The position numbers were made by a program, and so were the translations under genes. A DNA stretch of 42,468 bases from a virus, in IMG/VR virus record IMGVR_UViG_3300026075_000019, positions 1 through 42,468 of that record; one strand, 5' to 3'. The notes below the pieces were generated by a model. The model did no database searches and was not told where the DNA came from. It saw only the letters and a list, made by a program, of their open reading frames with translations. Shown here piece by piece: positions 1-42,468 of this stretch. Position 1 is the stretch's first letter. Each line of letters begins with the position of its first letter.

Positions 1-47
1 GTTTCCAGGACGTAAGTTACGGGAGTTCTACCTACCCCCCGTAGACT

Positions 48-404
48 TCATCTTCGGCCTCTCTGAGACTCCTTGGCGGTCTTGGCATCCGAGCACGCCG
101 TACAGAGCGGCTGGATGTTGCTGTGTCCATCTGTCCCACCTTCCGCGAGTGGGATGATGTGGTCGCGAATCATGGAGTTCTGGGCGTTCGGTCGCATGGT
201 CAGGCCACAGCCACAGACACGGCAGAACGGTTCCTGAGCGTAGAGCTCGGCTCTGAGTGTCTGGAGTTTGCGACCGCGGATACGGTCGGTGTCTCCTCGC
301 CAGCCGTACCGAGCTGGGGCCTGATGGGTCGGGCAATGTCGTTGCCCATGGGGGACGAGGACTGGACAGCCTGGCACGCAGGGATGCGGTGGGGCACTGG
401 GCAT
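48..404 (-). CDS. HNH endonuclease (HK97 gp74-like, packaging-associated)
   Basis: A 118-residue protein with an N-terminal Cys/His cluster (CVPGCP, HCPTH) and a C-terminal HNH core: CRVCG near residue 61, the RDHIIPL active-site strand near 80, NIQPLCTAC near 97. These are the usual treble-clef zinc cysteines and metal-binding His/Asn residues. In HK97-like phages an HNH nuclease encoded beside the terminase genes stimulates DNA cutting during packaging. The small terminase starts at the opposite end of the window, so this gene would directly precede terS if the molecule is circular. It begins 2 nt after the stop of the upstream gene (TAGGATG). The HNH assignment is confident; the packaging role is inferred from position. 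Confidence 0.88.
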   Translation of the reverse strand: MPSAPPHPCVPGCPVLVPHGQRHCPTHQAPARYGWRGDTDRIRGRKLQTLRAELYAQEPFCRVCGCGLTMRPNAQNSMIRDHIIPLAEGGTDGHSNIQPLCTACSDAKTAKESQRGRR

Positions 405-405
405 C

Positions 406-720
406 CTAGTGTGTCGCTGACAAGCGCGCCGCTCGCTTGGCCTGCTTAGCCGAAGGCACCGACAACGGCGGCTTGGGCTGCCCGTTGCGTTCTCCCGCCG
501 TCGGTGCCTCGCTGAACATGCGTGTCCGGCTGTCGTAGATGTCGGTAGGACCTGCGCCGGCTGTGGCTCGCATCTCCACCACCACCTGCGCCTTCTCTTG
601 CTGCAACAGTTTGTACGCCTGCTGGATCTGTCCCATCTGTTGCTCGGCCACCTGCATTTTCAGGCAGAGGTTCTGGAACCTGAGATCGAGGAGTTCAGGG
701 ACGGGTGATCGATCAGCCAT
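406..720 (-). CDS. Coiled-coil protein with MADRSPVPELL N-terminus, unknown function
   Basis: A 104-residue protein I cannot assign to a family. Residues 1-11 read MADRSPVPELL. Residues about 13-50 form a probable amphipathic helix or coiled coil rich in Q, K, E and L (QMGQIQQAYKLLQQEKAQV). The C-terminal third is basic and Ala/Lys/Arg-rich (AKQAKRAARL). The start at 720 is chosen because the same 11-residue N-terminus is present in the mini-gene immediately upstream, and because the stop of that mini-gene lies at 722-724. It sits between the fibre/metalloprotease cassette and the HNH nuclease. A virion-accessory or packaging-accessory role is possible, but only by position. Confidence 0.6.
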   Translation of the reverse strand: MADRSPVPELLDLRFQNLCLKMQVAEQQMGQIQQAYKLLQQEKAQVVVEMRATAGAGPTDIYDSRTRMFSEAPTAGERNGQPKPPLSVPSAKQAKRAARLSATH

Positions 721-721
721 A

Positions 722-802
722 TCAGGGTTGAATCGCGATCCGTTGCGCAGCGCCTGAATTGAACAGGGCGAGAAGTTCGGGCACCGGAGATCGGTCGGCC
801 AT
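722..802 (-). CDS. 26-residue mini-protein sharing the MADRSPVPELL leader
   Basis: A short frame starting 2 nt after the stop of the upstream gene (TAAGATG) and ending just before the next start. Its first 11 residues are identical to those of the 104-residue protein encoded next, followed by ALFNSGAAQRIAIQP. Between the two copies of the 11 codons there are 7 nucleotide differences, all at synonymous third positions. That is what selection on the peptide would leave, so the frame is probably translated despite its size. Function unknown. It could be a decayed partial duplicate, but a decayed copy should not retain only synonymous changes. Confidence 0.5.
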   Translation of the reverse strand: MADRSPVPELLALFNSGAAQRIAIQP

Positions 803-803
803 C

Positions 804-1112
804 TTAGCTCCCAGTCAGTGTCGTGACGAGGCCGTTCTTGACTTGGATCGCCGTGATAACGGTAAATGGCCCAGCGGTCCCACCAGCCACGAGATGACCG
901 TTCGTCCATTGCAGGAGATTCCCGTCCAAGTCGAGAATCTTCAGGCCACCGTCGTTCCATATCTGGACCGCCGTCGTGCTGCCTGATGGCGGAGTCACGA
1001 CGGGGCCGACGATCATGACGCCAACCGCCGAAGCGTCAGGATTTGAAGTCCCACCCACGCGGTGATCCAGCGAGGGGGAGGATGCAGCAGTGGAGATGCA
1101 GTGTCGCGTCAC
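804..1112 (-). CDS. Fibre-cassette accessory protein, unknown function
   Basis: A 102-residue protein starting at GTG 1112, which overlaps the metalloprotease stop as GTGA. The C-terminal half is predicted beta-rich (TTAVQIWNDGGLKILDLDG, then GPFTVITAIQVKNGLVTTL) and resembles the short beta-strand ends of phage tail-fibre or fibre-tip proteins. The N-terminus is Ser/Ala-rich and probably disordered. Its place directly downstream of the LamG-like fibre and the metalloprotease suggests it belongs to the adhesion cassette, perhaps as a small fibre-tip or cap protein. I recognise no catalytic motif. Confidence 0.6.
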   Translation of the reverse strand: MTRHCISTAASSPSLDHRVGGTSNPDASAVGVMIVGPVVTPPSGSTTAVQIWNDGGLKILDLDGNLLQWTNGHLVAGGTAGPFTVITAIQVKNGLVTTLTGS

Positions 1113-2215
1113 CGCTTCACCTGATGCGGCACGGTGCCACTACTTGCGGCATATGTCCCGTCCCCGCCGTATTCCGCCGTGAGCGTACGTGTTCCGACGA
1201 AAGCCGAGACGAGACTGCACGATCCGACACTGACTAACGCGCTACACTGGGCGCCCACATCATCGCGCACCGTCACTATTCCAGAAACATTGGATGGCGA
1301 GACAGCCCACTGCACCGTATAAGCGTGCCCCTTTTTCGATGGGTCTGGGCTATCGCTGACAATCTGCGTAGTCGTCTGGGTGAGTGGCGTGATGGTGCCA
1401 TACAATGCCTGCAATCCAGCAGTGTCGTCGGGATCGAGCGTGCGAAATGTGGTGGAACAGAGCGGATACGTCGGATACATCGTCGCGCTCAGGGCCGTCG
1501 AGTGATTCAGGCCGAGCGCGTGGCCGAGTTCGTGCGTGGCGATGTCCTGCACATACCAACCAGTGACACAGCCCGACCCACCGAAGGCGGGATAGAAGCC
1601 ATCCTGAAATACCGTGTCGGATTCGAGAATGACACCGCCCGAGATCCAGGTGAACGTCGTGCCCAACGTGCTGCCGCTCGTGGGGTCCTCACGGAAGAAC
1701 AGCAGATTGCGCCCATCGAACGCGACCACACTGTCCGTCGCGCGACCCGCATAGTTATAGACGAAGGGCGCGTTCTGCGTGCTCCAGGTCTGCGCGGCGG
1801 CGCGAATGGCGCTCTCCGCGGTCTCCGATAGCACTGAGGCGTTCACAGGGTTCAGCCAGAACGAGACCGGCGACGAGGGCCACGGCGCGAACGTCGCATA
1901 CTGCGGCTGGAGGATAGCGGAGGTGATCCGGCCGTCCCTAATCCTGACCCGATCACCAAGCCGCACCTCTGGCGTATCGGAAACGATCAGCGTCATACCG
2001 TTGACCGTCCCGCCTAGTACTGCAAACGGTTCGACTGTGGAATCACTAGCGATCCGTACGTAGCCGTGCGTGACAATGATCCGATCACCGTGTATAGTCT
2101 GCTGAAATTCGGCCACCGCTTCGAGTACGATACCCTCCCGCTGTTGTGAGGCTCCTGTAAGGTGCAGACCGCAGACGATGACGACACACAAGGCGAAGAA
2201 GAGGACACGTTTCAT
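1109..2215 (-). CDS. Secreted matrixin-type zinc metalloprotease with C-terminal Ig-like domain
   Basis: A 368-residue protein. Residues 1-24 form a classic Sec signal (MKR, hydrophobic VLFFALCVVIVCGL, then GAS-Q). Residues 25-105 are a beta-rich propeptide-like or OB-like region. Residues about 115-275 carry the catalytic domain: HELGHALGLNH at 228-238 fits HExxHxxGxxH of metzincins, with Met246 as the Met-turn, and LDPDDTAGLQALYG at 260-273 is a familiar matrixin ending. Residues about 285-368 look like a bacterial Ig-like domain with two cysteines (ALVSVGSCSLV). The start at 2215 overlaps the fibre stop by ATGA, so it is co-translated with the adhesin. Peptidase activity is well supported. 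Whether it is exported from the host or carried on the virion is not shown. Confidence 0.85.
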   Translation of the reverse strand: MKRVLFFALCVVIVCGLHLTGASQQREGIVLEAVAEFQQTIHGDRIIVTHGYVRIASDSTVEPFAVLGGTVNGMTLIVSDTPEVRLGDRVRIRDGRITSAILQPQYATFAPWPSSPVSFWLNPVNASVLSETAESAIRAAAQTWSTQNAPFVYNYAGRATDSVVAFDGRNLLFFREDPTSGSTLGTTFTWISGGVILESDTVFQDGFYPAFGGSGCVTGWYVQDIATHELGHALGLNHSTALSATMYPTYPLCSTTFRTLDPDDTAGLQALYGTITPLTQTTTQIVSDSPDPSKKGHAYTVQWAVSPSNVSGIVTVRDDVGAQCSALVSVGSCSLVSAFVGTRTLTAEYGGDGTYAASSGTVPHQVKR

Positions 2216-3333
2216 AATGTATCCCACTTCGCGCTGAGATATTCGAGTAGTTGACGGCGTTCGCGGCTGTTTAATGCCCGCGTGAACACGATCAATTCGC
2301 AAATGTCGCCGGTTAAGTTCGCGGTCCCAGGCCCAGCGTTTGATCCACCTATCTCGATCGACGCTAAGTTCACCGCTGGAAATTGACCGGGACTCACGTC
2401 CAATCCTGTTTTAACTAAGAGGACACCCGGAATGTCGGTCACGACCATACTATTCGATACGCTCGCAGCGCCGACCGCGGTGAACATGGTTGCAGCATTG
2501 AATGTCTGCGCGGTGAGCGTTGCACTGTCGTCCAGTAGTGCATCGGAGAAGTCAACGGCATCATCGCGTGAGGCCCCAAAACCTGTGGATAAGCCACTAT
2601 CTGAGGCAATGTTGAGCCCGACGCGCCGCACGGTATTGACGGTTAATGCGGCGAATATCTGACTCCCGCTGTTTGTTCCTCTCGCCACGGCCGCGACAGT
2701 GACGCCAGACTGTGCGTTGAGCATCGCGAGGGCACCAGCCGCGAGCACATTGAGAAATTGTGCATCGGATGTGCCGTCGAAGCGAACAACTGCAAGGCTG
2801 TTTTGAATGTTCGTTTTGTACACCGGCCTAAAAAGGCTGGTCGCTTGCGTGGCGTTGTAACTATTCCCGCTCTTGTCGGCCCATGTGGACACGGCATCGT
2901 TGTCGCTCGGACTCCCCGCGTTGATCGTGGTCGCATCGCTCGCGTCAAGCCACAGCGCCAGTCCTGAAATCTGGGCGGGCGAGTAAATGCCAGCCACCAC
3001 GAGTCGCCAATCTGTGTTGTTCTCCGAAGGCGCGGAGTTTGTCGATGATCCAATCGCTTGCCAGGCGCTCCCGCCGTACGTGACCACATTCCCGGCGACG
3101 TAGGCTGTCCCGCTGTCCCAGGCGGCGGGGATGTTGCTGACTGTGGCGTTGACCCCGCCGAAGGTCGCGGTGGAGCCGCTGACGCTACTCCCCGTGATCC
3201 CCCCGAACGTCGTCGCATCGAAGCGATACTGGAGTTCGGTGCCGGATCCGCCGGGCGAAGCCCCACCACCGCTACCCTCGGGCAGCGGTTCCCAGGACGC
3301 ACCATCGCCAAGAACACGGCGCCGTTCGGTCAT
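2212..3333 (-). CDS. Tail fibre/adhesin with CBM5/12-like and LamG-like domains
   Basis: A 373-residue protein. Residues about 1-65 are Gly/Ser-rich with a short fibre-like beta region. Residues about 69-112 (AAWDSGTAYVAGNVVTYGGS, then WQAIGSS and NNTDWRLV) match the small aromatic carbohydrate-binding module seen in chitinases and phage fibres (CBM5/12 style). Residues about 120-373 start with ISGLALWLDASD and VSTWADKSGNSYNA and end with GDICELIVFTRALN and LLEYLSAKWDTL, typical of concanavalin/LamG-type jelly rolls in phage and bacterial adhesins. It probably binds host surface glycan. The metalloprotease gene follows with a 4-nt overlap. The upstream 93 nt contain a 9-bp direct repeat. Confidence 0.75.
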   Translation of the reverse strand: MTERRRVLGDGASWEPLPEGSGGGASPGGSGTELQYRFDATTFGGITGSSVSGSTATFGGVNATVSNIPAAWDSGTAYVAGNVVTYGGSAWQAIGSSTNSAPSENNTDWRLVVAGIYSPAQISGLALWLDASDATTINAGSPSDNDAVSTWADKSGNSYNATQATSLFRPVYKTNIQNSLAVVRFDGTSDAQFLNVLAAGALAMLNAQSGVTVAAVARGTNSGSQIFAALTVNTVRRVGLNIASDSGLSTGFGASRDDAVDFSDALLDDSATLTAQTFNAATMFTAVGAASVSNSMVVTDIPGVLLVKTGLDVSPGQFPAVNLASIEIGGSNAGPGTANLTGDICELIVFTRALNSRERRQLLEYLSAKWDTL

Positions 3334-3347
3334 GACGCGATCCGATG

Positions 3348-3392
3348 TAGCATGCGGAACTCCTGCGAAGTACCAGCCGCACCTAGCATGCG
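3348..3392. repeat. 9-bp direct repeat TAGCATGCG upstream of the fibre gene
   Basis: TAGCATGCG occurs at 3348-3356 and again at 3384-3392, each containing the palindrome GCATGC, with 36 bp between starts. Both lie in the short intergenic gap in front of the fibre start at 3333. Spaced palindromic half-sites in this position could bind a regulator of the fibre/metalloprotease unit, but no promoter is obvious to me, and two 9-mers may be chance. Confidence 0.3.
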
Positions 3393-3426
3393 CGTCCTCT
3401 GTCGAAATCGAGGCTGAAATCTGGAT

Positions 3427-3654
3427 TTATAAATGCGGATTCTTGACGGGCCGGTAGCGATGCACAGGCCGTCCGCGGGTCTTCGCCGTGGCACCATCGA
3501 GGCAGATCAAGCCATCACGGACGAGCAGTGTTAGCGCCGCGAGCACACTGGACCGCGCACCCTTGGCGTACGTGGCGATGGCATAGGAATCCTCACAGCC
3601 GGCTTCCACCGCCGCGATCACGCGGACGAGGAGCTTCTGCGCCTCATGGCTCAT
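3427..3654 (-). CDS. Small winged-helix DNA-binding protein
   Basis: A 75-residue protein with helical segments, then SSVLAALTLLVRDGLICLDG, then TRGRPVHRYRPV. This is the usual recognition-helix and wing layout (two helices, a beta-hairpin with Gly-Arg-Pro) of a winged-helix domain. A similar wing (DTRGRPAKQYGL) ends the protein encoded at 4893-5246, so the two may be distant paralogues. It follows the interrupted methyltransferase and precedes the fibre gene. A regulatory role is likely but the target is unknown. Confidence 0.6.
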   Translation of the reverse strand: MSHEAQKLLVRVIAAVEAGCEDSYAIATYAKGARSSVLAALTLLVRDGLICLDGATAKTRGRPVHRYRPVKNPHL

Positions 3655-3714
3655 TCCGGCTGATCCTGAGAGGGTGGCTCAGTCCCTCGACACACTGAGC
3701 ACGGCGCCCAAGAG

Positions 3715-4257
3715 TCATGACGACCTCACTTCCGGATACCACGCTCGAGCGATGTGTCGCGCGAGCGGAAGGGGGATTTTCGCGATCTGCGCGCTGGCGG
3801 CTTTCCTGGCGTTTGATCTGCTACCGGCACTGCCGAACCAATCGCCGCCGTTTTTGCGGCCATCTGGAGGTCCGTGTCCGCTCGTCGTGTTGTGCGCGAT
3901 ATTGAACCATGATCCGCCATTGTTTTTCGTGGCTCCTTCGTGATGAAACGCCGAAGCATTGCCGTCATTCAGTAGGATGTATTCACGCTCTGACCACATG
4001 CGCGGACCGCAGTTCGCGGGAAACTTCATGCGACGGTTGACCACGATCGGCATGAGCGCCGGCACGTCGCCCCACAAATAGAAGCTCCCATAATGCCAGC
4101 GAGCCCGACCAACCCACTTCTGTGCTCCTAGCACGTTCTCTACGAGCATTGGAATATGGCGTCCGGCAGCCTCGCACGCTTCGCGTTGAATCCGAAAGCA
4201 CGCCTCGAACAGCGAATTGTCCGGCGGTGGTAGCGCCTTGGCTTTCTTCCACGGCAT
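3715..4257 (-). CDS. C5-cytosine DNA methyltransferase, C-terminal part (split gene)
   Basis: A 180-residue frame from ATG 4257, in the same reading frame as 4276-4506 but separated from it by a TAA. It carries LVENV (motif VI, Glu-Asn-Val) and then AQKWVGRARWHYGSFYLWGD, typical of small phage C5 methyltransferases. Between the TAA and this ATG the frame reads AYSYRA, which continues the family sequence without a gap. The gene is therefore a single methyltransferase broken by one nonsense codon, not two unrelated genes. It may be translated by re-initiation, by readthrough, or not at all. Target specificity cannot be read. Confidence 0.65.
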   Translation of the reverse strand: MPWKKAKALPPPDNSLFEACFRIQREACEAAGRHIPMLVENVLGAQKWVGRARWHYGSFYLWGDVPALMPIVVNRRMKFPANCGPRMWSEREYILLNDGNASAFHHEGATKNNGGSWFNIAHNTTSGHGPPDGRKNGGDWFGSAGSRSNARKAASAQIAKIPLPLARHIARAWYPEVRSS

Positions 4258-4275
4258 CGCCCGGTAGCTGTAGGC

Positions 4276-4506
4276 TTAGCAGGGAGGACTCGCGACGATC
4301 AACGCCGCATTATTGAACTGTGAACCGTGAATCGTGAGCACGTCCTGCAACACGAGCTGCGCCGGGTATTTCGCCTCACCGTAAGCATGTCGCTCAATAT
4401 CGAAACCCACGACGCGATAACCCTCCGCGAGCAACCCTTCGGTCCAGCCGCCTAAGCCGCAGAACAAATCGATCGCCAACGGTCGGGGCCGCTCGGCGAG
4501 GGTCAT
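4276..4506 (-). CDS. C5-cytosine DNA methyltransferase, N-terminal part ending at the catalytic PPC
   Basis: A 76-residue frame from ATG 4506. AIDLFCGLGGWTEGL is motif I (SAM binding, DLFxGxGG) and the chain ends with LIVASPPC, the motif IV catalytic Pro-Cys. The next codon is TAA (4276-4278), where family members typically have Gln (PPCQ), so a CAA-to-TAA change would explain it. The downstream frame continues the enzyme for another 186 codons. The catalytic cysteine is thus the last residue of this fragment. Whole locus 3715-4506 is 264 codons, a normal length for a short phage enzyme. It could be a recent pseudogene, a sequencing error or a readthrough gene. Confidence 0.65.
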   Translation of the reverse strand: MTLAERPRPLAIDLFCGLGGWTEGLLAEGYRVVGFDIERHAYGEAKYPAQLVLQDVLTIHGSQFNNAALIVASPPC

Positions 4507-4527
4507 TTCTGGCCTATTTCCACACAT

Positions 4528-4557
4528 TTGACAAAACCCAAGCGGTTGGCTTATATT
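4528..4557 (+). promoter_or_regulatory. Strong sigma70-like promoter for a leaderless plus-strand unit
   Basis: TTGACA at 4528-4533 is a perfect -35, and TATATT at 4552-4557 matches the -10 at five of six positions, with an 18-bp spacer. The spacer contains the symmetric element CCAA-gcgg-TTGG (4538-4549), a possible operator. The expected start of transcription, about 7 nt past the -10, falls on or next to the ATG at 4564, so the transcript would be leaderless or nearly so. Confidence 0.6.
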
Positions 4558-4563
4558 CAGTGC

Positions 4564-4734
4564 ATGGATACGACACGCCGCGACCTGATGACCCGCCGGG
4601 ATGCCGCCCTCGCCGCTGGCGACATCGCCACATTTCAAGCCTTGACCGCACAAATCGCCCAACTGCCCATGAAAGGCGTTGAAGAACTGACGCCGAAGGA
4701 CATCGCACGGTATGCCGCACGCCACTCCTCGTAA
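4564..4734 (+). CDS. Small helical protein of the plus-strand unit, unknown function
   Basis: A 56-residue protein (MDTTRRDLMTRRDAALAAGD at the start), mostly helical, charged and Ala/Gln-rich (FQALTAQIAQL), ending in IARYAARHSS. It lies on the plus strand between two minus-strand blocks. The ATG at 4564 is 7 nt downstream of the -10 element of a strong promoter, which decides the start and predicts a leaderless transcript. Its end overlaps the next gene by 23 nt. I do not recognise a family. A regulatory or lysogeny-expressed small protein is plausible given its separate promoter. Confidence 0.55.
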   Translation: MDTTRRDLMTRRDAALAAGDIATFQALTAQIAQLPMKGVEELTPKDIARYAARHSS

Positions 4735-4849
4735 AAATCCCGCCGCTGTGGCCCTTGGACGCAAAGGCGGCAAAGCCACATCAGAGGCCAAAACCGCCGC
4801 CGCTCGGCTCAATGGCGCGAAGGGTGGACGACCACCTAAAACGCCGTAG
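4712..4849 (+). CDS. Small basic protein (ALGRKGGKATSEAK / KGGRPPK type)
   Basis: A 45-residue, strongly basic protein that runs NPAAVALGRKGGKATSEAK and then AARLNGAKGGRPPKTP. This combination of Gly-Arg-Lys-Gly-Gly repeats and a Lys-Gly-Gly-Arg-Pro tail recurs in tiny phage and plasmid proteins, probably nucleic-acid binding; I cannot name an experimentally studied member. It overlaps the preceding gene by 23 nt in another frame and ends 43 nt before a convergent minus-strand gene ends. It probably shares the promoter at 4528-4557. Confidence 0.55.
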   Translation: MPHATPRKNPAAVALGRKGGKATSEAKTAAARLNGAKGGRPPKTP

Positions 4850-4892
4850 ACACTCCTACGCGTCGGCTCGGCGAGGGTCAGCCTGGGGGTAC

Positions 4893-5246
4893 TCATCGGG
4901 AACTTTCTGGAAGCCCGTACTGTTTCGCCGGCCGTCCCCGCGTGTCCGTCACCCAGCCCACGATCACGATCCGTCCCTGCCCGTGCAGCCGTTCCAACGG
5001 CACGTAGACCGCGGCATGCGCCACACCGAATGCCGCCATCAACTGCCGGATCGTATGCGGGCCAGCCTCGAGCGCGTGACACAGTTGCGCTTCCCAGGCC
5101 AGCTTCCGCGTCGGATCGCGGTCCTGCCTGGAGAGGCTGATCCGGGGCTTGGGCTGCACCACGATCCGATCGTCGCGCCACGCCGATCCACTCCAGCAAA
5201 CGGAGTATTCCTCAACGGGACCGGCGCGGTGGGTGGAGAGGATCAA
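4893..5246 (-). CDS. Winged-helix regulator-like protein
   Basis: A 117-residue protein. Residues about 45-117 form a probable winged helix: WEAQLCHALEAGPHTIRQLM, then FGVAHAAVYVPLERLHGQG, then a wing with RIVIVGWVTDTRGRPAKQYG. The first 44 residues have no motif I know. The start at 5246 overlaps the nuclease stop by ATGA. It is the last gene of the early minus-strand operon and its 3' end faces the plus-strand unit. The wing resembles that of the protein at 3427-3654. Confidence 0.55.
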   Translation of the reverse strand: MILSTHRAGPVEEYSVCWSGSAWRDDRIVVQPKPRISLSRQDRDPTRKLAWEAQLCHALEAGPHTIRQLMAAFGVAHAAVYVPLERLHGQGRIVIVGWVTDTRGRPAKQYGLPESSR

Positions 5247-5518
5247 CGGTCCTCGATCCCGAAATGCTTAAACACGTCGCCCTCCGTCTGCCAAATCAAC
5301 ACCGGACTCAACCGATGCACAATGACCTGGGACGGCGTCAGTGTGCCCGTCCGCGCGTCTTTGACCTCGACCGCGGCCCAGCCCTTATCCCGCGTAAACA
5401 CGAACGCGTCCGGGCAACCGTGGCCCACCTGGGACGTGTCCTGCACCACGCCCCCGAGTTGCCGCGCCAGATGCAGCAACGCGCGATGATTGCCGTCCAC
5501 ACGCCCACGCCGCCTCAT
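5243..5518 (-). CDS. VRR-NUC-like PD-(D/E)xK nuclease
   Basis: A 91-residue protein with NHRALLHLARQLGGVVQDTS, then VGHGCPDAFVF and WAAVEVKD. The Pro-Asp and Glu-Val-Lys pair is the PD-(D/E)xK active site, and the order (helix, G-x-PD strand, ExK strand, TPSQ helix) matches standalone phage VRR-NUC proteins, a family proposed to act on branched DNA such as Holliday junctions. No RusA-type resolvase was seen, so this may be the resolvase that clears recombination intermediates before packaging. It overlaps both neighbours by 4 nt, in a replication gene context. Confidence 0.75.
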   Translation of the reverse strand: MRRRGRVDGNHRALLHLARQLGGVVQDTSQVGHGCPDAFVFTRDKGWAAVEVKDARTGTLTPSQVIVHRLSPVLIWQTEGDVFKHFGIEDR

Positions 5519-5994
5519 CGGATCGCCTTCCCCTGCGCCAACGTCGCGGCGACGTCTTCGACCCTGGTAAGCTGGGTCGGATCGCCTTCCGGTTCAGTCG
5601 CAGGTAGCGCCGGCATTGGCCGCCGTCCAAGAATCTCCAGCCGACGCAGCGATCGGCATGTGCACGGCTCCGCTCGATTCGTCGTTTCATTGAGGAAAAA
5701 TGAGGTGTCTCCACAGGCCGTGCACAGCGGCGCCGGCAACTTGCGGAGGACCGCCCGCTGCTCCTCAGTCCGCTTGTGCTCGAGCCCGACGACGGCGGCG
5801 TGCCAGTCGCCCGCCTTCGGGAACCACTGGCCGCGCATCAACTCGTCCGCGGCCATCACAACGAGCTCGATGTCGAGTTTCTTCAACGCCTCGAAATAGG
5901 CCCGGAGCTGTGCCGCGTCGGGATCTTTCTCGCGTAGCGCCAGGCACAGCCGCGCCATCGCCGCCGCGAATGCCGGCTTGTCGGCATCAGTCAC
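5515..5994 (-). CDS. Replication-associated helical protein with a four-Cys motif
   Basis: A 159-residue protein. The N-terminal 85 residues are helical (AAAMARLCLALREKDPDAAQ; ELMRGQWFPKAGDWHAAVVG). Residues about 90-113 contain CTACGD and, after FFLNETTNRAE, PCTCR: four cysteines likely to bind zinc. The tail is Pro-rich and probably flexible. It overlaps the replication initiator-like gene by 8 nt and the nuclease by 4 nt. By position it might be a helicase-loader or primosome accessory protein, but no P-loop is present, so it is not a DnaC-type ATPase. Confidence 0.5.
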   Translation of the reverse strand: MTDADKPAFAAAMARLCLALREKDPDAAQLRAYFEALKKLDIELVVMAADELMRGQWFPKAGDWHAAVVGLEHKRTEEQRAVLRKLPAPLCTACGDTSFFLNETTNRAEPCTCRSLRRLEILGRRPMPALPATEPEGDPTQLTRVEDVAATLAQGKAIR

Positions 5995-6781
5995 GAAGAA
6001 ACTCCTCCACCGCTCGCGCGGTTTTCAGCGTCGAATCCGCGACGTGTGATTGGCCCGGCTGTTCGTCCTTCCAGCGGCCCTGATTGAGCCAAGTGCTCGG
6101 ATGCGGAATGTATTGCCCGCCGTCGCGAATCCACGAATCCTGCTGCCGCTGCCACGCCAACACCGCGAGCATCGTCTTATGTAACTCGCTGTCCGGGTTG
6201 ACTTTCTGATACGCCTTCCATGCCACGTCTTTCCCGACCTTGCGCGGGTAATGCGTCCAGAACTCTGCGAACAATTCTCTTAATCCGGTACTACTAAGAA
6301 GCCTTGAGCCTTTAGCCTTTAGAGTGACTTGATGTGCCTCTGATGCGACATCACCGTTGAGACGTGATGCGCCGTTGATGCGCATCAACATCGGGTGATG
6401 ATCGATGAACAGCGCCGACGTCCCCTCATCGCATCGGTCCAACGTCTCAGCCGGCGGGCAGGGGTTGATCGTCTTCGACGGGAACTTGACGTGCTGGTAC
6501 TTGTGCCAGTCCAACTGGCAGATGAACCGTTGCCCCTGATGCTGGAACTCCACCACCAGCCCGACTTCCACGATCCGCTCAAGACACCGCTGAATCGTCC
6601 TCGTGGGCCGCGTATGCAGCGAATCGTTGTCCGCCTGGACGTTCACCGCAGACAGCCGCATGACGCCGTAGTCGTCGGCTGAGAGCAGGTATTGCGTCCA
6701 TACCCGCGCCTCGAGGTCAGTCAGTGTGTTGACCTTCTCGGAGTGGCCGAGATTGGGATGGAGGAAACGATTTGCCGGCAT
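5987..6781 (-). CDS. Phage replication initiator-like protein (N-terminal winged helix)
   Basis: A 264-residue protein that starts after a clear Shine-Dalgarno (AAGGGA, 6 nt before ATG). Residues about 10-100 have the winged-helix arrangement of phage replisome organisers (LTDLEARVWTQYLLSADDYG; IQRCLERIVEVGLVVEFQHQ; GQRFICQLDW). The middle is a variable linker and residues about 175-245 carry LFAEFWTHYPRKVGKDVAWK and PHPSTWLNQGRW, a C-terminal helical region frequent in phage O-like/DnaD-like proteins. It probably binds the phage origin and recruits host helicase. Any origin could lie within this gene, as in lambda O, but I saw no convincing iterons. Confidence 0.68.
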   Translation of the reverse strand: MPANRFLHPNLGHSEKVNTLTDLEARVWTQYLLSADDYGVMRLSAVNVQADNDSLHTRPTRTIQRCLERIVEVGLVVEFQHQGQRFICQLDWHKYQHVKFPSKTINPCPPAETLDRCDEGTSALFIDHHPMLMRINGASRLNGDVASEAHQVTLKAKGSRLLSSTGLRELFAEFWTHYPRKVGKDVAWKAYQKVNPDSELHKTMLAVLAWQRQQDSWIRDGGQYIPHPSTWLNQGRWKDEQPGQSHVADSTLKTARAVEEFLRD

Positions 6782-6796
6782 GTGATCCCTTAGTCC

Positions 6797-7120
6797 CTAC
6801 TTCGCCGTCGCCAACTGCCACCGAACATTAGAGATACCGGATCGTGCGTTTTTGATCGTGTCGTACGCTTCCACCAGTCCCAACCTCACGAGTGCGTTCC
6901 TTCTCGCGTTGATCGACGTGCGCTCGATGCCCATCGCGTCGGCGGCGTCCGCATCCGTCAACGGCCCGCGAGCGCGATACAGTGCCAGGAGTGCCAGTGC
7001 TTGCCGGCCACACCGTTCTGCGGCCGACTTCGCACCTTCCGCCGAGCAATGCAGGCTCATCGGCGTCGAGCCTTGAAACGGAAGGCTGAGCGGTTCGGCG
7101 TCGAGGGAGCCGTGATTCAT
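6797..7120 (-). CDS. MarR-like winged-helix protein
   Basis: A 107-residue protein from ATG 7120, which overlaps the upstream stop as ATGA. Residues about 33-75 read RCGRQALALLALYRARGPLT, DADAADAMGIERTSINARRN and ALVRLGLVEAYDT. This is a clear helix-turn-helix with wing, in the style of MarR or of the HTH that splits phage replication control genes. It sits directly upstream of the replication initiator-like gene and may regulate it or take part in origin recognition. Confidence 0.6.
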   Translation of the reverse strand: MNHGSLDAEPLSLPFQGSTPMSLHCSAEGAKSAAERCGRQALALLALYRARGPLTDADAADAMGIERTSINARRNALVRLGLVEAYDTIKNARSGISNVRWQLATAK

Positions 7121-7389
7121 TTGGCGACTTTCTGCTCGCGCCACTTCGCCCGTTCGTACTTCAGATTCATAAGCACCGCGTCGAGTTGCGTGAGATAGGT
7201 CCGAAACCACGAGCCGCACCGGCCTTTCGCGCGAGGACTCCGCCCGCAGTACTGGCAGCGCGTTTTCAGCATCGTGAGAAATAAGTGGCCGTTCGAGGCC
7301 TTCATGCGGTTGTCCGCCGTGAGTTTCGCCAGCATCCATTCCTCTGGCGTGAGGCAAATATTGGCGTCGAGGGCGCCGGTAGATGGCAT
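7117..7389 (-). CDS. Small early-region protein with four cysteines, unknown function
   Basis: A 90-residue protein. The middle section is helical (LTPEEWMLAKLTADNRMKAS). It contains CQYCGRSPRAKGRCG, three cysteines in a zinc-like cluster with a fourth at residue 12. The C-terminus is another helix (LMNLKYERAKWREQKVAK). It begins within the stop of the upstream gene (TGATG), so translation is coupled. No family assigned. Confidence 0.5.
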   Translation of the reverse strand: MPSTGALDANICLTPEEWMLAKLTADNRMKASNGHLFLTMLKTRCQYCGRSPRAKGRCGSWFRTYLTQLDAVLMNLKYERAKWREQKVAK

Positions 7390-7586
7390 CAGAGAGAACC
7401 CCTATCCCGATACGCGGCGAATTTCCTTGGCGCCGAGCTCCAATCCACGGCCGGCCCATCGATCCCCTGTCGCCATTCCGCACGTTGAGTCGATCGATGC
7501 CACTCCGCAGAGAGAGGCGAACGCCGCACACGACGAAGAAGCACCAGCACGATCCCGCTGAGGAGGACGAGGCCGAGGAGGGTCAT
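7389..7586 (-). CDS. Small single-span membrane protein
   Basis: A 65-residue protein whose first 22 residues form one strong hydrophobic segment (MTLLGLVLLSGIVLVLLRRV) followed by Arg-rich residues, so it should anchor in the inner membrane with a basic cytoplasmic tail. The tail has no motif I recognise. The start at 7586 overlaps the HNH stop by ATGA and the stop overlaps the next ATG by one base, both in keeping with a real gene in this compact operon. Confidence 0.5.
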   Translation of the reverse strand: MTLLGLVLLSGIVLVLLRRVRRSPLSAEWHRSTQRAEWRQGIDGPAVDWSSAPRKFAAYRDRGSL

Positions 7587-7915
7587 CGATCCGCCTTCCG
7601 AATAAAGCGCACCGTGCGCGCCAGATTACGGCCACCGAATCTGACCTCGATCAGATGCGCGTGGATGTCTTCATGGCAGCGCTTGCACAGCAAAGCGAGG
7701 TTGTTCGGATCGTGGTCCCCGCCCTGGCTGCGATATTTCAGGTGATGCACTTCCGCTCCAGAGCGCCCACAGCACTTACACTTCCCGCCGTCACGCGCCT
7801 TGACGAACCGCCGAGCCTCCCGCAGTTGCCGTTCCTTCTCCAAGCGAATCGCTCGCTTCGCCAGCACACGCGGCGCTGGTTTCGGGAAGGCGAGCATGGA
7901 GGTATCAACGCCCAT
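7583..7915 (-). CDS. HNH endonuclease
   Basis: A 110-residue protein. After a basic helical N-terminus the HNH fold is complete: CKCCGRSGAEVHHLKYRSQG with the catalytic His-His pair, then NNLALLCKRCHEDIHAHL. The four cysteines in two CxxC pairs form the structural zinc site. A start at Met7 (7897) is also possible. It lies in the early region between the Ala-rich protein and small accessory genes. It may be a homing-type nuclease, or serve DNA processing or host DNA breakdown; position does not decide. Confidence 0.82.
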   Translation of the reverse strand: MGVDTSMLAFPKPAPRVLAKRAIRLEKERQLREARRFVKARDGGKCKCCGRSGAEVHHLKYRSQGGDHDPNNLALLCKRCHEDIHAHLIEVRFGGRNLARTVRFIRKADR

Positions 7916-7960
7916 GATCAGACGTCTCCCTGATCGGGGAGGGACGCGAGGGGGCGGGGA

Positions 7961-8746
7961 TCAGGCATCGACATCTCCTGCCCTCACCGCCACCATGCGA
8001 CGAACGAGGTCACTGGCTGATATTTCCAACAACGTGACAGTCGGAGCGAGAGCGGCCCCCGCAGCGGCCCTCGCAGCGGCCCACGCAGCGGCCCCCGCAG
8101 CGGCCCTCGCAGCGGCCCCCGCAGCGGCCCCCGCAGCGGCCCCCGCAGCGGCCCACGCAGCGTCCACCGCAGCGTCCCACGCCCTCGCAGCGGCCCTCGC
8201 AGCGGCCCCCGCAGCGTCCCCCGCAGCGTCCCCCGCAGCGGCCCCCGCAGCGTCCCCCGCAGCGGCCCACGCAGCGTCCACCGCAGCGTCCCACGCAGCG
8301 GCCAGCGGCTGATCAGCCGCTGCCACGCTGGCTTTATCCGTCAACGGCGTTAATGCGCGGAGCGCGTCCGCGTGCGGCTTCAGAGCGGGCGTCAGATCCA
8401 GCCATGCCGGTGCCTGCACGCGCGCCAGCCAGTCGAAGGCGAGATAAGACCGCTGCAATTCCACGGCTGGCGTCGACTTCGACCCGACTAGCAGCGGCAG
8501 CAACGGCTTCAGTAGCGCGGTGCGATGCGCGTCATCACGGATCGCATCGTTCCAACTCCGCATGAAGGCGCCGATCACAGGACAGGCACACTGCGGCTGA
8601 TCAGAGTGGGGCTCGCCCGCCAGCCACGCCACAGCCTCCATCGCGCACACGGCCGACTCGCGGGTCTCATGTCCACCGGCTTTGAGCACGATGCCGTCCA
8701 GCCCGATCAACGGCAACGTCTTCGGTAGTCCAGTCGTCATAGCCAT
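7961..8746 (-). CDS. Protein with long Ala-rich tetrad repeat
   Basis: A 261-residue protein starting directly after the upstream stop (TAGATG). Residues about 1-145 look like an ordinary helical domain with four to five cysteines (CAMEAVAWLA; QCACPVIGAFMRSWNDAIRD; LDLTPALKP). Residues about 146-240 are almost only Ala with Gly, Arg, Trp and Asp every fourth residue (AAWDAAVDAAWAAAG, then many AAAG and AAAR units), and the last 22 residues are again ordinary. Short early phage proteins with AAWDAA-type repeats recur in phages, but no function is known to me. The repeat should form one long helix with a periodic stripe. Confidence 0.65.
   Translation of the reverse strand: MAMTTGLPKTLPLIGLDGIVLKAGGHETRESAVCAMEAVAWLAGEPHSDQPQCACPVIGAFMRSWNDAIRDDAHRTALLKPLLPLLVGSKSTPAVELQRSYLAFDWLARVQAPAWLDLTPALKPHADALRALTPLTDKASVAAADQPLAAAWDAAVDAAWAAAGDAAGAAAGDAAGDAAGAAARAAARAWDAAVDAAWAAAGAAAGAAAGAAARAAAGAAAWAAARAAAGAALAPTVTLLEISASDLVRRMVAVRAGDVDA
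8049..8300. repeat. Imperfect 12-bp tandem repeat inside the Ala-rich gene
   Basis: About 20 tandem copies of a 12-bp unit, GCAGCGGCCC[C/T/A]C on the plus strand, with GCAGCGTCCC variants. Because 12 is a multiple of 3 the repeat stays in frame and encodes the AAxA tetrads. A 32-bp block is present twice without change (8151-8182 and 8265-8296), 114 bp apart, so a higher-order duplication lies on top of the 12-bp unit. Confidence 0.85.
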
Positions 8747-8920
8747 CTACTCGCCCTCCCCGATCGGCACGACGAGACGCAGGTCCGGTTTGGGTTGAGA
8801 CTTCGGCGTCAATGCGGGATGCTGATGCTTCCGATCCGCGCAGGCGCAGAACTCGTACGTGGTCCGACAGAACCCGTTGCATTCCGCATGGCGATTCGTC
8901 GCACAGAAGCCGCAGATCAT
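8747..8920 (-). CDS. Small cysteine-rich zinc-finger-like protein
   Basis: A 57-residue protein with six cysteines and three nearby histidines in its first 33 residues: CGFCATNRHAEC, NGFCRTTYEFCACADRKHQH. This is enough for one or two small zinc sites. The C-terminal 24 residues are Pro/Lys-rich and end in acidic EGE. The start overlaps the NinB stop by ATGA, and the stop abuts the next ATG. It is probably a small DNA- or protein-binding accessory of the recombination operon; no family is assigned. Confidence 0.6.
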   Translation of the reverse strand: MICGFCATNRHAECNGFCRTTYEFCACADRKHQHPALTPKSQPKPDLRLVVPIGEGE

Positions 8921-9330
8921 GCCGCCACCTCGCCAGGATCGGGGATGTAGATGTCCATCTCGGCGCCGAGTCGCTGCGCTCGCTCGATCAGGTCGTTGAA
9001 CTGCTTCACGTTGAGGTCCGACGTATGCCCAGGCACGGTGTGGACTTCGCCTGTCGTCATGTCGGTCACTTCGCGCGGAATAAGCCGGAGAGCCAGCACG
9101 TCTTTCATATCCTCGAACTCGTATCCGCAGTGCTCAGCGAACAACGGAATCACGACCCCGTGCCAAAATCGGTTCTGTGCGCTCGACCGCTTGCGCCGCG
9201 TAACTTCGATCCGAACAGTGACGTGGCCGTCAGGGAACCGGCGCATGGCCTCCTCGAACAAGCGCCGTCCCGTCATCTGGAGCTTGCCCTTCTCGATCAC
9301 GCCGCCTGTTTCGTAGAACTCCTGCTTCAT
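8917..9330 (-). CDS. ninB: NinB-like recombination protein
   Basis: A 137-residue protein resembling lambda NinB (Orf), a recombination mediator that binds single-stranded DNA and can substitute for RecFOR. Visible hallmarks are RRKRSSAQNRFWHGVVIPLF near residue 46, the helix GYEFEDMKDVLALRLIP, and then TSDLNVKQFNDLIERAQRLG before the typical end DIYIPDPGE. Length agrees with the family. It overlaps the YqaJ exonuclease stop by ATGA, in a recombination cluster with the ERF protein. Confidence 0.82.
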   Translation of the reverse strand: MKQEFYETGGVIEKGKLQMTGRRLFEEAMRRFPDGHVTVRIEVTRRKRSSAQNRFWHGVVIPLFAEHCGYEFEDMKDVLALRLIPREVTDMTTGEVHTVPGHTSDLNVKQFNDLIERAQRLGAEMDIYIPDPGEVAA

Positions 9331-9971
9331 GCCACAGCCTCAGTCGGCACGAGTTGGGCCACCGCCTCAACTTCCTTCTCCACTTCGGACAGGAAGGCAC
9401 GGACCATGATTTCGTAGCTGGCGATCTGCGCCTCGTCCCGCGGCACGCGGATACAGAGCACCTGAAGCGCCGCCGGGAACCGATCATCGAAGCTCACGAA
9501 GTCGCACCACTGCGCCCCAGTGATCCACAGGGAATGCACGATCTGATAGAGGTATTCCTTCGGGACTGTCCGCGAGCGCAGATACGACAGGTGCGTCGAG
9601 GACTTCGGGCACTTCAACTCCAGCACGCCTTCGTAGCCGTTGACTTCCCCGTCAGGTGAACATCCAGCCGCGATGGTGTCGTGCGTCACAAACCCGACCG
9701 GATTCGCCAGTCGGCCCGTCAGCGCCTCGTACGCCGCGAACGCATCCGACTCCTTGTCGATGCCACGCTGCATCGCCGCGTTGATGTAGGTGTCTTCCTG
9801 GGACTGCCCTGTCAGCCGCTCGCACACGAGCTGCATCCGCAAGTCTCGCCGTGCTGCCGCTTCGCCTGTCTTGATCGTCGCCATCATGTCGGCGGCGCGC
9901 GAGGCCGTGAGCTTGCCGAGACGGAGGGCGTACCACTCCGGGGACCGTTGGGCGATGTCGTGAACCTTCAC
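9327..9971 (-). CDS. YqaJ-like viral 5'-3' exonuclease
   Basis: A 214-residue protein with the YqaJ/lambda-exonuclease core. RSPEWYALRLGKLTASRAAD is the usual N-terminal signature; GCSPDGEV supplies the PD-like aspartate and GVLELKCPK the ExK catalytic pair; YLYQIVHSLWITG is the conserved Gln helix. It would chew the 5' strand of a duplex to expose the single strand used by the annealing protein encoded just upstream (9968-10741), and the genes overlap by 4 nt. Confidence 0.88.
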   Translation of the reverse strand: MKVHDIAQRSPEWYALRLGKLTASRAADMMATIKTGEAAARRDLRMQLVCERLTGQSQEDTYINAAMQRGIDKESDAFAAYEALTGRLANPVGFVTHDTIAAGCSPDGEVNGYEGVLELKCPKSSTHLSYLRSRTVPKEYLYQIVHSLWITGAQWCDFVSFDDRFPAALQVLCIRVPRDEAQIASYEIMVRAFLSEVEKEVEAVAQLVPTEAVA

Positions 9972-10741
9972 GACTGCACCGCCGCAGCGCGTGCCTTCAG
10001 CTTACCGATCGCGCCCTTGTTCGTCTTTGTCAGGTGGTTTCGGTATTCCGGCTTGGAGGCTTCCCACGCCTTGACCAGGGCATCGCGGCCGTTGTCGGCC
10101 ACGGCTTCGAGCTCGACCAGCCAGTCGTCAAAACCGCGCGGTGCGACAGGTTCTGGCGCCGTCCGCGCCGCTCGGTTCCCGTCGTCATCGTCTTCCCCAA
10201 CCGCGACGTTGAAGATCATCTTCAGTAGGTAGCGCATGCCGTAGGACATGGCCGACCCGACGGCGTGCGTCTTCGTCATCACGTCGCCGCCCTTGGCCCC
10301 TTTGCCGTCTGCCGGCATGTCGGCCTTGTAGACCTTGCCGTGGCCGCCCAGGTGCGTCACGTCGCACAGGACGCGCACATAATCGGCCTGTGGCGCGTCT
10401 CCGGTGTTAAACGACAGCGCGAATCCGTGCTTCGTGTAGATCGGCCGCAGTTCCCGATCGAGCGCTTCGTACGAGGCGTAGCGGCTGCGCGTCTGCGGGT
10501 TCTCGGCGTCGGCGGCAACCGGCCGCATCTCGCGCTGAGCCTCCGACATCGCGGCATTGAACGCCGTCTCAGCCTTCCGTGCTTCACCGCGTTCCCACAG
10601 CGCCATCAGCCGTTCGATCTTCTCGACGGAGGCGTTCGGGTCGCGCGCCAGCCGCTCGAACAGCGCAACGGAGTCAGTAGCCGGCGCCTCCAAGGTCTGC
10701 GGCTCGACTCGCTCAAGCAAGGTCGGTTCTCCGGTCTTCAT
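9968..10741 (-). CDS. ERF-family single-strand annealing protein
   Basis: A 257-residue protein starting at ATG 10741 (ATGA overlap with the gene before). Residues about 60-190 carry ERF family features: AFNAAMSEAQREMRPVAADA, then YASYEALDRELRPIYTKHGF, then THAVGSAMSYGMRYLLKMIF, ending in the acidic VGEDDDDGN. ERF proteins anneal complementary single strands and help circularise phage DNA. The C-terminal 60 residues are a helical extension. Partnering with YqaJ exonuclease and NinB makes a complete recombination module, consistent with circular replication forms. Confidence 0.88.
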   Translation of the reverse strand: MKTGEPTLLERVEPQTLEAPATDSVALFERLARDPNASVEKIERLMALWERGEARKAETAFNAAMSEAQREMRPVAADAENPQTRSRYASYEALDRELRPIYTKHGFALSFNTGDAPQADYVRVLCDVTHLGGHGKVYKADMPADGKGAKGGDVMTKTHAVGSAMSYGMRYLLKMIFNVAVGEDDDDGNRAARTAPEPVAPRGFDDWLVELEAVADNGRDALVKAWEASKPEYRNHLTKTNKGAIGKLKARAAAVQS

Positions 10742-11031
10742 GCGGCCCCTTTCGCGTCGTATTTCTGCGCCAATTCCCTGAGCACGTTTCGCGCCTCGAC
10801 CGCTTGCCGCTGCGCTTCTTCGCTCGTGAAGGTGTAGAGCGACCAGCCGTGTGAGTCGTACTGCGTGGCCCTGAGCCACGTCCCCGGCTTGTAGACTTCC
10901 ATCACGCGCCCGTCTTCGGCGGTGATCGTCAACTCGCCTCTCGTGAACTCGTCCACCGTCGCCCGCGTGAACGAGGACGATCCGAACGGCAGACGCTCGA
11001 CGACGACACAGGGCGGCAGGTTGCGAGCCAT
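10738..11031 (-). CDS. Early-region protein of unknown function
   Basis: A 97-residue protein directly after the preceding stop (TAGATG). Residues about 10-68 look beta-rich (CVVVERLPFGSSSFTRATVD; ELTITAEDGRVMEVYKPGTW), with a probable C-terminal helix from residue 70 (SEEAQRQAVEARNVLRELAQ). No motif I can name. It is translationally coupled to the ERF gene, so it is expressed with the recombination proteins. Confidence 0.55.
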   Translation of the reverse strand: MARNLPPCVVVERLPFGSSSFTRATVDEFTRGELTITAEDGRVMEVYKPGTWLRATQYDSHGWSLYTFTSEEAQRQAVEARNVLRELAQKYDAKGAA

Positions 11032-11388
11032 CTACAGCGTCCTCGTCAAGACCAGCACGGCTTGCACGTAATCGCGGGCCATCTGATCCAACTTAAATGG
11101 ATAGCGTCCTTCCGCTTTCTCGAGCGCCGCTCGGGCGAGTTCCCCAAGCGGCGCATCGGTGTCCTTGAAATGCTCGGCCACCTTCCGCGCGACTTCGACC
11201 AGATCCAATAGGCCGGGTCGATCCTGCGCCAGCGCCAGAAACGCTTCCAAGCGTTCACGGATCGCGTCGACCGCATGCGCGCGGGCTTGCGATCGTTGCC
11301 GCTCGAACTGCTGCAGCGCATGGGCGCGGTGGATCTGCATACACTCCTGTAAGCGCTCGATCCGATCGGTTTGTTGGGCGATGTCCAT
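11032..11388 (-). CDS. Helical early-region protein, unknown function
   Basis: A 118-residue protein, almost all helix. Residues 1-55 are a probable coiled coil (MDIAQQTDRIERLQECMQIH; RERLEAFLALAQDRPGLLDL). The second half is amphipathic (ELARAALEKAEG; MARDYVQAVLVLTRTL). The start at 11388 is chosen because it overlaps the stop of a tiny upstream gene as TGATG. An in-frame Met 33 nt further upstream would run through that gene. No family is assigned; it lies in the recombination operon. Confidence 0.55.
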   Translation of the reverse strand: MDIAQQTDRIERLQECMQIHRAHALQQFERQRSQARAHAVDAIRERLEAFLALAQDRPGLLDLVEVARKVAEHFKDTDAPLGELARAALEKAEGRYPFKLDQMARDYVQAVLVLTRTL

Positions 11389-11483
11389 CACGCCACCATC
11401 CGCAATCGAGCCCAGAGGCAAAAGGCGATCAACTCCGCTTCCGTCTCGACACGATAGGTCCGCGATCCGATTTGGATGTTCAT
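11388..11483 (-). CDS. 31-residue protein with strong ribosome-binding site
   Basis: A small frame beginning MNIQIGSRTY and ending FCLWARLRMVA. A good Shine-Dalgarno (GAGGA, 4 nt before ATG) precedes it, and its TGA overlaps the next ATG by one base. Both facts favour a real gene. The fold might be two strands followed by a helix. No family is recognised; it fills the space between the membrane protein at 11495-11755 and the helical protein downstream. Confidence 0.5.
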   Translation of the reverse strand: MNIQIGSRTYRVETEAELIAFCLWARLRMVA

Positions 11484-11494
11484 GGCGTCCTCGC

Positions 11495-11755
11495 TTACGG
11501 ATTAGGGAAACAGACCCAGAACCATTCGAGCCACCACGGGTCGCATCCGGCGCACGAGGGGCAGATCACCGCGTACGTGCCGCGCGCCAGGATGAACGCG
11601 AAGAACACCGCGAGGATCAGCCGGCGCCCGGTCTGATGCTTCCACGCCTGCATGATCCAGCTCGCGATCGGTGTCATCCCGACCGCGGCGACGATCAGCG
11701 CCGCCCAGATCCACGAACTCACCGCCGACTGCGTTACGAACAGCACTGCGACCAT
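11495..11755 (-). CDS. Small membrane protein of the early operon
   Basis: An 86-residue protein with one long or two short hydrophobic stretches near the start (SAVSSWIWAALIVAAVGMTP), another around 46-63 (RLILAVFFAFILARGTYAVI), and a cysteine- and tryptophan-rich end (CPSCAGCDPWWLEWFWVC). The start at 11755 overlaps the upstream stop by one base (TGATG). The CPSCAGC cluster may bind metal or form disulphides outside the membrane. It could affect superinfection or membrane anchoring of replication; nothing decides. Confidence 0.55.
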   Translation of the reverse strand: MVAVLFVTQSAVSSWIWAALIVAAVGMTPIASWIMQAWKHQTGRRLILAVFFAFILARGTYAVICPSCAGCDPWWLEWFWVCFPNP

Positions 11756-12081
11756 CACGCACTCCTTTGTTGATCGGTCGTTGACCGAAGATCCGCCTTG
11801 ACCTGTTGCACCACGCGCACCGTCAGCAACTTCTCCGCGCGCATCTCGTGCAGTTCGTTGTCCGCGAAGGCCGCGATGAACTTGCTCCAGAACGGCGCCA
11901 CGATCCGCCACGGCAACCGCGTCAGCTTGTGCAGATCCAGCGGTGCATCACCTTTCACCGCGCGGCACAGGTGCCCGAGGTCGCAGTCCATCAGGATCGC
12001 GGCTTCCTTCAACTGCATGTCCTGCTCGCGCAAGACCGCGCGAAAGATTGAGCCGGGATCGACGGCCATCACGAACATCAT
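11755..12081 (-). CDS. Putative HTH regulatory protein
   Basis: A 108-residue protein from ATG 12081 (ATGA overlap with the HNH stop). Residues about 12-50 (IFRAVLREQDMQLKEAAILM, DCDLGHLCRAVKGDAPLDLH) have the spacing of a helix-turn-helix, with an acidic turn. This is followed by PWRIVAPFWSKFIAAFADNE and a helical tail. Similar small proteins are common near the start of phage early operons and may act as activators, but that is by analogy only. Confidence 0.5.
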   Translation of the reverse strand: MMFVMAVDPGSIFRAVLREQDMQLKEAAILMDCDLGHLCRAVKGDAPLDLHKLTRLPWRIVAPFWSKFIAAFADNELHEMRAEKLLTVRVVQQVKADLRSTTDQQRSA

Positions 12082-12458
12082 GCGAACCTCCGCGCAACCG
12101 AATTGCCTAGCGTCCGAATCTTGGCGGGCGTACCGTCCAGACGATGCCCGGTGTCACGCCACGCGGAGTGACGGCCCTTCTGGACCGAATCCTGAACGTT
12201 CTGCTTTTGGGTGCCGAGCTGCAGATGGTCGACCCGGACGCAGCGCGGGTTATCGCAGGCGTGCATCACAACCAGCCCTTCAGGGACCGGCCCATGCGCG
12301 AGTTCCCACGCGGCGTGGTGAGCAGGAATCAGTTGACGCGACGGAGCATCGCGCTTAATCTGACCGTAGCCGCCGACACCGATACGGCAGCCCTGAATCT
12401 CCCAGCAGCCTTCAGGGTCCGCCGACTTCACGGTTCGAGCCGCCAGCCGCTCAGCCAT
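12078..12458 (-). CDS. HNH_3-type endonuclease
   Basis: A protein of 126 residues from Met at 12458; a GTG at 12518 would add 20 basic residues, and neither start has a good ribosome site. The body has WEIQGCRIGVGGYGQIKRDA (the strand pair before the HNH of this family), then AHHAAWELAHGPVPEGLVVM, HACDNPRCVRVDHLQLGTQK and QNVQDSVQKGRHSAW. These are the histidines, asparagine and the typical LGTxxQNxxDxxxKGR end of HNH_3 nucleases in phages. It begins the early operon. A free-standing homing endonuclease is likely. Confidence 0.8.
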   Translation of the reverse strand: MAERLAARTVKSADPEGCWEIQGCRIGVGGYGQIKRDAPSRQLIPAHHAAWELAHGPVPEGLVVMHACDNPRCVRVDHLQLGTQKQNVQDSVQKGRHSAWRDTGHRLDGTPAKIRTLGNSVARRFA

Positions 12459-12604
12459 CGAGAACGACCGATGGCGACCGCCGCGCAACCCAGCACGCGG
12501 CGCCCTAGAGCGAGACACTTGACACCATGTCCCACACTACTGAGTCAAATAGTGTACTGTTATGTAAACCTGACGGTGCAGTACTTGCCATTGTGTCTTC
12601 GCTC

Positions 12605-12868
12605 TCAGGAACGGCGGCGGCCAGTCGATGCCGCGACAGGCTGGGACGATTTGTCCACCGCACTTGGCAACCAGGCACGGTGTGAGATACCCGTGATGGC
12701 CTCGATAGTGTCCGCATTGGCAAGTCCCGGCGACCGATCGCCGCGTACGAGCTTCGAGATGAACGTCTCATCCCAGCCGAAGAGTTCGGCCGCATCACGC
12801 GATTTTCGGTCGGAGTTTGGAAAACGCCGGTCCAGCCAGTCCTTGAATTGTTCGTGCCCCGGTTTCAT
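12605..12868 (-). CDS. HTH transcriptional regulator (repressor/Cro-like)
   Basis: An 87-residue protein with a five-helix XRE-type HTH: FKDWLDRRFPNSDRKSRDAA, then ELFGWDETFISKLVRGDRSP and NADTIEAITGISHRAW. No C-terminal dimerisation or peptidase domain, so it is Cro-like in size. The start at 12868 lies 8 nt after the -10 of a consensus promoter (TTGACA, 16 bp, TATACT), so its mRNA would begin only 1-3 nt before the ATG. A second HTH gene diverges from it at 12979. It is the first gene leftward, upstream of the early operon, so it may control the choice between lysogeny and lysis. Confidence 0.75.
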   Translation of the reverse strand: MKPGHEQFKDWLDRRFPNSDRKSRDAAELFGWDETFISKLVRGDRSPGLANADTIEAITGISHRAWLPSAVDKSSQPVAASTGRRRS

Positions 12869-12876
12869 TACTGCGT

Positions 12877-12904
12877 AGTATAGGCATTCGGGACAAAATG
12901 TCAA
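12877..12904 (-). promoter_or_regulatory. Consensus sigma70-like promoter giving a near-leaderless transcript
   Basis: Read on the minus strand: TTGACA (12904-12899), 16-bp spacer, TATACT (12882-12877). The -35 is perfect and the -10 matches five of six. The start codon at 12868 begins 8 nt after the -10, so transcription should start within 1-3 nt of the ATG, as in lambda cI made from PRM. Spacer content shows no obvious operator. Confidence 0.7.
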
Positions 12905-12957
12905 GCGTGGCGCCTCCGGAAACGGCTCCGAAGTTGGACAATGCGCCAACCTCTTAC

Positions 12958-12975
12958 GTGGTAAACACTTACCAC
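12958..12975. promoter_or_regulatory. Perfect inverted repeat, candidate operator
   Basis: GTGGTAA-ACAC-TTACCAC, 7-bp arms with a 4-bp centre, just before ATG 12979 of the plus-strand HTH gene and inside the divergent regulatory gap. An 18-bp dyad of this size is the usual footprint of an HTH dimer. Its position, abutting the start codon, suggests repression of the plus-strand gene. I could not place a clean -10 for that gene (TTGGAC at 12934 is a possible -35). Confidence 0.6.
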
Positions 12976-12978
12976 CCC

Positions 12979-13404
12979 ATGAAAGCCAACCTCCTGCTGA
13001 AGACCAACATCGACGCGCTGCTCCGCGCTCGAGGTCAGACACGGAAGGATCTGGCGATGTGGTGTCGGCGCACCGAAAGCTGGATCTCGAAAGCCTTCCG
13101 CGATCCCAACCGCAGCATCCCGCTCCGCTACTTCGACCGCATCGCGGACTTCTTCGGGCTGGCGACCTATCAACTGTTCCAGCCGGGGATCACGCCCTAC
13201 ACGGAACGCCGGAGCGGGAAGGAACGGCGCAGCGGCATCGATCGGCGTCTGAGCCACATCGACCGGATCCGGTCCATGATGCGAACAGATCCCTATCGCG
13301 CCGCGGTTGAAGCCGTCAACGAAGCTGAGCGGATCGAAACCGAGCGGCGCACACGCGCACAGGATCCGAAAGAGACACGATCTCCACGACGGAAGGGCCG
13401 GTGA
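12979..13404 (+). CDS. HTH regulator with ERRSGKERRSG linker motif
   Basis: A 141-residue protein (an ATG at 12898 would add 27 residues but would run through the operator-like dyad, so 12979 is preferred). Residues 1-70 are an XRE HTH: LLKTNIDALLRARGQTRKDL, AMWCRRTESWISKAFRDPNR, then YFDRIADFFGLATYQLFQPG. Next comes the basic repeat TERRSGKERRSGIDRRLS, found after HTH domains in many phage and bacterial regulators, and a helical basic tail. It diverges from the HTH gene at 12868; together they form a switch. Confidence 0.75.
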   Translation: MKANLLLKTNIDALLRARGQTRKDLAMWCRRTESWISKAFRDPNRSIPLRYFDRIADFFGLATYQLFQPGITPYTERRSGKERRSGIDRRLSHIDRIRSMMRTDPYRAAVEAVNEAERIETERRTRAQDPKETRSPRRKGR

Positions 13405-13476
13405 TGGGACTTTCGTCTTGCGCCGTACCGGGCAACGTTGTAAAAGGGCACAGACTACTTCGTAAGGATGCTCTCT

Positions 13477-13680
13477 ATGCGGTGTCCTGTCGTGCAGTTC
13501 TCAGCAGGCAAGGCGGCGGCGATTCGGCGACCGACCCGGCCAGCGGCAGCGACCCGCGACGATCTCACCCAACTCGTCGACGGGCTGCAAGTCCTGGCGC
13601 TCACCCGACCGATCGCGCTCGTCGTCATCAAAAGACTGGTCCTCGGACTCCTGACGGATTCGTCCACTCCAGGCGCGTAA
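13477..13680 (+). CDS. Small plus-strand protein, unknown function
   Basis: A 67-residue protein. An AAGGA box 8 nt before ATG 13477 supports this start over ATG 13468. The N-terminal third is basic and Ala/Arg-rich. The remainder (DDLTQLVDGLQVLALTRPIA, LVVIKRLVLGLLT) is helical and moderately hydrophobic. It follows the plus-strand HTH regulator by 72 nt in the same direction and precedes two membrane protein genes. No family recognised. Confidence 0.5.
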   Translation: MRCPVVQFSAGKAAAIRRPTRPAAATRDDLTQLVDGLQVLALTRPIALVVIKRLVLGLLTDSSTPGA

Positions 13681-13729
13681 CCTCCGCGACGATCCGGCGG
13701 TCCAAGTGCTCACGAAAGGACGGAACCTG

Positions 13730-13945
13730 ATGATCGTCCTGTGGACAGCGGAATCGACCGCATGGTTCGTGGCGGTGGTAGCGGGCAGCGTGCTGGTAGC
13801 ACGCCGGGTGATCGTCGGTCCTCAGATCGACTGGCCGGCCCCGCGGTGGATGGTCGTCGGGCTCCTGGGGGCGGCGCTCGCGGGCTACGTATACGTCACC
13901 ATTGCGGGCTACGTCGATCAGATGGCGGATCTGCTCACGCGATGA
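13730..13945 (+). CDS. Two-span membrane protein, plus strand
   Basis: A 71-residue protein from ATG 13730, which has an upstream AAAGGA box. Two hydrophobic spans are visible: TAWFVAVVAGSVLVA near residues 8-22 and WMVVGLLGAALAGYVYVTIA near 38-57. Its TGA overlaps the next ATG (ATGA), so the two are coupled. Small size and two spans could fit a holin or a superinfection-exclusion protein. Expression from the regulator side of the switch makes an exclusion role worth considering. Confidence 0.55.
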   Translation: MIVLWTAESTAWFVAVVAGSVLVARRVIVGPQIDWPAPRWMVVGLLGAALAGYVYVTIAGYVDQMADLLTR

Positions 13946-14226
13946 TGGCGCTCCTCGTGCTCGGCGCGTTCGTGCTGATGCCCGTTCTCGCGGTCAAGGG
14001 CGTCTGGTATCGCGGCGCCTACGGGGCCGTCGCGGTGCTGTCGGTGATCCTGGCGTTCGTCGTGGCATCCCCGTGGCCGACGGGTCAGTACGCTACCGCC
14101 GAAGCGGAGATGATCGCGCAGTACATGAACCGATCGCGTGGGGACGTCGGGCTGATGTTCATCGCTTTAGCGGTGGGCGCGGTGCTCGGGGCGATGCTGT
14201 ATCGACAGCCTACGCCTCCACTCTGA
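13942..14226 (+). CDS. Three-span membrane protein, plus strand
   Basis: A 94-residue protein coupled to the previous gene (ATGA). Three spans are visible: MMALLVLGAFVLMPVLAV at 1-18, GAVAVLSVILAFVVASPW near 28-46, and VGLMFIALAVGAVLGAMLY near 69-88, separated by a short acidic helical loop (ATAEAEMIAQYMNRSRG). It overlaps by 17 nt with the 3' end of a convergent minus-strand gene. Function unknown; with its neighbour it forms a small membrane pair that is probably co-expressed with the HTH regulator. Confidence 0.55.
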   Translation: MMALLVLGAFVLMPVLAVKGVWYRGAYGAVAVLSVILAFVVASPWPTGQYATAEAEMIAQYMNRSRGDVGLMFIALAVGAVLGAMLYRQPTPPL

Positions 14227-14410
14227 TCGACGCTAAGAACCGCTTGTCGTTGTGGGTCAATTCCCACGCCGTCCGCGGTTCATCCGATACCGGCGCCATC
14301 GTGCGCCAGACGGTCGGACTGGCCTGACAGAACGGACATTGCCGCGGCACGTCGCCGGCCACCGACAAGTAGCCCGCATCGCAGCGACCACACCAGAGCG
14401 TGCGCGCCAT
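14210..14410 (-). CDS. Small zinc-ribbon protein
   Basis: A 66-residue protein with CGRC at 7-10 and CPFC at 25-28, a typical zinc ribbon of two knuckles with an 14-residue loop between. The C-terminal 35 residues include AWELTHNDKRFLASIRVEA. Such ribbons followed by a HNDKRFLxxxRI-type helix are common in phage and bacterial small proteins of unknown role. It is the last gene of the minus-strand late block before the convergent plus-strand genes. Confidence 0.6.
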   Translation of the reverse strand: MARTLWCGRCDAGYLSVAGDVPRQCPFCQASPTVWRTMAPVSDEPRTAWELTHNDKRFLASIRVEA

Positions 14411-14414
14411 CGCA

Positions 14415-14573
14415 TCAGGCGTCGAGCTTCAGCAGCTTGCGCCAGCGTTCCTGGTCGTGCTCGAACCACTCCCAGAACTTCGCCCGCTGTTCTGGGGTCT
14501 GCCCTTTGGCGAGCTCGGTGATCATTTCCGCGATGGCTTTCGTGGCGAGGAAGGCTGCGGTAATCGGGTCCAT
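14415..14573 (-). CDS. 52-residue helical protein of the lysis region, unknown function
   Basis: A small protein reading MDPITAAFLATKAIAEMITE, then LAKGQTPEQRAKFWEWFEHD, then QERWRKLLKLDA. It is entirely helical with a Trp-rich second half. Its start lies 4 nt after the stop of the upstream membrane gene, and it stops 5 nt before the next start. Small proteins with the same layout occur next to holin-like genes in phages I have seen, but no function is established to my knowledge. Confidence 0.6.
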   Translation of the reverse strand: MDPITAAFLATKAIAEMITELAKGQTPEQRAKFWEWFEHDQERWRKLLKLDA

Positions 14574-14576
14574 GCG

Positions 14577-14888
14577 TCACCCTTTGATGGTTGGGCTCGA
14601 GCCAGCCCCACCGGGCGGCGCCGACATGCGCGTCACCGCATCTCCACCCGCACGGGTAAAGCCGAACACACCAGCCGCGGACGTCGCGACAGCGATCCAG
14701 CCGGCGAAGTAGCCGAAGGCTGAGGCGCGCGTGATGTCGCCCTGCGTCCAGCCCCAAAACATGACGCCGGCCGCCGCGAGCACGAGCACGGACAATGGCC
14801 CTACTCTGTCCGGCAACCCGGCCCACTTCACCAACTGCGTGAGCGCCACCACCGCCGCCGACACCGACACGATCGCTTCGCCGTTCAT
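14577..14888 (-). CDS. Holin-like membrane protein
   Basis: A 103-residue protein with three hydrophobic stretches: AIVSVSAAVVALTQLVKWAG at the start, VGPLSVLVLAAAGVMFWGW near 29-47, and FGYFAGWIAVATSAAGVFGF near 58-77, and a Gly/Pro/Ser-rich tail. Size and topology fit a phage holin. Two more small membrane genes precede it, so the holin cannot be picked out with confidence among them. Confidence 0.6.
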   Translation of the reverse strand: MNGEAIVSVSAAVVALTQLVKWAGLPDRVGPLSVLVLAAAGVMFWGWTQGDITRASAFGYFAGWIAVATSAAGVFGFTRAGGDAVTRMSAPPGGAGSSPTIKG

Positions 14889-14897
14889 CGAGTCTCC

Positions 14898-15197
14898 TTA
14901 TCGGCCTTGATACGGCGCGTTCGGCTTGGAGCCGACGCCGCCGATCGCCGCGTGATTCGTTCTCGAAAAATAGAAACCAACAATCAGGAAGAACGCATTG
15001 ACCAGGTTCGGGCTCTCGATCGACTTCACCGAGCAGTAGATCATCGCGCCCGTCGTGCAGATCGCGATCAGTCCTTGCGTCGACTCCCAAATGAGATTGA
15101 CGCGCCGCTGCCCCGCCGTGACGAGATCCTCCTGCAGCGTCGATGTCGGGGACAGCGACCCCTTCGCCCGCAGCGGATCGGTGAGATCGTCAGCCAA
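14898..15197 (-). CDS. Two-span small membrane protein
   Basis: A 99-residue protein. The first 40 residues are hydrophilic (DDLTDPLRAKGSLSPTSTLQ). Then come GLIAICTTGAMIYCSVKS and LVNAFFLIVGFYFSRT, two likely spans, and a basic Gly-rich tail. It overlaps the upstream gene by 8 nt. With the genes on either side it forms a cluster of three small membrane proteins in the lysis region; holin, antiholin or envelope-associated virion roles are all open. Confidence 0.55.
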   Translation of the reverse strand: MADDLTDPLRAKGSLSPTSTLQEDLVTAGQRRVNLIWESTQGLIAICTTGAMIYCSVKSIESPNLVNAFFLIVGFYFSRTNHAAIGGVGSKPNAPYQGR

Positions 15198-15396
15198 GCT
15201 GCGGCACGCGCGGCCCAGCGCCCATCAGTCCGAACGCCTGGAGCACCATGAGCACAATGATCAGCACGCACACGACCCAGATGATGTTGTCGATGACACC
15301 TGGATGACCCGGCATCAGCTTCCCCATCGCCCACACGGCCAAATAGCACAGCCCCACGACGAGCACGATGTAGATGAGCAAGGTAAAGAGCGGCAT
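15190..15396 (-). CDS. Two-span membrane protein (Thivi_2564-like)
   Basis: A 68-residue protein with two spans, LLIYIVLVVGLCYLAVWAMG and IIWVVCVLIIVLMVLQAFGL, joined by a short loop with PGHPGVIDN. The arrangement resembles the small Thivi_2564-type membrane proteins found in phages and bacteria. A strong ribosome site (GGAGAG, 6 nt before ATG) precedes it, so it is probably well expressed. Holin function is possible. Confidence 0.6.
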   Translation of the reverse strand: MPLFTLLIYIVLVVGLCYLAVWAMGKLMPGHPGVIDNIIWVVCVLIIVLMVLQAFGLMGAGPRVPQLG

Positions 15397-15453
15397 CAGT
15401 TCTCTCCTTCAGGTAACGGTTGCGGTTGGAACGAGTCGATCGGGCCTTCGTGA

Positions 15454-15594
15454 CTACAGACGACACAGCCCGCCGTCTGCGTGTCGAGATACGCATGGAT
15501 GGCAGAGGCGCCCGGCCGGTTCATAACTGCGGCAGTGCGGACATACCAGCTCCGCTTCGATCGCGGCGTGCGCGTTGCTCGTGGGGTCGGTCAC
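15454..15594 (-). CDS. 46-residue zinc-knuckle protein
   Basis: A small protein from GTG 15594 (GTGA overlap with the TIM-barrel gene stop). CPHC at 18-21 and CHPC at 31-34 make a likely zinc site, with a further Cys near the end (GGLCRL). The N-terminus is Ala-rich. The start follows the overlap rule seen at most junctions in this genome. No function assigned. Confidence 0.5.
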   Translation of the reverse strand: MTDPTSNAHAAIEAELVCPHCRSYEPAGRLCHPCVSRHADGGLCRL

Positions 15595-16946
15595 GCGCGC
15601 TCCGCCACGATCAGCGCCCCGCCCTGACCGCGCAGATGCGCCATCGTCGGGTTGCCTTGATACTCGCGCGCTTCCCAGTGCGGGCCGATGAGCAAGAATT
15701 GCTTGATCGGGACTGGTGCCTTGATCGGCTCGCCCTTGCTGGTGTCCTGCCAGAGCTCGCTGCACACCGTGGCGATCCGCCCATCGGGCAGTGCCCACCA
15801 CCAGATGTTGCCACCTGGCACATGCCCACTCTCGCCGACATTGCGCGGGAGATGGTTCAGCAGCGTCGGGATCTTACTGATGCCCTCCGCTGTGAGCATG
15901 TTGCTCGGCCGCATCTCGTGATTGAACCGTGACTCTCCGCGCACGGATTCGCCGGAGAAATGGGTCACGAGTCCGCCCCACAATTTGCCGACACCATAGC
16001 AGCCGAATAGGCGCCCCGGCTTATCGCTCGGCGAGAACGCCGCCGGGCCGGGATACGACCGCGGCTCACTGAAGGCGATCGGGACGCCGTACGCCCCGAT
16101 ATGGCCCTCGTTGTATCCAAGCGAAAACGGCCGCTTAATCGTCTCGTCAACCCCTGGCGTCTCGTCGCGGGACGTATGCGTGTCGAGGTGATCGCAGAAT
16201 TGTGGCAACAGCACCGTGTGCGGATCGTCGTCGTCCGCGTTCCGTGGATTGCGAATCTCCCCGAGCGACCGCCGCACGTCCGCCGGCGCTTCGCTGAGCG
16301 CGGCGCCGCACGCGAACATGGGCCGATCAGGACCGAGCGATTTCAGGAAGTCGAACAGTTCCTTGTACTCGCGGATCTGCTCGTCGCTGTCGCGCATGTG
16401 CGCTTGCTGGACGTACTCGTTGTCGCCATCGGCCAGAAGGAAACGCTTGAGTAGACCGCGCTCCACGGCTCGCGTCCAGAACTTGATCTCCCAGGCGATC
16501 CGTTGTTTCGAGTCCTTCCACTGATGGCCGGCTGTTGACTGAACGTACAGGTCGTGACGAGCAAGCATCTCAACGAAGTCCAGCACGCGATCGATGTGCA
16601 CCGGCGAGACGCCGCGCATGCCGAAATAGCTCCCAGACGGCGGCGGCACATCCGGCCCGTTCGGATCAACCCAGTCGTAGCCGAGCACTCGGAAGTTGCG
16701 GATGATCGTCACGCCCCAGGCGCGGAGCTGCCCCGCCACGTCTTCGCTTTCGGACGGACGTTCGTGGTAATCGGTCGCACCGCAGAACCAGTGCGTCCCT
16801 GTTGGGCTGCATGGCCCGTTGTCGTCAGCGAACGAGTACGTCAGATCCTGCGTCGCTGACGACCCGTGCTTGTGCGCTCGAAGCTTGCCGTGAATGGACC
16901 CTGACGCCGCTGGCGAACCGGCGCCGGCCATGAGCAGATAGCTCAC
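15591..16946 (-). CDS. TIM-barrel glycoside-hydrolase-like protein (second of a pair)
   Basis: A 451-residue protein from GTG 16946, overlapping the upstream stop as GTGA. The N-terminus (ATDYHERPSESEDVAGQLRA, WGVTIIRNFRVLGYDW) and later segments (RVLDFVEMLARHDLYVQST; RGLLKRFLLADGDNEYVQQA; GPDRPMFACGAALSE; YGVPIAFSEPRS) look like the alternating strands and helices of a cellulase-style TIM barrel, with acidic residues at strand ends (DGDNEY, FSEP). The C-terminus (GGNIWWWALPDGRIATVCSE; IKQFLLIGPHWEAREYQ) is beta-rich. Enzyme class is inferred from fold-like pattern only. There is no signal peptide. It could be a virion depolymerase. Confidence 0.5.
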   Translation of the reverse strand: MSYLLMAGAGSPAASGSIHGKLRAHKHGSSATQDLTYSFADDNGPCSPTGTHWFCGATDYHERPSESEDVAGQLRAWGVTIIRNFRVLGYDWVDPNGPDVPPPSGSYFGMRGVSPVHIDRVLDFVEMLARHDLYVQSTAGHQWKDSKQRIAWEIKFWTRAVERGLLKRFLLADGDNEYVQQAHMRDSDEQIREYKELFDFLKSLGPDRPMFACGAALSEAPADVRRSLGEIRNPRNADDDDPHTVLLPQFCDHLDTHTSRDETPGVDETIKRPFSLGYNEGHIGAYGVPIAFSEPRSYPGPAAFSPSDKPGRLFGCYGVGKLWGGLVTHFSGESVRGESRFNHEMRPSNMLTAEGISKIPTLLNHLPRNVGESGHVPGGNIWWWALPDGRIATVCSELWQDTSKGEPIKAPVPIKQFLLIGPHWEAREYQGNPTMAHLRGQGGALIVAERA

Positions 16947-18160
16947 AGCGTGACCGGCTCCTCGCTGATCGCCGAGAACCCCGCCGACTGCGGGACAGCC
17001 GCCTGGAACCCGAACACGATCACCTCGAACCCGGTCGGGTTGTATGAGACGGTCGCGCCGTTGACCGCGCACTGCTCGTATCCGCCGTGCGAACCAGGCG
17101 GGCGCGTCTCCCATGTGTAGGGTCCGTACGCGCCACCATGCGCCCACGGCGGCGCCACGGACGGATTCAGACTCCGCACCGTGCCGTCAGGGTTCACGAG
17201 CGTGCCGTCGACGAGTCGTACCATGTTCCACTTCATGCCACCCTCCACGGGGTCAACTGGGTCAACTGGAAAAGGGACGAGGGCCGCCACCTCGCGCAGC
17301 AGCCCGGTATGGGTGAATTGCGACGACTCCGACAAGTTCTCTGGCAGGTTCTTCTTCTTCCAGCTTTCGAGAATCCAGCGGTCGGGATCGCCGCCGAGCA
17401 TCCGCCGCGCGAAGTCGAACCATTCCCAGAAGCCGAGCCGGTACGCTTGGGGGGTGTCCCCGCGCTGCCCGTTGAGGATGATCCCGAACGGAATGCGCCA
17501 CGAGCGACACGCCGCCTGGAGTTCCTTCAGGTCCGCCGCGATCTTGGCGTCCGCGTGCATCTGCTTCGCGTGCTGCTCGTCGATGTCCATGTGCAGATGG
17601 CGCGGGGACCAGCCCGCCTGTTGCAGATGCCCGAACAGACCGATGATCTGCGCCACCGCACACGTCGGGTACGCCTCGGTGATCCCACCCTGGACGCCCA
17701 GATCGCTCCCGGCTTTCGCGACGCGGAGGAGCACGGGCACCAGCGTCTCGAACGGCACGACCAGCGGGAAGTCTTTGAGCGAGGCCGCGAGGGGATCGTC
17801 CATCGAGTACGTCGAAAGGTCGCCACCCGCCGCCCGGATGCGGTCAATCGCTCGCGTGAGCGCGAAGGCCGCCTGCTTCCCGGTCGGGACGCCGTTTTCG
17901 ACGTCCCAGGCTTTCAAGCCCGGTGTTTCAATGGCAAGCCTTAAGCCCTGCGCGTGCAGCTTGGAGAAGAAGCCCGCATCGCGCAGCCGTGGGTAGTAGT
18001 TCAGCCCGATGTCGTTCAGGTTCTCGGTGTCGCTCCCGATCTGCTGCTCGAAACCTTGGAGCATGGCGCAGCGTGAACGAGCAGCGGGCCATTGATCGAG
18101 AGCATCAACCAGCGGCAGGAGATCCGCGTTGAGATCCGGGCCGAGCCAGAGTTCGGTCAT
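16943..18160 (-). CDS. TIM-barrel glycoside-hydrolase-like protein (first of a pair)
   Basis: A 405-residue protein from ATG 18160 (ATGA overlap). Barrel-like segments include LRLAIETPGLKAWD, AAGGDLSTYSMDDPLAASLK, GWSPRHLHMDIDEQHAKQMH, WRIPFGIILNGQRGDTPQAY and LGFWEWFDFARRML. The order, strand ends with Asp/Glu (SMDDP, HMDIDEQ) and length fit a glycosidase-type barrel. The last 100 residues are beta-rich with a Pro-Val-Asp repeat (PVDPVDPVEGG) and a domain that may bind carbohydrate. It is coupled to the second TIM-barrel gene by GTGA. I cannot name substrate or family; a paired exopolysaccharide-degrading system is one reading. Confidence 0.5.
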   Translation of the reverse strand: MTELWLGPDLNADLLPLVDALDQWPAARSRCAMLQGFEQQIGSDTENLNDIGLNYYPRLRDAGFFSKLHAQGLRLAIETPGLKAWDVENGVPTGKQAAFALTRAIDRIRAAGGDLSTYSMDDPLAASLKDFPLVVPFETLVPVLLRVAKAGSDLGVQGGITEAYPTCAVAQIIGLFGHLQQAGWSPRHLHMDIDEQHAKQMHADAKIAADLKELQAACRSWRIPFGIILNGQRGDTPQAYRLGFWEWFDFARRMLGGDPDRWILESWKKKNLPENLSESSQFTHTGLLREVAALVPFPVDPVDPVEGGMKWNMVRLVDGTLVNPDGTVRSLNPSVAPPWAHGGAYGPYTWETRPPGSHGGYEQCAVNGATVSYNPTGFEVIVFGFQAAVPQSAGFSAISEEPVTL

Positions 18161-18546
18161 GACCCCACCGGCTGACCGTCGGCCGTCCAAACGAATTCCG
18201 CGACTGGAAAGTGAGCGTTGCAGGCACAACAGAACGTCGCGCCGTAGAACGACGGATCGCGCGCGTACGTCTCAGAGAGCGCGCGGCCCATTGTCGTCTC
18301 CGTCCCACAACCGCCGACACGATGCTCGGCGTCCGCGACGTTGCCGTCGTTGACGATGACTTCTCTGCGCCCCATGTGGCGATACCGATCGCGGTAGGGT
18401 CGGACGAAGCCTTTCGCGCGCTCGTCTGGGCAAAGCACGATGTAGCCGTCGTGCTGGCCGGTTGGGTTGGTCTGCTTGGCGCGCACGTCTTCGACCGATT
18501 CGCCGGTCGTCGTGCACATCGCTTGGCCTTTATGGTCCGACGCCAT
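18157..18546 (-). CDS. Cys-rich phage protein of unknown function (MCTTTGESVEDVRAK type)
   Basis: A 129-residue protein. GQAMCTTTGESVEDVRAK, then GYIVLCPDERAKGFVRPYRD, RYRHMG, then VGGCGTETTMGRALSETYAR and DPSFYGATFCCACNAHFPVA, ending EFVWTADGQPVGS. The paired cysteines and His in CCACNAHFP suggest a zinc-binding site together with the CGT and LCP cysteines. I recall similar proteins in phage and prophage genomes, always unannotated. Its start follows the previous stop by no gap. Confidence 0.6.
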   Translation of the reverse strand: MASDHKGQAMCTTTGESVEDVRAKQTNPTGQHDGYIVLCPDERAKGFVRPYRDRYRHMGRREVIVNDGNVADAEHRVGGCGTETTMGRALSETYARDPSFYGATFCCACNAHFPVAEFVWTADGQPVGS

Positions 18547-18774
18547 TCAGCTCTCCTTCGGTCCGATTCGGATCAGGACCGTCTTCTTCACCGGGCCTGG
18601 ACCGCGGTCGATGATGCGAACCGGGTAGGCGCCGAGTTTGCGGATGTATCGCTCTGGCTTTCCAGGCTCGTCATCAGTCACGAGGCCGATGACTGCGCCG
18701 TTCTCCGCCGCCTCTGCGGCAATCCGAATGCGTTCGTCTTCAGGCAGATCGGCAAGATCGGCGTAGGCTTTCAC
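18547..18774 (-). CDS. 75-residue protein of unknown function
   Basis: A small protein from GTG 18774, which overlaps the upstream stop as GTGA; an upstream ATG at 18864 is in frame but would run through the neighbour. It reads as helix (LADLPEDERIRIAAEAAENG), strand (AVIGLVTDDEPGKPERYIRK), strand (PVRIIDRGPGPVKKTVLIRI). No family assigned. Confidence 0.5.
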   Translation of the reverse strand: MKAYADLADLPEDERIRIAAEAAENGAVIGLVTDDEPGKPERYIRKLGAYPVRIIDRGPGPVKKTVLIRIGPKES

Positions 18775-18941
18775 CGTCGCCCTCGTCCCGGCCGTGATCG
18801 ATACTCTGGTTCCGGCGGTGCCGATGGCTTCCCGATCTGCTTCCAGACGGCCTTCATTTCCCACTCCAGTGTCTCGACTCGCTTTTTGATCGCACGGAGA
18901 TTACGGAGCGTGGTGTCCTGTGGGTTGGGTGTCTTCGCCAT
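18771..18941 (-). CDS. 56-residue coiled-coil protein
   Basis: A small protein from ATG 18941, with AAAGGA about 9 nt upstream. Residues 12-36 form a charged helix or coiled coil (LRNLRAIKKRVETLEWEMKA) followed by a Pro/Arg-rich tail. It follows the structured intergenic element at 18971-19040 and might be the first gene of a separate transcript. Unknown function. Confidence 0.5.
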   Translation of the reverse strand: MAKTPNPQDTTLRNLRAIKKRVETLEWEMKAVWKQIGKPSAPPEPEYRSRPGRGRR

Positions 18942-18970
18942 CTGCTTACGTCCTTTCGCTCCTGGAACTC

Positions 18971-19040
18971 GGTGGATGGAGGCCCTGACGCCCTTCAACG
19001 GGGTCCATTGAAGTCCCGGCTATCAGTCCTCCATCGCACC
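18971..19040. other. Multi-stem inverted repeat in the intergenic gap (structured RNA candidate)
   Basis: Plus-strand arms pair in order: GGTG-GATGGAGG (18971-18982) with CCTCCATC-g-CACC (19028-19040), then CTGA (18985-18988) with TCAG (19023-19026), then CTTCAA (18993-18998) with TTGAAG (19008-19013), about 22 base pairs in total with small bulges and a 9-nt apical loop. It lies in the 111-nt gap between the endolysin gene and the next minus-strand gene. There is no T-run after either arm, so a classical terminator is unlikely. Confidence 0.65.
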
Positions 19041-19052
19041 GAAACAGTACGG

Positions 19053-19550
19053 TCACGCCCTCGACCCAGGCACCGGAACAATCGTCCGCGCCCACGCGGC
19101 GGCGTAGTGTTCCTGCCACGTTTCTGGCCGCGGGCGACCGGGACGCCACGCACTCACGTACACCTGCCAGCCGACATCCGGCTCAGTCATAAACGGCAGC
19201 GGACGGCTATCCGTCCACAACAAGCACCGCGCGAACGCCGCAGCCAGTACGTCGTTGTGCTCGATGGCGGCGAGCACATCAGACGACGGCATCGTTGCGT
19301 CGTAGCGCAGCGCCCGCAGGACGATCGCGATCGGAGCCGCCGTGCTCGGATGATCAAGGACGCCACGCACACCAGCCCGTTCAAACTGGAACCAGCCCCG
19401 CGCAGGCCCGCCGATCTGGCGCCGATACTCCAAACCGCTCTCCTGCATGGCAATGCTCAATAAGAGCGCCGTCGCGGCTTGACTCTCCATCGCGGGAGGC
19501 AGGAGTTGATAGGCCGCCGGGAGAATGAACCGCAGAAGGAGGTCAATCAT
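19053..19550 (-). CDS. Endolysin, lysozyme/transglycosylase-like
   Basis: A 165-residue protein with the lysozyme-like signature LLLSIAMQESGLEYRRQIGG, where Glu37 of MQESG is the likely catalytic acid, followed by PARGWFQFERAGVRGVLDHP. The later YDATMPSSDVLAAIEHNDVL, AAAFARCLLWTDSRPLPF and QVYVSAWRPGRPR agree with a family of short phage muramidases or transglycosylases. There is no signal peptide, so a holin is needed for export. It overlaps the spanin-like gene by 8 nt. Expected role: peptidoglycan breakdown at lysis. Confidence 0.75.
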   Translation of the reverse strand: MIDLLLRFILPAAYQLLPPAMESQAATALLLSIAMQESGLEYRRQIGGPARGWFQFERAGVRGVLDHPSTAAPIAIVLRALRYDATMPSSDVLAAIEHNDVLAAAFARCLLWTDSRPLPFMTEPDVGWQVYVSAWRPGRPRPETWQEHYAAAWARTIVPVPGSRA

Positions 19551-19887
19551 GGTCGTGCCGCCGATCCCCGTCCCGACGTCGATCCACGATCTCTTCCAAC
19601 CGGCGGAACTCCCGGCGCAGCTCCTCGAGGCGCGGTTCCACCACGTACTGGTGATACCGGTCGAGCGCTTCTTGCATCTCCTCCCGATACTTATCAGGTA
19701 ACGTGTTGACCGTGGACGCCAGCTCCGACATCAACTTGTTCGCGCGCTCGAAGTCGCGAAACTTCGACCCCGCGCTGAACGTCTTCATCAGGCCCCCGAC
19801 GATCAACATCCCGATAGCCAAGACGATCCCCTGAATCAACGAGATCGTCTGCAAGGCTTGGGTGTGATCCGGCTGGGGTTGCATCAT
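19543..19887 (-). CDS. Membrane-anchored coiled-coil protein, i-spanin candidate
   Basis: A 114-residue protein from ATG 19887 (ATGATG, overlapping the upstream stop). One membrane span, ISLIQGIVLAIGMLIVGGLM near 15-34, is followed by about 75 residues of charged helix (FRDFERANKLMSELASTVNT, LEELRREFRRLEEIVD) and a basic His/Asp/Arg tail. An N-terminal anchor with a long periplasmic coiled coil matches an inner-membrane spanin, and it is next to the endolysin. No lipobox o-spanin was seen nearby. A holin or a tail-associated membrane protein is an alternative. Confidence 0.5.
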   Translation of the reverse strand: MMQPQPDHTQALQTISLIQGIVLAIGMLIVGGLMKTFSAGSKFRDFERANKLMSELASTVNTLPDKYREEMQEALDRYHQYVVEPRLEELRREFRRLEEIVDRRRDGDRRHDHD

Positions 19888-20045
19888 CGGAGGACCAGTT
19901 TCAGGACTTCCAACCCGGCGCCGATGATGTACGTCGCGAGCACCCAGCGCAGGAGGGTGTAGACCGAAATCTCGTCCCACCAGGCCCACAGGCGATCCGT
20001 GAGCCGATCTGAGTGTTGCTGCGCGATCGCGACAAACATCTCCAT
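19884..20045 (-). CDS. 53-residue single-span membrane protein
   Basis: MEMFVAIAQQHSDRLTDRLW, then AWWDEISVYTLLRWVLATYI, then IGAGLEVLKLVLR: an amphipathic N-terminus and one span around 27-48. It is joined to the upstream 28-residue gene by TAATG and to the downstream gene by ATGATG overlap. Size, span and place in the lysis cluster fit a small holin, pinholin or holin partner. No direct evidence beyond this. Confidence 0.55.
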   Translation of the reverse strand: MEMFVAIAQQHSDRLTDRLWAWWDEISVYTLLRWVLATYIIGAGLEVLKLVLR

Positions 20046-20131
20046 TAGCCTCCCCACGTCCGCAGGATAGAGACGATCGTCACCATGAGCAGATACAGGA
20101 GCGTGTCGGGTTCCCACCAGTGCAGGATCAT
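20045..20131 (-). CDS. 28-residue membrane peptide
   Basis: MILHWWEPDTLLYLLMVTIV followed by SILRTWGG. It starts immediately after the fibre stop (TAAATG) and its TAA overlaps the next ATG. About 18 hydrophobic residues form one span. Peptides this short are easily missed, but both junctions follow the tight spacing used across this genome. It may act with the next gene in membrane permeabilisation. Confidence 0.45.
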   Translation of the reverse strand: MILHWWEPDTLLYLLMVTIVSILRTWGG

Positions 20132-21994
20132 TTACGGAATCCCGTAGAGCGTGAACACAGACCCATCCGTGAAAGCGGTGCCGCCAGCCGTGAACGTCAG
20201 ACGCGTGATAGCCGCGGTGCTTTTCCACTGGAACCCGCCGCACTGCATAGAACCGTTCGCGGTTGTCGTGAAGTCGTGGCCGCAATACATCGCGTTCTTA
20301 TTGAACGTCGTCGACGCGTACCCGACGATCGTGACTTCGTTCGTCCCGACCGAGCCCGTGGTGCCGGAATTGGGGGCCAGCCCGGCCTGACTCCCATTCG
20401 CGGTCGCCGCGAGCGTTGTGACGGTGGCGCCACCGTTCACCGCGCCGGAGCGCTGCGTTGCCGTATAGTTGCCGGACGTGCCGTCGTTGTTGATCTTGAG
20501 ATAGATCGCGCTGTCGCTCGTGCCTGACGCCGTGTCCTGCGCATAGATGAGCACTTTCAGGGAGGTGTAGGCGCCACTGATACCGCTGAAGTCGACGGTG
20601 GCCTGACTCCCGCTCGTGACGACCTGAGCGAGACGCACCATCCCAGTGCCAGCCGGCACCGCCAACGTCCCGTCATCCCGTACGAACTTGGTCCCGTCCG
20701 GTGTCCCTGTCGCGATGTTGGCGATCGGGAGGACTCCCGTGACGGCGGCGGATTGCGCGAGGTTCACCGCCCCGAACGCGACCGCGGTTCCAGACCGACG
20801 TAAGACTTGGTGATCAGACCCAGCCGCGATCGAGGCGTTGTCGGCCGTCGCGTTCCCCGTGACCCCGAGCACGGAGAACGCCGAGCCTTGCGTCAGATTC
20901 GCAAACGGCAGATCCCCGGAGACTTCCGAGCCGAGCGCCACCGTGGCCGCGTGATTCTTGACCAGTTTGCCGGTGGTGCCGTCGTACACCACGAAGCCGT
21001 TGTCCGTGGCAGCCGCCGGCCCGACCACATCCCCGCCGCCTGTCCCGACCACCGTCGCACTGATCGTCGTGCCCGCCAGCGAGAGGCCCGCGCCCAGCGC
21101 GATCTCTTGGTAGTCCCCGGTCCCCGCTGCGCCGCCCCGGCCCACCAGCACACTCGTGGTGGACGAGTTCTGCATCTTGGCGAACGTCACCGCATCATTC
21201 GCGATCCCGCCCGTCGTGATGGTGCCGAATCCAACCGTCGATCCGCTCTCGCGGAGCACGGCATCGCTCGCGGCTGACGCCGAGATGTCAGCCGGATCGC
21301 CAGAGGAATTCGCCGATCGGCCGATGACGGAGAGCGCCCCGGAGTTCCGCAGGTTCGCGTTGGCGACAATGTCATTCGCAAGCGTCGTCGCCACGGTCCC
21401 GCTTGTCGTGACCGCCCCGGTCAGATCCGCATTGGTGAGTGATGCCGCGCCGGAGAACTTCGCGAGGTTGCCGCTGGCTGGCGATCCCGTCGTGGTGACG
21501 GTCCCTGCCCCGCCTCCTGTACCCGACTGCACCCAGCGATCCGTGACGTATTCCAGCGCCAGCGTTTGCCACTGGCTGAGCGAGATCGAACCGGTGAGCT
21601 CAGACACGCCAGACGTATCACTGAACGTGCAGGCATTCGCGGAGACGTTCACGATGAGCACCGACATCCCGTTGGGAATGCCTGTTTCCCCCATCGTGAT
21701 CGTGCAGCCGTCGGTATCGTTGCAGGTCAATGGGACGTAGGTGGCCGTCGGCGTCAGGGTCAACGTGGCCGGTGTGCCGCCGCCGTTGCTCGCGATGGTG
21801 CGCGGATCCGAGACGGCGGCCACGAGCCGCTGATAGTTCACGATCTGCGCGGAGGCCGGCGCAGCCAGCAGCAGCGCAACGATTACCGGACCTGCCGACC
21901 GCAGGCCGAACAGATAGCTTTTCATCCCTGCACCTGAATCGGTTGTTTGCAACATGGCGACGGTTTCGGGTGAATGTTCATGGTGTTCTTTCAT
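20132..21994 (-). CDS. Tail fibre-like protein with Sec signal peptide
   Basis: A protein of 620 residues from ATG 21994 (ATGA overlap) or 597 from ATG 21925, which has AGGTG 5 nt before it and begins with a full Sec signal: MKSYLFGLRSAGPVIVALLL then AAPASA-Q. The body is a long low-complexity beta fibre with repeated elements: TGAVTTSGTVATTLANDIVA, NANLRNSGALSVIGRSANSS, SVLGVTGNATADNASIAAGS and the VLPIANIATGTPDG type, as seen in phage tail fibres that trimerise. The end ITRLTFTAGGTAF then FTLYGIP is a common fibre C-terminus. A signal peptide on a fibre is odd; see findings. Confidence 0.72.
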   Translation of the reverse strand: MKEHHEHSPETVAMLQTTDSGAGMKSYLFGLRSAGPVIVALLLAAPASAQIVNYQRLVAAVSDPRTIASNGGGTPATLTLTPTATYVPLTCNDTDGCTITMGETGIPNGMSVLIVNVSANACTFSDTSGVSELTGSISLSQWQTLALEYVTDRWVQSGTGGGAGTVTTTGSPASGNLAKFSGAASLTNADLTGAVTTSGTVATTLANDIVANANLRNSGALSVIGRSANSSGDPADISASAASDAVLRESGSTVGFGTITTGGIANDAVTFAKMQNSSTTSVLVGRGGAAGTGDYQEIALGAGLSLAGTTISATVVGTGGGDVVGPAAATDNGFVVYDGTTGKLVKNHAATVALGSEVSGDLPFANLTQGSAFSVLGVTGNATADNASIAAGSDHQVLRRSGTAVAFGAVNLAQSAAVTGVLPIANIATGTPDGTKFVRDDGTLAVPAGTGMVRLAQVVTSGSQATVDFSGISGAYTSLKVLIYAQDTASGTSDSAIYLKINNDGTSGNYTATQRSGAVNGGATVTTLAATANGSQAGLAPNSGTTGSVGTNEVTIVGYASTTFNKNAMYCGHDFTTTANGSMQCGGFQWKSTAAITRLTFTAGGTAFTDGSVFTLYGIP

Positions 21995-22545
21995 GGCTGC
22001 ACGTAGATGTCGCGCCACGCTCTTGCCCACACCTGATAGCCTGCCGCCACGGACCCGCCCACAGTCCCGCCGGCCGCCCAGTATTTCGCGCCAGCCGGGA
22101 GCGTGACTGTCACGGTCTGGATCTGGTCGGTGCCGGAGTAGTCGCTGGCCGTCGCCGCGCATGCCGCTTCCCCGCTGATCGTCGCCGCGACTGGGGCACT
22201 GATCAGCGCGGCCATCGTGGCGGCGTACCACACCTTAGGTGTAAATGTGATCGCGCTGTTGGACACCCGGACGAAATACCGGAACTGCGCGATCAATGTG
22301 GCGGCCGTGCCGGACCATTGCGAACTCGTGTTGTCGAAGAAGAGCGGCACCCAGTTATAGAGCTTGACGTCGCCCGTTGCGTCGGCAGGAATACCCGCGT
22401 TCTCATCTCCGCCTGCACAGACGTTCTGCGCGAGCGCCGCCGCCGCGAGTTTGTCGATGGAATCTCGGATCCGATTCGCATCGTCTAGGGTGAACCTCTC
22501 CAGCGTGACGAACGCCGTTCCACCGTTGACTTGTTCGTAGGTCAT
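21991..22545 (-). CDS. Tail tip/fibre-associated protein
   Basis: A 184-residue protein from ATG 22545 (ATGA overlap). The first 45 residues contain a helix (LERFTLDDANRIRDSIDKLA). The remainder is beta-rich (LYNWVPLFFDNTSSQWSGTA, AQFRYFVRVSNSAITFTPKV, DQIQTVTVTLPAGAKYWAAG) and looks like a fibre-base or receptor-binding jelly roll. It is encoded between the large hub protein and the signal-peptide fibre, so it may connect the two. Confidence 0.6.
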   Translation of the reverse strand: MTYEQVNGGTAFVTLERFTLDDANRIRDSIDKLAAAALAQNVCAGGDENAGIPADATGDVKLYNWVPLFFDNTSSQWSGTAATLIAQFRYFVRVSNSAITFTPKVWYAATMAALISAPVAATISGEAACAATASDYSGTDQIQTVTVTLPAGAKYWAAGGTVGGSVAAGYQVWARAWRDIYVQP

Positions 22546-25500
22546 GCCACCAGCCTCGGAGCTTCGTCGAGGTCATTGCTCAACCGAGGCCCGTCTACGT
22601 CATTGGTTAAGATGAACTGTTGCGACTCCCGCACGATCAGCGGGTCCGTCCCCACATCGAGGAACAGCATCGAGCACGTCTTCCCGTCCAAGTTCGGCTT
22701 ACGGTCGAGAATCAGCAGCGGCTGTTCCACGTACCCGTCGGCGCCCGGTCCATCCTGGGACGTGAACACCACGCCCGATCCGATCGGGTAGTCCACCAGC
22801 CCGAAGTCGCAATCGTTCACCTCGACGTAGATCGGCCCGTCCTGATGAATCGCGAGCTTGCGATTGAGCACCCACTGCAGATGGGCGGGATGGCCGAGCA
22901 GCTTCCCGTCGATGTGCTTCGAGGACTTGACATAACCCTTATTGCGGCGGATCGCGGCGGCGGATCGGGCGTCGAGGTTGTCTTCGCGGAACGCGTCGCC
23001 ATCGGGATCGAAGTCACACCCGCCACGGACCACGTTCATCTGCTCGTCCACAGCCCGTGGGGTGTCGAGTGTCCCGAACACCCGATTCACGTCATCGATG
23101 CGCGGCCACGTCGTCGTATCCGCGTACTGGTCGAGCAGGAACACCTTGACGCGGCCATGCTCTTCCACCGTCGTCCAACAGCCGCCGTTGTCATTCCAGA
23201 GCTGGGCCGCGTCCCGCAGGGAGATCCCCTCATTGAAGTACGCACTGACGGTCAATCCGACGCCGCCCAGCGCCGTCACGGTCTGCGCTTGTGCCACCGC
23301 GAACGACGAGTGCATCGTCTTCGTGATCGCATCCGACCACTGCGGGCAGTCCGCTTCGACTTGCGGCCAACCGAGCACGCCCCCGCCGATGTCCACAGTC
23401 GGCTTCGCGGATTGGGTGTGGACAAAGTTGTCCCACCAGTGGGCGTAGGCGGTGAAGTACTCGGTGATGAGCTCGCCAGAGCCGTCGCCCCGGTCCTCGA
23501 GGCCGGCGAGATTCGCTGAGAGTGTCGGCCCGCCCGACAGATGCTCCGCGAGCAGCACCCCGCGGACCCAGCCGTCGAACATGCGGAACTCGCCCTCTGA
23601 GCAGGAGATGTCCTCGTATGGCGTGGGTCGCACGTACCCGGTGTAGCCGGGGATCATCACGTCCACACCCTGCCGCGATGCGATGTCGATCTTCACGCGG
23701 CGGGCCAGATGGTCGATCCGCTCGATGAACCAGGGGATCGCGCCCGTCAGCGCCGTCGCGTCGATTTTGCCCTCCACCTTCACGGAATTGGCCGCGAGGT
23801 TCACGCGGGTAATCCGGTGCTCGCTGCGCCCGTTCTGCGGGTGTAGGAGCACGAGCTGCGCCCACCCGCCGCCGGGAATCACGGAGAAGTCGCCGACGCC
23901 GCTCAGTGTCACCGTGCTCGTGGCTTTGCCGTCAGACACCGCGCCCATACCGAAGCAGCCCAAGCCCCCACAGTCGGAGCCGTAGAGCCCGATGACGGCC
24001 TTGTTCGCGTACTGCAGGAAGTTGACGCGCCCCCACTCCTCACCAAGCGTGGTGTCCATGCCGAGGAACGTCACCGGACACAGCCCACGCGCGTTGACGA
24101 GGCCCGTCGTCGGGTTGATCGCGCCTTCGTCGCTCTTCTCCCCGTAGAGATACGGGATGAACTTGCCCGCTACGTCGGGCGGCGCCATCGTGTAGAACGA
24201 CAGCGGATACCGATACTGCGGCGCCGTCTTGTCCGGCGAGAAGGAACCGCCTTCGATGAACAGATGATCGACGCCGTTCAGGCGGGCGATCCGCGCGCTC
24301 CCGCAACTATCCCCGTAGAGCAGGACACGGCAGATGAACCGCGCGATCAGACCAGCACGTCGGCCGGTATCCGACCGCGCCTTGATCGTCATTTCGTCGC
24401 GGTTGAAGTTGCGGTATTCGGGATCGCTCCGACGCAGGGCAATCGGGTGACCGGGATCATCGAAGATCGTGATCGCCGCGCTGGTGGACTTCATGTTGCC
24501 CTGCGCGTCCGATGAGCTGATCTCGACCGTCCCGGCGCCGCCGAGTCGCCCTTCCTTCCGAATGGTGTCGTCCAGATCGACGTGCGCCCAGTACATCGGA
24601 TCGGCTTGCTCGGTGCCGTCTGCCAGATACCGCGTGTGCGCCACCTTCACGTCGACGAGGATGTCTGTCTTCCCCGTCAGCGTCTCTTCGTTGCTCGGAT
24701 CGGTGCTCGTCGGGATGGTGCCGGAGGCGCCGGTGTAGACCGGCACCCAGCCACGCCCGCCCGAATTGCAGCCGGGGTTCGACGCCGGCGAGCGCAGATT
24801 CGTGACTTCGTTACAGACGACGGTCGGTTTCGGCGGCAAGCCTTGATCGGTCGGATCGCCATTGCCCGACGCATAGGCTCCCGAACCGAGCACCGTGAAG
24901 CCCGCCGTCTGATCGACTTCGCTCGGCGCGGGAATCGTGATGACCGGCGCGAGGACTTCTCCCGTGTCCAGGCGAATCGGCAGGATCCCCGGCTGCGTGA
25001 CGCCGACTTCTGGCGTGTAGTGGCCCGCGAGCCAGACCATGCCGCGTGTCGGCCCCACTTCCGGCAAGTCGTCGTCCTGAATCTTCTGCAGACAGGCGTT
25101 GCTGTCGAGCATCGCCGTCATCCCGATCATGCCGAGCGCCCACCGCGCCGGATCGTAGGTGAGCGTTTGGACGAGTTCGCCGTCGAAGGTGTAGCGCTCG
25201 ATCGATCCGTTGCCGAGATACGTGCCGGTGAACACCAGGAACGTCTCGCCGTACTTCGCGCAGGCGTTCAGCCAGACCGGCCAGATCCGGCGCCCGGTCG
25301 GCGCCATGATCATGATGTCCCACTCCGCATCAAGGTCGGGATCGCTAGTCGAGAGCGTGATCGGGGTACTGATCACGGCGCCGTCACTGATCCGAATTCG
25401 GCTGACCGAGGCCCCGCTGGCGTCCATCGTCCAGAGGTGCAATTGGTCGGGATCTAACCCGCCCACATTGGACAGATCCCCCGCCGTGGTCGTGGTGCGG

Positions 25501-26573
25501 AATAGGGTGCCATCACTGTTGTACTCGTTGATGTCGCTCCCGCCCGCGAGCACGATGTGCCCGTTCGTCTTCACGAACGGCACGCCGAAATCGGTCGCAA
25601 TGAGAATGCCGAGATCCGCGCCCGTGGCAAACGTGCGCGACCGTACTTTGTTTTCACCAGCCACGTAGTAATAGAACGTCGCGCCGTCAGGACTCACGCC
25701 GAACCCGCCCAGGTCGTCCGTCGTCGTAAACGGTGATGTCGCGAGCAGATGGAGATCCGCATCAAACTGCTTCACGAAGAAGTCGGTCCCGTTCACATAG
25801 CCGGCGAGATAGACGTGGCCGCTCGCATCGAACGCCAGGCCGCCGATGGCGTAGGCGTCCGTCTCCGTGATCGGCCAGCGCGCGGGTGTCGGTTGCAGCG
25901 TCCGATCGAACACCTGCACCATCGAGTCGAGATGGCCCGAGATTTTCACGTAGAGCCGCGCCCCATCCGCCGAGGCCCGCTTGAGGCTCTGCTGGCCCGA
26001 TCCGTAGGCGTAGGGATCACTGCCGTACTCGTGGATCAGTCCACGCGCCACGCGCACGCCATCGCTGATCCGATAGGCATAGAGCGCGGCCTGCCCCGTC
26101 AGTTCATCCTCAACGCCGACGATGATTTGTGGAGCCGTGGTATCGGCGGCAGGGCTCAGCGTGACGGTGAGGACCAGCGCCCCGCCGACTTCGTTGTAGT
26201 CTGCGACCGCGATATAGACCGGGACGTTCGCCTTGACGGGCACCTCTGTGAGCGAGGACTGATACCCGTCGTTATTGGGCGGGAGCGAGACGCCATCGTC
26301 TTCACTCGCGTCGAGAATCCGCAGAGCATCACAGGTGCCGTGATACACCACGAGTTCGGTGTCGTAGTCGCTCCCGTGCGTGTCGACACTCAACAGACCG
26401 GCGACAGCCGGCGTGAACCGGAACCACGCGGCGTGACCGCCGGCATCGTTCGACAGCGCCTCACAGACAATCGTTGGGTCGTTCGCGTTGGCGAGCGTGC
26501 TCTGGCTGACCGAAAACGGCACGCCAAGCGTGATGACGATCGCGGTAGCCGCCGCGCAGGTATCGTTGGCCAT
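22542..26573 (-). CDS. Large tail hub protein with N-terminal PPC-like domain and beta-propeller
   Basis: A 1343-residue protein. Residues about 1-143 resemble a bacterial pre-peptidase C-terminal domain (NDTCAAATAIVITLG, AAWFRFTPAVAGLLSVDTHG, SDYDTELVVYHGTCDALRIL). Residues about 150-560 have propeller-like blades (GGLAFDASGHVYLAGYVNGT; GGFGVSPDGATFYYYVAGEN). The second half (GRLGGAGTVEISSSDAQGN; RRSDPEYRNFNRDEMTIKA; KFIPYLYGEKSDEGAINPTT; CSEGEFRMFDGWVRGV; GYVKSSKHIDGKLLGHPAHL) resembles central hub proteins of siphovirus tails. It is adjacent to the preceding gene (TAAATG). It should sit at the tail tip, with the N-terminal domains exposed to the host surface. Confidence 0.7.
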   Translation of the reverse strand: MANDTCAAATAIVITLGVPFSVSQSTLANANDPTIVCEALSNDAGGHAAWFRFTPAVAGLLSVDTHGSDYDTELVVYHGTCDALRILDASEDDGVSLPPNNDGYQSSLTEVPVKANVPVYIAVADYNEVGGALVLTVTLSPAADTTAPQIIVGVEDELTGQAALYAYRISDGVRVARGLIHEYGSDPYAYGSGQQSLKRASADGARLYVKISGHLDSMVQVFDRTLQPTPARWPITETDAYAIGGLAFDASGHVYLAGYVNGTDFFVKQFDADLHLLATSPFTTTDDLGGFGVSPDGATFYYYVAGENKVRSRTFATGADLGILIATDFGVPFVKTNGHIVLAGGSDINEYNSDGTLFRTTTTAGDLSNVGGLDPDQLHLWTMDASGASVSRIRISDGAVISTPITLSTSDPDLDAEWDIMIMAPTGRRIWPVWLNACAKYGETFLVFTGTYLGNGSIERYTFDGELVQTLTYDPARWALGMIGMTAMLDSNACLQKIQDDDLPEVGPTRGMVWLAGHYTPEVGVTQPGILPIRLDTGEVLAPVITIPAPSEVDQTAGFTVLGSGAYASGNGDPTDQGLPPKPTVVCNEVTNLRSPASNPGCNSGGRGWVPVYTGASGTIPTSTDPSNEETLTGKTDILVDVKVAHTRYLADGTEQADPMYWAHVDLDDTIRKEGRLGGAGTVEISSSDAQGNMKSTSAAITIFDDPGHPIALRRSDPEYRNFNRDEMTIKARSDTGRRAGLIARFICRVLLYGDSCGSARIARLNGVDHLFIEGGSFSPDKTAPQYRYPLSFYTMAPPDVAGKFIPYLYGEKSDEGAINPTTGLVNARGLCPVTFLGMDTTLGEEWGRVNFLQYANKAVIGLYGSDCGGLGCFGMGAVSDGKATSTVTLSGVGDFSVIPGGGWAQLVLLHPQNGRSEHRITRVNLAANSVKVEGKIDATALTGAIPWFIERIDHLARRVKIDIASRQGVDVMIPGYTGYVRPTPYEDISCSEGEFRMFDGWVRGVLLAEHLSGGPTLSANLAGLEDRGDGSGELITEYFTAYAHWWDNFVHTQSAKPTVDIGGGVLGWPQVEADCPQWSDAITKTMHSSFAVAQAQTVTALGGVGLTVSAYFNEGISLRDAAQLWNDNGGCWTTVEEHGRVKVFLLDQYADTTTWPRIDDVNRVFGTLDTPRAVDEQMNVVRGGCDFDPDGDAFREDNLDARSAAAIRRNKGYVKSSKHIDGKLLGHPAHLQWVLNRKLAIHQDGPIYVEVNDCDFGLVDYPIGSGVVFTSQDGPGADGYVEQPLLILDRKPNLDGKTCSMLFLDVGTDPLIVRESQQFILTNDVDGPRLSNDLDEAPRLVA

Positions 26574-27440
26574 TTACGCCGCCACCACCGTCCGCAGAAA
26601 GGCGTCCTCGCCTAAGTCCCACAGCTTCGAGTCGCCGCCCTCCTGATAGAGCAGCCGTGTCGCGCCTGAGTTCACGGCCGCATCGAGCGGATCGATCACG
26701 AGGCTGTACGTCTTCACCAGTCGCCCGACTTCGTTGTCGATCAGGGGCACATCAGGATCGACTGGAATCAGGCCGTCGTCGACGTGCTCGACCTTGATCT
26801 CGATCACCTCGTGCGTCGTGCGGTCGTTCGTCAGCAACCGCCCGCAGCCCACATCCATCAGCGACTTGTAGCCACCGAGTTCGCCGATCGTTAGGATCTC
26901 CGCATCGAGGACGCCGTAGTTTGGGCGCACGACATCGGCCAGGAGCTCCCCGGTGTCAGGGTCGCACTTACGGAGAATGCAGGCCAGGGATGCCTCGAAC
27001 CCGCGCGGAGCCAGTGCGTCGTAGAGCGTCCAGACGCCGCCGTCTCGAGATGCACAGAGCGTGATCGCCAACTCGTCATCAGAGACTTCGGGGAACTGCG
27101 CGACGATCGTCCCGGTGGCCGGAGACGTGCCGCTGCCAGCGAAGGTGTACGTGAACGCCTGCGCGCTGATCACGGTGATCGTGTAGGTGCCGTTGTATTC
27201 CGTCTCGGTGGCGCCGTCGATGATGACGCTGTCGCCCGTCGTCAACCCGTGCTTGTAGAGGGCTGTGGCGAGGGCTGTGGTTCCGACACTCGTCAGCGTG
27301 GCGATCACCACGTAGGCGAGGACTGTCGTCGCCGCATCGCCCGCCGTCGGCAATTCCGCCACCACCGGACGCAGGTTCTTGTCCAGCGTGTAGACCGCCT
27401 TCGATTCGGGCAACAACGCGAGGATCGGGGTGCCAGGCAT
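26574..27440 (-). CDS. Tail tip structural protein
   Basis: A 288-residue protein that starts in the stop of the upstream gene (TAATG). Residues about 45-110 contain a beta module with TTGDSVIIDGATETEYNGTY and FTYTFAGSGTSPATGTIV, like inserted Ig-like or fibre modules. The flanks (ITLCASRDGGVWTLYDALAP; LACILRKCDPDTGELLADVV; GRLVKTYSLVIDPLDAAVNS) look like a tail component between the distal tail protein and the hub. Family is not assigned. Confidence 0.6.
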   Translation of the reverse strand: MPGTPILALLPESKAVYTLDKNLRPVVAELPTAGDAATTVLAYVVIATLTSVGTTALATALYKHGLTTGDSVIIDGATETEYNGTYTITVISAQAFTYTFAGSGTSPATGTIVAQFPEVSDDELAITLCASRDGGVWTLYDALAPRGFEASLACILRKCDPDTGELLADVVRPNYGVLDAEILTIGELGGYKSLMDVGCGRLLTNDRTTHEVIEIKVEHVDDGLIPVDPDVPLIDNEVGRLVKTYSLVIDPLDAAVNSGATRLLYQEGGDSKLWDLGEDAFLRTVVAA

Positions 27441-28243
27441 TAGATCACCAACCCGCGCGACAGTTCCTCAAAGGTCAGATCGATTTGCTCAGCGTCGTCG
27501 AACACAAACGTCCGCCTGAACTCGCCCACCCATTTCCCGAGATAAGCATCGGCGATGTCGGGATCGAACCACAGCAACCCCGGCCGACGGCCGTTGCATT
27601 GTTCGTAGAACACCTGCAGCGCATCGGCGTCCGTCTTCGTCGCGAGCGCCTGCACGTCCACCGACCGCAACATCGTCCCCAGATCAACCTCGAACGAGGC
27701 CCCGTACGGGTTGCGATGGTCGATCGACAAACCCTGCTGGCGCTGGGCATAGCCGTAGCGAAAATCGCGATCGAGCAGGTATTGCTTCGGCCCGTAGATC
27801 GCGATTGCCCCTCCGAGCGTGAGATTCGAGGACTGGTTCACCTCAAGTTCCCAGTACGACGGGGTGCGGTCGGCCGGATCGGGCGTGGCGATCGTCAGAT
27901 CGATCACGATCGGCCGGCAGAGGCCATTCCCGAGCGGGTCCGGCACGGTGATCGGTTGCACCAGCCCAACATCATTGGTCAGCACCGCCGCGGCCGGAGA
28001 CCCCGCGTCGAAGTTGTGCGCGCCGATGTAGAGAATGTCACCTTGGCGCTGTTCGCTTGGGGATCCGCCGCCATGCGTGAGGCGGATCGTCACCGTCCCG
28101 GTATCCCAGCACACCCGCCAATCCGGTAGAAGATAGCTGAGGACATCGAGAACGAACGACGCACGCGGAGCCGCCGTCGCCGTAATCGCGGCATCGCGGA
28201 GGATGTTCTGGGTATACGACTGGAAGATGGCGGGGGCTTTCAT
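27440..28243 (-). CDS. Distal tail protein candidate
   Basis: A 267-residue protein from ATG 28243, which overlaps the tape-measure stop by one base. It begins MKAPAIFQSYTQNILRDAA and contains LLPDWRVCWDTGTVTIRLTH, PITVPDPLGNGLCRPIVIDL, NPYGASFEVDLGTMLRSVD and GRRPGLLWFDPDIADAYLGK, ending in EFRRTFVFDDAEQIDLTFEE. Being the first gene after the tape measure it takes the place of the Dit/gpM-type distal tail proteins. The last 60 residues look like a beta-strand collar domain. Assigned by position. Confidence 0.6.
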   Translation of the reverse strand: MKAPAIFQSYTQNILRDAAITATAAPRASFVLDVLSYLLPDWRVCWDTGTVTIRLTHGGGSPSEQRQGDILYIGAHNFDAGSPAAAVLTNDVGLVQPITVPDPLGNGLCRPIVIDLTIATPDPADRTPSYWELEVNQSSNLTLGGAIAIYGPKQYLLDRDFRYGYAQRQQGLSIDHRNPYGASFEVDLGTMLRSVDVQALATKTDADALQVFYEQCNGRRPGLLWFDPDIADAYLGKWVGEFRRTFVFDDAEQIDLTFEELSRGLVI

Positions 28244-30360
28244 CAGCTCTTGTCGCCCAGCCCTGCGCGCGCACGCGAGTACGAGCTGTCCTTGTTCTCG
28301 GCCACCTGTCGCCAGAACGAGCGCTGGATACGCCGTGTCAGGCGCTCGACGCCAACTCCATCGAACCACGCGCCGCGGTTATCCATGTTGACGTAAACCG
28401 TTGTTCCTCCACCAAACGCACTGCGCTGCTGATCGCGATTCAGCACCATCTCGCCGTCATGCGCCCAGATCAAACGGTTGTCCGGCCAGACGGGCGGCGC
28501 GAGTGTCATCCCGCCGACGATCCCGCCGCCAGCGAAGCGTTGAATCCCAAATGGCGTCACGATTCCGCCGGTCGACGCATGGCCGACACGCGCCGCCGCA
28601 CCTTGCGCTGCGCGCCTCGCGGCATCACCGAGCGCGCCAGGACCAGAGAAGAGCGAGATCAGGAGCGGCGCCAAGAGTCGACCGATCAGCATCCCTAACT
28701 GAAACGCCGCTGCGCCGATACTGAGCATCGAGGACAGGGAAGCATCCTTGAACGTCTCCACAGCGCGGAGCATGTTGGCGATCCCGTCCACGACGCCTGC
28801 GCTCAAGCTCGCGACCTTCCCGAATGCGCCATCGCTCATCGACCCGAGCATACTGACCGACTGCGAGAGCGAATCGAGCGCGATCTGTGTTCGCTGAAAG
28901 GCGCCCTCATCGATGCCGAACGCTCCCTTCGCTGCCTGAATCGCATCCGTATTCCCTGGCACGACACCAGGCGGCAGACCCAACGACAGACCAGCCGTCA
29001 CGCCGAAGGCTTTCCTGAATGCCTCCTCGAGCTCCTTGGCCTTCTGGATCATGTCGTCGAAGGTTTGGGTCACGAGGTTGTCGATATTCCCAAGATCGAT
29101 CTCGAACGTCGCGAATTTATCGATCGCCTCCGAAAATGGCGTAAACGTCTGTCTGGGCTGCGCGGCGAGTTTCCCCCATACGTCCTCAAACTTGGCGATC
29201 CGCGCCCATTGGTCCGCTAATCCTTTTGCTGCGAGTTGCGCTTCCGCTGCGCGGAGCAGCGCCTTGGAAAACCGCTCGATCGACGCAATCACGTCTGGTG
29301 GCGGGAGTCCAGGCACGGCGAACAATGGAATGTCGCCGCGCTCTCCAGACAACGGCGCCCGTGGAGCCTTCGGCGGCGGGATCAAGATATTCGCGGCGCC
29401 TTCCTGGGACGCAAGCAACAACGCCGTGAGCGGGTCCGTGCCGGGACGATTCAACTGCGCGAGTACTTCACCGATCGCGTTGAGTACGTTCGTCTTCCAC
29501 CGCTGCACCGCATCTCCGACGTCATCCCACGCCTTGACCGCCTTGTCCGACATCTTGAACGTGGAGTCTGCGAGTTCGTCCACCTTCGCTTTGAGCGACG
29601 GGAGTAGTTCAGCGCCTGCCCTACCGAACAACTGCATGGCGACGAAGGCTTGCTCGGCCGGGTCTTTGATGGATTGGATACCTTTCGCAATCTCGATGAA
29701 CTGCTGATCGGGTTCGAGGCTGTCCAGCTCACGAATAGACAGACCGATCCGCGCCAGCGCGCTCTCGGTATCTTTCCCGCCTTCGACGATGTTCTTCTGG
29801 AACCTGTTTATGGCGTTGGCGATTTCTTCAATCGTGTTACCGGACGGTCGCGCGATGGCATCGAGCCGTTGGAGGCCAGTCGCCGTGATGCCTGTCCGAT
29901 CAGAGAGTTTCGAGAGGGCGTCGGACAGTTCGAGCGCATGCCTGACGCCGAGCACGAGGCCAGAACCTAGCGCAGCTCCGGCGCCTACGCCGAGGCTGAG
30001 GCCGACATTAGCGAGGGCATCCGACAACTGAAACGCCTGCGTCGTTGATTGCTTCGTGGCCGCCGCGAGGTCGCGGAGCGATTTCGGCGCCGTCTGGCCG
30101 AGGACTCGATACTTTTCGATCGCTTTGTCGAGCAGCGCATTCCCGCGCTCGCGCTCAGCATTGGTTAGTTTCTCTACGCCGCCAATCTGTTGGACTGCCG
30201 CTGCGAAGTTGTGCGCGGCAGCCATTAATTTGCCACCGCCGAGCGACTGCGTCATGCGATCCGCCGCCGCCTTCGTGGCTTCGATCTGGTCGAGTCCCTG
30301 GCGCAGATTCGCCCGGAGTTGGTCCGTATTGTCTGCCCAGCGAATCGGGATCGTCGGCAT
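28243..30360 (-). CDS. Tail tape measure protein
   Basis: A 705-residue protein. The N-terminus is helical (IRWADNTDQLRANLRQGLDQ; GQTPAKSLRD-like segment near 90; LKAKVDELADSTFKMSDKAV), and ALSDALSKLSDRTGITATGL resembles the tape measure core. Hydrophobic glycine-rich stretches (LGVGAGAALGSGLVLGVRHA; LSIGAAAFQLGMLIGRLLAP) may insert into the host membrane. The C-terminus has the tail FGIQRFAGGGIVGG and LIWAHDGEMVLNRDQQ, a common ending of tape measures. By the known rule of 0.15 nm per residue the tail tube should be about 105 nm long. It follows the gp10-like gene. Confidence 0.88.
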   Translation of the reverse strand: MPTIPIRWADNTDQLRANLRQGLDQIEATKAAADRMTQSLGGGKLMAAAHNFAAAVQQIGGVEKLTNAERERGNALLDKAIEKYRVLGQTAPKSLRDLAAATKQSTTQAFQLSDALANVGLSLGVGAGAALGSGLVLGVRHALELSDALSKLSDRTGITATGLQRLDAIARPSGNTIEEIANAINRFQKNIVEGGKDTESALARIGLSIRELDSLEPDQQFIEIAKGIQSIKDPAEQAFVAMQLFGRAGAELLPSLKAKVDELADSTFKMSDKAVKAWDDVGDAVQRWKTNVLNAIGEVLAQLNRPGTDPLTALLLASQEGAANILIPPPKAPRAPLSGERGDIPLFAVPGLPPPDVIASIERFSKALLRAAEAQLAAKGLADQWARIAKFEDVWGKLAAQPRQTFTPFSEAIDKFATFEIDLGNIDNLVTQTFDDMIQKAKELEEAFRKAFGVTAGLSLGLPPGVVPGNTDAIQAAKGAFGIDEGAFQRTQIALDSLSQSVSMLGSMSDGAFGKVASLSAGVVDGIANMLRAVETFKDASLSSMLSIGAAAFQLGMLIGRLLAPLLISLFSGPGALGDAARRAAQGAAARVGHASTGGIVTPFGIQRFAGGGIVGGMTLAPPVWPDNRLIWAHDGEMVLNRDQQRSAFGGGTTVYVNMDNRGAWFDGVGVERLTRRIQRSFWRQVAENKDSSYSRARAGLGDKS

Positions 30361-30362
30361 CG

Positions 30363-30740
30363 TTAATGACCCAGGCCTTCGATGACGTGTTCGGCCGCGC
30401 GAATCATCTCGTCTGCGTAGCGTCGCATTTCCGCATCGGCCGCTGGACGGAGGAACGGCCGCGCCGTTAGATACCGCGTCCCTCGCTCAATCCAGAGTGC
30501 GAGATTCGCGGGTTTGTCATGCGCGCCTTCCGCGATGACGAGGAATTGCTTGTGTGTTGGATCATCGACCACAGTGAGAGCGACCACCGATGCCCCGCGC
30601 TTCACTTTAGACGCGACGATCTCTCGCGCCCGACGTTGCACACGACCAGCCGTCACGGAGGCCACCGCGCGCAGCGCCTTCGTCACATTCTCCGGCAGTC
30701 GATTGACACCCCGCTTTAGGTCCGCGAGTTCGTCAGCCAT
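30363..30740 (-). CDS. HK97 gp10-like tail/neck protein
   Basis: A 125-residue protein with the HK97-gp10-like pattern: LKRGVNRLPENVTKALRAVA (helix), VQRRAREIVASKVKRGASVV, then a beta stretch with PANLALWIERGTRYLTARPF, LRPAADAEMRRYADEMIRAA. WIERGT and ARPFLRPA are recurrent marks of that family. In this genome it lies after the tail assembly chaperone gene, which it overlaps by 8 nt, and not in the neck cluster. Confidence 0.75.
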   Translation of the reverse strand: MADELADLKRGVNRLPENVTKALRAVASVTAGRVQRRAREIVASKVKRGASVVALTVVDDPTHKQFLVIAEGAHDKPANLALWIERGTRYLTARPFLRPAADAEMRRYADEMIRAAEHVIEGLGH

Positions 30741-31011
30741 TGACCTTCGCGATCGCTTGCATGCGCGCCTTCATCTCCTGCCACGATTGCCGCCGTGGCG
30801 GTGGCTGTCGTCCAGTCCCGCGCGAGCCCGACATCAGCATCCCCATCTGCACCGCCGCCCCCTGCGCCGCGCGAATGTTCCGCTGCTCGCCCGCTTCACA
30901 TTCCCGCTCGAATTCGCGCAAGGAACTGTCCCAGAACTCCTCCCGCGTCAGCCCGAGACTCCGGCCGGTGATGTAGAGCCGGCGCCAGTCCCAGGCGTCG
31001 GAGGGTTTCCC
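30733..31011 (-). CDS. Tail assembly chaperone, -1 frameshift extension
   Basis: Frame entered by -1 slippage at 31005-31011. It adds about 90 residues: PSDAWDWRRLYITGRSLGL, TREEFWDSSLREFERECEA, then a basic Gln/Arg-rich region with SWQEMKARMQAIAKVNG. DWRRLYxxxRxLGLTxxEFW is a typical tail assembly chaperone second domain. There is no good start codon within the segment (only a TTG at 30921), which fits synthesis as a fusion with the upstream frame. Predicted fusion length is about 202 residues, analogous to gpGT of lambda. Confidence 0.8.
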   Translation of the reverse strand, partial: GKPSDAWDWRRLYITGRSLGLTREEFWDSSLREFERECEAGEQRNIRAAQGAAVQMGMLMSGSRGTGRQPPPRRQSWQEMKARMQAIAKVNG

Positions 31012-31340
31012 TCTGCGCCGCCTTCCGGTTGCACTTCAGGCTGATTGATCTCAACGACGTTGTTGATCGCGTCGATGAACACCGACAAACCGCCCGAGTC
31101 GTCGATGAAGTCGCCGACCTTCGCCTCGGTCTTGAACTGTTCCGCGTGGTACTTCTGGAGGAGCATCCAGATCACGGCCCGGATCGACACGAAATCCAGT
31201 GCAGAGCATTCGCCCAGGAGTGTGCCGATCGTCTTGCCCGTCTGCTTCTGCAGCGTGGCCGCGGCATTCATGCTGAGCTTGAGCGTGTACGAGTCGCCAT
31301 TGACCGCGAGGCGGACTTCGCCCCGTTCCGGGTTCGCCAT
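30948..31340 (-). CDS. Tail assembly chaperone, short (non-shifted) form
   Basis: A 130-residue protein: GEVRLAVNGDSYTLKLSMNA, ATLQKQTGKTIGTLLGECSA and VSIRAVIWMLLQKYHAEQFK are typical of the gpG/TAC family that binds the tape measure during tail assembly (GTA TAC style). Past residue 112 the normal frame is a low-complexity Pro/Gly/Ser/Thr tail of 18 residues. The slippery heptamer lies at codons 111-112. It is encoded just before the tape measure region, as expected. Confidence 0.82.
   Translation of the reverse strand: MANPERGEVRLAVNGDSYTLKLSMNAAATLQKQTGKTIGTLLGECSALDFVSIRAVIWMLLQKYHAEQFKTEAKVGDFIDDSGGLSVFIDAINNVVEINQPEVQPEGGAEGNPPTPGTGAGSTSPAGVSG
31005..31011 (-). promoter_or_regulatory. 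-1 programmed frameshift slippery site GGGAAAC
   Basis: Minus-strand heptamer G-GGA-AAC fits X-XXY-YYZ in the reading frame of the chaperone gene (codons 111-112 GGA AAC). Slippage gives GGG AAA and continues in the -1 frame to 30733. A short CGCC/GGCG stem (30997-30994 with 30986-30983) starts 7 nt downstream and could stimulate it. Lambda uses the related GGGAAAG. Confidence 0.85.
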
Positions 31341-31355
31341 AGGAGCCTCAGCGCC

Positions 31356-31814
31356 TTACAGCGATGCCGGGGAGACGGACACGCGGTCCCAGACTACAGG
31401 GCCGCTGATCCGCAACGTGACGCTCAGCTCGAGCACGGCACCGACCGCTATCGGAGAATTCCGCGCCTTCACGAAGGCGTTGAACGTGGCGGTCGATCCG
31501 TCTGGGAAGAACATCCGGCGCTCTTGCGTCGGCGGCGGCGTGGACTCGAATTCCGCCATGAGGGCCAACTGCGAGGCCGAACCCGATCCGAACTGCATCG
31601 TGATCGGCAGTTCGCCACCATCTTTGAAGTTGGGAATGAACTCCCGATACATGCCCGTCGAACGCAGGTGGGTCACGTCGAGTTCGTCCATCGTTTCGTT
31701 GGGACCGCCGATGTTGGTCACGCGGGCCAATTCTGTGTAGTTGGCCGGCGAGCCGCCATCACTGGTCCCGATGTAGACTCCCTGCGTGGATGTGGCGTCT
31801 GGTTGATCTGCCAT
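31356..31814 (-). CDS. Major tail (tube) protein
   Basis: A 152-residue beta-rich protein: GVYIGTSDGGSPANYTELAR, VTNIGGPNETMDELDVTHLR, GMYREFIPNFKDGGELPITM. This is the pattern of siphovirus tail tube proteins of the phage_TTP type, with the conserved ITNIGGPxxxxxxIDVT start and EFIPNFKDGGE loop. It lies between the tail terminator and the tail chaperone genes, as usual. It polymerises into hexameric rings forming the tube. Confidence 0.85.
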   Translation of the reverse strand: MADQPDATSTQGVYIGTSDGGSPANYTELARVTNIGGPNETMDELDVTHLRSTGMYREFIPNFKDGGELPITMQFGSGSASQLALMAEFESTPPPTQERRMFFPDGSTATFNAFVKARNSPIAVGAVLELSVTLRISGPVVWDRVSVSPASL

Positions 31815-31859
31815 TGTCGCTGCTCCTTGTGTACGTGCTCGTTACCAACGCTTGCCGTG

Positions 31860-32309
31860 CTAGTACGTTCCACCCTGTGTCTGAAATTGCACGATGTAAT
31901 CTGCGGTATGCCGAGAGAGTCCGCCGTGAATCTCTGGCTCCGCGCCTTCCGTTTCGAGATCGAACGTCACCCAGGCCCGCACGGGCGTGGCTGGTGAACT
32001 GCTCGTGTCTGAGAACGACCCATCGAACCCGTCGAGCCGTTGACGAATCGCGGACCCGATGGCATCGGCCCGCACCCGTGAGCCTTGCTCGTTGCCAGGA
32101 TTCGCGTAAATGTCGATCTGCACCCGCGCCCGTGCGAGGCCGGCGACACTCCGCAGCGAATTCGGTCGCACGATGTCCACGGCGAGAATCACCCCGGCCG
32201 GATACGTGACTTTCTCTGGCAACTGATCCGGGTACAGCCGCGTCAGGCCCGCCGCAATCACGGCGTTGTCGGCCATCACGTACTCGCGCACGAGATCGCG
32301 GATCGTCAT
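31860..32309 (-). CDS. Tail terminator / tail completion protein (DUF3168-like)
   Basis: A 149-residue protein from ATG 32309 (ATGA overlap). MTIRDLVREYVMADNAVIAA, GLTRLYPDQLPEKVTYPAGV, ARARVQIDIYANPGNEQGSR and VRADAIGSAIRQRLDGFDGS is the layout of the tail terminator/DUF3168 group: an N-terminal helix, beta strand with VQIDIYA, and a second helix. It caps the tail tube and joins it to the head. The position before the tail tube gene supports this. Confidence 0.78.
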   Translation of the reverse strand: MTIRDLVREYVMADNAVIAAGLTRLYPDQLPEKVTYPAGVILAVDIVRPNSLRSVAGLARARVQIDIYANPGNEQGSRVRADAIGSAIRQRLDGFDGSFSDTSSSPATPVRAWVTFDLETEGAEPEIHGGLSRHTADYIVQFQTQGGTY

Positions 32310-32650
32310 GCCGCCACCGCCCGCGCCGCGACAGCAATCAGCAGCCCCTCGCCGCGATTGATCTCGGTGACACCTTTCACGTCGTAGGTACGACCGTCAT
32401 GTCCGATGATCTGCGCCAAATCCGGCGTTGGCCTCGGACTCATGTCGTACGTCTTGTAGATGCCCTCAATCGTGGCGTCGATCTGACGGGCCTGCCACGT
32501 TTCGGTGGCGCTACTCTGTAACCATTCCGCCGCGATGGGCTGGCTACTCACCCACGTCGCCACGTCTTGGCCGGTCTGCGGATCCTCAGCGACCGTCGCG
32601 GTCTGCACGACAATACGTCGGTCCATCTTGCCGGACGCCAGGTGCGTCAT
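32306..32650 (-). CDS. Head-tail adaptor (phage_H_T_join, SPP1 gp16-like)
   Basis: A 114-residue protein from ATG 32650 (ATGA overlap; an upstream in-frame start at 32674 would overlap further). It has GKMDRRIVVQTATVAEDPQT, QDVATWVSSQPIAAEWLQSS, IDATIEGIYKTYDMSPRPTP and GHDGRTYDVKGVTEINRGEG. RI..Q......D..TG......W, a repeated beta-barrel pattern and GRTYDVKGV are recurrent in the head-tail joining protein family. It should sit below the gp6-like connector. A large glycosyltransferase gene separates it from the connector gene. Confidence 0.8.
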   Translation of the reverse strand: MTHLASGKMDRRIVVQTATVAEDPQTGQDVATWVSSQPIAAEWLQSSATETWQARQIDATIEGIYKTYDMSPRPTPDLAQIIGHDGRTYDVKGVTEINRGEGLLIAVAARAVAA

Positions 32651-34695
32651 GCTGACACCTGCGGATAGGACCACGTATCACCAGCGAAGAACCGATCCAT
32701 CTGCGTGGTACTCGGATGCAAGCTGCTCACCTTCCCGATGTGCTTCACGAACATCGGGTGACTCATCACGCCGGGTTCACGTCCGAACCGCGCCAACACC
32801 CACGAGGCGAGCAATTTGTCAAACGCGATCTTGGCGTTGCCCCGGAACCCGCCCCAGGTCTCGAGATTCGCGCGGGACCAGACGAGAAAGTCTTGTGCGT
32901 CTTCCATGCGTAACAGCACCGCTTGCGAACCCGCACACCGATCGAGGCGGTCATCGTAAAACCCGACATGGCCATGCGGTGGAGACACCCGGAACCCAAA
33001 GAGCCGATACAGGTGGCGATTGGGTCGGGCTGCAGCTCCGATCCACCGCTTCACACTCGCGACGAAGTCCGCGCAGAATGACAGGTCATCCTCGAGCAGC
33101 AACACCCAGTCGTAGACGTTGGGATCGAGGCTGGCAATCTGCGCCAAGCCGTTCTCGTTCGGCGTCCGTTGGCGAGAGGGCACATGCAACGTCACCGACC
33201 CAATCGATGCACCGAGCTGACCGGACAGCCAGCGCGTATCAGGATCGGTCAGACAAATCTGGAGCTCGGATGGCGGGATCCCTTGCGCGAGTAGCCGGCG
33301 CACGGTCCCGCCCAGATAGTTCGGTTTCGGGGAGCGATCGGCCGTCCGCATCGTGATGGCCAGCCGCAGGCCAGGCGCCGGTAAGAACGCGCCCTCCCCG
33401 GCCGCACGAAATACCTGGACGTTCCGTCCATACCACGATTGCTTCGGCGCCGCCGCAAGGAATCGCGCCGAGAGCTGCTGGGTCAGGACTGAATCAAAAC
33501 CAAGACCGCGGGCGATCAGCCGCTCCCGCCAATACTCGTGCGGTTGTTCGTTGAGATGCCCCTGTCCGCCTTGCCCAGGCGTGGCCGCGGTAAAGAGCAG
33601 CACGCCACCCGGCCGCACATGGCGTACGAGGGTGTCACACAGCACGTCGGCCGCGGCGGCCGGCAGATGTTCGGCCACTTCCCAACACAGCACGAGGCCG
33701 AACTGCTCTTGCACATCCAGCGGAACCGTGAGATCCGCGTGGCGAATCGGGGTATCGATCTGTGTGACCGGAATCGAGACATCCACACCCACACTGCGGA
33801 TACCGCGCGCCTGCGCGCGTGTCACGAAGTGCCCTTCTCCGCACCCCACGTCTAGGAGGCCCACAGGCTGGCCCAGCGCCACGAGGGCGGCATCGAGGCA
33901 CGCCGAAGACCCTGGCAAGGTCCAGCGTCGCGTCTCTTGCCACTGCGGCGTGTAGAGCGCGGGACGCCTGTGTGTGCGGATCGGCCGCGACGGCTTAGGC
34001 GGAGCCGGATGCCGCGGCGCAATAGCCCGCGTTTGCGACTGCCCGATATGAAACACGCAATTTTCAAGTACGCGGGCCACGAAGCCGTCGATCCGACCGC
34101 TGGCGACCATCTCGGAGTGATCCCCGCGATCCGTCCGCCCGCGGACGAGCTGATGAATGCGGAGCAGCGCGGACGTGCGCGTGACGGCTGGCGGAGCCCC
34201 CCAGTGATACCGTCCCACGTCGACGGCTTCTGGGGCACCGGCCAACCGACGCCACGGCGCAGCGGATCGCGACGGCACGCCATGATTCCGCAGACTGCAG
34301 GGGCATTTCTGGCCCCGTTCCTTGTATTGGCCATAGAGGCGCAGCGAATAGACATCTGGCCGCGTCCGCCGCACGTACTCGAACGTCTCTACCGGGAAGG
34401 GGCGGACCCATTCCCAGTCGTTCTCGAGCAACATCGTCCAGTCCGCGTGGCGATCGACCGCCACCTGCACCATCGCTGTTCGCAACGCTCTCGCGCCTCG
34501 CTGCGTCGGATGGTGCACGACCGTCGCGAAGCCATGCGCTGCTGCGAGCGCGAGGTTGTCAGGTTCCTGTGAGCCGTCATCACCGTGGAGCAATAGGAAC
34601 TGCTCACGCGCGTGCGGGTGCTGCGCGGTAAAGCTCTCCAGCGTGCGCTTGGTGTAGTCTGCGCGCCCACAGGTGAGCAACAGGACGGCGATCAT
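32647..34695 (-). CDS. Three-domain glycosyltransferase-methyltransferase-glycosyltransferase protein
   Basis: A 682-residue protein from ATG 34695 (ATGA overlap). Residues about 1-230 look like a GT-A glycosyltransferase: MIAVLLLTCGRADYTKRTLE at the start and MLLENDWEWVRPF near 88-100 with an acidic DXD-like END. Residues about 275-430 are a SAM methyltransferase with LLDVGCGEGHFVTRA (motif I near 280), a second strand GVDVS, HLPAAAADVLCDTLVRHVRP and RPGGVLLFTAATPG. Residues about 442-682 are a second GT-A-like domain, ITMRTADRSPKPNYLGGTVR to VLLLEDDLSFCADFVASVKR. It sits in the head-tail module. Sugar or protein target unknown. Confidence 0.75.
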   Translation of the reverse strand: MIAVLLLTCGRADYTKRTLESFTAQHPHAREQFLLLHGDDGSQEPDNLALAAAHGFATVVHHPTQRGARALRTAMVQVAVDRHADWTMLLENDWEWVRPFPVETFEYVRRTRPDVYSLRLYGQYKERGQKCPCSLRNHGVPSRSAAPWRRLAGAPEAVDVGRYHWGAPPAVTRTSALLRIHQLVRGRTDRGDHSEMVASGRIDGFVARVLENCVFHIGQSQTRAIAPRHPAPPKPSRPIRTHRRPALYTPQWQETRRWTLPGSSACLDAALVALGQPVGLLDVGCGEGHFVTRAQARGIRSVGVDVSIPVTQIDTPIRHADLTVPLDVQEQFGLVLCWEVAEHLPAAAADVLCDTLVRHVRPGGVLLFTAATPGQGGQGHLNEQPHEYWRERLIARGLGFDSVLTQQLSARFLAAAPKQSWYGRNVQVFRAAGEGAFLPAPGLRLAITMRTADRSPKPNYLGGTVRRLLAQGIPPSELQICLTDPDTRWLSGQLGASIGSVTLHVPSRQRTPNENGLAQIASLDPNVYDWVLLLEDDLSFCADFVASVKRWIGAAARPNRHLYRLFGFRVSPPHGHVGFYDDRLDRCAGSQAVLLRMEDAQDFLVWSRANLETWGGFRGNAKIAFDKLLASWVLARFGREPGVMSHPMFVKHIGKVSSLHPSTTQMDRFFAGDTWSYPQVSA

Positions 34696-35300
34696 GCCGC
34701 ACGCTCCACCAGCACGGTATCGATCGCCTCGCGACGAAAACAAGACAATGCCGTCGACCGCGAGCAGTTGACGATGTCGATCCCCGCCGCGGCGAGTGGG
34801 CCCGGTAACGTCTGGAAAGCTTTGATGCAGGCGGCATACGGCGGTTGCGTGCGATCAGGGTGCTCGCCGAAGCAATGCGACGGCCCTCGCGCGGGACGGC
34901 CCATGTCGTACCCAAGCAACACGATCCGCGCGGCCCCGAGATGCACGGCCAGATTGATCGCTTGATAGCCTGAGTTATGGCCGGCTTTCACGCCGGTCGG
35001 ATCGAGCGTCAGCCCATCGCGCCCGAGATTGCGTATCACTTGGATGCCTTTGAACAGCGCCGACGATGTTTGCAGGGAGTACTTCAAGCCAGCAAAAGAC
35101 TGCGCCCCTTTCTCCCACCGCCACCATTTCGCATCACAGGCGTAGAGCACATCGGCCCACTTCGCTAGTTTGTAGGCGTCGTTCACGACGATCATCCGCG
35201 CCTTGTCGCGACAGAACTCAACATCCGCCTGTGTGAGACTCGGACCTGTCCCGACACAGACGATGGTTGAATTCGGCCAGAGTTTGGGGACGGTCGTCAC
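34692..35300 (-). CDS. MptE/DUF115-like Rossmann-fold protein
   Basis: A 202-residue protein from GTG 35300 (GTGA overlap; a further in-frame start at 35306 exists). IVCVGTGPSLTQADVEFCRD, MIVVNDAYKLAKWADVLYAC, DAKWWRW, GYQAINLAVHLGAARIVLLG, YDMGRPARGPSHCFGEHPDR. The VGxGPSLT start and GYDM sequence are typical of DUF115/MptE-like proteins often found beside glycosyltransferase genes in phage and bacterial loci. Possible roles are nucleotide-sugar or phosphosugar handling. Encoded just upstream of the three-domain protein and coupled to it by ATGA. Confidence 0.7.
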   Translation of the reverse strand: MTTVPKLWPNSTIVCVGTGPSLTQADVEFCRDKARMIVVNDAYKLAKWADVLYACDAKWWRWEKGAQSFAGLKYSLQTSSALFKGIQVIRNLGRDGLTLDPTGVKAGHNSGYQAINLAVHLGAARIVLLGYDMGRPARGPSHCFGEHPDRTQPPYAACIKAFQTLPGPLAAAGIDIVNCSRSTALSCFRREAIDTVLVERAA

Positions 35301-35680
35301 GCCCACGTCTCCGTGAGATACCCGCCAGCCTTCAGCACGCTCTTGACCGTGTCGGCGAGATCACCCATCGCCTCGACCCGTTCGTTCGGCGCATCGTCCC
35401 CGCGGAACCGATAGAACTCCGCGACTTGTTCCAACACGGCCAGCCGCACCACCGCGGGCGCCGCAGGACTCCCCGTCGTCCACGCTTCGATTGTCGCGAT
35501 CCAGTCCGTATCCATCGGGTTGCGCTGGGCAATGCGCTGACACACGACTTCCGTCGCCGCGTCGAGCTTCAGTTGCAGATCGGGATCGTCCACGGGCGAT
35601 GCCGGCGATCCGCTCAGGACCGGCGACAGCCGGAGATGCGCCTGCGCCTGCTCGAGCGTCACGATGGTCGGGATCGTCAT
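35297..35680 (-). CDS. gp6-like head-tail connector
   Basis: A 127-residue protein from ATG 35680 (ATGA overlap). MTIPTIVTLEQAQAHLRLSP opens the typical gp6-like family: LEQAKAHLRI, then PDLQLKLDAATEVVCQRIAQ, a spacer, and PAAPAVVRLAVLEQVAEFYR FRGD-type helix. It should form a ring under the portal in HK97-like capsids. It follows the collagen-like gene. Confidence 0.82.
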   Translation of the reverse strand: MTIPTIVTLEQAQAHLRLSPVLSGSPASPVDDPDLQLKLDAATEVVCQRIAQRNPMDTDWIATIEAWTTGSPAAPAVVRLAVLEQVAEFYRFRGDDAPNERVEAMGDLADTVKSVLKAGGYLTETWA

Positions 35681-36558
35681 GCGTCGGTTCCGTCCCGGCC
35701 GTCTTTCCCAGGCTTCCCGTCCCGGCCGCCCTTCACCGCGAGACGCCACGCTTTCGCAGACTCCGGCGTCCCGTCCCCTGGTCGCGTCGTGGTCGCTTCC
35801 TGGGCAATCCAAAACGCGCCCTTGACCGTGACGCCAGCGGCTTTGGAATACCGCTTTCCGAATTGCCAGATCCCCGCATCAAACGGAATGGCGATCGGGA
35901 AGTCTTTGACCTGTGACCCGTTGGCGAATCGCAGCAGCCAGCCCTTCCCCTCCTCAAAGACGACATCGAGATCGTCGAACCCGAGGCCGTCGGCGCCATC
36001 TTTCCCGGCCACTCCAGGAGCGCCATCCTTGCCGTCGAGACCAGGAGCGCCGTCCTTCCCGTTGACGCCTGGCTGACCATCGCGCCCGTCGCGCCCAGGC
36101 GCCCCGTCTTTCCCGCTCAACCCGTCGGAGCCGTCTTTCCCATCGATCCCGTCGCGTCCATCCTTGCCAGCGAGGCCGGTCGGCCCAACCGCGCCGTCCT
36201 TCCCGCTGAGGCCAGGAGCGCCATCCTTGCCGTCGACACCATCCCGGCCATCCTTGCCGCTGACGCCATCGACTCCGTCTTTGCCGGCTGGTCCGACCGC
36301 GCCTACTGCCCCCAGGGGCTGTCCAGGCTCGCCCTGTGGCCCTTGCGGCCCGGCTGGACCTGGCACGAGCGCCCGCGCCTCCACCGCCACCATCCGGCCC
36401 CGCAGATCGCTGAGCGTGTCCGCGATGGCGTCCCAGGCGTCTTTGCTGCCATACCCGAGCGGTCTCGACTCAAGCGCGGCGATCTTGGACAGCAACGGTT
36501 CTGTGGCCGCATGGACGGAGAGCGCGATAATGTCGGCGAGTTGTTCCGTCTCGGTCAC
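35677..36558 (-). CDS. Collagen-like (Gly-X-Y) phage protein
   Basis: A 293-residue protein from ATG 36558 (ATGA overlap with the portal stop). Residues 1-63 form a helix/coiled-coil stem (EQLADIIALSVHAATEPLLS, LSDLRGRMVAVEARALVPG). Residues about 64-190 are Gly-X-Y triplets (GPAGPQGPQGEPGQP, then many GKDG, GRDG and GAPG units) of collagen type. Residues about 195-275 are a compact beta domain (VVFEEGKGWLLRFANGSQVK; GIWQFGKRYSKAAGVTVKGA; AWRLAVKGGRDG), and the last 15 residues return to Gly-X-Y. Collagen-like phage proteins form trimeric fibres. Its position between portal and connector is unusual. Head or neck fibre is the best guess. Confidence 0.72.
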   Translation of the reverse strand: MTETEQLADIIALSVHAATEPLLSKIAALESRPLGYGSKDAWDAIADTLSDLRGRMVAVEARALVPGPAGPQGPQGEPGQPLGAVGAVGPAGKDGVDGVSGKDGRDGVDGKDGAPGLSGKDGAVGPTGLAGKDGRDGIDGKDGSDGLSGKDGAPGRDGRDGQPGVNGKDGAPGLDGKDGAPGVAGKDGADGLGFDDLDVVFEEGKGWLLRFANGSQVKDFPIAIPFDAGIWQFGKRYSKAAGVTVKGAFWIAQEATTTRPGDGTPESAKAWRLAVKGGRDGKPGKDGRDGTDA

Positions 36559-37955
36559 GCCGCCCTCAATTCCGCGACCTTGCGCTTGACCATGAGCGGG
36601 AGCGCGGCGGCATCCCAGCGTTTGTCCTCTGGCATCGGCGACCCATCAGGCATGGACGGTGCGGCCGGCGACGGTGACGACGTCTCAGTCGGCGGGGCCG
36701 CGTCACGCTTCGACAACGCCTCGAGGCTGTAGTACTGCTGTTGTGCAAGGGGGGATTCACCGCCGGCGACCGGACCCGCATCCCAGAAGCGCAGACGCGC
36801 CTCGTTGTAGCTCAAGCCAGCATTGACCGCCTGCTGCGCCGCGGTGGCTTTCGCGGTCATGTCCATCAGCAACAGATCGTCAAGATCGAGCTCCACCGCT
36901 AAGGTCTTCCCAGGCACGTTGTCCAGCCCGAGTCCTTGCGTGTGCTTGACCTGGAATTTCGTAATGTGCTTCTGCAGGCAGTCGGTGTAGTAGTCCTTGT
37001 TCTTCGCTTCGATGTTCGTATAGGTCGGATCTGGGCCGATCCCGACCTTGTGCCGCGGCATATGGAAACACTTCGCGATGTCCTCATCGGTCATGTGCAA
37101 CTGCTCGATGACCCGTGACTGCTCGGCCGTCATCATGCCCATAGGTAGATAACTCATCCCGCCCGTTAAAACCGCGATGTCCCCTTGCTTGCTCCCTGAG
37201 AACGCTGCCTTCCACTCCGCTTTCATCGCGTCCGCGTCGGCCTGTTCCATCGTCCCAGGCACGAGCAAGATGCCGCCTGGCCGTGAGCCATTCGTGACGA
37301 ACTTGTCGGTGGCGCTGCGGATGTTCAGGCCTTGCATCGCCGGAAACCCAGCCGCGTAAATCGGCGACACCCCACAGAGCGGATGGAACAGCGGACACAT
37401 CACGTCGTGGATGATTTCGCGCGCCGGCACGATGGCTTCCGGCGCTTGCGAGAGGCTGTCCGCACGTAGTTGGTAGAACACCGATCCATCCGGCGCGACC
37501 AACGGCGTCACGCGATACGGATCGAGGATGTAGAGCGCCCGAACCACCCCACGCTGATCCCGTTCCTTGAGCACGTAGACGTTGCCCGTGATCAGTTTCG
37601 AGAGGATGTACCACTCGGCATAGTCCACCCAGGTCTGATAGCTGTTCGGCTGATGCAGGACTGGCGAGAAGGCGTTGCTGTCGACTTCCGTCCAGATCCC
37701 GTCGGTGTCCTGCTCCACGAGCATCGGTCGCAGCTTTGCGATGTCCCCAGCGATCAACGTCACGCACGCGAACAGCGTCGGATTCGAGAGCGCGACATCG
37801 ACGTTGACCTCTTCGTTGCGCTGCCAGCCGCCCGTGGTGAGTTCGTGAATGAATGAGGACAGCCAACTGCGCGAGCCTTCGACCCCTGCGAGCGCACCCG
37901 CGCGCTTCGTGTTCAGGCTCAGCGTCTTCGAGCCGATCGTGATGGCAAGATTCAT
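36555..37955 (-). CDS. Portal protein (HK97-type)
   Basis: A 466-residue protein from ATG 37955 (ATGA overlap). It contains ALSNPTLFACVTLIAGDIAK, NSYQTWVDYAEWYILSKLIT, GNVYVLKERDQRGVVRALYI, IHDVMCPLFHPLCGVSPIYA, DAMKAEWKAAFSGSKQGDIA, TEDIAKCFHMPRHKVGIGPD-like segment and VELDLDDLLLMDMTAKATAA. These are standard HK97-family portal signatures, with GDIA at the start and LxxDIAxxFxVP near residue 280. Forms the 12-subunit DNA entry ring. Length normal. Confidence 0.9.
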   Translation of the reverse strand: MNLAITIGSKTLSLNTKRAGALAGVEGSRSWLSSFIHELTTGGWQRNEEVNVDVALSNPTLFACVTLIAGDIAKLRPMLVEQDTDGIWTEVDSNAFSPVLHQPNSYQTWVDYAEWYILSKLITGNVYVLKERDQRGVVRALYILDPYRVTPLVAPDGSVFYQLRADSLSQAPEAIVPAREIIHDVMCPLFHPLCGVSPIYAAGFPAMQGLNIRSATDKFVTNGSRPGGILLVPGTMEQADADAMKAEWKAAFSGSKQGDIAVLTGGMSYLPMGMMTAEQSRVIEQLHMTDEDIAKCFHMPRHKVGIGPDPTYTNIEAKNKDYYTDCLQKHITKFQVKHTQGLGLDNVPGKTLAVELDLDDLLLMDMTAKATAAQQAVNAGLSYNEARLRFWDAGPVAGGESPLAQQQYYSLEALSKRDAAPPTETSSPSPAAPSMPDGSPMPEDKRWDAAALPLMVKRKVAELRAA

Positions 37956-38302
37956 TCGGGATCAGCCGTGAGATCCCGGCGGCGATACCGCCGCTTTGGT
38001 TTGGCGTCGTCCTCGGTTACTTCCACCGTCTCGACCGGCTCCGGCAGAACATCCGGCGACTCAGGCGTGATCACGTCGATCGTCACAGGTTCCGGCTCGT
38101 GCGGTGGCGGTGGAGCCACAGGCAAATCGACAGGCGACGGCACAACCGTCGGCGCTTCAACGGTCGCTGGCGCCGGCTTGGCCTTTTTCGTCAGCGTGAG
38201 CAGTTTGGCGTCGGATGTGGAACGGGCAGAAAAGGATTGGCCGCGCATGACGAGACGCCCGGCATAGTGAAACGTCGCGAGCGCTGTGAGTGGAATGCCC
38301 AT
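37952..38302 (-). CDS. Small structural protein between capsid and portal genes
   Basis: A 116-residue protein from ATG 38302, which is preceded by GGAG at 5 nt (an in-frame ATG at 38344 has no ribosome site). Residues 8-40 (LATFHYAGRLVMRGQSFSAR, DAKLLTLTKKA) form a small beta-barrel-like or SH3-like module often found alone in phage head regions. Residues 45-100 are Pro/Val/Glu-rich and probably disordered, and the end is basic (KPKRRYRRRD). It is coupled to the portal gene. Possibly a head-associated accessory protein. Confidence 0.6.
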   Translation of the reverse strand: MGIPLTALATFHYAGRLVMRGQSFSARSTSDAKLLTLTKKAKPAPATVEAPTVVPSPVDLPVAPPPPHEPEPVTIDVITPESPDVLPEPVETVEVTEDDAKPKRRYRRRDLTADPE

Positions 38303-38377
38303 CCATGCTCCGAGAGAAAGGACGAAAGCCGGGCGCCCCGCCATTGACAGCGAGTGCGCCCAGCCGACGACTGCGAG

Positions 38378-40234
38378 TTAGACCGAACCGACGGTCGGGC
38401 CGTACGCCGCGGTATCGATCACCGCGACCACGTCATCCCGACGCTTCTGCCACCGGATCCAGCGCTCCGCTCGGATGCCCACGCAATTGCGCTGCCACAG
38501 GTTGAAGTCCGGCGTGGTGCTGCCGCCGCTCATCGAGAGCGTGGCCTGGTTGCTCGCATCGAGCCGCACCTGGCCATCGTCCGACAACAGAATCTCGGAC
38601 GGCTGGAACAACACGATCGTTCCGGAATCCACTGAGTTCGAGACGATGACGGTGTAGCCCATGAGCGTCCCGCCGTTGGGCGTCATCTCGGGGAAGGCCC
38701 TCGTGCCGAGCGCAACCAGCAACGAACTGATCCCGCGCGCCAGTGCCTTGGTCATCACGATGACGACATCGGCGCCGTCATTGGCATCATCGAACGTCGC
38801 CAACGCGGCATTGAGATCCGCAAGGAGCGCCCCCACATCCGTCCCGCTCGCCGCCGGCGAAGTCACGTTGTAGGCGATCGATGCCGGGTTGTTCGCACCA
38901 GGCGCAACCGCGACCTGAATGAATTGCTCATCCAGAAACCGCGCGCACTGTTCCGTCAGATCCCGACGCACGGTCTCTTCCGCGGCCGGCGACGACAACC
39001 GGATCAGTTCTTCCGTCAGCACCACGATCCCGGCGACCTTGCTGGTCGGCATGGTCGTCCGCTCGAACGCCAGCTCTCCGACCGGCTTCACGCCGCCTTC
39101 CCCGACCCACTCGAACGTCGACCCACCCGTCTGGGTGATCAGCGGGATGTTGAACGGCACGTTACGGAAGCCCGGCACGCGTCCGATGATCGTCATCGGA
39201 CGCAGCAGGTCGATGAACTCGGTCTGCAGGGTATTCGGATTGACGAGCTCCGAGCCCCACGACGGACTGGCGCCGAATGCCGTACCCTCGACGGCCTTGA
39301 TGTACTGGAGCACTTCCGGCGTGTTGGTGAAGCGCTTGGCGTACGCCATCGTGTCGGCCATGCTGCCTTTACCAGCAGCCACCGCCATCGCGTAGCGCGT
39401 GAACAGCGTGCCCTTCGGCAGCTCCACCGTCTTGAACTGCATGGGCGTGCGCGTGGGCGGCGCGACCGGCTGCGTCGTGCCAGACGGATACGTCACCGTG
39501 GCGGACTGCGCCATCTGGGCCGCTTCGAGAGTGGAGAGGCGCGAGACTTTGGCGGTCAGCGACTGCACTTCCTTGAGAAGGGTGTCGCGTTCCGCGGTCT
39601 CGTCGGCCTCTAACCCGTTGTGCGCTTCGTCGGAGGCGATCAGTTCTTCCAACCGCGCACTCTTGGTCTGCAACGTGGCTTTTTCGGCCGTCAACTGTTC
39701 GGAAATGTTCATGGACGTGTCTCTGCGTGAACCCGAGACGCCGGGGTGAACGGAGGACGATCGCGGCGTGCCTGACGCGGCTGCCGTATCGGCCGATTTG
39801 ATCGAGAGAATCGTGGCGGATTGATTCGCTGGAATCGTGACGGCTGACAGCTCCAGCCATTCCCAGCTCTTGTAGTGAACCGCGCCATCTTTAAGGACCG
39901 GAGAGGCTAAGGGTCGCCAGCCGATCGAGAGGCCGCGAATGAGACCGGCCTTGATCAGCGCCCAAGCTTCGTCAATGAATGGGAGGACGCCAGAGGCAAT
40001 CTTCGCCTTGATGTGGATGCCTGACGACGTGACGCGCGCCGACAACACCTGGCCGATCGGCTTATCTTTTTGGTGCTGCCAGAGCAGCGGAATCGGGAGC
40101 GCGAACTTCGCCCCGCTCGAGTCCATCGAGTCGCCCTGGCGATCAAGTTCCGGCGTTGAGGCGATCCCTTCGATCAGGCGCTGTTCGGTATCGACACTTT
40201 TGATCGAGAAGACGCTATACGCCCGTTCAAGCAT
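38378..40234 (-). CDS. Fused prohead protease and HK97-type major capsid protein
   Basis: A 618-residue single reading frame. Residues 1-150 are the HK97-like prohead protease: IEGIASTPELDRQGDSMDSS, LLWQHQKDKPIG with His54, and LIRGLSIGWRPL with Ser103, the likely catalytic pair; SAVTIPAN marks its end. Residues 175-270 are a helical scaffold/delta region (MNISEQLTAEKATLQTKS, a coiled coil). Residues about 285-618 are the HK97 fold: VNPNTLQTEFIDLLRPMTII, FNIPLITQTGGSTFEWVGEG, GIVVLTEELIRLSSPAAEET, FLDEQFIQV, and NFNLWQRN-like end. An in-frame ATG at 39712 (Met175) may also allow a separate capsid product. Confidence 0.85.
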   Translation of the reverse strand: MLERAYSVFSIKSVDTEQRLIEGIASTPELDRQGDSMDSSGAKFALPIPLLWQHQKDKPIGQVLSARVTSSGIHIKAKIASGVLPFIDEAWALIKAGLIRGLSIGWRPLASPVLKDGAVHYKSWEWLELSAVTIPANQSATILSIKSADTAAASGTPRSSSVHPGVSGSRRDTSMNISEQLTAEKATLQTKSARLEELIASDEAHNGLEADETAERDTLLKEVQSLTAKVSRLSTLEAAQMAQSATVTYPSGTTQPVAPPTRTPMQFKTVELPKGTLFTRYAMAVAAGKGSMADTMAYAKRFTNTPEVLQYIKAVEGTAFGASPSWGSELVNPNTLQTEFIDLLRPMTIIGRVPGFRNVPFNIPLITQTGGSTFEWVGEGGVKPVGELAFERTTMPTSKVAGIVVLTEELIRLSSPAAEETVRRDLTEQCARFLDEQFIQVAVAPGANNPASIAYNVTSPAASGTDVGALLADLNAALATFDDANDGADVVIVMTKALARGISSLLVALGTRAFPEMTPNGGTLMGYTVIVSNSVDSGTIVLFQPSEILLSDDGQVRLDASNQATLSMSGGSTTPDFNLWQRNCVGIRAERWIRWQKRRDDVVAVIDTAAYGPTVGSV

Positions 40235-40291
40235 GTATGAGGAACCATGCTAGGGACGTTACGACTCAGCCGATTTAATTAGTAGGACAAA

Positions 40292-40468
40292 TCAGGACGG
40301 CGGCAGACGGAGCGTCAAGAGTTGACGCACGGTGGCTGAAATACTCTGCTCCTGCTTTTTGGCGAGTTCGATCAGGCGATCATGGGCTTTCGCCGGTAGC
40401 CACACCGAGACCGTTGAGCGCGGTTCATCAATGCGAGGCCGGCCACGCGGACGCTTTAGATCGCTCAT
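40292..40468 (-). CDS. Ribbon-helix-helix protein (CopG/Arc-like)
   Basis: A 58-residue protein starting at ATG 40468, which overlaps the terminase stop as ATGA. SDLKRPRGRPRIDE is a basic arm; STVSVWLPAKAHDRLIELAK is the strand plus first helix and KQEQSISATVRQLLTLRL the second helix of a ribbon-helix-helix domain. Too short to have been noticed as a normal gene, but the coupling and fold are clear. RHH proteins bind DNA as dimers or act as antitoxins. A regulator or packaging accessory in the terminase-capsid gap is likely; no toxin partner was seen. Confidence 0.7.
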   Translation of the reverse strand: MSDLKRPRGRPRIDEPRSTVSVWLPAKAHDRLIELAKKQEQSISATVRQLLTLRLPPS

Positions 40469-41991
40469 CGCGTCAACGCGAACATGCGAAACTCCGGCCT
40501 CGGGATCGCGTTGTTCCGTTCCATTTGATCCACAGCCATGACCAACGCCGCCACCCCATCGATCCGTTCCGTCGAGACCTTCTTGGAAATCTTGATGTTC
40601 CCAGGCGCGTCAGTTTCCACGGACACATTGCCGATGTTCCACCGGAGGATCGGATGCCCATCGTGGCGGAGCGTCTTCGACAAAATCGCCTTCTCGAGCG
40701 CCTTCGTCGGAGCCGCGAGACTGTTGAACCCTTGCCGCATCGGCACGCAGGTAAACCCGTCCTGCTCCTGTAACCGCGTCACCAGATCCGTGGCATTCCA
40801 CGGGTCAAACGCGATCGTCTGGACCTTGTAGTCGTCAGCCCACTCGCGCAACCGCCGGCGGATGTATTCGTAATCCACCACGTTCCCCGGTGTGGCGTCT
40901 AGATAACCCTCGCGTGCCCACTGCTCATACGGCACGCGATCCCGCGTCGACCGCTCCCGCATATTCTCGGCTGGCACAAAGAACGCCGGCAGCACGTCGA
41001 ATCCGTCCTCGTCTGGGAACACGGCTACGAGCGCCGTGAGGTCCTTCGTGCTCGAGAGGTCCATCCCAACATAGCAGCGCCGACCAAGTAGACTCTCCGC
41101 AGGCCGGCGACAGGCATCCCAGGCCGGCATCTGAATCCACCGTGCCGCCTGCTCGGTCCACTGGTTCAGATACAGCCGCCGGAACGTGTTCTCCTGCGCC
41201 GGGATCTCCTTCGCCCGTTGACACGCGATCCGCATCTCCTCGAGGCTCCGAAAGTCCCCGAGCGCCGGGTTACACGCTTTCCAGACCTTTTCGTCGGTCC
41301 AGTCGGCATCTTTAGGCGCTTCAAAGAGGATCGGCAGGAACGTCGGGTCCAGATCCGGCTGCTCGACCACCTTTTTCGCGTGCGCGTAGAGTTCCCACAG
41401 GATGGAATGCCTGTCGTACCCGGCCGTGGTGATCGCCATCATCAACGGCTGCGCTCGAGCGCCCTGGCTGGTCGAGAGCACGTCCCACAGTTCCCGCGTC
41501 TGCGCCGCGTGGAGTTCGTCGTAGATGACCACCGAGGCGTTGAACCCGTGCTTGCTGTAGGCTTCGGCCGAGATAGCCCGGTAGAAGCTCCCCGACTTCC
41601 GATGCACGATCCGCTTCTGGGAGTCGATGATCTCGCACTGCGCCAGCAACTCCAGATCGTTCCGAATCATCTCGGCGGCGACGTTGAACACCAACGCCGC
41701 CTGGTCCTTATCGGCCGCAGCGGAATACACCTCGGCGCCGATCTCGCCGTCGAACAGTAGAAAGTAGATCGCCAGCGCCGCGCAGAGCTCCGACTTCCCA
41801 TTCTTCCGCGGCAACATCAGGAGACACGTCCGATACTGCCGCCGGCCATCCGACCGAGTCTTGAACAGTTGCTTCAGGATCTTGACTTGCCACGGCCGCA
41901 AGTTGAACGACTGGCCAGCAGACGGTCCCTTGGTATGCGTCAGTTGGTTAACCAACCGAATCGCCCAGGCGGCAGCGGTTTCCCGCTTCAC
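40465..41991 (-). CDS. terL: Terminase large subunit
   Basis: A 508-residue protein from GTG 41991, which overlaps the small-terminase stop as GTGA (an in-frame GTG at 42009 is an alternative). LLMLPRKNGKSELCAALA near 60-75 is the Walker A-like P-loop; SVVIYDELHAAQTRELWD near 153-170 is Walker B with the catalytic Glu, and MMAITTAGYD the coupling segment. The C-terminal nuclease has CYVGMDLSSTKDLTALVAVF, QTIAFDPWNATDLVT and ERIDGVAALVMAVDQ, the conserved acidic residues of an RNase H-like fold. It cuts and pumps DNA into the prohead. Confidence 0.93.
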   Translation of the reverse strand: MKRETAAAWAIRLVNQLTHTKGPSAGQSFNLRPWQVKILKQLFKTRSDGRRQYRTCLLMLPRKNGKSELCAALAIYFLLFDGEIGAEVYSAAADKDQAALVFNVAAEMIRNDLELLAQCEIIDSQKRIVHRKSGSFYRAISAEAYSKHGFNASVVIYDELHAAQTRELWDVLSTSQGARAQPLMMAITTAGYDRHSILWELYAHAKKVVEQPDLDPTFLPILFEAPKDADWTDEKVWKACNPALGDFRSLEEMRIACQRAKEIPAQENTFRRLYLNQWTEQAARWIQMPAWDACRRPAESLLGRRCYVGMDLSSTKDLTALVAVFPDEDGFDVLPAFFVPAENMRERSTRDRVPYEQWAREGYLDATPGNVVDYEYIRRRLREWADDYKVQTIAFDPWNATDLVTRLQEQDGFTCVPMRQGFNSLAAPTKALEKAILSKTLRHDGHPILRWNIGNVSVETDAPGNIKISKKVSTERIDGVAALVMAVDQMERNNAIPRPEFRMFALTR

Positions 41992-42419
41992 GGCAGCGCC
42001 CCAGCCCACTTCGACGCCGGCTCATCCTTCTTCTTCGGCACCGAGATCCGCGCCCGACTCACCGGCTCCAACCCGAACAGCGCGTAATACGGTCGGATCA
42101 CGTTGGCCGTGTCCCGCTCGAGCCGCACGTCAAAGATCGCGGTCCCCTTCGCCGCGGCATTCGCGCTGAACGTCGCCTGCAGCTCGCACAGGGTCGCAAA
42201 CGGCCGAACATCAGCAGGCGTTAACGTCCCCATCGCGAGACACATCGGCGCGAGCTCGTCCCACACCACCCCAGCCGCACTCGACAACTGCGCCGGCTTC
42301 TCTACGGCTCCAGCCGGTGGACGTACCTCATTTTCATTGAGCTTTTTGCGACTTGGGTTCCCGCGCAACACCGTCAGTGCGGTCGGGTTGGGGCGGCGTC
42401 CTGAATTCGCGTTCCCCAT
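41988..42419 (-). CDS. terS: Terminase small subunit (P27-like)
   Basis: A 143-residue protein. It begins MGNANSGRRPNPTALTVLRG, then NPSRKKLNENEVRPP, then VVWDELAPMCLAMGTLTPAD and VRPFATLCELQATFSANAAA, the P27-family layout with a GxxRxPT start and LTxxD turn. A short AGGA 4 nt before ATG serves as ribosome site. It is the right-most gene; if the molecule is circular, the HNH nuclease at 48-404 lies immediately upstream, the HK97 arrangement. Confidence 0.85.
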   Translation of the reverse strand: MGNANSGRRPNPTALTVLRGNPSRKKLNENEVRPPAGAVEKPAQLSSAAGVVWDELAPMCLAMGTLTPADVRPFATLCELQATFSANAAAKGTAIFDVRLERDTANVIRPYYALFGLEPVSRARISVPKKKDEPASKWAGALP

Positions 42420-42468
42420 AAAATCCTACAGAACCCCTTTCGTTTCTTCCGAAAACCTGCGCGAGCCA

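Follow-up and report, generated by a model that had tools for sequence, protein, structure and literature searches.

A secreted matrixin-type metalloprotease gene coupled to a LamG-like fibre gene in a tailed phage genome

The protease gene and its domains

The window analysed is the whole IMG/VR record IMGVR_UViG_3300026075_000019, a stretch of 42,468 nt in which the minus strand carries nearly all genes. Near its left end, a predicted metalloprotease gene lies between a virion-structural family gene and a small open reading frame, with the following features:

1109..2215, minus strand: secreted matrixin (M10) metalloprotease, 368 aa (PF00413; PDB MMP-20; Foldseek karilysin and MMPs)
2144..2215, minus strand: Sec-type signal peptide, residues 1-24, cleavage position approximate (hydrophobic-core rule score 3.44; sequence reading)
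1907..2143, minus strand: N-terminal region, residues 25-103, without cysteine switch (tblastn alignment to the Chloroflexota matrixin L107)
1394..1882, minus strand: catalytic matrixin domain, residues 112-274 (Pfam, alignments, core model, Foldseek)
1112..1357, minus strand: C-terminal Ig-like domain (Big_3_5), residues 287-368 (Pfam; Ig repeat of the Chloroflexota protein L109)
2212..3333, minus strand: CBM5/12 and LamG-like virion structural or fibre protein (Pfam, PHROG; 4-nt overlap with the protease start)
804..1112, minus strand: small downstream ORF, 102 aa, no family match (its GTG overlaps the protease stop)

The protease frame reads from 2215 to 1109 and encodes 368 aa with no internal stops. 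Residues 112-273 match PF00413 with 61 bits (cut-off 24; E=1.6e-16), over positions 2-159 of the 159-position profile, and a phmmer search of the PDB returned more than 100 chains, the top ones listed being matrix metalloproteinases with MMP-20 first (E=3.3e-13). The zinc motif HELGHALGLNH occupies residues 228-238 (H228, E229, H232, and H238); across an alignment of ten viral sequences these histidines and E229 do not vary and M246 hardly does, and in a five-sequence alignment that includes bacterial relatives the Met-turn M246 is invariant. One such relative, L107, aligns weakly over its full length (query 10-332, 27% by tblastn) and has an altered third zinc-ligand region. As read from the sequence, the zinc ligands, catalytic glutamate, and Met-turn are intact, the product is a predicted protease, and its molecular identity as a matrixin is near certain.

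Structure prediction points the same way. An AlphaFold model of the full protease with the ten viral sequences had a pLDDT of 41.6, too low for use; a core-only model, of modest but usable quality, reached 60, with values of 80-90 at the active-site helix. Foldseek with the core model gave 162 PDB matches at E≤0.001, the first being the catalytic domains of karilysin and human MMPs (E~1e-5); these matches are support for the fold and not proof of it, because the TM-scores are only about 0.5.

The N-terminus carries the signal MKRVLFFALCVVIVCGLHLTGASQ, one of only two signal-like N-termini that a simple hydrophobicity rule, not SignalP, picks out in the window. The other belongs to a fibre-like DUF5907 repeat protein at 20132-21925 on the minus strand (MKSYLFGLRSAGPVIVALLLAAPASAQ), whose top phage match is annotated as a 'membrane-anchored cell surface protein'. 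The cysteine-switch propeptide (PRCGxPD) is absent from the protease, residues 25-112 being without cysteine, as is a hemopexin domain, Big_3_5 being the sole Pfam domain after the catalytic domain; the enzyme is therefore a bacterial-type matrixin and not an animal MMP. The Big_3_5 match itself (E=1.9e-8) scores 35.2 bits, slightly below the 35.5 cut-off, and the domain is 49% identical over 91 aa to the Chloroflexota Ig-repeat protein L109.

These results bear out the sequence-only reading, which had described an intact secreted matrixin-type protease with a Sec signal, HELGHALGLNH, a Met-turn, and a C-terminal Ig-like domain, and had proposed structure prediction and a profile search for M10 as checks on it. 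The marginal Pfam score of the Ig-like domain is backed by its identity to the Chloroflexota repeat, and the core model is supportive.

Neighbouring genes

The same reading had the protease coupled by 4 nt to a CBM/LamG-like fibre gene, and this holds: the protease ATG overlaps the stop of the upstream 2212-3333 (TTATGA; an ATGA overlap), a gene that scarcely exceeds the CBM_5_12 cut-off and matches a PHROG 'virion structural' family at E=1.6e-23. Downstream, the protease TGA overlaps the GTG of the next ORF (GTGA), and genes continue to an HNH endonuclease and then the end of the record. The close coupling of the protease to a gene from a virion-structural family, together with the C-terminal Ig-like domain, would suit an enzyme that is assembled with the LamG fibre and digests surface protein at entry. 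The Sec signal, however, would take the protease out of the cytoplasm, the site of virion assembly, and a place in the virion is very doubtful. The protease gave no match in a PHROG search, and with its signal present it does not class as a phage tail fibre or virion protein.

Further upstream, a C5-cytosine methyltransferase-like gene (3715-4506, minus strand) has an in-frame TAA at 4276-4278 immediately behind its catalytic SPPC motif, with the frame open on both sides and continuing as AYSYRAMPWKKAKA. The TAA may be a nonsense mutation, an assembly error, or recoding.

Genome ends and the variable arm

Three features mark the two ends of the window:

48..404, minus strand: HNH endonuclease, adjoining one physical end (PF01844, E=5.5e-9)
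41988..42419, minus strand: TerS-like gene at the opposite physical end, named from its position rather than from a family match (79% identity to a gene that ends the 54 kb relative G027; precedes TerL)
42450..42468, minus strand: cos-type terminus motif TGGCTCGCGCAGGTTTTCG (recurrent contig start in TerL relatives)

The right-hand gene order is the TerS-like gene, TerL, a fused prohead protease/HK97-type capsid protein, and portal. The right-end motif (CTCGCGCAGGTTTTCG, with variations) forms the contig start, upstream of TerS, in 23 of 80 TerL relatives in IMG/VR, where about 3 of 80 would be expected from background (4%). The near-identical record G001 ends no more than 1 base from the right end of the window, G027 has HNH at one end and TerS at the other as in the window, and in G021 the two genes lie about 1 kb apart on a single contig. 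This layout fits cohesive (cos) physical ends between HNH and TerS, the shared motif is likely the cos terminus of the whole phage group, and the record is, on the same sequence evidence, very probably a complete phage genome. In the phylum sampled, TerL relatives reach an identity of at most 40%; a 'soil-type' label for the phage is an impression from the relatives' sample sources.

Several observations on these records stand apart. A 698-aa protein at 32647-34743 (minus strand), with methyltransferase and weak glycosyltransferase matches, lies amid morphogenesis genes and occurs also in G027 and G031. In the related phages G021 and G031, small proteins of about 160 aa with a signal peptide resemble each other (L099:11191-11685 and L101:9479-9949). 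The relative G003 carries signal-peptide proteins that resemble, by reading only, VirB9/VirB5-type conjugation proteins (L094:4214-4975 and 1294-2061) on the same contig as a phage TerL; it is possibly a chimera or an integrated element.

Because the terminus motif and the HNH and TerS genes mark the two ends, the protease gene sits some 1.1 kb in from a physical cos-type terminus and is very unlikely to be host DNA. Coverage by G001 stops at window position 8185, leaving the left arm (1-8184) outside it, so the protease is covered by one assembly only and the arm is supported by layout alone (HNH and TerS ends as in G027). This gap is what would speak for a misassembly or host DNA; against it stand the agreement of the HNH and TerS ends with the layout of G027, the overlap of the protease gene with both neighbours, the upstream one phage-like, and codon use that is shared across the arm. 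Considering also G021, host contamination is very unlikely and misassembly unlikely, the two together amount to a highly improbable explanation, and both were rejected on the end structure and gene overlaps.

The protease had also been placed in an adhesion cassette rather than at an edge, as an argument against contamination. The fibre-like arm and the phage origin of the genome stand, but the gene does lie 1.1 kb from a contig edge, which is the physical end of the phage. The arm next to HNH in G027 and G021 contains fibre-like, PKD-type, and structural-looking genes (translations read by eye). GC3 is 0.65-0.70 across the arm of the window (HNH, g406, g804, protease, LamG, and DCM) against 0.79-0.81 in the head genes, a lowering of the whole arm that would be expected if it were an exchanged block of cargo. 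A set of 39 related or LamG-bearing records, many of them fragments, contained no match to PF00413. This absence, the fibre-like genes in the equivalent arm, and the GC3 difference together mark the protease as cargo in a variable host-interaction arm. Scans with the LamG, HNH, and replication genes gave just four distant LamG loci, leaving no readable sister phage with this arm.

Cargo of this kind could serve a lysogen, for instance in nutrition or competition, if the phage were temperate. The bacterial-type architecture of the protease and, weakly, an HTH protein on the opposite strand (12898-13404) are in keeping with such lysogenic conversion, but integrase and excision families were not found among the proteins scanned (a subset of ORFs), and the genome in the record is linear and free, with cos ends, rather than a prophage, which leaves this explanation unlikely.

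Relatives of the protease

No close relatives of the protease were found in IMG/VR, no relative at all was detected in INPHARED, with 50,697 phage records searched, and GTDB genomes gave matches to the Ig domain only. A plasmid collection gave a single weak match, to a matrixin on a Paenibacillus plasmid, and when degenerate DNA for the zinc motif was scanned for, the matches listed were mostly out-of-frame chance hits. The closest relatives that could be read are secreted matrixins from Chloroflexota genomes, at 32-38% identity over the aligned part, in a phylum sampling that left out others such as Acidobacteriota. The absence of the gene from all 39 records searched and of close relatives from every collection searched would also be expected of a neutral or recent passenger from which the phage gains nothing; against this, the gene has kept its reading frame, catalytic residues, signal, and overlaps intact, and a passenger is improbable.

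More distant viral matrixins do occur. Two alignment-based scans of IMG/VR found M10-like proteins on about 19 more viral contigs; every one that was tested scores above the Pfam cut-off, and by inspection the majority carry a signal peptide or lipobox. Their settings are varied; the one in L118 is near an M23 peptidase. Some clearly belong to phages: L115, with a head maturation protease and tail sheath nearby; L117, with a portal nearby; and L247 and L248, where the matrixin comes after baseplate or fibre-like genes (the fibre assignment being weak in L248). In the last two (L247:5437-6132 and L248:5362-6132), a single ORF combines a coiled-coil/transmembrane holin-like part, a lipobox-like stretch, and the matrixin, and in L248 it is followed by an endolysin-like gene. 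Three related contigs (L252:5533-6162, L254:5533-6174, and L251:5521-6177) carry a signal- or lipobox-type matrixin between a DNA methylase-like gene and an HNH gene, and two viral matrixins (L116:9419-10189 and L245:5929-6804) have an N-terminal PG_binding_1 domain in a lysin-like architecture.

Comparison with known systems

The best-described counterpart is Listeria Mtz, a phage-derived secreted metzincin encoded with a TIMP-like lipoprotein, Tim (PMC8235301). Mtz and Tim sensitise Listeria cells to holin-lysin lysis, and virion release is about 5-fold higher with Mtz-Tim, an effect that needs Mtz catalysis (PMC8235301). Mtz and the window protease are both phage-associated, exported metzincins with HExxHxxGxxH and a Met-turn; Mtz, however, has its TIMP-like lipoprotein partner and lies near holin-lysin genes in prophages, and the window protease has neither. 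No Tim-like exported lipoprotein lies beside it, the only other signal-like N-terminus (20132-21925) not being adjacent, and it is not next to holin-lysin genes, the candidate lysis genes (tentatively named) lying 17 kb away at 19053-19989. Conversely, the Ig domain and fibre coupling of the window protease are not described for Mtz (PMC8235301).

Among isolated phages, the tailed Maribacter phage Colly_1 (QQO97377, MT732450) likewise encodes a matrixin with an export signal, but a short lipoprotein-type one with HEIAHVLGLGH and without an Ig domain, in a different phage family. The Zn-dependent protease of Lactobacillus phage 3-521 (QBJ03557) shares an M10-like fold and a secretion-type N-terminus, and differs in lying among small hypothetical genes and in being without an Ig domain. 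The Chloroflexota matrixins (L107, L108, and L111) and karilysin have the same catalytic domain within multidomain secreted proteins, as in the window protease, but are cellular genes with other C-terminal domains.

The earlier suggestion that metzincins are rare in phage genomes thus needs qualifying: the searches of related records and phage collections agree with it, yet matrixins occur in isolated phages, in Listeria prophages (PMC8235301), and on the IMG/VR contigs described above. With similar proteases in a few other phages, the gene is an unusual, yet not unprecedented, cargo gene. Phage matrixins were already known; what is new here is the Ig-like domain and the coupling to a LamG-type gene.

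Proposed role

The account favoured here, held tentatively, is that a horizontally acquired bacterial-type matrixin is kept as phage cargo and, once exported, cleaves envelope or matrix proteins and so aids exit and spread. A tailed phage would have taken up an intact bacterial-type matrixin gene and kept it in its variable host-interaction arm, where the protease would be translated together with the fibre-like gene. The host Sec pathway would export the protein with release of the signal, and outside the cytoplasm the protease would fold, take up zinc, and cut exposed host envelope, surface-layer, or matrix proteins, with the Ig-like domain probably anchoring it to a surface. The most likely gain would be in virus exit and spread, through help with lysis and loosening of the matrix around the burst cell. 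The sequence itself establishes the identity of the protein, its complete active-site residues, the export signal, the place in the operon, and the occurrence of the gene in a very probably complete phage genome, whereas the time of expression, substrate, anchoring, and benefit are inferred. Of the roles put forward in the sequence-only reading, a change to the host surface, breakdown of biofilm matrix, and help to a lysogen, each is a possibility only.

Counted in favour of a role in exit were the active site, the export signal, the complete cos-ended genome, and the fibre-like genes and GC3 of the arm, as well as other phage matrixins, mostly exported by inspection and some between fibre and endolysin genes (L247 and L248), and the effect of Mtz-Tim on virion release in Listeria. 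Counted against it were the absence of an adjacent Tim-like lipoprotein and the consideration that, in a Gram-negative host, getting beyond the periplasm takes more than Sec. The link to lysis is by analogy only, because the candidate lysis genes are 17 kb from the protease. An exported protease could alternatively strip a receptor or surface protein and so block the adsorption of later phages. The export signal and the position beside a fibre-like gene are compatible with such superinfection exclusion, but no match to a known exclusion protease family was obtained and PADLOC returned none, and this role appears distinctly unlikely.

Beyond the role in exit proposed for this gene, it is conceivable, if somewhat doubtful, that exported matrixins are recurrent, independently acquired phage envelope effectors, often encoded right after fibre genes, which act at exit by remodelling the surface proteins of the host; the present gene would then stand for a multidomain form whose Ig-like domain holds it to a surface.

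Significance

The polysaccharide depolymerases and peptidoglycan lysins of phages are well known, their secreted proteases much less so. The protease gene, together with a catalytic-glutamate control, allows a direct test of activity on envelope or matrix proteins. If phage matrixins do act on such proteins, phage release and biofilm entry would gain a protein-degrading component.
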